Assembly: GCA_014799395.1 (NCBI GenBank)
Contig: JAAVID010000112.1
Coordinates: forward strand, 1 to 37,021
Direction: 5' to 3'
Length of the DNA stretch: 37,021 nucleotides
Origin: Oscillospiraceae bacterium
Lineage (GTDB): Bacteria > Bacillota > Clostridia > Oscillospirales > Ruminococcaceae
Under the pieces are notes generated by a model, which did no database searches, was not told the origin of the DNA, and saw only the letters and a list, made by a program, of their open reading frames with translations. Below, in pieces: positions 1-37,021 of the stretch; position 1 is the stretch's first letter, and each line of letters opens with the position of its first letter. Both the position numbers and the translations under genes were made by a program.

Positions 1-149
1 AATTTCGCGAATCCCTCGTAGCGCTCTATATACTCGCACATGCCGTGCGACAGCATAAGCAGCGCCTTGGGCTTCTCGGGGGTATAAATGTAGAAATGCA
101 CGTCGCAAAGCCCGCTCGTGCTCGGAAATGTGCCTGTGATCTTCTTCAT
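1..149 (-). CDS. Alpha/beta hydrolase, N-terminal part only (runs off window)
   Basis: Only the first 49 residues are visible, because the gene runs off the left edge on the minus strand. The protein starts MKKITGTFPSTSG and then reads YIYTPEKPKALLMLSHGMCE. That is a first beta strand followed by an HG oxyanion-hole motif, as in the serine aminopeptidase S33 / monoacylglycerol lipase branch of alpha/beta hydrolases. The ATG at 149-147 is supported by an AAGGAG sequence 7 nt upstream. The catalytic Ser, Asp and His lie outside the window, so the substrate cannot be stated. No signal peptide is visible, so a cytoplasmic esterase or lysophospholipase-like role is likely. A candidate promoter and a small inverted repeat precede it. 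Confidence 0.75.
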   Translation of the reverse strand, partial: MKKITGTFPSTSGLCDVHFYIYTPEKPKALLMLSHGMCEYIERYEGFAK

Positions 150-170
150 GTGAATTCTCCTTATCGTATT

Positions 171-198
171 ATTTTATCTTTTTATAACCTTTGGTAAA
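171..198 (-). promoter_or_regulatory. Probable promoter of the hydrolase gene
   Basis: On the minus strand, TTTACC (198-193) and TAAAAT (176-171) are separated by 16 bp, about 20 nt upstream of the hydrolase ATG. The -35 box sits inside a perfect 7-bp inverted repeat, AACCTTT-GGT-AAAGGTT (186-202), which could be a repressor site. This is a call on sequence pattern only. Confidence 0.45.
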
Positions 199-209
199 GG
201 TTATTATTA

Positions 210-384
210 GGGCAATACCGCACAATTATTGTCGTTCGATTGCGCAGACAGATTTTTCGGCAGATTGTACAATGAGGACGACGCAAGGCTGTATGCCTTG
301 CTAGGACGAATTGTGCAATATGACGAAAAATATGCAAGTAAGCGGACGGCAAAGCCCGCAGGGCGGTAATTGTGCGGTGTTGCC
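210..384. mobile_element. MITE-like palindromic element, 175 bp
   Basis: The non-coding stretch between the GNAT and hydrolase genes is one long imperfect palindrome. The ends are inverted repeats: GGGCAATACCGCACAATTA (210-228) and TAATTGTGCGGTGTTGCC (367-384), with only two mismatches. Further in, ATTTTTCG (252-259) faces CGAAAAAT (324-331), and ATTGTACAAT (264-273) faces ATTGTGCAAT (310-319). The centre is a 7-bp hairpin, GCAAGGC/GCCTTGC (283-301). The right arm carries an extra small hairpin, GCCC-GCA-GGGC (354-364). TTA flanks both ends (207-209 and 385-387) and may be a target duplication. No reading frame fits a transposase, so a non-autonomous element is most likely. It may also act as a bidirectional terminator or transcript end. 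Confidence 0.7.
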
Positions 385-425
385 TTAGCCTTTGTGCTTT
401 GATTTATCGGCGCAGAAAATTTTTT

Positions 426-956
426 CTATAACCTGCGCTCCAATTGACAGTCAAACGGTTCGGCTTGAACGTGCTCTTGATCATAAACCTCCGCCTCAAC
501 GCAGCCCATAGCCTTATAGAACGCCTGTGATTCTACCGCCGAGTGCGCCGAGATGTACAGCTTTTCCGCGCCGTGCGCCCTTGCCCATTCGCACGCTCTC
601 GTGAACAATCCGCGTCCTATCCCTTTGCCGCGCATATCCTGCGAAACGTGTATACTTGTCAGGTCAAGATACTTCTGTTCACCGCCGAATAATTGCGGCT
701 CGACCGACGTAAAGCCTTTCAGTACATTACCCTCAAACGCTCCGTATACCACCCCGCCGCTTGTTACGGTGTTTTGCAGACACTTGACCAAAAAGGCGTA
801 GTCCTCTTCGTTCCAGTCGTCGATAAACGGATCGCTTTTGACTACCCATTCGCCGTCAATGCGCCGCCAACAGTCCGTGACGACCTGTCGGCGTATAAAC
901 CCTGCAAATAACTCTCTGTTTATTTCGTTGAATTTCAACTCTCTGTATTCTGCCAT
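426..956 (-). CDS. GNAT-family N-acetyltransferase
   Basis: This 176-residue protein has the GNAT acetyl-CoA-binding signature RGKGIG at residues 109-114, after the beta-strand segment LDLTSIHVS. The late motif SAVESQAFYKAMGC is the usual C-terminal helix and strand of the fold. GNAT enzymes transfer an acetyl group from acetyl-CoA to an amine on a small molecule, peptide or protein; the acceptor here cannot be read from sequence. The ATG at 956 has a GGAGG site 5 nt upstream. The start lies inside the end of trmB (22-nt overlap), so the two genes are probably translated from one message. The closest general type is a stand-alone cytoplasmic acetyltransferase. The name is secure at family level only. 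Confidence 0.85.
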   Translation of the reverse strand: MAEYRELKFNEINRELFAGFIRRQVVTDCWRRIDGEWVVKSDPFIDDWNEEDYAFLVKCLQNTVTSGGVVYGAFEGNVLKGFTSVEPQLFGGEQKYLDLTSIHVSQDMRGKGIGRGLFTRACEWARAHGAEKLYISAHSAVESQAFYKAMGCVEAEVYDQEHVQAEPFDCQLERRL

Positions 957-1630
957 AACCCTCCATTGACCGCCTCAAGACGATAAATAGGCTGTCCGAG
1001 GTCGCTGAACCTTTTTTCGTATTCCGTCACTATGTTTCCCTCAAATCCGCTGTTATGTAAGTCCAGCGAAATATTTTTCATCGGAAATCCGCATTGCGAA
1101 AACTGCTCTATCGAAAACTCAAAAAAGTGCATATTATCGGTTTTCTGGTGAATTTCCGCGCCATCCTTGAGAACGCGGCGGTAGATCTCCAGAAAACGCG
1201 CGTGCGTAAGCCGATGATTGGCGTACTGCTTTTTCGGGAACGGACAGCTGAAATTCAAAAACAGCCTGTCGACGGTATGCTCGCGGAACATATGGTCGAG
1301 ATACTCCGCCTGCCCCATACAAAACCGCAGGTTCGGCAGGTTCAGCGCCATTTCCGCCTCCGCGCCCGTGACGAGGACATTGGGCGTTTTCTCTATCGCG
1401 ATAAGGTTTATATCGGGGCAGCGCTTGGCGAACTCCACCGCAAACCCGCCCTTTCCGCACCCTATCTCCAGATAGAGCGGATTTGAGTTGCCGAACGTCT
1501 TTTCGGAGCTGACAAAAAATTCCTCCGAAAGCGGGTCGTTTGCGTGCTCGTTCTGACACTGCATATACAGCATTACGGGCTTGCAGGCGGCCAGGCGCTC
1601 GTCGAGGTTCTTTTTTCTTCTCATTCGCAT
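935..1630 (-). CDS. trmB: tRNA (guanine-N7)-methyltransferase
   Basis: TrmB methylates N7 of guanine 46 in the variable loop of tRNA using S-adenosylmethionine. The 231-residue protein has the SAM-binding motif LEIGCGKGGF at residues 54-63, an acidic strand end at residue 80 (IAIEKT), the QKTDN motif at 162-166 and the C-terminal TEYEKRF typical of the family. The ATG at 1630 follows AGGAG by 9 nt. The loop that normally reads SDPWPK reads SCPFPK here, so Cys129 replaces the aspartate treated as the active-site residue in the E. coli enzyme. The rest of the loop (KKQYANHRLT) is intact, so this may be a lineage variant, not a dead enzyme. The gene overlaps the downstream acetyltransferase gene. 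Copy 1 of a structured repeat fills its upstream region. Confidence 0.9.
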   Translation of the reverse strand: MRMRRKKNLDERLAACKPVMLYMQCQNEHANDPLSEEFFVSSEKTFGNSNPLYLEIGCGKGGFAVEFAKRCPDINLIAIEKTPNVLVTGAEAEMALNLPNLRFCMGQAEYLDHMFREHTVDRLFLNFSCPFPKKQYANHRLTHARFLEIYRRVLKDGAEIHQKTDNMHFFEFSIEQFSQCGFPMKNISLDLHNSGFEGNIVTEYEKRFSDLGQPIYRLEAVNGGLWQNTES

Positions 1631-1661
1631 GATCTATATCTCCTGTCGGAAATTACTGTTT

Positions 1662-1820
1662 TCAGACTGTCGATAAACCCTCGCACCGCGCCGCCGCTTT
1701 GCGGCGGCGCTTACTTCGTCAAAACTATAACGGCAGGCATAAAGCCTAGCCGTTATAGTTTTTCCTCGTCTGCGAGTGTTTCTCGACAGTCTGGGAAATG
1801 CGAGTAAAAAAATACTTTTT
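1662..1820. repeat. Structured dispersed repeat, copy 1
   Basis: This intergenic element is shared with 14730-14889. It folds into nested stems. An outer 11-bp stem joins CAGACTGTCGA (1663-1673) to TCGACAGTCTG (1783-1793). A 6-bp stem joins CTCGCA (1680-1685) to TGCGAG (1771-1776), with symmetric 6-nt internal loops. Inside are a 10-bp GC hairpin (1688-1697 with 1701-1710, loop TTT) and a 14-bp hairpin (1721-1734 with 1749-1762). The latter is extended by AGGC/GCCT around an ATAAA loop. Homology continues to ACTTTTT at 1820, just before the gtrA-like stop codon. Read on the minus strand it lies 3' of the GtrA gene and 5' of trmB. It could be a mobile palindromic element or a structured RNA; the sequence alone does not decide. 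Confidence 0.8.
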
Positions 1821-1831
1821 CTACAGCTGTA

Positions 1832-2407
1832 TTACTGTTTTTTCGGTTTTTTCGATTTTTTCATTCTGAATACAAATATCTTGCTGAGTATATAATTCAA
1901 TATCAGCACGACAACGTTCGAGAAAACCTTTGCGCAGAACTCGTAAACGGCGTTGTGCAGACCCGGCAGATCAACGAGCAGAAACATTATCAGCAAGTCC
2001 ACAAACAGCGTGGCTATACGCGAGGCGTACAGCTTGAGCGCCTCCACGATAAACTTTCCGACGGTATTCGCGGTGCTGTTGAAAACGTACACCCTGTTTG
2101 TCAGAAACGCGAACGTTACCGACAAAAACCACGAAATTATAACCGGCAGCGCCGTTTTGCTCTCGATCCCCAAGTGCGATGTGATGTTGAATATCCACGC
2201 AAGCCATTTCGGCACGCTCTCCTCGTCGGGAAAGATAACGCGGCACAGATAATACGAGACCATTGAGATTATCGTCGTCCCGATGCCGAAAACGAAGTAC
2301 AGGATTATCTCCTTGTGCTTTTTGCAGAAGTCCCGCCTGCCCTCCTTGGTTTTCAGCACGGCAAGCGTTTCCTTTACGTCTATTCCCTTTATCTTAATGA
2401 AAAACAC
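1832..2407 (-). CDS. GtrA-family membrane protein
   Basis: This 191-residue protein has about four membrane helices: roughly residues 34-58 (ILYFVFGIGTTIISMVSYYL), 85-108, 122-145 and 155-180. It also has the family hallmark FAFLTNRVYVF. GtrA proteins are thought to move undecaprenyl-phosphate-linked sugars across the membrane for cell-wall or surface glycan modification; the sugar here is unknown. The C-terminus is strongly basic (KKSKKPKKQ). The start is taken as GTG at 2407, but an AGAGG sequence lies directly against it. Initiation a few codons later, around MFFI-K, cannot be excluded. It is transcribed divergently from the Ter operon, behind its own promoter. Confidence 0.85.
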   Translation of the reverse strand: MFFIKIKGIDVKETLAVLKTKEGRRDFCKKHKEIILYFVFGIGTTIISMVSYYLCRVIFPDEESVPKWLAWIFNITSHLGIESKTALPVIISWFLSVTFAFLTNRVYVFNSTANTVGKFIVEALKLYASRIATLFVDLLIMFLLVDLPGLHNAVYEFCAKVFSNVVVLILNYILSKIFVFRMKKSKKPKKQ

Positions 2408-2428
2408 CCTCTATAATTTAATAGTAAT

Positions 2429-2457
2429 ATTCTACCATATTTTTTCAAAAAAATCAA
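2429..2457 (-). promoter_or_regulatory. Promoter of the GtrA-family gene
   Basis: On the minus strand, TTGATT (2457-2452) and TAGAAT (2434-2429) are separated by 17 bp, giving a very short leader before the GTG at 2407. Just upstream of the -35 box is a perfect inverted repeat, TACACA-AG-TGTGTA (2459-2472), which could be an operator. It also lies between this promoter and the Ter operon promoter. Confidence 0.6.
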
Positions 2458-2599
2458 GTACACAAGTGTGTAATTTTTCAAATATTTGGATACATCATTT
2501 TCTGCATTGTTTTATGGATTTAGTTGAACTTAGTGAAAAAAATTTTGTTGTTTTTTCACAGCGCGGAGTGCGCAAGTCCGTAATTTTTTGTCAAAACTA

Positions 2600-2628
2600 T
2601 TGACATATCGGGAAAATTAAGGTATAAT
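2600..2628 (+). promoter_or_regulatory. Near-consensus sigma-A promoter of the Ter stress operon
   Basis: TTGACA (2600-2605) and TATAAT (2623-2628) are both perfect consensus hexamers with a 17-bp spacer. Transcription should begin near 2635. That places the first in-frame ATG (2634) at the transcript start and supports translation from 2685. Such a strong core promoter implies either high constitutive output or tight control by a repressor or signal not visible here. Confidence 0.85.
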
Positions 2629-2684
2629 GTATTTTGAACATTTATGGGTATGTGGCGCCCGATTTATTAACGGAGGATAAAAAA

Positions 2685-3326
2685 ATGTCCGATTACATCA
2701 GAAGATTACCCGTGTACCTGCTGCTTGACTGCAGCGGCTCTATGGCAGGAGAACCTATCGAAGCCGTGAAGCAGGGCATAAAAACGCTTATCTCGGAGCT
2801 GAAGGGCGACCCCCAGGCGCTTGAGACCGCGTTTCTGTCCATTATCACGTTCGACAGCTCCGCGCGGCAGATAAGCCCCCTCACCGAGCTTATGGTGTTT
2901 AAAGAGCCGCAGATACAGGCGGGCGGCGCAACGGCTCTCGGCGGCGCTCTGAAAGTGCTCGCGGAGTGCATTACAAACGAGGTCCACACCTCCACTGCCA
3001 CTCAAAAGGGCGACTGGAAGCCGCTGGTATTCCTTATGACCGACGGCGCGCCCACGGATAACCTCGACGAAGGCATAGACGCTATACAGAAGGTCTCCAC
3101 GGGCAATATCATAGCCTGCGGCGCGGGCGCTAACGCGAACGCGAATACGCTCAAGAAAATTACCAACAACGTGCTTATGATGAACAATCTCACGGCAGGC
3201 GATATGGCACAGTTCTTCGCGTGGGTATCCAGCTCCATAAAGGCAAGCTCCAAGAGTATCGACGCCAAGCCCGGCGACCCGATAGAGCTCCCGCCGCCCC
3301 CTCAGGGCTTTGTTATCGTACCTTAA
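2685..3326 (+). CDS. terY: VWA-domain protein, TerY type
   Basis: From the ATG at 2685 the protein has 213 residues and is almost entirely one von Willebrand A domain. The metal-ion-dependent adhesion site is complete: D15-x-S17-x-S19 in DCSGSM, T83 in GGATALGG and D120 in MTDGAP. The tail IELPPPPQGFVIVP is proline-rich, as in TerY/YegL proteins. TerY-type VWA proteins act with a PP2C-type phosphatase and a kinase-like protein in Ter chemical-stress systems, probably as a metal-dependent assembly or sensing subunit in the cytoplasm; both partners are encoded next. The start is chosen because GGAGG lies 9 nt upstream and because an earlier in-frame ATG (2634) falls at the predicted transcript start. 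The next gene begins 20 nt after this stop. Confidence 0.88.
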   Translation: MSDYIRRLPVYLLLDCSGSMAGEPIEAVKQGIKTLISELKGDPQALETAFLSIITFDSSARQISPLTELMVFKEPQIQAGGATALGGALKVLAECITNEVHTSTATQKGDWKPLVFLMTDGAPTDNLDEGIDAIQKVSTGNIIACGAGANANANTLKKITNNVLMMNNLTAGDMAQFFAWVSSSIKASSKSIDAKPGDPIELPPPPQGFVIVP

Positions 3327-3345
3327 CGGTATACAGGTGAACCGA

Positions 3346-4830
3346 ATGGACAAAACCGAATTGACCACCGCCGACGATAACAGCGGGCTCAAAGCCGAAC
3401 AGCAGCTTTCGGTAACGCTCGATGATATTAAAGAAAAAACGGGAATAATGTCGGCGGAAAAGTATCTGAAAATACAAAAGTCGCTTAGCGAAAAAAGCGG
3501 CGGCACTGCCGCGCCCGAAACCGCCGAAAAGCCCGATAAGCCGGCGGAAAACGCGCCGGACACGGATAATTCACAAAGCGTGAAAAAAGGCAAAGCTTCA
3601 TCCAAAAAGCGGGAAAGCGCCCCGCTCGCGCCCGCTCCGCACCTCTCGGATATGGAGGTAATGGAGCATACGGCTTCTATCTGGCAATATAAGGAAATTA
3701 TCGACAATGGCACGGAAATGCATTCGGAATATCACGAAAAGCGCACCGTTACGCCGTTTGCCGAAATTATTGGCGCCCGCGTGCGCGGCAAAAAACACAA
3801 GCACGAGGGCACTAACTGCGACGATTATTTTGAGACCGCCGTCACCGACGATTGTGTGATCGTTATCGTGTGCGACGGCGCGGGCTCAAAGCCGCTGTCG
3901 AGGATAGGCTCGCGGGTCAGCGCGGAGAGCGCGGCGGCGTACCTCAAGACCAGGACAACGGAACTGTTCGCGAATATGCCCGCGCTCAAATCGGGTCTGG
4001 CTGCGGATCTGAGCTCGGCGGAGTTTATGGCGGCTTGCGGACGTATCGCGCCTTTGGTGCAGGAAGCGGCAAGAGAGGCGTTCGCGGCGCAGCAGAAAGC
4101 CCTCGGCGAGCTGTCCGGGGACAAGAAATACGAGGACGCGCTCGGCAGGAAGCCCGTTATCGGCGACCTTTCGACGACGTTCCTCGCGGCGGTGATCGTG
4201 CCCGTGGAGGTCGGCGGCAAGCCGCAGACCTTTATGGCGTGCGTGCAGATCGGCGACGGCTGTATCTGCGCCGTTGACAGCACCGCCGACAGCGCTCACT
4301 GTCTTAAACTCTTAGGCGAGGCGGACAGCGGCGCGTTTTCGGGAGAGACCGATTTTCTCTCCGAAAAGAACACAAAAGCCGAGGTTATCGGCGCTAAAAC
4401 GCGCATTTCGCGCGGAAACTCCGATACGGTCATGCTGATGTCGGACGGCGTGGCGGACGACTACTTCCCCGCCCTGCCGATGATGGAACGGCTGTATCTC
4501 GACCTTTGTCTGAACGGTATACTCCCTATGGGCGGCGCTCACGACGGCAATGGCGGCGAGGATCCCGCGCCTATACGGTTTCGGTCGGTGTCGCTCACTC
4601 AGCAGAGCGTGGCGCTGCAATACGCCAAGCAGCTGCTCGGCGACAAGTCCGAGGCGGCTATGTCGGCGCTCTGGGACAAGCGCGATATGCTGTGGTGCCA
4701 TTCACTGGAGGCGTTCAGAATGAATATCGGCGACACTCCCGAAGAGCGTCTGCGCGTCTGGCTGGACAATTACAACGAGCGCGGATCGTTCGACGACAGA
4801 ACGCTTACCGTTATTCGTCTTTCAAGGTGA
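3346..4830 (+). CDS. PP2C-type Ser/Thr phosphatase of the TerY triad
   Basis: This 494-residue protein has a divergent PP2C domain at about residues 135-490. Metal-binding motifs are visible in order: GTNCDDYF (155-162), VCDGAGSK (175-182), QIGDGC, LMSDGVADDYF and a final DDRTL. These are the aspartates that hold the Mn/Mg pair in PP2C_2 phosphatases. The first 135 residues are low in complexity (Pro, Ala, Lys, Glu), with no recognised fold, and may be a flexible tether. The expected role is reversing phosphorylation by the kinase encoded next. The ATG at 3346 is preceded by AGGTGA with 5-nt spacing. In-frame TTG (3310) and GTG (3337) starts are possible but lack better sites. A 274-nt gap separates this gene from the kinase gene. 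Confidence 0.85.
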   Translation: MDKTELTTADDNSGLKAEQQLSVTLDDIKEKTGIMSAEKYLKIQKSLSEKSGGTAAPETAEKPDKPAENAPDTDNSQSVKKGKASSKKRESAPLAPAPHLSDMEVMEHTASIWQYKEIIDNGTEMHSEYHEKRTVTPFAEIIGARVRGKKHKHEGTNCDDYFETAVTDDCVIVIVCDGAGSKPLSRIGSRVSAESAAAYLKTRTTELFANMPALKSGLAADLSSAEFMAACGRIAPLVQEAAREAFAAQQKALGELSGDKKYEDALGRKPVIGDLSTTFLAAVIVPVEVGGKPQTFMACVQIGDGCICAVDSTADSAHCLKLLGEADSGAFSGETDFLSEKNTKAEVIGAKTRISRGNSDTVMLMSDGVADDYFPALPMMERLYLDLCLNGILPMGGAHDGNGGEDPAPIRFRSVSLTQQSVALQYAKQLLGDKSEAAMSALWDKRDMLWCHSLEAFRMNIGDTPEERLRVWLDNYNERGSFDDRTLTVIRLSR

Positions 4831-5104
4831 TTTTTTGATACTTTTTTGAAGCAAAAAACGGGCTTGTTTTTAAACGCGAAATTTCCCGGGGATTTCCAAC
4901 GGTCGCTTATCCGATGATCCCTTTTATTAACGGATATATCGGCATTTTAAAAATCTCGGAAAACGCTCAAAAAATGAGTGGATTTTAAATCCGAAATCGG
5001 GATTTTTAACTCGGTTGTTTCGCAATTAAAAAAAGTGTTCTGAAATCGCTCAAAAATAACGTTAAAAAATGATGTTTTTATATTAACGCGGAAGGGTAAT
5101 ACTA
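4831..5104 (+). other. AT-rich 274-nt intergenic gap inside the Ter operon
   Basis: This is the only long gap in the operon. No reading frame or clear promoter was found. It contains a partial direct repeat, GAAAACGCTCAAAAA (4959-4973) and GAAATCGCTCAAAAA (5042-5056). It also has a weak hairpin around 4911-4941, where CCGAT and ATCC face GGAT and ATCGG. A TATATT sequence at 5079-5084 lacks a matching -35 box. It may hold a processing site, an internal promoter or a small RNA. Confidence 0.4.
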
Positions 5105-6589
5105 ATGAGAAGCGGCGAAGTGCTTACTGCCATACTGGAAAACGGCAGTCAAATTAAATATGTTTACGACGCAAACGCGCCGCGCGGCGGTATGAAGCAC
5201 ACGTTTTTCACACCCGATAAGCGGTTTGCGGTGCAGTTTTTCAACAATCCGCGCGACTCCGAAAATCCGCGTATGCAGGATCGTATACGCACCATTGTGG
5301 GTATCTATAACCCCACGCTCTCCGAGGCGGACGGAGGGGCGCTCGGAAACACCGAAAAGACCGCGGATTATTTCAGACAGCGGTTCTGCTGGCCTGTGGC
5401 GATCGTGAAAAGTCCACAATTCGGCATAGTCTGCCCGACCTATCCGAGCAACTTTTTCTTCGGCGATGGCGCTTCGGCGGTGCTGAATTTAAAGGGCAAG
5501 GACAAAAAATCCAACTGGTTCACGGGACGCAACCGAAAGTATCTCGAGCCCGCCGAGCGCGGCGACTTCCGCACTATGCTGAAAACCGCGATAGGGCTTT
5601 CGAGGACTGTGCGGCGTATGCACCAGGCGGGACTGGCGCACTCCGACTTGTCCTGCAACAACGTGCTTATCGACCCGAAAAGCGGCTCGGCTGTCGTAAT
5701 TGATATTGATTCGCTGGTCGTGCCGAACAAGTACGCGCCCGAGGTCGTGGGAACGCGCGGCTATATCGCGCCCGAAGTCTTGGCGACGCTGGAGCTCGAC
5801 TACAACGACAGCCGGCGCGCTCTGCCGTGTGTGCAGACCGATCTTCACGCGCTTCCCGTGCTTATCTACGAATACCTGTTTTTCCGTCACCCGCTTATCG
5901 GGCCTAAGATATACAGCGCCAAAAGCGCGGAGGAGGACGATTTTCTGGCGCTCGGCGAAAAGGCGACGTTTATTGAAAATCCGGACGACCGCTCAAACCG
6001 TCCGCCCGATCTCAACGTCACGATACAATCGCTTTCAAAGGGCTTGGAGAAGCTGTTTCTGAGGGCATTTGTGGACGGTCTGCACAATCCCTCCGAGCGT
6101 CCTACCGCTATGGAATGGGAGACCGAGCTTTTAAAGGCTTGGGACAGACTTGTTCCCTGCGCTAACCCGAGCTGCGAGAAAAAGTGGTTCATACTCCGCG
6201 ACGAGCGCACGCCCGTTTGTCCGTTCTGCGGAACGCGCGCCGCGGGGAAGATAATCCGTCTCGGCTTCAAGAGCGAAATGCGCGGCAAGAAAGGCGTTTA
6301 CCGCGGCAAGAGCGAGGTGATCGTCTACGACAAAATGCCGCTGTTCGACTGGCACGTTTTCTCAAACGTTCACAATGATGAAAAAGCCGACCCGTCGATG
6401 CGCGCGTATATCGCGTATTACAACGGAATGTGGCTGCTCGTCAACAACGGTATCGAGGGTATGACGTCGCCGTCGGGCAGGCTCGTGCCGAAAGGGAGCG
6501 CCGTGGAGCTGAAGGACATGGCGATGTTCAGAATGAGCAACAAGGAGAACGGGCTGCTCTGCGAAACGATGATAATCGGCAATAGTTGA
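5105..6589 (+). CDS. Protein kinase-like protein with zinc ribbon and FHA-like tail
   Basis: This 494-residue protein has a divergent eukaryotic-type kinase domain at about residues 15-350. The catalytic loop is HSDLSCNNVL (H179, D181, N186), the DFG position reads D200-I-D202, and GTRGYIAPEV (216-225) carries the APE motif. The usual VAIK lysine seems to be Gln44 in FAVQFF, so ATP anchoring may differ or activity may be weak. Next comes a zinc ribbon, CANPSC then CPFC. The C-terminal 100 residues (MWLLVNNG..., LVPKGSAVELKD) resemble an FHA-type beta sandwich, a phosphothreonine reader; this last call is tentative. With the VWA and PP2C genes it completes the TerY triad. The ATG follows AAGGG by about 9 nt. 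Confidence 0.8.
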   Translation: MRSGEVLTAILENGSQIKYVYDANAPRGGMKHTFFTPDKRFAVQFFNNPRDSENPRMQDRIRTIVGIYNPTLSEADGGALGNTEKTADYFRQRFCWPVAIVKSPQFGIVCPTYPSNFFFGDGASAVLNLKGKDKKSNWFTGRNRKYLEPAERGDFRTMLKTAIGLSRTVRRMHQAGLAHSDLSCNNVLIDPKSGSAVVIDIDSLVVPNKYAPEVVGTRGYIAPEVLATLELDYNDSRRALPCVQTDLHALPVLIYEYLFFRHPLIGPKIYSAKSAEEDDFLALGEKATFIENPDDRSNRPPDLNVTIQSLSKGLEKLFLRAFVDGLHNPSERPTAMEWETELLKAWDRLVPCANPSCEKKWFILRDERTPVCPFCGTRAAGKIIRLGFKSEMRGKKGVYRGKSEVIVYDKMPLFDWHVFSNVHNDEKADPSMRAYIAYYNGMWLLVNNGIEGMTSPSGRLVPKGSAVELKDMAMFRMSNKENGLLCETMIIGNS

Positions 6590-6640
6590 GAATTATGCCA
6601 AATACGGCATATAACTTTAGTGAAAGAAAGGAAACGATAA

Positions 6641-9364
6641 ATGAAAAAATTCGGTCTGACAGACAAAGAAGTTGCCGAAAGCAAGGCAAAATACGGCGAC
6701 AACTCAATGACGGAGCAGGCTCACGAGAGCTTCTGGGATAAGCTGAAGGGCAATCTCGGAGACCCGATGATAAAGATACTGATCGTGGCGCTCCTCATAA
6801 ACGTCGTGCTCTCCGTGCTCGGCTATGCGGGAGTTATCAAGGAGGGTGCGCCCGAGTGGTTTGAGCCGCTGGGAATTTTCGTGGCTATCTGCTTAGCAAC
6901 TTTAGTGTCGACTTTCTCCGAGTACCGCAACGAGAACGCGTTCCAGAAGCTCCAGGAAGAGGCTTCGCGCATTATGGTAAAAACCTACCGCAACGGCGTT
7001 ATCGCCGAGGTCGCTATCAACGACATAGTTGTCGGCGACGCTATCCTGCTCCAGTCGGGCGATAAGATCCCCGCGGACGGCATTATCATCGACGGCGACA
7101 TCAAGGTCGACCAGTCGGTGCTGAACGGCGAGAGCCGCGAGGCTAAAAAGCGCGCCGTTCCCGAGGGCTGGACGGATACCGACGAAAACACCGATTTCGA
7201 CAGCGAATACAAGGTCTACCGCGGCGCTGTCGTATGCTCGGGCAACGCTACTATGCAGGTCACCGTTGTCGGCGACAAGTCGGTCTACGGTAAGATCGCG
7301 AGCGAGCTCCAGACGGACGACGACCGCGAAACTCCTCTGAAAGTCAAGCTCGGCAAGCTCGCGGACGGTATTTCCAAATTCGGATATATCGGCGGTATCG
7401 CGATAGCAATTGCAATGCTGTTCAAGACAATAGTTATGTACACGGGCGGCCCCGCGGCTTTCTGGGCGGACAACGGCATTTTCGGGCTTATTGAGGCGGT
7501 AATTCAGGCTGTTATGCTGGCGGTAATTATTATCGTTATGGCTGTTCCCGAGGGTCTGCCGCTTATGATAGCGATAGTTTCCGCGCAGAATATGGGCAAA
7601 ATGCTGAAAGACAACGTATTGGTGCGCAAGGTCGCGGGTATCGAGACCGCGGGCTCGCTGAACATCCTGTTCTCCGATAAAACGGGTACTATAACCAAGG
7701 GCAAGCTCGAGGCTATCAATTTTATTGACGGCGCTGTAAACGAATACAAGACCTTTGACGACATCGGCGGAAAGCTCGGCGACCTGCTGTCATTGTCCAT
7801 TCACAAGAACACATTGTCTATGATCTCGGGCGAGGGCAAGGACAAGCGCGTGCTCGGAGGAAACGCGACGGAACGCGCTATCCTCGGCTACGCGATGAAC
7901 ACCGAATGCAAGGCGGTCGTAAAGGCGGTCGGCAACATTCCGTTCAACTCCACAAACAAATACTCCGCGACGCAGGTAGAGGGCGAATACGACCTCTCGC
8001 TCATCAAGGGCGCGCCCGAGAAGATACTTCAGCGCTGCTCGCACTACTACGACAAGGACGGCAAAAAGCAGCCGTTTGATATGGCACAGCTCAACGCGAA
8101 GATAGACGAGCTCGCAAACCGCGCTATCCGCGTTCTGGCGGTGGCTACGTCCGAGGACGCTCTTGGCGAGGAATCGCTTCCCGCGGGCAACAACTGGACG
8201 CTTGTGGGCTGTCTGGGAATACGCGACGAAGTACGTCCCGAATCCGTTACCGCTATCAAGGAGGTCAAGGGCGCGGGCGTTCAGGTCGTTATGATAACGG
8301 GCGACAGAAAAGAGACCGCGGTCGCTATCGCGAAAGAGGCGGGGCTTATCGACTCCGACAGCAACCTTATGCTCACCTCCGACGAGCTTGCGAAGATGTC
8401 CGACGACGAGATAAAGTCGAAGATAAAGGATATACGAGTTATCGCGCGCGCGCTGCCTACCGACAAGAGCCGTCTGGTTCGTCTCGCGCAGGAGCTTGAC
8501 CTCGTAGCCGGAATGACGGGCGACGGCGTAAACGACTCCCCCGCGCTCAAGAAAGCCGACGTCGGCTTCGCAATGGGCGGCGGAACGGAGGTCGCAAAGG
8601 AAGCCTCCGACATCGTTATCCTCGACGACAACTTCAACTCTATCGACCGCGCGATTTTGTACGGGCGCACGATCTTTAACTCGATACGCAAGTTTATCGT
8701 GTTCCAGCTTACCATCAACGTGGCGGCGGTCCTGGTCTCGTTTGTCTGCCCGCTTATCGGCATTGCGAACCCGCTGTCCGTTATTCAGATACTCTGGGTG
8801 AACCTCGTAATGGATACCTTGGCGGCTCTGGCGTTCGGCGGCGAGCCCGCTCTCGAGCGCTTTATGCACGAAATGCCCAAGCGCAGAAACGAGCCGATCA
8901 TCAGCAAGTATATGATGTCGGAGATCATCGTCGGCGCGGGCTGGACGTTTATACTGTCGATCGTAATGCTGATACTCGGTTCGTTCCCGAGCGGCAATCC
9001 GACGAGCTTCCTCGAACAGTGGGGGCTTCTGCGCGATGATGTCGCTGCGGGCTTTGACGAGCAGCACGCTATACTGCACACGGCGTACTTCGCGTTCTTC
9101 ATCTTCATTGCGGTGTTCAACGCGTTCAACGCGCGTACCGACCGTATGAACCTGTTTGACAATCTGGGCAAGAACAAGGGCTTTTTGACGGTATTCGGTA
9201 TTATAGCGATAGTTCAGATACTGATGACGTATCTCGGCAGAGGTATTCTCTCGGGCTGGGGACTTACTCTCACGGAATGGCTGGTAGTTCTTATCCCGGC
9301 TATCTCGATAATCCCGATAGACCTGATAAGAAAAGCAATAGCAGGCTCTTCGGCGAAAAATTAA
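6641..9364 (+). CDS. P2B-type Ca2+-transporting ATPase
   Basis: This 907-residue P-type ATPase should pump Ca2+ out of the cytoplasm at the cost of ATP. All catalytic parts are present: the actuator motif NGES (162-165), PEGLP in helix 4 (303-307), the phosphorylation site DKTGT with D346, and the hinge TGDGVND (626-632). Helix 6 reads LWVNLVMDTLAALAFGGEP, close to plasma-membrane (PMCA-like) calcium pumps. About ten membrane helices are expected. Length is normal for the family and no calmodulin-like tail is seen. An AAGGAAA site lies 8-9 nt before the ATG. The gene is in series between the kinase and terD genes, where many Ter clusters carry a TerC-type membrane protein, so it is probably the ion-transport part of the stress system. 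Confidence 0.93.
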   Translation: MKKFGLTDKEVAESKAKYGDNSMTEQAHESFWDKLKGNLGDPMIKILIVALLINVVLSVLGYAGVIKEGAPEWFEPLGIFVAICLATLVSTFSEYRNENAFQKLQEEASRIMVKTYRNGVIAEVAINDIVVGDAILLQSGDKIPADGIIIDGDIKVDQSVLNGESREAKKRAVPEGWTDTDENTDFDSEYKVYRGAVVCSGNATMQVTVVGDKSVYGKIASELQTDDDRETPLKVKLGKLADGISKFGYIGGIAIAIAMLFKTIVMYTGGPAAFWADNGIFGLIEAVIQAVMLAVIIIVMAVPEGLPLMIAIVSAQNMGKMLKDNVLVRKVAGIETAGSLNILFSDKTGTITKGKLEAINFIDGAVNEYKTFDDIGGKLGDLLSLSIHKNTLSMISGEGKDKRVLGGNATERAILGYAMNTECKAVVKAVGNIPFNSTNKYSATQVEGEYDLSLIKGAPEKILQRCSHYYDKDGKKQPFDMAQLNAKIDELANRAIRVLAVATSEDALGEESLPAGNNWTLVGCLGIRDEVRPESVTAIKEVKGAGVQVVMITGDRKETAVAIAKEAGLIDSDSNLMLTSDELAKMSDDEIKSKIKDIRVIARALPTDKSRLVRLAQELDLVAGMTGDGVNDSPALKKADVGFAMGGGTEVAKEASDIVILDDNFNSIDRAILYGRTIFNSIRKFIVFQLTINVAAVLVSFVCPLIGIANPLSVIQILWVNLVMDTLAALAFGGEPALERFMHEMPKRRNEPIISKYMMSEIIVGAGWTFILSIVMLILGSFPSGNPTSFLEQWGLLRDDVAAGFDEQHAILHTAYFAFFIFIAVFNAFNARTDRMNLFDNLGKNKGFLTVFGIIAIVQILMTYLGRGILSGWGLTLTEWLVVLIPAISIIPIDLIRKAIAGSSAKN

Positions 9365-9380
9365 CGTAAATTAAGCATGA

Positions 9381-9403
9381 GGATAACGGGATTTCCGTTA
9401 TCC
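9381..9403 (+). promoter_or_regulatory. Hairpin in the leader of terD
   Basis: A perfect 9-bp stem, GGATAACGG / CCGTTATCC, with a GATTT loop lies between the calcium ATPase gene and terD. It ends 17 nt before the GGAGG of terD. No run of T follows, so it is unlikely to be a plain terminator. It may be an mRNA processing or stabilising hairpin that raises terD output relative to the pump gene. Confidence 0.5.
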
Positions 9404-9433
9404 CGTGCGCCTAACAATAAGGAGGAAATAATT

Positions 9434-10018
9434 ATGGCAGTAAATCTTTCTAAGGGTCAGCGCGTAAGCCTTGACAAATCGGTAACTATGGCAAGGATCG
9501 GTCTGGGCTGGGACACCAACCGCTACGACGGCGGTCAGGACTTCGACCTGGACGCGTGCGTGTTCCTGCTGGGCGCTAACGGCAAGGTGCTCACGGACGA
9601 CGACTTTGTATTCTATAACAACCTTTCGGCGAGAAACGGCGCTGTCGTACACACCGGCGACAACAGAACGGGCGAGGGCGACGGCGACGACGAGGCGATC
9701 ATCATCGATTTCGCCAAGGTTCCCGCGGAGGTCGAAAAGATCGCGGTCACGGTAACGATTTTCGACGCGGAGCAGAAGCGCCAGAACTTCGGTCAGGTAT
9801 CCAACTCCTATGTACGAGTGCTCAAGATCGATACTCCCGACGACGTTGGCGGCGAAGAGGTTCTGCGTTTCGACCTCGTTGAGGAATTCTCCATTGAGAC
9901 GGCGCTTGTGGTATGCGAGATCTACCGCTACAACGGCGACTGGAAGTTCAACGCGGTAGCGGCGGGCTATCAGGGCGGTCTGGAAGCGCTTTGCAAGGCT
10001 TACGGCGTAAATGTCTGA
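9434..10018 (+). CDS. terD: TerD-family calcium-binding stress protein
   Basis: This is a 194-residue TerD domain protein of normal length. It starts MAVNLSKGQRVSL and carries the acidic calcium-binding segments DFDLDA (36-41) and GDNRTGEGDGDDE (75-87), followed by FNAVAAGYQGGLEALC near the end. TerD proteins are soluble beta-sandwich proteins that bind Ca2+ and are needed for tellurite and general stress tolerance. Their biochemical output is still unclear. The ATG at 9434 has an ideal GGAGG 8 nt upstream; in-frame codons further upstream lie in the hairpin leader and are rejected. A calcium pump gene directly before it and a second TerD-domain gene directly after it suggest joint action. 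Confidence 0.95.
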   Translation: MAVNLSKGQRVSLDKSVTMARIGLGWDTNRYDGGQDFDLDACVFLLGANGKVLTDDDFVFYNNLSARNGAVVHTGDNRTGEGDGDDEAIIIDFAKVPAEVEKIAVTVTIFDAEQKRQNFGQVSNSYVRVLKIDTPDDVGGEEVLRFDLVEEFSIETALVVCEIYRYNGDWKFNAVAAGYQGGLEALCKAYGVNV

Positions 10019-10063
10019 CAACGTATAAATTAAGGAATTTTAAAGCGAAAGGGGGCGGGGCTT

Positions 10064-11287
10064 GTGGATATTAAGCAGATGATAGCTCAAGCGGCGGCGG
10101 GGTCGTCGGTTGCTTTGCCGTCGGGCGAGTTCGAGGGACCGCTGATAATAAGCAAGCCCCTGCGCCTTATCGGTAAAAATACTACGATCTGGGCGAAAAG
10201 ATCGCCCGTTATCGAGATAAACTCAAACGGCGTTTCTATCGAGAATATCCGCGCTGAGCTCACCGAGGGAAGCATTAACGACGTCGCGGTCGCGGCGAAC
10301 GTGCTTGCCGCGGCAAAGGATATTGAGGTCCTCGGAGGAGTTCGCGGATTCGGCGCTGAGGACGGCTTTTTTGACGTTCCGCGCGCTATCGAGCTGGGCG
10401 AATTCGAGGCGGACAGCGTGAATACGTTTACGCTCGCCGTCAACGTTCCCGACAAGACCGAGATAGTGTGCGGCATCGGCGAGGTTTCTTTTTCTCCGAG
10501 CGTTCTTACGGCGGGGAGAAACGAGCTGACTGTGACCGTTTCGGGAATTTCGGCGCAGACCTATCTGTACGCGGAGGTGCTGTTTAAAAGCAAATTCACG
10601 CGGAGGATATACCTTACGGGCAGACCTAAAACAGACGTTCCCAAAGCGGAGAACAAGCGGATTTACACCGCTCCAGAGCGTGATTTTTCGCGCGCGGCGC
10701 TCCCCGAGCCGATAGGCACAACGGACGTTATCTCAATGACGAGAACGCCCGATACGTCGCTTCCGTCGTTGGAGATGAAGCGCGGTCAGCGCGTATCGTT
10801 GTCACAATACATAGGGAGCCGATTTGAGATTTTTTTCACCTGCGAGAAGCCGCAAGGATATGAGATCGACCCGTATGTATTCCTGCTCGGCGAAAACGAG
10901 CAGTCGTTCGGGGATTCGGGGCTGGTGTTCTTCGGGAACGAGCGCTCCGAAAACGGCGAGGCGGTCTACTTCCCCGCCGACGGTCACGTTGAGATCGACC
11001 TGGCGAAGGTCGATTTCAGAGTGCGGAAGATAGCCTTGGCGTACTCGATATACGCGGGCGATACGCGGAAAAATTTCTCGTCGGTAAGAGTGCCGCGCGT
11101 GTCGATAAGAGCGGGCGGAGAGCGCGTTTCGTTCGTTATGGAGGGGCTTGCGGCGGAGGCTACCGTCGTCGCTATGGAATTTTATCTGTACAAGGGCGAG
11201 TGGAAGATCTCCGCTGTCGGCGCGGGCTATAAGGACGGTATGGCTAAGCTGTGCAATCGGTACGGTATCGATGTCGTGGACGAATAA
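10064..11287 (+). CDS. Beta-rich N-terminal region fused to a degenerate TerD domain
   Basis: This 407-residue protein is of unusual build. Residues 15-95 read like a short right-handed beta-helix (ALPSGEFEGPLIISKPLRLI, then VIEINSNGVSIENI). Residues 110-190 look like a beta-sandwich module. Residues 239-405 form a TerD domain, starting MKRGQRVSLSQ and ending AVGAGYKDGMAKLCNRYGI. The TerD part keeps the fold but has lost the long acidic calcium loop: the segment matching GDNRTGEGDGDDE in the upstream TerD is only NERSENGE, and DFDLDA is EIDPYV. It therefore probably binds calcium poorly and may bind a partner or the canonical TerD. The start is GTG with AGGGGG about 9 nt upstream. It lies 45 nt after terD and 18 nt before the yceG-like gene. 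Confidence 0.75.
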   Translation: MDIKQMIAQAAAGSSVALPSGEFEGPLIISKPLRLIGKNTTIWAKRSPVIEINSNGVSIENIRAELTEGSINDVAVAANVLAAAKDIEVLGGVRGFGAEDGFFDVPRAIELGEFEADSVNTFTLAVNVPDKTEIVCGIGEVSFSPSVLTAGRNELTVTVSGISAQTYLYAEVLFKSKFTRRIYLTGRPKTDVPKAENKRIYTAPERDFSRAALPEPIGTTDVISMTRTPDTSLPSLEMKRGQRVSLSQYIGSRFEIFFTCEKPQGYEIDPYVFLLGENEQSFGDSGLVFFGNERSENGEAVYFPADGHVEIDLAKVDFRVRKIALAYSIYAGDTRKNFSSVRVPRVSIRAGGERVSFVMEGLAAEATVVAMEFYLYKGEWKISAVGAGYKDGMAKLCNRYGIDVVDE

Positions 11288-11305
11288 TTCGGGAGGTAAC
11301 GGGCT

Positions 11306-13474
11306 TTGGAGTTTACGAGATATGTCGGATATGACAACGCCGACGGTTTTCGGGGATTCTTAATTGAACAGTTTGTCGCGGCACAGCAAAACGGGCTGTT
11401 CTTTAAGGAGAAGCTGCCGCTTGCCGCTACCGATGAAATATCGGCTGCGGCTGAATATACCGCTTCGAGCTTTGAGAACGCGGAGGATATTAAGCGCGGA
11501 CTGGATATGTTTCTGCATAAGGCGAATATCCCCTGCGACAGCGCAAGGCTCGCCGAGATAATGGCGGGCGCGGTGGCGGAGTGCGGCGCTAACAAGAAGA
11601 ATACTTATTTCGTGGTGCTGTGCTGGCTGATAAAGTATCTCGGCACACGACCGAGTACCGTGCTGTATATAGGCTCGGCGACGCTGCGCGAGCTGTATTT
11701 TCTGTATATGCTCGCGGTGACGGGCGTTAAGGTGGTGCTCGTGAGCTATGGGCTGGACGCGGATTTCAATAAGTTCCCGTACAAGGACAAGGTAACGGTA
11801 AAGGGAGGGCAGAATACCTCCCCGATACAGATCGATTTCGGGAAGATAGACCTCTCAAAGGAGGCTAAGCTCGCCGAAATGCGCACCGAGGGAGAACGCG
11901 TGAGCGGTCTTGTAAAGCGGCTCGACACGTCGGCGGCGGGGATCTTCGAGGATATACTCAAGGACAGAAAATCGCGCGTTGTCGGAAACGGCGGCGTGTT
12001 CACCGAGGACGGCGAGATACCCGTATACTCGGCGGCGCTGATAGGCTTTGACGAGGAGACCGTGTACACGAATATGCTCGTCAAGTTCAAGGAGAGCTTC
12101 GCGGGGCTGAAAAAACAGCTCATCTTTATCGAGAAACCGCTTGAAAATCCCAACGCCGAGGAAGTCCGCGCGCTCGGGAGCGTTCCCCGGACAAGCACCT
12201 CGGAAATGATAGACGCGCTCGCTATGCAGATAACGCTCAGCGGCGACGCTACAAGAACGGCGCTCGCGAGGAAAACGCTTGTCGAGCTGCTGAACGAGCT
12301 GAACACGGGCAATCAGACGGTGGTGTTAAATTACGGCAACAAGCTGATAACTTGGCTGTACCGCTGCACTCAGGCGCGGAAGTACGCCGTGCGGTACGAG
12401 GATATTCCGGTGATACTGTACTACGGCGATATTTCGCAGTCGGAGATGTATTTCCTTAACTTTATGTCGCGGTGCGGCTTTGATACCGTGTACATCTCGC
12501 CGAACAAGAATAACTCGGCGCTCGTTATCGACAAGAATATCGGCGGCAGAATGCAGGTCTTTGAGCTTCCTCAAAGCAAGGAGAGCGGAGGTTATCCGAA
12601 CAAGGCGGTCAAAATGAAGGTCGCGACCGTGGCGTATTCCGCCGAGCGCGATCTCGATACTATGCTGTACGGCGGCGATACGGGAATTTATCGGAGCTTC
12701 CAGTTCCCGAACAGCCAGTCGGTCACGCTGAAGACCACGTTCGAGGAAATAGGGATACTGTGGAAGCAGGAGGCGCGGTTCAGAACGGGCTTTGCCACGG
12801 CGGGAAATCTGGTCTCCGTGCCGAATATCTTCGCGAAGATAAGCGGCGTTGAGGACGGAAATCTGGGCAATTACTGGGAGGACGTGCGGCAGAAGCTCAC
12901 TCCGGATACTTTCCTTATCGTCAAGGAGAAGAATCCCGAAAACGAGCCCGTGGAGGACTTGTCCGTTTATCGGCAGTTCTACCGCAACGGACAGTATGAC
13001 TTTGAGAAGTTCAAAGCAAGCACGCTGAATAAATTCAGCTACCTGCCGGACAGGGTACAGGATATGCTGTTCTATAAGCTCCAGGAGGTCGTTTCGAGCG
13101 GATTTCTGAAGCTGGAGGGCGACGAGCTGATGTGCGGCGTGCTGAATCACGGCATGAACCTTACCAAAAAATTTACGCAGATGATACAGCGTTTCGACTT
13201 CACACGGACTATCCCGAAGCTGATATACATCGACGCGATCGAAGATACGTTCTTATTGTGGGAATGCATACATCTTGTGCTGTGCAATCTGATAGGCTTT
13301 GACATACTCATATATACTCCGACGGGCTATAAGAACCTCGAGACCTACGTTTCGACGGACGCGTTTGAAGAGCATATAATGAACCAATTTTTATATGACG
13401 TGGAGGTTCCGAAGTTTAAAATACCCTCCGAGGAAAAGAACGGTTTTTTCGGAAAGCTGTTCGGAAAACACTAG
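11306..13474 (+). CDS. YceG-type protein of Ter operons
   Basis: This 722-residue soluble protein resembles B. subtilis YceG, the 'biosynthetic module' component found beside TerD and TelA genes. Two similar motifs stand out: NTYFVVLCWLIKYL...TVLYIGSATLRELYFLYML in the first half, and IPVILYYGDISQSEMYFLNFM then GFDTVYISPNKNNSA near residues 370-400. They suggest a repeated Rossmann-like unit. The protein is longer than the roughly 540 residues I recall for YceG; the added length seems to lie in the N-terminal part. Its chemistry is not established in the family. The start is TTG at 11306, supported by GGGAGGT 8-9 nt upstream. The next gene, telA, follows after 48 nt, the same order as yceG-yceH in B. 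subtilis. Confidence 0.78.
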   Translation: MEFTRYVGYDNADGFRGFLIEQFVAAQQNGLFFKEKLPLAATDEISAAAEYTASSFENAEDIKRGLDMFLHKANIPCDSARLAEIMAGAVAECGANKKNTYFVVLCWLIKYLGTRPSTVLYIGSATLRELYFLYMLAVTGVKVVLVSYGLDADFNKFPYKDKVTVKGGQNTSPIQIDFGKIDLSKEAKLAEMRTEGERVSGLVKRLDTSAAGIFEDILKDRKSRVVGNGGVFTEDGEIPVYSAALIGFDEETVYTNMLVKFKESFAGLKKQLIFIEKPLENPNAEEVRALGSVPRTSTSEMIDALAMQITLSGDATRTALARKTLVELLNELNTGNQTVVLNYGNKLITWLYRCTQARKYAVRYEDIPVILYYGDISQSEMYFLNFMSRCGFDTVYISPNKNNSALVIDKNIGGRMQVFELPQSKESGGYPNKAVKMKVATVAYSAERDLDTMLYGGDTGIYRSFQFPNSQSVTLKTTFEEIGILWKQEARFRTGFATAGNLVSVPNIFAKISGVEDGNLGNYWEDVRQKLTPDTFLIVKEKNPENEPVEDLSVYRQFYRNGQYDFEKFKASTLNKFSYLPDRVQDMLFYKLQEVVSSGFLKLEGDELMCGVLNHGMNLTKKFTQMIQRFDFTRTIPKLIYIDAIEDTFLLWECIHLVLCNLIGFDILIYTPTGYKNLETYVSTDAFEEHIMNQFLYDVEVPKFKIPSEEKNGFFGKLFGKH

Positions 13475-13522
13475 GGCATATCGCCCCCGACCGCGGCATT
13501 TGCCGCAAGAAAGGACTAAAAA

Positions 13523-14698
13523 ATGGGATTACAATTCACACCCGGAGCGGCTCAGCAGGCAAGCCCCGAGATCGACACTACGGCTACTACCGTCACTACG
13601 GCTTCGCCCGCGGTTACACCCGCTATTCTCGACGCTAAGATCGAGGAGGCAAAGAACTTCAACATCGTTGTAAAAACGGACGAGATCAAGCAGCAGCTCG
13701 CTACGAGCAAGGAGATAGATCAGCTCGTTTCCACCATTAACGTAAACGACAGCTCGACTATCGTAAAGTTCGGCGCGGAGGCTGCAGACCAGATCTCCCA
13801 GGCTTCCGACCAGGTGCTCAATTCTATGAGCATCGAGCAGATCAACGACACGGGCGTTATGCTGAAAAACCTCGCGGCTATCATGGATCAGTTCGACATC
13901 AAGGAGCTTGAGGAAGAGAAGCCGGGACTTTTCGGCAATCTCAAGAAAAAGCTCGACAAGATACTCAACAAGTACGATACAATGGGCAAGGAGATCGACA
14001 AGATATACGTTCAGCTCAAGCAGTACGAGGTCGAGATAGAACAGGCGAACAACAAGCTCGGCAGTATGTACGAGGCTAATCTCGGATATTATCAGCAGCT
14101 CGTAAAGTATATTATGGCGGGCGAGCAGGGCGTAAAAGAGCTTGACCAGTTTATCGACGAGTACAAGGCAAAGGTTGAGGCAAACCCCGACGACGGCACT
14201 ATCCGTATGGACTTATCAAATCTTCAGCAGATGCGCGAGATACTCGATCAGCGCGTAATGGACCTGAAGATCGCCGAGAACGTCGCTTTGCAGACCGTTC
14301 CCATGCTGAAAACGATGGAGTACTCCAACCTCAATCTCGTGCGCAAGATAAACTCCGCGTTTATAATCACTATGCCCGTGTTCAAGCAGTCGCTCGCGCA
14401 GGCTATTATGCTGAAAAGGCAGAAGATACAGGCGGACTCTCTCGCGGCTCTCGACGAAAAGACCAACGAACTGCTCCTCAAGAACGCGCAGAATACCGTC
14501 AACCAGTCCAAGGCGGTGGCGGCAATGTCGGCGAACTCATCCATTAAGGTCGAGACCCTCCAGCAGACATGGCAGACTATCGTCACCGGTATCGACGAGG
14601 TTCAGCAGATACAGGATCAGGCCCGCGAAAAGCGCAAGCAGGACGCTGTCGCGTTAGAGCAGATAAAGTCCGACTACAAAAAGCGAATGAAAGCATAA
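13523..14698 (+). CDS. telA: TelA/YceH-family toxic anion resistance protein
   Basis: This 391-residue, mostly helical and charged protein matches the TelA (toxic anion resistance) family. It has a Thr/Ala-rich N-terminal 40 residues, then long amphipathic helices such as LFGNLKKKLDKILNKYDTMG and EVEIEQANNKLGSMYEANLG. The family core ETLQQTWQTIVTGIDEVQQI is near residues 350-370. No membrane segment or signal peptide is seen. TelA proteins accompany TerD and YceG in resistance to tellurite, cell-wall stress and antibiotics; the mechanism is unresolved. AAGGA lies 8 nt before the ATG. A small GCGGC/GCCGC hairpin (13493-13506) precedes the ribosome site. This is the last gene of the operon, and a strong hairpin follows 7 nt after the stop. 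Confidence 0.92.
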   Translation: MGLQFTPGAAQQASPEIDTTATTVTTASPAVTPAILDAKIEEAKNFNIVVKTDEIKQQLATSKEIDQLVSTINVNDSSTIVKFGAEAADQISQASDQVLNSMSIEQINDTGVMLKNLAAIMDQFDIKELEEEKPGLFGNLKKKLDKILNKYDTMGKEIDKIYVQLKQYEVEIEQANNKLGSMYEANLGYYQQLVKYIMAGEQGVKELDQFIDEYKAKVEANPDDGTIRMDLSNLQQMREILDQRVMDLKIAENVALQTVPMLKTMEYSNLNLVRKINSAFIITMPVFKQSLAQAIMLKRQKIQADSLAALDEKTNELLLKNAQNTVNQSKAVAAMSANSSIKVETLQQTWQTIVTGIDEVQQIQDQAREKRKQDAVALEQIKSDYKKRMKA

Positions 14699-14704
14699 TA
14701 TTAA

Positions 14705-14730
14705 ACGCTCCACGGAAATCCGCGGAGCGT
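14705..14730 (+). terminator. Hairpin ending the Ter operon
   Basis: An 11-position stem with one mismatch joins ACGCTCCACGG to CCGCGGAGCGT with an AAAT loop, 7 nt after the telA stop. No U-tract follows. Instead the second structured repeat begins at once, so termination may depend on the combined structure. Confidence 0.6.
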
Positions 14731-14889
14731 CAGACTGTCGATAAACCCTCGCACCGCGCCGCCGCAAAGCGGCGGCGCTTACTTCGTCACAAAGCCCACA
14801 CGGCAGGCACAAAGCCTTGCCGTGCGGGCTTTTCCTCGTCTGCGAGTGTTTCTCGCCAGTCTGGGAAATGCTAGTAAAAAATACTTTTT
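14730..14889. repeat. Structured dispersed repeat, copy 2
   Basis: This is the second copy of the element at 1662-1820. The outer stem is CAGACTGTCGA (14731-14741) with TCGCCAGTCTG (14853-14863; one mismatch). The CTCGCA/TGCGAG stem is unchanged (14748-14753 and 14842-14847 region). The GC hairpin (14756-14778) has an AAA loop in place of TTT. The 14-bp hairpin (14791-14804 with 14819-14832) differs from copy 1 at several pairs, and four of these changes are compensated on the other arm. Homology ends at 14889, inside the stop codon of the aminopeptidase gene. It sits between convergent genes, directly 3' of a minus-strand gene, the same side as in copy 1. Confidence 0.8.
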
Positions 14890-16639
14890 ATATCGGCTTG
14901 GTTATCTCGGCGAGCCACTCCGCCTCGTCTTTCGGCAAAAGCGGCGAAAGCGTTTCGCGTACCCACTTCTGATACTCGTTAAAACCGGTCGTCTGCGCGT
15001 CGGTGAGGTATTTTTTGTCAATGCCCTCGGGGTCGAACGGCACGCAGGTCAATGGCTCGAAGCAGAGAAAACCGTCCCGCGCTTTTTTACACAGCACAAG
15101 GCTCTCGTGACGTATACCGAATTTTCCCTCGAAATACAGCCCCGGCTCGTCGGAGGTTATCATGCCCTCGGCGAGCGGAGCGTCGTTCACAGCGCGCCAT
15201 GAAATGCGCTGAGGTCCCTCGTGAACGTTAAGCAGAAACCCTACCCCGTGACCCGTTCCGTGATTGAAATCCAGCCCGTGCCGCCATAAGCTCTGCCGCG
15301 CTATTCCGTCCAGAACCGAACCGCGCACGCCTTTCGGGAACACCGCGCCGAGCAGATCAAGATGCGCCGCCAGCACAAGCGAAAACGCGCGTTTTTCCTC
15401 CTCGGTGACTTCGCCGAGGACAAATGTCCGCGTAATATCCGTCGTTCCGTCCGAATAATGCCCTCCCGTATCGGAGAGAAGCAGACCGCGCGGCTCAAGA
15501 ACGGAGTTCGTTTCCTCGGTGGCTGAGTAATGCACTATCGCGCCGTGTTCGCCGTAAGCCATTATCGGCTCAAAGCTCTGCCCGAGATAGCCCCCGCCCA
15601 TTTTGCGGAACTCATCCAGCTTCTCGGCGGCGGAAATTTCGGTTATTTTTTCACGACCTACCGCGTGTTTAAGCCAATACATAAACCGCGTTACGGCGAT
15701 CCCGTCCTTGATATGCGCCGATTTTTCGGCGGCTGTCTCAACGGAGTTTTTCACCGCTTTCATCATCACGACGGGGCTTTGCTTGGAGATGATCCTCGCG
15801 TTTTCGAGCGAGCATTTCATACGGTAATTTACCGCCTTAAGGTCAGCCCATACCGCGCCGTTCTGCGATTTAAGCGCGGTGTAGACCTCCTCGTAAGGAC
15901 GAATTTCAACGCCGTCGTTTTTCAGATTCCAAACTATTTCATCACTGAATATCGAGCGCTCCGCGAACAGCTCCGCCCTGTCCTCAAACACCAACATAAA
16001 CGACAGGAAAACAGGGTTGCAGTCAACGTCTCCGCCGCGCAGATTAAGCGCCCAAGCGATCTCGTCCAATGCCGATACCGCAAGACAGTCAGCGTTTTCG
16101 GCTTTCATTTTCTCGCGGATATTCGTTAATTTTTCGCGGCGTGACATTCCGCAAACGCTCTCCGAAAGCTCAAACACGGGCTTCTTTGACAGCGGCGGGC
16201 GATTTTTCCAAACCGTTCCGCCCAGATCCTCGTCGGCTTTCAGCGTGATGTTTTTCGGATTTAACACCTTGCAGAGCCGCATTGCGAACGCCGTCGTTAC
16301 GGTTCTCCCGTCAAAACCGAGCGACGAATTTTCGGGCATTTTGTCGAGCAGAAAGCGCTCGATAGTCGGGGTCTGCGGCTCGCCCGCTTTCATTAAGGCG
16401 ATACCGCTTCCGGACAGCTCGCGCTCGGCTTGGATAAAGTACCGCCCGTCCGTCCACAGCGCCGCCTCGTCAAGCGTTACGACCAGCGTTCCCGCAGATC
16501 CCGTGAACCCGCTCAGATACTCGCGGAGCTTGAAATGCGCCCCGACGTACTCCGACCCGTGGAAATCGTCGGTCGGCACTATATACGCGAAGATCCCGCG
16601 CGCGCTCATCAATCCGCGCAGCTCATCTATCTGCTTCAT
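14888..16639 (-). CDS. Xaa-Pro aminopeptidase (M24B)
   Basis: This 583-residue cytoplasmic metallopeptidase should remove the N-terminal residue from peptides with proline in second position. Two creatinase-type N-terminal domains are followed by the pita-bread catalytic domain (about residues 305-530). All five metal ligands are present: D390 and D401 (SDTGGHYSDGTTDITRTF), H464 (GTGHGVG), E498 (TSDEPGLY) and E512 (RHESL). The length and the extra C-terminal domain fit the longer APP1-like form, not the E. coli PepP form. The ATG overlaps the pullulanase stop by 17 nt, so translation is probably coupled. It is the last gene of a seven-gene minus-strand run, and the structured repeat lies directly at its 3' end. 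Confidence 0.93.
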   Translation of the reverse strand: MKQIDELRGLMSARGIFAYIVPTDDFHGSEYVGAHFKLREYLSGFTGSAGTLVVTLDEAALWTDGRYFIQAERELSGSGIALMKAGEPQTPTIERFLLDKMPENSSLGFDGRTVTTAFAMRLCKVLNPKNITLKADEDLGGTVWKNRPPLSKKPVFELSESVCGMSRREKLTNIREKMKAENADCLAVSALDEIAWALNLRGGDVDCNPVFLSFMLVFEDRAELFAERSIFSDEIVWNLKNDGVEIRPYEEVYTALKSQNGAVWADLKAVNYRMKCSLENARIISKQSPVVMMKAVKNSVETAAEKSAHIKDGIAVTRFMYWLKHAVGREKITEISAAEKLDEFRKMGGGYLGQSFEPIMAYGEHGAIVHYSATEETNSVLEPRGLLLSDTGGHYSDGTTDITRTFVLGEVTEEEKRAFSLVLAAHLDLLGAVFPKGVRGSVLDGIARQSLWRHGLDFNHGTGHGVGFLLNVHEGPQRISWRAVNDAPLAEGMITSDEPGLYFEGKFGIRHESLVLCKKARDGFLCFEPLTCVPFDPEGIDKKYLTDAQTTGFNEYQKWVRETLSPLLPKDEAEWLAEITKPI

Positions 16640-18425
16640 TTGTTATTCTCCTTGCAAGTAATATCGAATATTCCGCGCAGCAAAGCCGTTCGCTCGTGTA
16701 CAGCGGCTCGGCGGAGGCGCGGTTTTCGTCCGCGAATATCTCAAATTCGCCGCGTTCTTCCGAAGTGATCTTTTCGGATGTCGGGTTGATCAACAGCAGA
16801 AGATCGCCCGTTTTCATTACCGTTCCGCCGTTCAACTCCTCGAAAACGCACTCGCCGAATTCGCCGAGAAAACGCTTCCGAAAAGCTATAAGCCCGCGGT
16901 AATACTCGACTGTATCCCGATTTTCCGTGACAGCGTCCCATTTTAACGAGTTCACGCTGTCCGGAGAATTGTAGCTGTTGCCAATGCCGTTTTTTGTGCG
17001 CAGAAACTCCTGCCCCGCCTGAATAAACGCTGTCCCCCGCGACAGGAAAATAAGCGCCGCCGCCATTTTATCGGCTTTGACGATACGTTCCTTATCCGTG
17101 CCGACAAGCGAAATTTGGAGCTTATCAAACAATGTGAGGTTGTCGTGACACTCGGCGTAATTTATCGACTGCGCCGAATTATCCGTCCAAAAATCCTCGG
17201 GGAACTCCCCCGAAAGCGCCCACTTTATCGGAGCGAAATGCCACTCGTCCGCCGCGCCGTTGACGTAACCGCAGTCCGCGTCGCTGAACACCGAGCCTTT
17301 CACGCCGTCGCGGAATCGGTCGTTGAAGAACGCGAAGCCCGGGAGCTTATCCGCGTTCCGCAAAACCGCGCGGAACCGCTCGGGATACGGGCTCGCGCCG
17401 CCCGTCCAGCCTTCACCGTATAACAGTATATCGGGGTTTATTCTGCGAAGCCGCCTCTGTGCTTCCCGCAGCGTTTTTATGTCCAATAATCCCATCAGAT
17501 CGAAGCGGAAGCCGTCCAATTTATACTCGCGCGTAAGAAATTCGAGACTGTCCAAAATGAATTTCCGCGCCATTTTTCTTTCACTCGCGAGCTCGTTTCC
17601 GCAGCCCGAGCCGTTGGAATATTTACCTTTTCCCCGGAAATAATAGCGCGGAAAGATCCGTCCGAACGGCGAATCATCGGCAGAAAAAACGTGGTTATAC
17701 ACCACGTCCGCAACAACTCCAAGCCCCTTTTTATGCGCCGCCGCGACGAGCTCCCGAAGCTCCAGAACGCCGTCGACGCGCGAATAGAACGCGCTCGGCG
17801 CGTTATAAAAACGCGGATTGTAGCCCCAGTTGTATTCGCCGCCGTCGAGGTCGAAATCAAATATCGGCATAAGCTGAATATGTGTTACGCCGAGATCTTT
17901 TATATAGTCAAGACCCGCCGTATCGCCGTGAGAATTTTTGATATTCTCTTCGCAAAATGCAGGAAATTTTCCGCGGCTTGCAAAATCGGTGCCGTCGTCC
18001 ATAGAAAAATCGCGCACCGAAAGCTCGTAAACGATCGGGTTTTCCGCGGAAATATTGCGCTCGTTTTCCCAGCCGTCGGGAGCGTGGCGGCGCATATCCG
18101 TAACGATACCGCGCTCTCCGTCCGCCGTCACGGCGAAAGAGTACGGGTCGGCGCTCTCGACGGTTTCACCGTTCCTCGTTACCGAAAACGTGTAAAAAAC
18201 CCCATCAAGATCGCCGCTTTTTTCGTACTCGAAAACGCCGTTTTCCTTACTCATAGCCGCGGAGAAAAAGAGATCGTTTTCCGCGTTGTAAAGCCGCAGA
18301 TCGACATTTTCGGCGAACGGCTGCCACACGCGGAAAACCGTCCGTTCGGGCGAGCAGTCCGCGCCTAACTTACCGCCGAAAAATTGCTTGTCGGCGGCTT
18401 TGAAGTCAAAACAATTCATCATCAT
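16623..18425 (-). CDS. pulA: Type I pullulanase (GH13)
   Basis: This 600-residue enzyme should cut alpha-1,6 branch points in pullulan, glycogen or starch fragments. An N-terminal beta-sandwich module (about 18-100) precedes the GH13 barrel. The type I pullulanase signature YNWGYNP is at 199-205. DVVYNH (240-245) and GFRFDLMG with nucleophile D309 are conserved, as is the acid/base E338 in YGEGW. NYAECHDN holds the third carboxylate. No signal peptide is present, so it acts inside the cell on imported or stored glucan. Three Met codons open the gene inside the last 20 nt of the upstream tRNA-thiolase gene, and the exact one used is uncertain. malQ, two genes upstream, encodes a natural partner. 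Confidence 0.93.
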   Translation of the reverse strand: MMMNCFDFKAADKQFFGGKLGADCSPERTVFRVWQPFAENVDLRLYNAENDLFFSAAMSKENGVFEYEKSGDLDGVFYTFSVTRNGETVESADPYSFAVTADGERGIVTDMRRHAPDGWENERNISAENPIVYELSVRDFSMDDGTDFASRGKFPAFCEENIKNSHGDTAGLDYIKDLGVTHIQLMPIFDFDLDGGEYNWGYNPRFYNAPSAFYSRVDGVLELRELVAAAHKKGLGVVADVVYNHVFSADDSPFGRIFPRYYFRGKGKYSNGSGCGNELASERKMARKFILDSLEFLTREYKLDGFRFDLMGLLDIKTLREAQRRLRRINPDILLYGEGWTGGASPYPERFRAVLRNADKLPGFAFFNDRFRDGVKGSVFSDADCGYVNGAADEWHFAPIKWALSGEFPEDFWTDNSAQSINYAECHDNLTLFDKLQISLVGTDKERIVKADKMAAALIFLSRGTAFIQAGQEFLRTKNGIGNSYNSPDSVNSLKWDAVTENRDTVEYYRGLIAFRKRFLGEFGECVFEELNGGTVMKTGDLLLLINPTSEKITSEERGEFEIFADENRASAEPLYTSERLCCAEYSILLARRITNEADR

Positions 18426-19218
18426 AATTATCCAGAAAAGTATGCACTCCGTCCTTGTCCTTGTACGAGATGATCCTGTCGAGCCTCACCGTGCAAACGC
18501 TGCGGAAGATGTTCTGCTCGACCTGCGGATTATCCTCGGCAAGCCCGGCTATCAGCCGCTTTACGAGCTGCCGCTTAGAGCCGTCCTCCCGCGACGTTAT
18601 CCTGCACGCGCACCGCAGAAAACTCAGTCCGTTGAAGTCGCGCCACGCCATAATATCGCGCTCGCGGACGTAAAACAGCGGACGTATCAGCTCCATTCCC
18701 GCGTAATTCCGCGCGCGGAGCTTCGGGAGCATGGTCTGCGTCTGCCCGCCGTACAGCATTCCCATCAGAGTGCTTTCGATAACGTCGTCGAAATGATGTC
18801 CGAGCGCTATTTTGTTGCACCCGAGCTCGCGGGCTCTGTTGTAAAGGTGTCCGCGCCGCAGTTTCGAGCAGAGAAAGCACGGGTTTTCCGAGGTCTCGGT
18901 GTGCTTGAATATCTCGGTCGTGAACGTCTCGACGGGCAGTCCGAGCCGCTTTGCGTTGCCGATTATCTGCACGGAATTCTCCTCGGAATACCCCGGGTCC
19001 ATCACAAGATAACGCACCGTTACGTGAACGCTCCCGTGCCGCTCGTAGTCGCGGAACAGCGCTGCCAAAAGCATTGAGTCCTTGCCGCCCGAAATGCATA
19101 CGCATATCTTATCGCCGCTTTTCAGCAGCCGATATTCCTCTACAGCCTTGGAGAACTTGCGCGTTATCGTCCGCGCAAACTCCCCGTGAAGGCTGTTTAT
19201 GATCTCGTTTTCTTCCAT
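18406..19218 (-). CDS. TtcA-like PP-loop tRNA 2-thiolation enzyme
   Basis: This 270-residue enzyme belongs to the TtcA/TtuA group, which use ATP and an iron-sulfur cluster to put sulfur into tRNA (2-thiocytidine 32 for TtcA). The PP-loop SGGKDS is at residues 43-48, the cysteine pair CFLC at 114-117, the adenylation motif GHHFDD at 140-145, and further cysteines are in LRCACR (203, 205), where the third cluster ligand is expected. The exact tRNA position cannot be decided from sequence. The ATG overlaps the malQ stop by 1 nt (TAATG), and the 3' end overlaps the pullulanase start, so all three are probably translationally coupled. Confidence 0.82.
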   Translation of the reverse strand: MEENEIINSLHGEFARTITRKFSKAVEEYRLLKSGDKICVCISGGKDSMLLAALFRDYERHGSVHVTVRYLVMDPGYSEENSVQIIGNAKRLGLPVETFTTEIFKHTETSENPCFLCSKLRRGHLYNRARELGCNKIALGHHFDDVIESTLMGMLYGGQTQTMLPKLRARNYAGMELIRPLFYVRERDIMAWRDFNGLSFLRCACRITSREDGSKRQLVKRLIAGLAEDNPQVEQNIFRSVCTVRLDRIISYKDKDGVHTFLDNYDDELF

Positions 19219-20705
19219 TATTTTTTAAGCCGCATATACGTCTCGGCAAGCTCGTGAAGCCGCTCGGCGTGCTTCGGCTTGAGCATATTCGGCTGCATTC
19301 TCCAGCTCCAGTTGTCCTTGCTGAGCGTTGACGGCAAATTCATTCGCGCGCTTTTACCGAGCCCGAGAATATCCTGCATTTGGATAACGCAGAGGAACGA
19401 CTGACTTGCGTAGGCGTTTCGTATCGCGCAGTCGGAAAAGCGCTCAAACAAACCCTTGCGGAGATAATTTTTCGCCATTTTCGCGGACTTTGCGTCCGTT
19501 TCCTTTAGCCACTGCGTAATAGTCGCGTTGTCGTGAGTTCCCGTGTAGCAGACGCTGTTTTTCGGGTAGTTGTGAAGCAGGTGGTCGTTGTCTGCGTTTT
19601 CCGGGTTGAAGCCGAACTGCACCACTCTCATTCCCGGGAAGCCCGAATCGGCGAGCAGCTTCTTCACGCTGTCAAAGATGTCGCCCAGATCCTCGGCGAT
19701 TATGTTCACATTGCCGAGCTGCGCCTTTATCGCGTTGAACAAGTCCATTCCGGGACCGTTCTCCCATGTGCCGTGCTCGGCGGTCTTGTGACCGAACGGG
19801 ATAGCGTAGTAGGTATCGAACGCGCGGAAGTGGTCGATACGGAGCATATCGTAAAGCTGCGCGGACTTTTTCACGCGCTTTATCCACCAGTCATAACCCG
19901 TGCGCTTCATCTCCGTCCAGTTGTACAGCGGATTGCCCCAGAGCTGACCCGTCGCCGAAAAATAATCCGGCGGAACTCCCGCAATGCGCTTCGGACAGAG
20001 CTTCTCGTCCAGCTCGAACAGCTCGGGAGAAGCCCAGACGTCGGAGCAGTCGGGAGAAACATATATCGGAATATCGCCGATTATTCCGATACCCTTGCTC
20101 TTGCAGTAGCTGTGCAGACGGTTCCACTGCCGGAAAAAGATGTACTGACACCATTTTACAAAGCGTATCTCGTCTTTGAGCTCCTCCTTGTACTTCTCCA
20201 TCGCGGAGGGAGCGCGGGACTTTATGTCCTCGTCCCAAGCCGTCCACGGCTTTCCGCCGAACTTGTCCTTTAACGCCGTGAACAGCGCGTAATCGTCCAG
20301 CCAGTCCGCCTCCTCGCGAATGAACGAGGTATAGCCGACGTCGTCCACGAACCTTGAGAACGCCTTGCGCAGCAGCTCCTTTCGGGTAGCGGATATTTTT
20401 TCGTAGTCGACAAACGAGGGATCCGCGCCGTAATCGGCGTTCTCGCAGTCGGCTTTGCCGAGCAGCTTCTGCTCGCACAGCTCGTCAAGGTCGATCATAA
20501 GCGGATTTCCCGCGAACGACGAAAACGGCTGATACGGCGAATCGCCGTAGCCCGTAGGACCGATAGGCAGCACCTGCCACCAGCTCTGCCCCGCCGACTT
20601 CAGCCAGTCGGCGAACCTCTCCGCGGTCTTGCCAAGCGTGCCGATACCGTAAGGCGACGGCAGCGAGGTTATGTGCATAAGTACTCCGCAGCTTCTATTA
20701 TTCAT
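19218..20705 (-). CDS. malQ: 4-alpha-glucanotransferase (amylomaltase, GH77)
   Basis: MalQ moves alpha-1,4-glucan segments between maltodextrins, releasing glucose and longer chains. The 495-residue length is standard. The nucleophile is D291 in LRIDHFRAF, the acid/base is E338 in IIAEDLGD, and TGTHDN carries the transition-state aspartate. The N-terminus, GVLMHITSLPSPYGIGTLG, is typical of the family. It is cytoplasmic, with no signal peptide. The ATG at 20705 is backed by TTGGAG with about 9-nt spacing. Together with the pullulanase two genes downstream it gives a pathway for degrading branched glucans; no glucan phosphorylase or transporter gene is present in the window. Confidence 0.95.
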   Translation of the reverse strand: MNNRSCGVLMHITSLPSPYGIGTLGKTAERFADWLKSAGQSWWQVLPIGPTGYGDSPYQPFSSFAGNPLMIDLDELCEQKLLGKADCENADYGADPSFVDYEKISATRKELLRKAFSRFVDDVGYTSFIREEADWLDDYALFTALKDKFGGKPWTAWDEDIKSRAPSAMEKYKEELKDEIRFVKWCQYIFFRQWNRLHSYCKSKGIGIIGDIPIYVSPDCSDVWASPELFELDEKLCPKRIAGVPPDYFSATGQLWGNPLYNWTEMKRTGYDWWIKRVKKSAQLYDMLRIDHFRAFDTYYAIPFGHKTAEHGTWENGPGMDLFNAIKAQLGNVNIIAEDLGDIFDSVKKLLADSGFPGMRVVQFGFNPENADNDHLLHNYPKNSVCYTGTHDNATITQWLKETDAKSAKMAKNYLRKGLFERFSDCAIRNAYASQSFLCVIQMQDILGLGKSARMNLPSTLSKDNWSWRMQPNMLKPKHAERLHELAETYMRLKK

Positions 20706-20722
20706 AAAAGATCACTCCAATC

Positions 20723-21430
20723 TTAATTTTTCCTTTTCTCGGCGGCGTTATTTCTCGTTATCCAATCACGCACGATATTCAGCAGTTCTCCGACTCTTTC
20801 CTGCTCGAACAGCCCGTACAGCTTGGCCGGCTCGAAAAATATCTGCTGTATCTCGGGATATTGCAGAAGATTTTGTACCTCGCGAATATTCCGTATACGC
20901 TCGTCCCGTAATATATAAGGGTTCGCGAGTATACGCGAGATGACGGGGTCGGGGCTTTGCAGGATATTCGACGGCAAAACGGGGGCGGGAAGCGGAACTT
21001 TCGCGCCGTCCTTCGGGGTCGCCGCCTTGGAGATAACCGCCATCACCACCGAAATAACGACGACCGCGCCGATACCTCCGGCTATCAGCGCTAAACCGAG
21101 GTTCATGATCGGTCTGCCGCCGTTTTCGTGATCATAAAGCCCGTACATCACGACCCCAACGCTCAGAAACGCCGTACAGCCCGCGGCGAGCTCGGCATAG
21201 CTTAGCGCGCGCATTGTCCTTTGGTACGGATCGCCGCGCGTCGGGTATATCTTGTGTATGCCGATTATCATCGAGACGGGAATGCCCGCGAACATACCGC
21301 CCAGGAAAAGCGCCACTCCCCCGAGCGCGAGCGCTTTTATCTCCTTGACCATTCCCCAGATCAAGACGACCATTCCCGCCACTGCGATACCGGTCGTTAT
21401 TTTCGTGGGGAGCGGTGTTTTTTTCTTCAT
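20723..21430 (-). CDS. Membrane protein of unknown function, paralog B
   Basis: I do not recognise a named family. From the ATG at 21430 (GAGG 7 nt upstream; a TTG at 21442 is possible) the protein has 235 residues. Four hydrophobic helices fill the first 140 residues, in pairs separated by a polar loop (HKIYPTRGDPYQRTMRALSY). A Pro-rich linker (PLPAPVLPSN) leads to a C-terminal domain of about 75 residues starting SPDPVISRILANPY and ending DWITRNNA. This domain is nearly identical to that of the upstream gene, while the membrane halves have diverged. The C-terminal part is predicted helical and cytoplasmic. It is co-transcribed with comM and malQ. Confidence 0.75.
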   Translation of the reverse strand: MKKKTPLPTKITTGIAVAGMVVLIWGMVKEIKALALGGVALFLGGMFAGIPVSMIIGIHKIYPTRGDPYQRTMRALSYAELAAGCTAFLSVGVVMYGLYDHENGGRPIMNLGLALIAGGIGAVVVISVVMAVISKAATPKDGAKVPLPAPVLPSNILQSPDPVISRILANPYILRDERIRNIREVQNLLQYPEIQQIFFEPAKLYGLFEQERVGELLNIVRDWITRNNAAEKRKN

Positions 21431-21438
21431 AAATTGCC

Positions 21439-22128
21439 TCAACCTCCGAATATATCATCGGCGTTATTCTGCGTTATCCAATCGCGCGCTATATTCAGCA
21501 GTTCTCCGACCTTTTCCTGCTCGAACAGCTCGTACAGCTTTGCCGGCTCGAAAAATATCTGCTGTATCTCGGGATATTGAAGCAGGCGCTGAACCTCGCG
21601 AAGCTGCCGTATGCGCTCGTCCCGCAATACATAAGGGTTCGCGAGTATGCGCGAGATAACGGGGTCGGGGCTGTACGGCATATTTGCGCTCTGCGGCACG
21701 GGGTTTGAAGCCGCCTGCGGCGGCAAATCCCTTGACGCGGTCTTGTACATTGACGACCCCGCAAGCAGCATAACGACCCCGACAATCAGCAGCGCCGGCC
21801 CGATATATGAAAACGCCTGAGTGCCGCCGTTTTCAATGCAAAGGTTGATAAAAAACATCACAATGCCCGCCGCCAACGCCACCGCCGACGACAATTTAAG
21901 ATACTGCGCCGAACGCGCCTTATTTTGCGGCGGGTCGTCCAAGGGAAACCGCGCTTTCACTTTCTTGAACGACGTGATGATCGAGGGCGTGATTATCCCA
22001 ACAAACGCGACCGCAAACCCCAGAATAATGACAACCATATTTTCCAGCGCAAACCCGACCGCGAAAACTGCCATCGCGGCAAGCGCGGCTATCAGCGTGA
22101 GCTTTGACAAAAACGGAATTTTCTTCAT
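21439..22128 (-). CDS. Membrane protein of unknown function, paralog A
   Basis: No named family is recognised. The start is set at the ATG at 22128, with GAGGGG 7 nt upstream. A longer form from 22164 would overlap comM and lacks such a site. The protein has 229 residues, with four hydrophobic helices in two pairs, a charged loop (FKKVKARFPLDDPPQNKAR) and a Pro/Gln-rich linker. The C-terminal domain opens SPDPVISRILANPYVLRDE and includes QYPEIQQIFFEPAKLYELF. This domain is shared almost residue for residue with paralog B. The next gene starts 8 nt after its stop. The layout looks like a duplication in which only the C-terminal part has been kept constant. Confidence 0.75.
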   Translation of the reverse strand: MKKIPFLSKLTLIAALAAMAVFAVGFALENMVVIILGFAVAFVGIITPSIITSFKKVKARFPLDDPPQNKARSAQYLKLSSAVALAAGIVMFFINLCIENGGTQAFSYIGPALLIVGVVMLLAGSSMYKTASRDLPPQAASNPVPQSANMPYSPDPVISRILANPYVLRDERIRQLREVQRLLQYPEIQQIFFEPAKLYELFEQEKVGELLNIARDWITQNNADDIFGG

Positions 22129-22138
22129 AGACGACCCC

Positions 22139-23665
22139 TCATCTGTTCCAGTATTTGCGGTCAAGGCTGCGGAACGCTATCGCCTGCGAAATGTGCGTTT
22201 TTTGAATATCCGCGCTTCCGTCGAGGTCGGCGCACGTCCGCGAGACCTTCAATATCCTGTCGTACGCCCTCGCGGAAAGACCCAGCTTCTCAAACGCCGC
22301 TTTCAGCATATCCTGCGCTTCGGGAGTGAGCCTGCACACCTCTCCGATAATGTCCGAGGTTATGCGGCTGTTCGACTTTATCCCCGTGCCCTTGTAGCGC
22401 TCCGCCTGAATATCGCGCGCCCTCTGAACGCGCTCCGCTATCGCCGACGAGGGCTCGGCGGGCTTGCGCTCCGCAAGCTCGTCGTATTTCACGGGCTTTA
22501 TCTCTATCTGAATATCTATCCTGTCGAGAACGGGCTGAGATATTTTGTTGAGATACGCCGAGACCATTTTCTCGGAGCAGGTGCATTTCTTCATGGGATT
22601 GCCGAAGTTGCCGCACGGACACGGGTTCATCGCCGCGACCAGCATAACGTCGCACGGGTAGTTCACCGAGCCGCTCGCGCGGGAGATGGTGATGTCGCCG
22701 TTCTCAAGCGGCTGGCGGAGCGTTTCGAGAACGCGCCTGTCAAATTCGGGGAGCTCGTCCAGAAACAGCACGCCGTTGTGCGCAAGCGATATTTCACCGG
22801 GCTTCGGCACGCTTCCGCCGCCGACAAGCCCCACGGAGCTCGCCGTATGGCTCACGGCGCGGAACGGACGCGCGGTCACAAGCGGCTCGCAGGGGTTGAT
22901 TATCCCCGCGACCGAGTGTATCTGCGTGGTCTCTATGCTTTCCTCGAACGTTATCCTCGGCAGTATCGACGGTATTCTCTTGGCGAGCATCGACTTTCCC
23001 GACCCGGGAGGACCCAGCATAAGTATGTTGTGCGAGCCCGCGGCGGCGGTCTCGATAGCCTTTTTGGCGGCATACTGACCCATAACGTCGGCAAAGTCCT
23101 CAAAATAGCGGTACTTGCGCTCGGGCGGTATGTAGCGCGGTTCGGGAGAAAGACCCGTGCCGTGCCGCAAAAACTCGGTTATCTGCGAGATGTGCTCCGC
23201 GCCGTAGACCTCCACGCCGTCCGCCACGGAAGCCTCTCTCGCGTTGTCAACGGGCAGGAATACGCGCTTTATCCCGTTCTGCGCGGCAGTGAGCACCATA
23301 CTCAGCGCGCCGTTTACGGGAGCGAGCGCGCCGTCAAGCGACAGCTCGCCGATAAACGCCGTGTCGGGAAGCTCGCTCGTTATTATCCCGCCGAGCCGCA
23401 TAAGCGCTATCATTATCGGCAGATCGAACATCGAGCCTATCTTCTTCACGCTTGCGGGCGCGAGGTTTACCGTGACCCTGCCGCCGAGGAGCTTCAGCCC
23501 GAGATGTCCGAGGACCGCGCGAATGCGCGCCTTACTCTCCTGCACGGCTATATCGGGCATTCCGACAATATCAAAGGACGGCTGTCCCGTCGAAATGCTT
23601 GCCTCGACCGTCACGGGAAAGGCGTTCAGTCCGAACAAGCCGACGCTTTCTACTTTACTGAACAT
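22139..23665 (-). CDS. comM: ComM/YifB family AAA+ ATPase
   Basis: ComM-type proteins are hexameric AAA+ helicases that promote branch migration during natural transformation; outside transformable bacteria their role is less clear. The 508-residue protein has the N-terminal Lon-like domain (FSKVESVGLFGLNAFPVTVE), Walker A GPPGSGKS (218-225), Walker B GVLFLDELPEF (about 298-308), and the Cys cluster CPCG...CTC typical of the family. It also has the C-terminal Mg-chelatase-like domain ending ISQAIAFRSLDRKYW. The ATG follows GGGAGGAT by 7-8 nt, behind a consensus-like promoter. It heads the minus-strand run down to the aminopeptidase gene. Confidence 0.95.
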   Translation of the reverse strand: MFSKVESVGLFGLNAFPVTVEASISTGQPSFDIVGMPDIAVQESKARIRAVLGHLGLKLLGGRVTVNLAPASVKKIGSMFDLPIMIALMRLGGIITSELPDTAFIGELSLDGALAPVNGALSMVLTAAQNGIKRVFLPVDNAREASVADGVEVYGAEHISQITEFLRHGTGLSPEPRYIPPERKYRYFEDFADVMGQYAAKKAIETAAAGSHNILMLGPPGSGKSMLAKRIPSILPRITFEESIETTQIHSVAGIINPCEPLVTARPFRAVSHTASSVGLVGGGSVPKPGEISLAHNGVLFLDELPEFDRRVLETLRQPLENGDITISRASGSVNYPCDVMLVAAMNPCPCGNFGNPMKKCTCSEKMVSAYLNKISQPVLDRIDIQIEIKPVKYDELAERKPAEPSSAIAERVQRARDIQAERYKGTGIKSNSRITSDIIGEVCRLTPEAQDMLKAAFEKLGLSARAYDRILKVSRTCADLDGSADIQKTHISQAIAFRSLDRKYWNR

Positions 23666-23715
23666 ATATTGTTATCCTCCCGAAAAATATCCAATCATGC
23701 AATACCACATTTTAT

Positions 23716-23744
23716 ATTATATCATATTTTTGTATAAATTGCAA
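23716..23744 (-). promoter_or_regulatory. Promoter of the comM run
   Basis: On the minus strand, TTGCAA (23744-23739) and TATAAT (23721-23716) are 17 bp apart, about 45 nt upstream of the comM ATG. The -10 box is perfect. It probably drives all seven genes down to 14888. Confidence 0.75.
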
Positions 23745-23798
23745 CGGTGAACCCAAAGATTTTTTTCTAAATTTTCACAATTGAGCACATTTTTACAG

Positions 23799-23827
23799 TT
23801 GAAAAAATTTCGCATTTATGTTATAAT
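23799..23827 (+). promoter_or_regulatory. Promoter of the rlmB run
   Basis: TTGAAA (23799-23804) and TATAAT (23822-23827) are 17 bp apart in the divergent comM-rlmB region. The leader is about 48 nt and contains a GAGG followed by a two-codon frame, ATG TAC TGA (23867-23875), in frame with and just before the rlmB ATG. Confidence 0.75.
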
Positions 23828-23881
23828 AAATAATGTATGATTAAATACAAGCAGTTTGTGAGGTTAATGTACTGACGATTT

Positions 23882-24628
23882 ATGGAAAATGAAATTAAAC
23901 AGCAGATAATTTACGGCAGAAACGCGGTTTCCGAGGCTTTAAGCTCCGATAAGGAGATAGACACGATATTCGTTCAGCGCGGCGCGTCCGTGGGAAATAT
24001 CATCTCCGCGGCGAAAAAGCGCGGGATAGTCGTCAAGGATGTGAGCGAGGAAAAGCTCGCGGCTGTAACGGGAACTCAAAAGCACGGCGGCGTTGCCGCG
24101 GAGCTTTGCGCGTGCACCTACGCGGAGCTTGAGGATATTCTCGAGGTCTCGCGGGAAAAGGGCACGCAGCCGTTTATAATAATAGCGGACGAGATCGCCG
24201 ATCCGCACAATCTGGGCGCGATAATACGCACCGCCGAAGCCGCGGGCGCGGACGGGGTGATAATTCCCAAAAGGCGCTCCGCGTCGCTCAACGCTACGGT
24301 ATTCAAGACCAGCGCGGGCGCGGCGGCTTGGATAAAGGTCGCAAGGGTCTCAAATCTCGTGGACGCGATAAAAACGCTCAAAAAGCGGAACATCTGGGTC
24401 TGGGGAATGGAAGCGGACGGTTCGCCGTTCGACAAGACCGACTTTAACGGCGGCACGGCGATAGTCGTGGGCTCCGAGGGCTTCGGGCTCGGACGGCTCG
24501 TCCGCGAGAGCTGCGACGGAGTGCTGTCGCTCCCTATGAACGGAAAAGTAAACTCACTGAACGCCTCTGTTTCGGCGGGAATTCTTATGTACGAGGTTGT
24601 AAGACAAAGGACAACGCCGCACAATTAA
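23882..24628 (+). CDS. rlmB: SPOUT rRNA 2'-O-methyltransferase, RlmB type
   Basis: This 248-residue protein is a TrmH/SpoU-family enzyme that 2'-O-methylates a ribose in 23S rRNA (G2251 for E. coli RlmB). The N-terminal substrate-binding domain opens IIYGRNAVSEAL. The three SPOUT motifs are NLGAIIRTAEAAGADGVI, VVGSEGFGLGRL and LPMNGKVNSLNASVSAGI, which form the trefoil-knot SAM site. The exact rRNA target is inferred from family only. No good ribosome site lies directly before the ATG at 23882. The nearest GAGG serves an upstream ATG followed by a stop, so translation may begin by re-initiation. It is the first gene of the plus-strand run to era. Confidence 0.88.
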   Translation: MENEIKQQIIYGRNAVSEALSSDKEIDTIFVQRGASVGNIISAAKKRGIVVKDVSEEKLAAVTGTQKHGGVAAELCACTYAELEDILEVSREKGTQPFIIIADEIADPHNLGAIIRTAEAAGADGVIIPKRRSASLNATVFKTSAGAAAWIKVARVSNLVDAIKTLKKRNIWVWGMEADGSPFDKTDFNGGTAIVVGSEGFGLGRLVRESCDGVLSLPMNGKVNSLNASVSAGILMYEVVRQRTTPHN

Positions 24629-24672
24629 CGGCTATCGGCGCTGCCGGAGAAAACAATAAGGAGAAATACGCA

Positions 24673-27600
24673 ATGCGAGACGATAAATACAATATAGACG
24701 ATATTCTGAAGGAGGTCGACACGCTTCGCACCTCCGACGACGAACGCCCGAAAAGCACATTCGACGGCAGCGTCACCGATATTATAGGCGGCAGCGAGAT
24801 AGACCGCGCCGTCCGCGCGGGCAGACAGATAGCCAAGGGCGAAAATCACGAAAAGCCCGACATCAGCGTAACGGCTGTTATCAACTCCATTTCCTCGAAA
24901 AGCAAAAAGGACCGCTCGTCCTCTCTTGCCGCGAAGCAGCGTACCGAGGAGGAATTTGAGGAGCGCGTTGCCGACGATATTGCGGGCGCTATGGACAGGA
25001 AAAAGGAGAAAAAGCTCCCCAAGGAGGACGTTGGTCTCGCTGCGAGACAGCGTACCGAAGAGGAAGTAAGCGAGCGCATAGCCAAGGAAATAAGCGAGGC
25101 GGCGGATATAAAGATATGGGAGCGCCTGCGCGAAGAGGACGATGAAATGGACGAGGAGGGCGTAAGGACCTACACCCCCCAAGTCGACGACGATACCGGC
25201 GAATACGGCGGCGATATAGTATTCCAGGAGCCCGGAAGCCTTGTGACTACCGATACTATGCAGCTGCGCAAGCAGCGCAAGATCGAGGAGATAAACAAGG
25301 CGCTGCTCGAGGTAGACAGCGAGGACGAATCGCCCGACGAAATGCTCTCCTCGCTGAACCCGATGGAGTCGCGCGCAAAGGCTGCCGAACAGCTCAAGGG
25401 CGACGTTGACGAAAATACGGACACCCTCGCCGTCGGCGGAAACGACTTAAAGCGCATAGCAAGCCGCGGCGACGAGAAGATAAAGGAATACCGACCCGCG
25501 GCGGCGCGTAAAAAAGAGCCCGAAAACAAAGCGGACGACGTTCTGTTCAGCGCGACGGGCGTACAGCGCGCGGCGTTTCCCGGCGGTCTGCACGTCGGCG
25601 AGTCGATAGTCGACGCGCTCAACAAAAAGATAAAGGAAGAAAAAGATACCGAGGAAAAGGCGGAAGAAAAGGTTGAGACCGAAAACACCGAAAATACCGA
25701 GAATACTCAGTCGGGCAAGATAAACATCGCCTCCGCTCCCGATGAGGAACCCGAGGAAACTCCCGTTGACAAGATAAAGCAGGCAAACGAGCTCGCGCAG
25801 AAGAAAAAGCGCAAAATAGCGAGCTTTATACTCGAGGATATGGGAGGCGACACCGAGGAACTCGAGCGCTCCAAGGATTACGACGACGAGGACGAGGACG
25901 ACGATGACATTGAAGAAGCTGTCGACCTCGACGACGAGAACGTTATCCGCGACCGTCTCTCCCGCGCGGCAAAGGGACTTGCAAGCAGATTTTTCATTTT
26001 GCTGCTGCTGTTTGCCGCGACGCTGTTTGTCGCGATCGCCAACAAATTCAACATTCAGATCGGAGGGCTGGCAAATATCATCAGCTACCGCATTTCGCCC
26101 GAAAACTATCTGTATACGCACCTCACTATAGGGATACTTTCGTTTGCGGCTTGCTCCTCCGTTATATCCAACGGCTTGTCAAGGCTGGTAAGACTGCGTC
26201 CCGACGGCGATACGCTGTGCGCGCTGGCTCACGTTACGGCGATAGTCGCTATGGTGCCGTATCTTGCGAACGGCGAATTCATTCAGCGCGGATTTTCGCA
26301 GATATACCTTTCGGTATCGCTTCTGGCGCTGTTGTTCAACACATTGTCAAAATTGTTCACGGTAAGGACGGCGCAGAAAAACTTTGCGTTCACCTCCGCA
26401 GAGGGCAAGGCTAAGTTCTATGTCTCGATATGCGAGGGCGACGGCGCGGAGCAGCTCGCAAAGGGCGCCGTTACGGGAATACCGTTTATCGCTTCGATGA
26501 GAAAGACCGAGATATTGTGCGACTTTATTCTGTCGACCTACTGCGAGGACATTTCCGACAGGATCTCGCGCAGGATCGCTCTCGTGACCGTTCCCACCGC
26601 TGTTATCGGCGGCGTGGTGGCGTATTTTACGCTCAAGAACGCGGTGGTTCTCAATAATGTTTCGTGGGCTGTGACGGTCTGCTCCGCGATCTTCGCGCTG
26701 GGCGCGTCGTTCTCGGGCTCTATGGCGGTTACTCTGCCTATGCTCCTCGCCGCGGGAGACAGCAAGATGAGAGGCTCGGTCATCCTCGGCTACACCGCCG
26801 TTGAGGACCTCAGCGAGACCAACGCTGTGCTGGTGGAAGCCAAGACCATCTTCCCGCCGTCCTCGGTCAAGATAAACAACATCTGCGGCTATGACAAGCC
26901 CAAGAACCGCTGCGAGGGCAAGATAAGCATAGACGAGGCTATCATCTACGCGGCGAGCCTTGCGGTCGCTTCGGACAGCGTGCTCGCGGACGCGTTCTTC
27001 AATATGCTCAACTACAAGCAGGAGCTTCTCAAGCCCGTTTCGGGGTGCATTTACGAGAACAATCTCGGCGTTATGGGCTGGATAGACAGACGGCGCGTGC
27101 TGCTCGGAAACCGTCAGCATATGAAGTCGCACGAAATATCCGTGCCCAACAACAAGAAAGAGGCTGCCGCGAACGTAAACAACGACGAGGTCATTTACCT
27201 CGCGGTAGGCGGCGAGGTCTGCCTGCTGTTCTTCGTTCAGCTTTCCGCAAATCCCGATATAAAAAGCAGAGTGCAGGACCTTGCGTACAATGACGTTTCG
27301 CTGGTCGTAAAGACCGTTGACGGTATGATAACGAGCTCCGCGATAACCGAGCTGTTTGAGATAGACGCGGACAACGTGAAGATACTGCCGTTTGAGGCGC
27401 ACGAGACGTTCAACGAGAACACAAAGTTCGTTTCGAGCGGAAGCGCGGCAGTCTCGTGCGACGGCTCGTTTACGGCGTTTGCCGATACCATCACCACGGC
27501 GCGCAATATCCGCTCGAGAAGCGTGATAGGAAGCGTCGTTCAGGCGATAGGCGTGGCGGGAGGAATACTGCTCGCCGTAATATTTATGCTGTTCTCGGAG

Positions 27601-27717
27601 ATAGTTGAACGAAAGGCAAATCTGCCTATGGGTATGTTCAATGTTTTCAATATTCTGATATACAACCTCGTATGCGCCGCGCTTACGCTCGGAATACCGT
27701 TTATCAAACGCTTATGA
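24673..27717 (+). CDS. P-type ATPase-like protein lacking catalytic residues, with long acidic N-terminus
   Basis: This 1014-residue protein has two unlike halves. Residues 1-435 are charged and probably disordered, with an internal repeat (LAAKQRTEEEFEERVADDIA and LAARQRTEEEVSERIAKEIS) and an acidic run before the first helix. From residue 440 it follows the plan of a heavy-metal P-type ATPase: membrane helices, then AVEDLSETNAVLVEAKTIF (708-727) where such pumps have ALE...DKTGT, an N-domain-like WIDRRRVLLGNRQHM (803-817), a P-domain-like region, and two last helices. The phosphorylated Asp is missing (E722-A-K-T-I), TGD reads TVD (881-883), GDGxND is absent, and no TGE or CPC motif is seen. 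It is therefore probably not a pump. GGAG precedes the ATG by 9 nt, and the stop overlaps tadA by ATGA. Confidence 0.75.
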   Translation: MRDDKYNIDDILKEVDTLRTSDDERPKSTFDGSVTDIIGGSEIDRAVRAGRQIAKGENHEKPDISVTAVINSISSKSKKDRSSSLAAKQRTEEEFEERVADDIAGAMDRKKEKKLPKEDVGLAARQRTEEEVSERIAKEISEAADIKIWERLREEDDEMDEEGVRTYTPQVDDDTGEYGGDIVFQEPGSLVTTDTMQLRKQRKIEEINKALLEVDSEDESPDEMLSSLNPMESRAKAAEQLKGDVDENTDTLAVGGNDLKRIASRGDEKIKEYRPAAARKKEPENKADDVLFSATGVQRAAFPGGLHVGESIVDALNKKIKEEKDTEEKAEEKVETENTENTENTQSGKINIASAPDEEPEETPVDKIKQANELAQKKKRKIASFILEDMGGDTEELERSKDYDDEDEDDDDIEEAVDLDDENVIRDRLSRAAKGLASRFFILLLLFAATLFVAIANKFNIQIGGLANIISYRISPENYLYTHLTIGILSFAACSSVISNGLSRLVRLRPDGDTLCALAHVTAIVAMVPYLANGEFIQRGFSQIYLSVSLLALLFNTLSKLFTVRTAQKNFAFTSAEGKAKFYVSICEGDGAEQLAKGAVTGIPFIASMRKTEILCDFILSTYCEDISDRISRRIALVTVPTAVIGGVVAYFTLKNAVVLNNVSWAVTVCSAIFALGASFSGSMAVTLPMLLAAGDSKMRGSVILGYTAVEDLSETNAVLVEAKTIFPPSSVKINNICGYDKPKNRCEGKISIDEAIIYAASLAVASDSVLADAFFNMLNYKQELLKPVSGCIYENNLGVMGWIDRRRVLLGNRQHMKSHEISVPNNKKEAAANVNNDEVIYLAVGGEVCLLFFVQLSANPDIKSRVQDLAYNDVSLVVKTVDGMITSSAITELFEIDADNVKILPFEAHETFNENTKFVSSGSAAVSCDGSFTAFADTITTARNIRSRSVIGSVVQAIGVAGGILLAVIFMLFSEIVERKANLPMGMFNVFNILIYNLVCAALTLGIPFIKRL

Positions 27718-28166
27718 CGCTTGACGAGGAATTTATGGAAAAAGCCCTTTCGCTCGCGCGGATCGCGGCGGAACGGGGCGAGATACCCGTCGGCGCTGTC
27801 GTTGTCGACGGAAACGGGGAGATAGTCGGCGAGGGGTACAACCTCCGCGAAACGCTCCTCTCCCCCACCGCTCACGCGGAAATGCTGGCGATAGAGGCGG
27901 CGGCGAAAAAACTCGGCAGACGGAGATTGTCCGACTGCACGCTCTACGTCACGCTCGAGCCCTGCCCGATGTGCGCGGGGGCGGTCATGAACGCGCAGCT
28001 CAAACGTCTCGTGTACGGCGCGTTCGACGATAAAAACGGCGCGTGCGCGTCGGTCGCGGCGTTGTTTGACGAGAAGTTCACGCATATACCGAGAGTAAGG
28101 AGCCGCGTTCTCGAACAGCGCTGCGGAGATATACTCACCGAATTTTTCAAAAACCTCCGCAGTTAA
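27714..28166 (+). CDS. tadA: tRNA-specific adenosine deaminase
   Basis: TadA converts adenosine 34 of the tRNA-Arg anticodon to inosine. From the ATG at 27714 it has 150 residues, with zinc ligands H54 (HAE, catalytic E56) and C84/C87 (PCPMC), and the fold signature GEIPVGAVVV. The N-terminus DEEFMEKALSLA fits the family. The start overlaps the previous stop as ATGA. A second in-frame ATG (27735) has a better GAGGA site but would trim the conserved first helix. The gene is 20 nt before the flippase gene. Confidence 0.93.
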   Translation: MTLDEEFMEKALSLARIAAERGEIPVGAVVVDGNGEIVGEGYNLRETLLSPTAHAEMLAIEAAAKKLGRRRLSDCTLYVTLEPCPMCAGAVMNAQLKRLVYGAFDDKNGACASVAALFDEKFTHIPRVRSRVLEQRCGDILTEFFKNLRS

Positions 28167-28186
28167 AAACATTTAGGAAAAACCGT

Positions 28187-29701
28187 ATGAATAAATACCA
28201 AAAACTGGCAAGCAATACACTGGTCTTGGGAATAGGACAGTTCAGCTCGAAGCTGCTTGTGTATGTAATGCTGAAGTTCTACCTCGAAACGCTCGGCGAC
28301 GAGCAGTTCGGCGTTATGAACAACATCATCACGGCGGCTTCGCTGCTTATATCCGTAGTTACGCTGTCCATCGCGGACGGCGTGCTCCGCTTTGCCCTGG
28401 AAAAAGCCAACAACGGCAGAATGGTATTTTCAATAGGCATAAACGTCTGTATAGTCGGGAGTATCGTGTTTATCCCGTTTGTGCCGCTGGTCGGGCTTAT
28501 ACCCATGCTTAAAGGATACGAGTGGCTTCTGCTGATATACGTCTTTATGGGAAGCATAAAGGAGGTCTGCGGAATATATGTGCGCTCGCGGTACAGCGTA
28601 AAGCTGTACGCGGTGGACGGCATAGTCACGACGGTCTCGACTATCATTTACAACCTTATGTTCCTCGGCGCGCTCAAATGGGGAGTTATGGGATATGTTT
28701 TCGCGGTCGTTCTGGGAGATTTCACATCTATAGTTTTTCTGAATGTCACAACAAAGGTGTTTTTGCAGTACCGTCCGTTCGGCAACGACAAATCGCTTCG
28801 CAACGCGATGCTTCGGTACAGCATACCGCTTATGCCGACGATGATAATGTGGTGGATAGTCAACGCCTCCGACCAGTTTATGATAACGGGTATGCTCGGC
28901 GATAAGGCAAACAGTCTGTATTCGTTCGCGTACAAGTTCCCGAACCTTGTGACTATCGTAGTCGGGATACTGTCGCAGGCGTGGAGAATGTCGGCGATAA
29001 CCGAACGCAACTCGCGGACGGTCTCGAATTTTTACTCGACGACGTTCAGTATGATACAGACGGTGATGTTTCTCGGGTGCGGCGGTATAATGCTTATACT
29101 GCGCCCTGTCATAATGCAGTTCTACAATACCGAGGGCTTTGAGATGGGGTACTTTTACGTCCCGCTTCTGCTCGGCGCTACGATATTTCAGGCAATGGAC
29201 AACTTTTTGTCGAGTATCTACGAGGCGGCGCAGAAAACCACTCACTCTATGACATCTTCGGCAATGGGCGCGGTAGTGAATATCGTGCTGAATATACTCC
29301 TTATCAACACCATAGGCATTTCGGGCGCGGCTATCGCGACGATCTCGAGCTACATAGTGGTGTTTGTATACCGGATAATCGACACAAAGAAGTACCTGTA
29401 TATGAAGGTCTACTGGGCTAAAATAGCCGTGAACCTTATCCTGCTTGCGGGAATGGCGTGCTCGATAATGTTCCTCAAATACGGAACGCTTCAGAATGTT
29501 ATAAACGCGGTCATTTTCTTGATAATCGCTGCGATAAACTTCCAGTCCTGTATGCAGGCGGTAAGGCTGATACTGAACAGGCGCAAAGCACCGAGCGCCA
29601 ACGGCTCCGCGAACGGCGCTCCGAGACGCGAACCGCCGCGCGCTTCAAATACCAACGGAGACAGGCTCCGAAACGAACAATATAAGGATAAAAAAAGATG
29701 A
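28187..29701 (+). CDS. Polysaccharide/lipid-linked glycan flippase (MATE-MVF superfamily)
   Basis: This 504-residue membrane protein has about 12-14 hydrophobic helices and resembles Wzx/RfbX-type flippases. It opens NTLVLGIGQFSSKLLVYVML, has LRYSIPLMPTMIMWWIVNAS in the middle (start of the second half) and ALNILLINTIG-like helix pairs near the end. Such proteins carry undecaprenyl-linked sugars across the cytoplasmic membrane for surface polymers. The last 45 residues are hydrophilic, basic and rich in Asn, Arg and Ala, and are likely disordered in the cytoplasm. No glycosyltransferase genes are nearby, so the substrate is unknown. AGGA precedes the ATG by 9 nt, and the stop overlaps rimM by 4 nt. 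Its place in a translation-factor run is unusual. Confidence 0.85.
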   Translation: MNKYQKLASNTLVLGIGQFSSKLLVYVMLKFYLETLGDEQFGVMNNIITAASLLISVVTLSIADGVLRFALEKANNGRMVFSIGINVCIVGSIVFIPFVPLVGLIPMLKGYEWLLLIYVFMGSIKEVCGIYVRSRYSVKLYAVDGIVTTVSTIIYNLMFLGALKWGVMGYVFAVVLGDFTSIVFLNVTTKVFLQYRPFGNDKSLRNAMLRYSIPLMPTMIMWWIVNASDQFMITGMLGDKANSLYSFAYKFPNLVTIVVGILSQAWRMSAITERNSRTVSNFYSTTFSMIQTVMFLGCGGIMLILRPVIMQFYNTEGFEMGYFYVPLLLGATIFQAMDNFLSSIYEAAQKTTHSMTSSAMGAVVNIVLNILLINTIGISGAAIATISSYIVVFVYRIIDTKKYLYMKVYWAKIAVNLILLAGMACSIMFLKYGTLQNVINAVIFLIIAAINFQSCMQAVRLILNRRKAPSANGSANGAPRREPPRASNTNGDRLRNEQYKDKKR

Positions 29702-30213
29702 AAAAATTTCTGGAAATAGCAAAAATAGTCGCCACTCAGGGAATACGCGGCGAGGTGCGCTGTCAATACTACTGCGACGCGCCCGAGGTCCTCTGCGAGT
29801 TTGACGATCTGTATCTCGACAAGGGCGCAAAGCCCGTTCACGTTATCCGCGCTTATCCGCATAAAAATGTGGTAATAATGCATATTGAGGGCGTTGATAC
29901 GGTCGAAAAGGCGCAGTCTCTCATCGGAAAGCTGCTGTATATCGACCGCGACGACGCGGAGCTCGGCGACGACCTGTACTTCATTCAGGACATAATCGGC
30001 TTGACCGTCAAGGACGTTGACACGGGCGAGGTCTACGGAAAAATATCCGAGGTGTACCAGAACGGCGCGGCGGACGTGTACTCGATAAAGAAAGAAAACG
30101 GCGAGCTTATGTTCCCGTGCATTGACGAGGTAGTAAAAAAGATAGACATAGAGGGCGGCGAAATGCTGATAAAGCCGCTGAAAGGTCTGTTTGACGACGA
30201 GGGCGCGCAATGA
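29698..30213 (+). CDS. rimM: Ribosome maturation factor RimM
   Basis: RimM helps mature the 30S head by binding ribosomal protein S19. The 171-residue protein has the N-terminal RimM barrel (IAKIVATQGIRGEVRCQYYC) and a C-terminal PRC-barrel (FIQDIIGLTVKDVDTGEVYG, then VKKIDIEGGEMLIKPLKGLF). Length is standard. The start overlaps the flippase stop (ATGA), with AAGGAT 9 nt upstream inside that gene, and the end overlaps trmD by 4 nt. The usual upstream neighbour rpsP is absent. Confidence 0.94.
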   Translation: MKKFLEIAKIVATQGIRGEVRCQYYCDAPEVLCEFDDLYLDKGAKPVHVIRAYPHKNVVIMHIEGVDTVEKAQSLIGKLLYIDRDDAELGDDLYFIQDIIGLTVKDVDTGEVYGKISEVYQNGAADVYSIKKENGELMFPCIDEVVKKIDIEGGEMLIKPLKGLFDDEGAQ

Positions 30214-30977
30214 GGATAGACATAGCCACGCTGTTCCCCGAGATGTGCGGCGGCGTATTGCGGACAAGCGTTCTCGGGCGCGGAATAAAGAAAGGCTGTA
30301 TCGAGATATACACTCACGATATACGTCTGTACACCGAGAACAAGCACCGCAACGTCGACGACAAGCCCTACGGAGGCGGCACGGGAATGGTAATGCAGGC
30401 TCAGCCCATTTACGACTGCGTTATGGCGATAGCCGCTCAGCATAAGGCTCGTCCGCGTATTATTTATATGTCGCCTCAGGGTGAAACGCTCACACAAAGC
30501 AAGGTTCGCGGGCTTGCCGCGGAGGACGGTCTGATACTGCTGTGCGGTCACTACGAGGGCGTTGACGAACGCGTTCTCGAGGAGCTTGGCGCGGAGGAGC
30601 TGTCAATCGGCGATTATGTGCTGACAGGCGGCGAGCTGCCCGCGCTGATAGTCTGCGACGCGGTCGCGAGATTGCAGGAGGGCGTTCTCCCGAACGAGGA
30701 CGCGTATTCCATTGAGAGCCACTATAACGGGCTTCTTGAATTTCCGCAGTATTCCCGTCCCGAGGTTTGGCGCGGACGCGCCGTTCCCGAGATCTTGCTG
30801 TCGGGAGACCACAAAAAGGTCGCCGAGTGGCAGAAGCAGAAGGCGCTCGAAATAACGCGGCAAAAGCGCCCCGATATGTACGAAAAGTATCTGCTCGACC
30901 ACGCGGAGGAGATAGCCGCCGAGGAAGAGAAACGTCTGAAAAAGCTGAGACGTAAAAACAGGAGACATGATGAATGA
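30210..30977 (+). CDS. trmD: tRNA (guanine-N1-)-methyltransferase
   Basis: TrmD methylates N1 of G37 next to the anticodon, which prevents +1 frameshifting. The 255-residue protein has the knot motifs IIYMSPQGETL, LLCGHYEGVDERV and SIGDYVLTGGELPAL, the substrate-loop motif HYNGLLEFPQYSRP, and a basic C-terminal tail. It overlaps rimM by 4 nt and the TraX-like gene by 4 nt (ATGA). Both the sequence and the rimM-trmD pairing are standard; rplS, the common next gene, is missing. Confidence 0.96.
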   Translation: MRIDIATLFPEMCGGVLRTSVLGRGIKKGCIEIYTHDIRLYTENKHRNVDDKPYGGGTGMVMQAQPIYDCVMAIAAQHKARPRIIYMSPQGETLTQSKVRGLAAEDGLILLCGHYEGVDERVLEELGAEELSIGDYVLTGGELPALIVCDAVARLQEGVLPNEDAYSIESHYNGLLEFPQYSRPEVWRGRAVPEILLSGDHKKVAEWQKQKALEITRQKRPDMYEKYLLDHAEEIAAEEEKRLKKLRRKNRRHDE

Positions 30978-31714
30978 CAAAATGTCTTAACTCCAATCAC
31001 CTGAAATTTATCGCTATCGCGGCAATGACAATAGACCACGCCGCCGATCTGATATTTCCGTGCTTCCCCGCTCACCCGGCGGCGGTAATACTTCATCTTA
31101 TCGGCAGGATAACCGCGCCGATAATGTGGTTCTTTATCTGCGAGGGGTTTCATTACACGCATGACTTGAAAAGGTACATCGGCAGAATGGCGGTTTTTGC
31201 GGTAATTTCGCACTTTGCGTACTGCTTTGCGTTCGGGATAAACTTTATTCCTTTCAGCAGCGGCGAGGTCCTCAATCAGACAAGCGTTATTTTTCCGCTT
31301 TGCGGAGGGCTTTGCGCGCTTTGGGTGATGTTCGGGGAGAATAAGCTCAAAAAGTGGCAGAAATACGCGCTGCTTATCTTAATTGACCTGATAACGTTCC
31401 CGTCGGACTGGAGCTGCATTGCCGTAATGGCAATTCTGGCAATGTACGGAAAGCGCGGAGAACCCGAAAAGCAGACGCGCGATATGATGATCTGGGTAGC
31501 GATCTACGCGACGGTGATATTTTTCTGCATGAACAAGGTTCAAGGACTGATACAGCTCGGAGTGATCTTAATTTATCCGCTTATAAAGATGTACAACGGC
31601 GAGCGCGGCAAAGCGAAATGGACAAAATGGGTATTTTATATTTACTACCCCGTTCATCTTGTTGTTGTCGGACTGATGAGAATAGCGATCTACGGAAATG
31701 TTCCGATTTTATGA
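30974..31714 (+). CDS. TraX-family membrane protein
   Basis: This 246-residue membrane protein has about seven or eight helices. It begins NSNHLKFIAIAAMTIDHAAD, the conserved first helix with MTIDH of the TraX family, and later has IGRITAPIMWFFICEGFHYT. It ends VFYIYYPVHLVVVGLMRI, a motif shared with membrane acyltransferases. TraX of the F plasmid acetylates pilin; chromosomal relatives in clostridia lack pilin and probably acylate another surface molecule. That role is inference. The ATG overlaps the trmD stop, and era begins 12 nt after its end. It is plainly part of the same message. Confidence 0.85.
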   Translation: MTKCLNSNHLKFIAIAAMTIDHAADLIFPCFPAHPAAVILHLIGRITAPIMWFFICEGFHYTHDLKRYIGRMAVFAVISHFAYCFAFGINFIPFSSGEVLNQTSVIFPLCGGLCALWVMFGENKLKKWQKYALLILIDLITFPSDWSCIAVMAILAMYGKRGEPEKQTRDMMIWVAIYATVIFFCMNKVQGLIQLGVILIYPLIKMYNGERGKAKWTKWVFYIYYPVHLVVVGLMRIAIYGNVPIL

Positions 31715-31726
31715 AAGGTTTAAGAT

Positions 31727-32626
31727 ATGACGAAAAACGCATTTATTGCAATTACGGGCAGACCCAACGCGGGTAAATCATCGCTCACCAATCTGCTGGT
31801 CGGCGAGAAAATTTCGATAGTCAGCGAGAAGCCGCAGACCACCCGAAACCGTATCAACGGCGTACTTACAAAGGACGAGACGCAGTTTGTGTTTATCGAC
31901 ACGCCCGGTATGCTGAGGGCGAAAACCAAGCTCGCCGAGCATATGGTGAAGTCGGTGCGCACGTCTGTGGAGGACGTCGACGTGGCTATTTTAATGTCGG
32001 ACGTGACCAAGAAGATGTCGGGCGTGGAGCAGGAGCTTATCCGCTCTTTCGCGCAGAACGGCACGGAGGTCGTGCTGCTGCTTAACAAAATAGACCTTTT
32101 GAAAAACAAGGAAGACTTGCTGCCGATAATCGCGCGGTATAACGAGCTTTACGACTTTGCGGAGGTCATTCCGATAAGCGTAAAGCGGCGGATAAATACC
32201 GACCGGATCCTCCCCGCGCTGGAAAAATATGCCGTCGAGGGCGAGCACTTCTTCCCCGACGATATTGCCACGGACAGAACCGAACGTTTTCTCTGCGCCG
32301 AGATCGTCCGCGAAAAGATACTGTGGACAATGCAGCAGGAGATACCTCACGGCACGGCGGTGGATATTGAGAGCTTCAAGACGCGGCAAAAAAACGGTGC
32401 CGAGATCATCGACATCGGCGCGGTCATTATCTGCGAAAAGAACTCCCACAAGGGCATGATAATCGGCAAGGGCGGCGAGCGCCTTAAAGAGATCGGCACA
32501 ATGGCGCGCAAGGACATTGAGGAGCTCCTCGGCTGCAGGGTGAATTTACAGCTTTTCGTCAAGGTCAAGGAGGACTGGCGCAACCGTGAAAACGTTATCA
32601 CGGAGTATAATATCGCCGATGAATAA
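31727..32626 (+). CDS. era: GTPase Era
   Basis: Era is an essential GTPase that binds the 3' end of 16S rRNA in 30S assembly. The 299-residue protein has G1 GRPNAGKS (11-18), the effector segment KPQTTRNRI, G3 DTPG (58-61), G4 NKID (120-123), and the C-terminal KH domain with KGMIIGKGGERLKEIGTMAR. All hallmarks and the length are normal. A GAAAGG sequence lies 8-9 nt before the ATG. It is the last gene of the run that starts at rlmB; a hairpin follows 10 nt after its stop and serves both strands. Confidence 0.97.
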   Translation: MTKNAFIAITGRPNAGKSSLTNLLVGEKISIVSEKPQTTRNRINGVLTKDETQFVFIDTPGMLRAKTKLAEHMVKSVRTSVEDVDVAILMSDVTKKMSGVEQELIRSFAQNGTEVVLLLNKIDLLKNKEDLLPIIARYNELYDFAEVIPISVKRRINTDRILPALEKYAVEGEHFFPDDIATDRTERFLCAEIVREKILWTMQQEIPHGTAVDIESFKTRQKNGAEIIDIGAVIICEKNSHKGMIIGKGGERLKEIGTMARKDIEELLGCRVNLQLFVKVKEDWRNRENVITEYNIADE

Positions 32627-32636
32627 CAAACAGTAA

Positions 32637-32664
32637 AACGGGCGGATCTCTTCACCCGCCCGTT
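32637..32664. terminator. Bidirectional terminator between era and the XRE gene
   Basis: A perfect 9-bp stem, AACGGGCGG / CCGCCCGTT, has a 10-nt loop. On the minus strand it is followed by TTTT, and on the plus strand by AAAATTATTT. It lies between convergent genes and should stop transcripts from both sides. Confidence 0.8.
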
Positions 32665-32668
32665 AAAA

Positions 32669-33337
32669 TTATTTCTCGAATTTCTGAAGGTCGCGCTCGA
32701 CGTTCGTCACTATCGAGAACAGCGCCGTGCCCTGCTTGGGGTATTCCTGCTCGATACGCGCGTTTGTAATGCGCTCGTCGGCTGTTCCGTCGCGAGCGGC
32801 GTTCTTTGCCTTAACGTCGTCGATCGACATCTGAGCCGCGCATAATCCCGAAACGTCGTCAAACGGCACCGCAAAGGAATTTTCGTCGTTCTTTCCGCCC
32901 GCGGAATAAACGTGACGGTAAGCGCGGTAGACTGCCGTAAGCAGATACGACGACACCGACTTGGCGAGCTTGATGTTCTTTGTTTTCATCAGCAGTGAAA
33001 AAATGACCTCAAGCGCGTTCGTTATCAGCTTTTTGCGCAGCATTATGCCCAGACCGTTCGGGTCGCCGCCGTAGCTCTCCGAAACGGTGCTCGCGGGCAG
33101 CTCGTCCTCGGACACGACAGTACCGTTGCGCGAGCTTGTCCTGCCGAGTATATAATCGACCGAAACGCCGTAAAAATCGGCTGCGGTCACAAGAAAATCC
33201 AACCCGCATTCGCGCTTTCCATTCTCGTAATGCGACAGCAGCGCCTGCGCGATGCCCAACTGATCTGCCGCCTCTTTCTGCCGCAGACCTCTCTCTTTAC
33301 GCAGCAGCTTCATCACTCTCGGAAAATCTTTGTTCAT
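32669..33337 (-). CDS. XRE-family transcriptional regulator
   Basis: This 222-residue protein has an N-terminal helix-turn-helix of the Cro/CI type (residues 5-60, with LRQKEAADQLGIAQALLSHY as the HTH and ENGKRECGLDFL after it). It ends that domain with the common clostridial linker DYILGRTS. The remaining 150 residues are mostly helical, with no recognised ligand domain, and may form a dimer or sense a signal. It has its own promoter with AATAAC repeats placed around the -10 and -35, so it probably represses itself. The divergent histidine phosphatase gene is a further candidate target. The ATG has GGGAGAG 9 nt upstream. Confidence 0.88.
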   Translation of the reverse strand: MNKDFPRVMKLLRKERGLRQKEAADQLGIAQALLSHYENGKRECGLDFLVTAADFYGVSVDYILGRTSSRNGTVVSEDELPASTVSESYGGDPNGLGIMLRKKLITNALEVIFSLLMKTKNIKLAKSVSSYLLTAVYRAYRHVYSAGGKNDENSFAVPFDDVSGLCAAQMSIDDVKAKNAARDGTADERITNARIEQEYPKQGTALFSIVTNVERDLQKFEK

Positions 33338-33386
33338 TAGTTTACTCTCCCATTACCTGTCGGACTTAAAGATCTCCGACAAATCA

Positions 33387-33446
33387 AATAACCATATAGT
33401 ATATTATATAATAGTTATTCCGATTTGTAAAGCGGCATAATAACCA
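33387..33446. promoter_or_regulatory. XRE promoter with probable operator repeats
   Basis: On the minus strand, TTTACA (33431-33426) and TATAAT (33408-33403) are 17 bp apart and drive the XRE gene. AATAAC (33387-33392) and GTTATT (33414-33419) form an inverted repeat that brackets the -10 box. A direct copy, AATAACCA, occurs at 33439-33446, just upstream of the -35 box and towards the phosphatase gene. The placement suggests autorepression, perhaps with joint control of both divergent genes. Confidence 0.6.
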
Positions 33447-33506
33447 AATTTTCGACGGCTGTCTAGGACATTATTTATAAGCCCACTGTATATTGGAGGA
33501 ACCCAT

Positions 33507-34115
33507 ATGAAAAACTACTATTTGTACCTTATCCGCCACGGAATCACCCAAGGAAATCTTGACGGAAAATATATCGGACAGACCGATCTGGCGCTTTGCC
33601 CCGAGGGGAAAAAGCAGATCGAGTCGCTGTGCGCCGACGAAATTTACCCCGAGGTCGGAAAAGTGTACTCGTCGCCGCTGCTGAGATGTCTCGAGACAGC
33701 CGAGATAATCTATCCCGAGCAGAAGCTGATGATAGTCGACGAGCTCTCCGAGATGAACTTCGGCGAATTCGAGGGAAAAACCCGGCAGCAGCTTCAAGAC
33801 CTGCGCGAATACGCCGACTGGCTTCGCGGAGGCGCAGACGCCGCTCCCCCGAACGGCGAGAAATACGGCGACTTTACCGTGCGCTGTATCGAGGGTCTGG
33901 ACGCCGTTTTCGGCGATATGATGCGGCAGGATATTACCCGCGCCGCCTGCGTCACCCACGCGGGCGTGATAACCAACCTGCTCTGCGGCTACGGCTTGCC
34001 CAAGGGTCAGCCCGCTGACTTTATGTGCGCGCCCGGGGAGGGCTTTGAAATAATCCTCACGCCGTTCCTTTGGCAGAAGGGACCTACTTTTGAAATATCG
34101 GGGAGGCTGCAATAG
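33507..34115 (+). CDS. Histidine phosphatase (phosphoglycerate mutase-like)
   Basis: This 202-residue protein is of the branch-1 histidine phosphatase family. It shows the phospho-acceptor RHG (H11) after YYLYLI, then SSPLLRCLETAEII with the second arginine, EMNFGEFEG with the catalytic acid, and VTHAG with the second histidine. The family includes cofactor-dependent phosphoglycerate mutase, alpha-ribazole phosphatase (CobC) and broad phosphatases. The short length and sequence style fit the CobC/GpmB group, not true glycolytic mutase. No cobalamin genes are nearby, so the substrate stays open. GGAGGA lies 7 nt before the ATG. A strong terminator lies about 115 nt after the stop. Confidence 0.88.
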   Translation: MKNYYLYLIRHGITQGNLDGKYIGQTDLALCPEGKKQIESLCADEIYPEVGKVYSSPLLRCLETAEIIYPEQKLMIVDELSEMNFGEFEGKTRQQLQDLREYADWLRGGADAAPPNGEKYGDFTVRCIEGLDAVFGDMMRQDITRAACVTHAGVITNLLCGYGLPKGQPADFMCAPGEGFEIILTPFLWQKGPTFEISGRLQ

Positions 34116-34344
34116 TTTTCTACCATTTGAATTATTATTAGTTAATATTACAAATTGTAGTTGCCACGAATATCTAAAGCGAATAATCCGGAGATATATT
34201 ACGGTTTGTAATTTGTGATCGTTAATATAAGAAAGCCGCGATACCTTGAGGGTATTGCGGCTTTTGGTTTAATTACTCCGTCACCAATTCACTCCACCGC
34301 GCATATAATGCCGTAACGCGAGATTCTGTATTTGGGGTGAAATT
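34116..34344 (+). other. Intergenic region before feoA
   Basis: This 229-nt gap holds an AT-rich stretch with a spaced inverted repeat, ATTACAAA (34147-34154) and TTTGTAAT (34205-34212). It is followed by a terminator, and then by the feoA leader with a perfect TATAAT at 34304-34309. No good -35 box is spaced correctly from that -10, so feoAB may need an activator. No clear Fur-type box was seen. Confidence 0.5.
34232..34264 (+). terminator. Rho-independent terminator of the histidine phosphatase gene
   Basis: A 14-bp stem with one G-U pair joins AAAGCCGCGATACC to GGTATTGCGGCTTT with a TTGAG loop, followed by TGGTTTAATT. It separates the phosphatase transcript from feoAB. Confidence 0.85.
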
Positions 34345-34590
34345 ATGACCGAATTAAACGAAGCAAAGCGTTTATGCGATATTGCGATAGGAGAAAGCGC
34401 CGTCGTCGAGCGCCTTATGATACACGGCTCTATGCGGCGGCGAATGTTGGATATAGGTCTGTGCGGCGGTACCGTCGTCGAATGCGTGGGGAGAAGCCCG
34501 ATGGGAGACCCCGGCGCTTATCTTATTCGCGGCGCGGTTATCGCAATCCGCGACTGCGACAGCCGCGGCGTTATAGTGAGGGGGATATAA
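34345..34590 (+). CDS. feoA: Ferrous iron transport protein A
   Basis: This 81-residue, SH3-like FeoA is a cytoplasmic accessory subunit of the FeoB ferrous iron transporter. The core motif RRRMLDIGLCGGTVVECVGR, then MGDPGAYLIRGAVIAIRD, is typical; the N-terminal 15 residues are less conserved. GGGGTGA lies 5-6 nt before the ATG. feoB begins with no gap: its ATG follows the feoA TAA directly, so the pair is translationally coupled. Confidence 0.93.
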   Translation: MTELNEAKRLCDIAIGESAVVERLMIHGSMRRRMLDIGLCGGTVVECVGRSPMGDPGAYLIRGAVIAIRDCDSRGVIVRGI

Positions 34591-36726
34591 ATGGGTTTGA
34601 CCGCGAGATCAACGGGCAGCGGCGTGCTGTCCTCCGATATATGCGTTGAAAAAAGCGATCCCGATGATAAGGTCATTGTTATCGCGGGAAATCCCAACGT
34701 GGGTAAAAGCACCGTTTTCAACGGACTGACGGGACTTCATCAGCACACGGGCAACTGGCCGGGCAAAACCGTCTCAATAGCGCAGGGGACGTGCAGGGGG
34801 AAGGAATTTTCCTATGTGTTGGTGGACGTTCCGGGAACGTATTCACTGCTTGCGCACTCCGTCGAGGAGGAGGTCGCGCGCAACTTTATCTGCTTCGGAA
34901 AGCCGGACGCGGCTGTTGTGGTCTGCGACGCGACTTGTCTTGAACGAAGTCTCAACCTCGCATTGCAGGTAATGGAGATATGCCCGAAAACGCTCATCTG
35001 CGTTAATCTGCTTGACGAGGCAAAGCGGAAAAATATCCGTATCGACCTTGACGAGCTTGAAAAGTGTCTCGGAGTACCCGTTGTGGGAACGTCCGCGCAC
35101 AAAAGGTCGTCGCTGAAAAGGATAACCGACAGACTGGACGAACTGTGCGGCGGTAAAATCACTCCTCGGCCGCGCCGACTGCGCTATATAAAGCCGATTG
35201 AACAAGCCGTCTCGATAGTCGAGCCCGTACTCGAAGAGCACCTCGGAAACGTTATTTCCGCGCGCTGGCTCGCTTTGCGAATGATCGACAACGACACATC
35301 TTTAACAAGCGAGGTCGAGCGCTTCTTCAACAAAAAACCGAACGATATAGCGGAGGTCTCGGAGGCGGTCGAGCGCGCCAAAGATCTGCTGGCACAAAAC
35401 GGCATAACCTCCGACTGTCTCAAGGACAGGATAGTCTCCTGTATTCTGCTGAACGCCGAGGAGGTATTTGACGAATGTATCCGCTGCGAGGACAGTCAAG
35501 GCGCTTTTTCCCGCGCCGACAGGATACTCACGAGCCGCGTTTTCGGCTACCCGATAATGCTGCTTATGCTGTTGATGATCTTCTGGATAACGATAATCGG
35601 CGCGAATTATCCGAGCGAGCTGTTAAGCGCCGCGCTGTTTTGGCTCGGAGACAGGCTGGGCGAGCTGATGACCGCGCTGAACGCTCCCGAATGGCTCAAC
35701 GGGCTGCTCGTCGACGGCGCGTACCGTGTGCTGGCTTGGGTCGTTTCGGTAATGCTGCCGCCTATGGCGATATTTTTTCCGCTGTTTACCCTGCTTGAGG
35801 ATCTGGGGTATCTGCCGCGCGTCGCCTATAATCTCGACAAGCCGTTCTGCAAGTGCAGGGCTTGCGGTAAGCAGTCGCTTACGATGTGTATGGGCTTCGG
35901 CTGCAACGCCGCGGGGATAGTAGGCTGCCGCATTATCGACAGCAAGCGCGAACGCCTCATCGCTATGCTGACAAACGTATTCGTGCCGTGCAACGGGCGC
36001 TTTCCTATGATACTGACGATCATCTCGCTGTTCTTTGTTGGCGGCGCTGTCGGGTTAGTGGGAAGCCTGATGTCCGCAGCGGCGCTGACGGGCGTGATAA
36101 TTCTCGGCATTGCGATGACGTTTGCGGTGTCAAAACTGCTGTCGGCTACGATACTTCGCGGCGAGCCGTCGTCGTTCACGCTGGAGCTTCCGCCGTTCCG
36201 CAAGCCGCAGTTTGGCAAGATACTGGTGCGCTCGATGCTGGACAGGACGATTTTCGTGCTGGGGAGAGCGGCGATGGTCGCGGCTCCCGCGGGGCTGGCG
36301 ATATGGCTTCTCGCGAACGTCACCGTCGGCGATACAACACTGCTGAACCGCATTACGGGCTTTCTGGATCCGTTCGGGAGGTTTATCGGAATGGACGGCG
36401 TTATCGTAACGGCGTTTCTGCTGGGACTTCCCGCAAACGAGATAGTTATCCCGCTTATTGTGATGACGTATATGCAGCAGGGGAGTCTTGCGGAGGTTGC
36501 CCCTGCGCAGATGTTGGAGCTGTTCACGGAGAATGGTTGGACGCCTGTTACCGCGGTGTGCGTTATTATTTTCACGCTTATGCATTTTCCTTGCTCGACC
36601 TCGCTGCTGACGATAAAAAAGGAGGCGGGGGGTTGGAAGTGGGCGGTGTTGGGGTTTGTTATTCCGACAGTGTGCGGGGTGGTATTTTGCGCGGTCATTG
36701 CGAATGTGGCTAAATTGTTTTGTTGA
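34591..36726 (+). CDS. feoB: Ferrous iron transport protein B
   Basis: FeoB imports Fe2+ and has an N-terminal GTPase domain. The 711-residue protein has G1 GNPNVGKS (33-40), the switch I segment HTGNWPGKT with T60, G3 DVPG (79-82) and G4 NLLD. A helical GDI region to about residue 290 comes next, then the membrane part with two Gate regions. The first Gate has the core MCMGFGCNAAGIVGCRI, while the second holds FLLGLPANEIVIPLIVMTYM. An extra 28 residues precede the GTPase fold. The ribosome site GAGGGGG overlaps the end of feoA. No feoC is seen. The 3' end is 40 nt before a run of hairpins. Confidence 0.95.
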   Translation: MGLTARSTGSGVLSSDICVEKSDPDDKVIVIAGNPNVGKSTVFNGLTGLHQHTGNWPGKTVSIAQGTCRGKEFSYVLVDVPGTYSLLAHSVEEEVARNFICFGKPDAAVVVCDATCLERSLNLALQVMEICPKTLICVNLLDEAKRKNIRIDLDELEKCLGVPVVGTSAHKRSSLKRITDRLDELCGGKITPRPRRLRYIKPIEQAVSIVEPVLEEHLGNVISARWLALRMIDNDTSLTSEVERFFNKKPNDIAEVSEAVERAKDLLAQNGITSDCLKDRIVSCILLNAEEVFDECIRCEDSQGAFSRADRILTSRVFGYPIMLLMLLMIFWITIIGANYPSELLSAALFWLGDRLGELMTALNAPEWLNGLLVDGAYRVLAWVVSVMLPPMAIFFPLFTLLEDLGYLPRVAYNLDKPFCKCRACGKQSLTMCMGFGCNAAGIVGCRIIDSKRERLIAMLTNVFVPCNGRFPMILTIISLFFVGGAVGLVGSLMSAAALTGVIILGIAMTFAVSKLLSATILRGEPSSFTLELPPFRKPQFGKILVRSMLDRTIFVLGRAAMVAAPAGLAIWLLANVTVGDTTLLNRITGFLDPFGRFIGMDGVIVTAFLLGLPANEIVIPLIVMTYMQQGSLAEVAPAQMLELFTENGWTPVTAVCVIIFTLMHFPCSTSLLTIKKEAGGWKWAVLGFVIPTVCGVVFCAVIANVAKLFC

Positions 36727-37021
36727 CCACCGGCGCATAACGTCTCGCAGCCAAAAAAACGGGTTTCCAAAGGGGCTTGCCCCTTTGGCGGAATGCAAGG
36801 GCAGAGCCCTTGCGCAGGTCCGGGCGGCAGCCCGGATAGCCGTGCGTAAGCACGGCTGTTGCGCACTTCGTGCGCAACGCGGCGCGTAGCGCCGAGCCCC
36901 CACAAGCGCTAAAAGGGTTTGGGGAAAAACAAGGACACTAGTGCCACGTTTTTCCCCAAATCGGTGAATTTGCCAACAGGCAAATTCGCCGATCAATCAC
37001 TTTTTTCTGCCGGTGGCAGAA
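36727..37021. repeat. Run of nine consecutive hairpins (element continues past the window)
   Basis: The 295 nt after feoB hold no supported gene but nine hairpins in line: 36767-36788 (CCAAAGGGG/CCCCTTTGG), 36795-36813 (GCAAGGGC), 36819-36836 (TCCGGGC), 36838-36857 (AGCCGTGC, GTAA loop), 36858-36878 (GTTGCGCAC), 36880-36894 (CGGCGC), 36918-36960 (13-bp stem TTTGGGGAAAAAC, 17-nt loop with CACTAGTG), 36960-36993 (15 bp) and 37005-37021 (TTCTGCC). Several adjoin with 0-1 nt between them. CCACCGGC at 36727-36734 matches GCCGGTGG at 37009-37016 and could close the whole structure. All stems differ, so this is not a CRISPR array. The first hairpins may terminate feoB transcription. The function is unknown. 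Confidence 0.8.

Follow-up and report, generated by a model that had tools for sequence, protein, structure and literature searches.

Introduction

MITEs are usually viewed as dead ends that are defined by their tips. Several described systems come close to the repeat analysed here, which lies twice in the window, that is, in the whole stretch of 37,021 nucleotides under analysis. IS1272 of Staphylococcus, a member of the IS1182 family, takes palindromes as targets and replaces the target stem-loop without duplication, according to the accessible part of the report by Wan et al. (PMC5678879). The element in the window resembles this family in its ends, which are like those of insertion sequences (ISs) of the same genus, and in its palindromic targets. 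It differs from IS1272, as described in that part of the report, in that the hairpin is duplicated instead of replaced and in that the element carries no gene. The hairpin duplications fit the alternative transposition scheme drawn for IS1272 in the same text (PMC5678879).

The BOX repeats of Streptococcus pneumoniae are modular and MITE-like, with variable inner modules, a scattered distribution and a predicted RNA fold, as given in the excerpt of PMC3049150. Modularity, dispersal and predicted fold are common to both elements. BOX belongs to another bacterial group, was compared by description and not by sequence, and in that excerpt has neither hairpin-terminator duplication nor an order-wide core of conserved loops. 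MRSC-65-2 is similarly a structured motif with dozens of copies per genome, undecided between RNA and DNA, but in the section of its description available (PMC11109978) it has a UYCCGG repeat that our consensus lacks. REPs measure 20–40 bp, and the accessible pages of PMC3733652 list CGTC REPs for five other phyla and leave Firmicutes unmentioned. As in the GTAG and CGTC REPs of those pages, the element is palindromic and multi-copy with unpaired conserved letters at the foot of a hairpin, and its plus strand reads CGTCA before hairpin B. Its size and architecture (an outer stem, two loops and, in the genus, IS-type ends) rule out membership of the CGTC REPs as described there.

A microbiome screen gives 250 palindromic candidates in the portion of PMC8040213 at hand, and the motif may be an unnamed entry in such published candidate lists. 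A search of part of the open-licence literature listed no title on this repeat family. A search of the window and 14 loci against Rfam 15 at gathering and relaxed thresholds gave no match to element or core; the best score on the element is 19.4 bits (E 0.73), and an S10-Clostridia match in L365 falls outside the core. We regard the element as a variation on known themes: a MITE whose folded core is conserved across the order and whose insertion duplicates hairpins.

Results

Sequence and fold of the two window copies

The first-pass annotation had proposed a repeat at 1662–1820 whose two copies form the same nested fold with compensatory changes in one hairpin. These boundaries are nearly right; we place the element at 1663–1829. 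Reading both copies base for base bears out the four compensated pairs: 1724–1759 goes from A-T in copy 1 to G-C in copy 2, 1726–1757 from T-A to C-G, and both 1727–1756 and 1729–1754 from A-T to C-G. The single pair said to have become A-C is there as well (1728–1755, T-A in copy 1 and A·C in copy 2). Copy 1 is far more stable than its shuffles on both strands, with –83.9 kcal/mol (z –10.6) on the plus strand and –85.2 kcal/mol (z –11.0) on the minus strand, and 0 of 200 shuffles is as good in either case. The features of the two copies are as follows.

1652–1662, no strand: left target-site duplication ATTACTGTTTT (flank comparison)
1663–1829, plus: mobile element copy 1, a MITE of 167 bp (repeat boundary and duplication)
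1663–1678, plus: left terminal inverted repeat CAGACTGTCGATAAAC, IS1182-like (compared with IS ends in L104 and L105)
1663–1685, plus: outer stem, left arm (inverted-repeat and folding analysis, copy alignment)
1688–1710, plus: GC-rich optional hairpin A (arms 1688–1697 and 1701–1710)
1708–1774, minus: core-model hit in copy 1 (R2, 35.0 bits over model positions 10–74)
1721–1762, plus: hairpin B, site of the compensatory changes (arms 1721–1738 and 1744–1762, loop 1739–1743)
1771–1793, plus: outer stem, right arm (inverted-repeat and folding analysis, copy alignment)
1815–1829, minus: right terminal inverted repeat CAGCTGTAGAAAAAG, one base short
1831–1841, no strand: right target-site duplication ATTACTGTTTT (flank comparison)
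14705–14730, no strand: hairpin adjoining copy 2 on the left, after the TelA gene at 13523–14698 (by eye)
14731–14863, plus: mobile element copy 2, folded part
14776–14844, minus: core-model hit in copy 2 (R2, 25.7 bits)

The element starts with CAGACTG and ends with CTACA(A)GCTG. In other copies the right terminal inverted repeat is CAGCTTGTAGAAAAAG, of which copy 1 has one base fewer. Hairpin A is missing in a short variant of the element. The tail of copy 2 reaches to about 14889 and its right end is eroded; flank comparison found no target-site duplication there. The hairpin at 14705–14730, read by eye, may be the former terminator of the TelA gene; it is absent from the results of the terminator scan, and no T-run follows it now.

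Copies in the genome and the genus

Having further copies was a point on which the first-pass annotation had staked its reading, and there are many. BLAST of the own genome (2.76 Mb in 112 contigs) gives 21 rows, which are 18 places and three self-matching palindromes. Fifteen of the 18 places are near full length and three are partial; two of the partial places (C46 and C3a) belong to the short variant. BLAST finds matches in 27 of 43 genomes of the genus, while the covariance-model search of relatives that had been suggested as a check finds matches to model R1 in 41 of the 43, with up to 79 in a single genome under strict filters and bounded scoring. An exact 22-base piece also occurs in Oscillospiraceae and Clostridia MAGs and in one Ruminiclostridium MAG. 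The element is thus short, non-coding, dispersed and multi-copy, as a MITE is. Hairpins A and B combine variously, as in L006 and L021, which have B in common and not A. In one copy (L051, 383–492) the tip of hairpin B is deleted and a short near-perfect palindrome remains. A plasmid search gave no match to the repeat; among phages, the window copy matched only MT835999.1, over 29 bases confined to the left end, and one other-genus copy matched none.

Empty sites and duplicated hairpins

The neighbours of copy 1 are a GtrA-domain gene on one side and a TrmB-type (Methyltransf_4) gene on the other, each on the minus strand. Comparison at this site shows it empty in the relatives G029 and G028, where the trmB–gtrA gap is 31 and 30 bp, respectively, compared with 212–213 in the window. 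The 11-bp direct repeat ATTACTGTTTT that flanks copy 1 is not a hairpin. For 178 elements the left flank was compared with the sequence beyond the right end, with re-paired flanks as the null. The duplication score is at least 9 in 25 elements (0.4 expected) and at least 20 in 14 (0.0 expected); the other 153 are without clear duplication in this test. The 14 top-scoring duplications are 21–29 bp long and appear by eye to be hairpins, usually whole ones, with a perfect stem of at least 6 bp in 11 of the 14; in 12 the hairpin is followed by a T-run or preceded by an A-run. These hairpins are terminator-like and may be working terminators. The empty sites and flanking duplications, together with the IS1182-like ends, make the repeat a mobile element, a point that the first-pass annotation had not raised.

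Relation to IS1182

The ends of an IS1182-family element in L104, CAGCCTGTCGAAAAAG and CAGTCTGTCGAAAAAC, resemble the element ends CAGACTGTCGATAAAC and CAGCTTGTAGAAAAAG without being identical to them, and IS1182-family elements of sister species carry 16-bp ends like those of the element. Two IS1182 elements are themselves flanked by duplicated hairpins, of 21 bp (L104) and 34 bp (L106); against the NCBIfam IS1182 model NF033551 (cut-off 270), the transposases of the two reach 325.4 and 379.1 bits, respectively. A third protein exceeds this cut-off (L103, 277.7 bits), and no element-like ends were found at its locus. Because the ends are alike, an IS1182-type transposase most likely moves the element in trans.

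The IS1182 protein search has matches, many of them weak, in 12 of 43 genus genomes, and an intact transposase of 477 aa is present in one of the 43 (G033). The own genome (97.75% complete) has 0 IS1182 transposase matches, so we can only infer mobilisation in trans; perhaps the mobilising IS has since been lost or is missing from the assembly. A search with PF13751, chosen as a guess at the partner, finds IS1182 relatives as well as IS5-like genes. The latter were set aside as partners, and the one PF13751 fragment in the own genome (C30) was rejected, its best score being to IS5 and below the cut-off. An R2 search of the IS loci found no core inside the IS elements, and the single match near an IS (L298, 21–104) is a separate adjoining element (G033:C55:4133–4237).

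Covariation in the hairpin and the outer stem

Four alignments were scored for changes on both sides of a pair. Alignment A2 is gap-free and holds those 21 of 60 elements that measure exactly 131 nt, other lengths being excluded; its loci came from BLAST or an exact pattern and were located by fuzzy match to the outer arms, a step that favours regular outer arms and is blind to hairpins A and B. Standard pairs fill 98.3% of its pair cells on the minus strand, and 18 of 49 pairs show double-sided change. There are 85 double-changed cells compared with 21.6 in shuffles, a number reached by 0 of 500, and slid controls give 3–9; a weaker measure that counts further pair types gives 40 against 34.4 and is reached by 8 of 500 shuffles. 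In A3, with 11 copies of the short variant after exclusion of one wrongly oriented row, 95.8% of cells are paired and 20 of 37 pairs show double-sided change.

The pattern extends beyond the genus. Alignment A7 was made by sequence only from sequences found with R1, and consists of 24 sequences, seven of this genus and 17 of seven other genera, with L337, L320 and five near-duplicates excluded. It is 90.6% paired, with double-sided change in 26 of 28 pairs and 176 double-changed cells against 55.8 in shuffles. Alignment A8 fits 40 matches to model R2, drawn from 39 loci of as many genomes under six family labels, and is 93.3% paired, with double-sided change in 25 of 28 pairs and 372 double-changed cells against 119.3; two weaker measures are reached by 1 and 31 of 500 shuffles. 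The covariation score lies above all 500 shuffles in each of A2, A3, A7 and A8, with shuffle controls that ignore phylogeny. Pairing is thus kept among genus copies (A2, A3), and other genera keep both pairing and loop letters despite unrelated stem sequences. Selection on the folded single strand, as had been proposed from the two window copies, is well supported.

A core across the order

The core letters are AGG/ACG in the internal loop, GCA/AA in the second loop and UU..U at the tip. We take a kink-turn or a loop-E motif as a possible reading of the internal loop. In the family, R1 matches 14 of 247 genomes, 10 of them from other genera, and the other-genus matches inspected have unrelated stem sequence and identical loops. 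One R1 match (L337 in G076) has no loops and was discarded as a probable false hit. Model R2, built from A7, reaches 75 of 244 genomes and 45 of 126 genera in the family, and 100 of 394 genomes, 53 of 168 genera and 16 family labels in the order, where three of the positive genomes come from this genus. Its top score, 89.1 bits, corresponds to an E of 1.7e-20 within a single genome. A small control, 50 kb of E. coli, gave no match up to E 10. The own genome also has R2 matches of another type (G000:C15, C43, C64 and C104).

The best-conserved columns of A8 are in the loops. The stems differ completely among the 40 matches from six families, nine unpaired columns are invariant, and conservation averages 0.80 in unpaired and 0.59 in paired columns when mostly-gap columns are excluded. 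In A7 the mismatches adjacent to the loop are G·A in 17 of 24 sequences and A·G in 17 of 24, with both together in 14 of 24; among the three pairs adjoining these mismatches the middle one is double-changed in 8 of 24. Within the genus, the loop-letter pattern alone gives 330 matches against four for the reversed pattern, and 43 of 60 matches sampled pass the outer-stem test.

Larger palindromes with other ends, for example AAGAAAACAAAG..CTTTGTTTTCTT, enclose the core in several other genera. With such different ends, IS1182 cannot account for the core everywhere. Six large ORFs that overlap other-genus cores contain no transposase, and no autonomous version was found among them. In L329–L332 the outermost flanks of other-genus copies are partly complementary but vary from one copy to the next, which would fit insertion in hairpin loops.

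Strand of the folded molecule

The choice between RNA and a DNA hairpin had been left open by the first-pass annotation, and both readings stand. An orientation-neutral sample was drawn from genus elements found by loop letters only, with chance matches and truncated or broken copies excluded. On the plus strand, outer-stem mismatches are A·C in 53 cases and G·T in 16 (43 of 60 elements, three columns excluded). The lean towards A·C is seen in 13 of 15 genomes, with one opposite and one tied (p 0.0018), and hairpin B mismatches lean in the same direction, 19 to 7 (27 of 60 elements). Since A·C on the plus strand is G·U on the minus strand, the minus strand looks like the folded strand. In a family sample of 18 elements, three of this genus (18 of 43 rows; the other 25 were set aside on visual inspection as chance matches or a near-duplicate), the minus orientation has 13 A·C and 5 G·U, an excess of A·C that comes mostly from one conserved C·A column. 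The 60-element set from which A2 was taken has 63 A·C against 27 G·T and mixes conserved columns, which makes it no strand test. Counts on covariance-model matches (56 to 17 in A7, 64 to 22 in A8) were set aside because covariance models favour G-U. The mismatches therefore favour minus-strand RNA within the genus and do not do so in the sample taken mostly outside it. We regard RNA of the minus strand as the likelier candidate for the folded molecule.

Genomic context

Neighbouring genes were called by codon usage with a caller that recovers 28 of 29 of its own training genes. In the resulting table of 60 rows, which includes three misbounded or misoriented entries (L084 minus, L102 minus and L078, also within the 60-element set), 18 elements are in convergent contexts, 17 have plus-strand genes on both sides, 10 have minus-strand genes on both sides and 10 are in divergent contexts; for the other five the caller gives a gene on just one side. 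Orientation is not clearly biased in the co-directional contexts (17 compared with 10), and the left neighbours of elements are mostly gene 3′ ends. Mechanical calling of the ORFs that flank 39 loci across the order gave 71, which contain 89 Pfam families, the commonest domain occurring in at most 3 of the 71 among the 25 of 89 families listed. The lack of a common neighbour domain points to dispersal rather than to a regulator of one gene type.

Other features of the window

A second palindromic repeat occupies 208–387, with arms at 208–228 and 367–387 that are 90% complementary and with ends GGCAATACCGCACAAT; it has a weak core-model match at 252–330 on the plus strand (22.2 bits, E 9e-4). 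An end sequence like that of this repeat flanks a core copy in L343, and 24610–24627 resembles its end (GACAACGCCGCACAATTA). The gene run at 2634–14698 reads like a tellurium-resistance or stress cluster, in which the TelA gene at 13523–14698 is confirmed and the others are presumably genes for a vWA protein, a phosphatase, a kinase, a Ca-ATPase-like protein and a TerD-like protein. On the minus strand at 20723–22164 are two adjacent, similar membrane-protein genes with closely alike C-termini, apparently a tandem duplication.

Discussion

Our preferred reading, to which we give a probability of about 0.8, is that the repeat is a non-autonomous MITE with IS1182-like ends that often targets terminator-like hairpins and carries a structurally selected core, most likely folded as minus-strand RNA. 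An IS1182-type transposase would act in trans on the element ends, often placing the element at a terminator-like hairpin. Joining there would be staggered between the two feet of the hairpin and would copy the whole hairpin to both sides, and with the whole hairpin duplicated both flanking genes could keep a terminator. Within the ends lies the core, consisting of the outer stem, the conserved internal loop and hairpin B with its second small loop and conserved tip. Natural selection maintains the structure of this core throughout the order, and its minus-strand RNA would be bound by a putative partner. A wider form of this proposal, which we regard as speculative and on balance unlikely, is that an order-wide class of structured RNA (Oscillospirales, by named relatives) sits inside several unrelated MITE families and that a dedicated protein, bound to this RNA, aids the movement of the elements or shields the host.

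The nature of the folded strand is where an alternative has most to offer. The fold could act as a single-stranded DNA hairpin, similar to REPs or IS200/IS605 ends, that is read by a transposase or another DNA-processing enzyme; we hold this to be possible, if rather less probable than RNA. Mobile repeats with structured single-stranded DNA ends exist (PMC6006769, in the part available), a strand preference is equally expected for single-stranded DNA, and the mixed orientation relative to genes and a commonest Pfam domain that appears only three times among 71 flanking ORFs agree with it. However, the searches made, none of which went by name, brought up no HUH/Y1 transposase or other partner, and the minus-strand internal loops are purine-rich and conserved. 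They carry two adjacent G·A-type mismatches together in 14 of 24 sequences, and such adjacent mismatches are usual in RNA, not exclusive to it. A cis-acting RNA regulator, such as a riboswitch-like leader, an attenuator or a terminator that is repeated by chance, would explain why four copies (C56, C5, C3b and C95) lie, by eye, between an apparent promoter and a start codon, and why left neighbours are mostly gene 3′ ends. It would have to accommodate up to 79 copies per genome, both orientations, empty sites in two relatives and 89 Pfam families in 71 flanking ORFs with no more than 3 ORFs each among the families listed, and we consider it improbable.

Two further alternatives deny a role to the core. 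Template switching and gene conversion make the arms of an inverted repeat change together and could give covariation with no selection at all; hairpin arms do seem replaceable as units, and hairpin B of L051, its tip deleted, is left as a short near-perfect palindrome. Yet repair does not predict the strand-biased mismatches inside the genus, the best-conserved columns of A8 are unpaired loop letters under six family labels, and A and B combine differently in copies such as L006 and L021, which makes this account very improbable. The core might also be the leftover inner palindrome of an ordinary IS1182 MITE, with order-wide matches that are chance or convergent. Ends and duplications alone do explain mobility, and R2 gives the window copies only 35.0 and 25.7 bits, but the same model reaches 89.1 bits and 53 of 168 genera with no match in 50 kb of E. 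coli, and loop letters alone recover the core in the genus (330 against 4 reversed). This last account we find hardly credible; the hairpin is not just MITE debris.

On our preferred reading of a mobile repeat with a selected core, evolution has kept the inside of the element, its loops and fold, under rewritten stems and between different ends. If the wider proposal is true, these would be RNA-assisted mobile repeats whose ends are exchanged while the core is retained. The hairpin duplications offer natural examples of stem-loop-duplicating transposition, for IS1272 no more than a drawn alternative in the accessible text, and hint at a way for a repeat to spread into terminators without breaking them. 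The purpose of structured cores in bacterial repeats thereby becomes testable in a living group.
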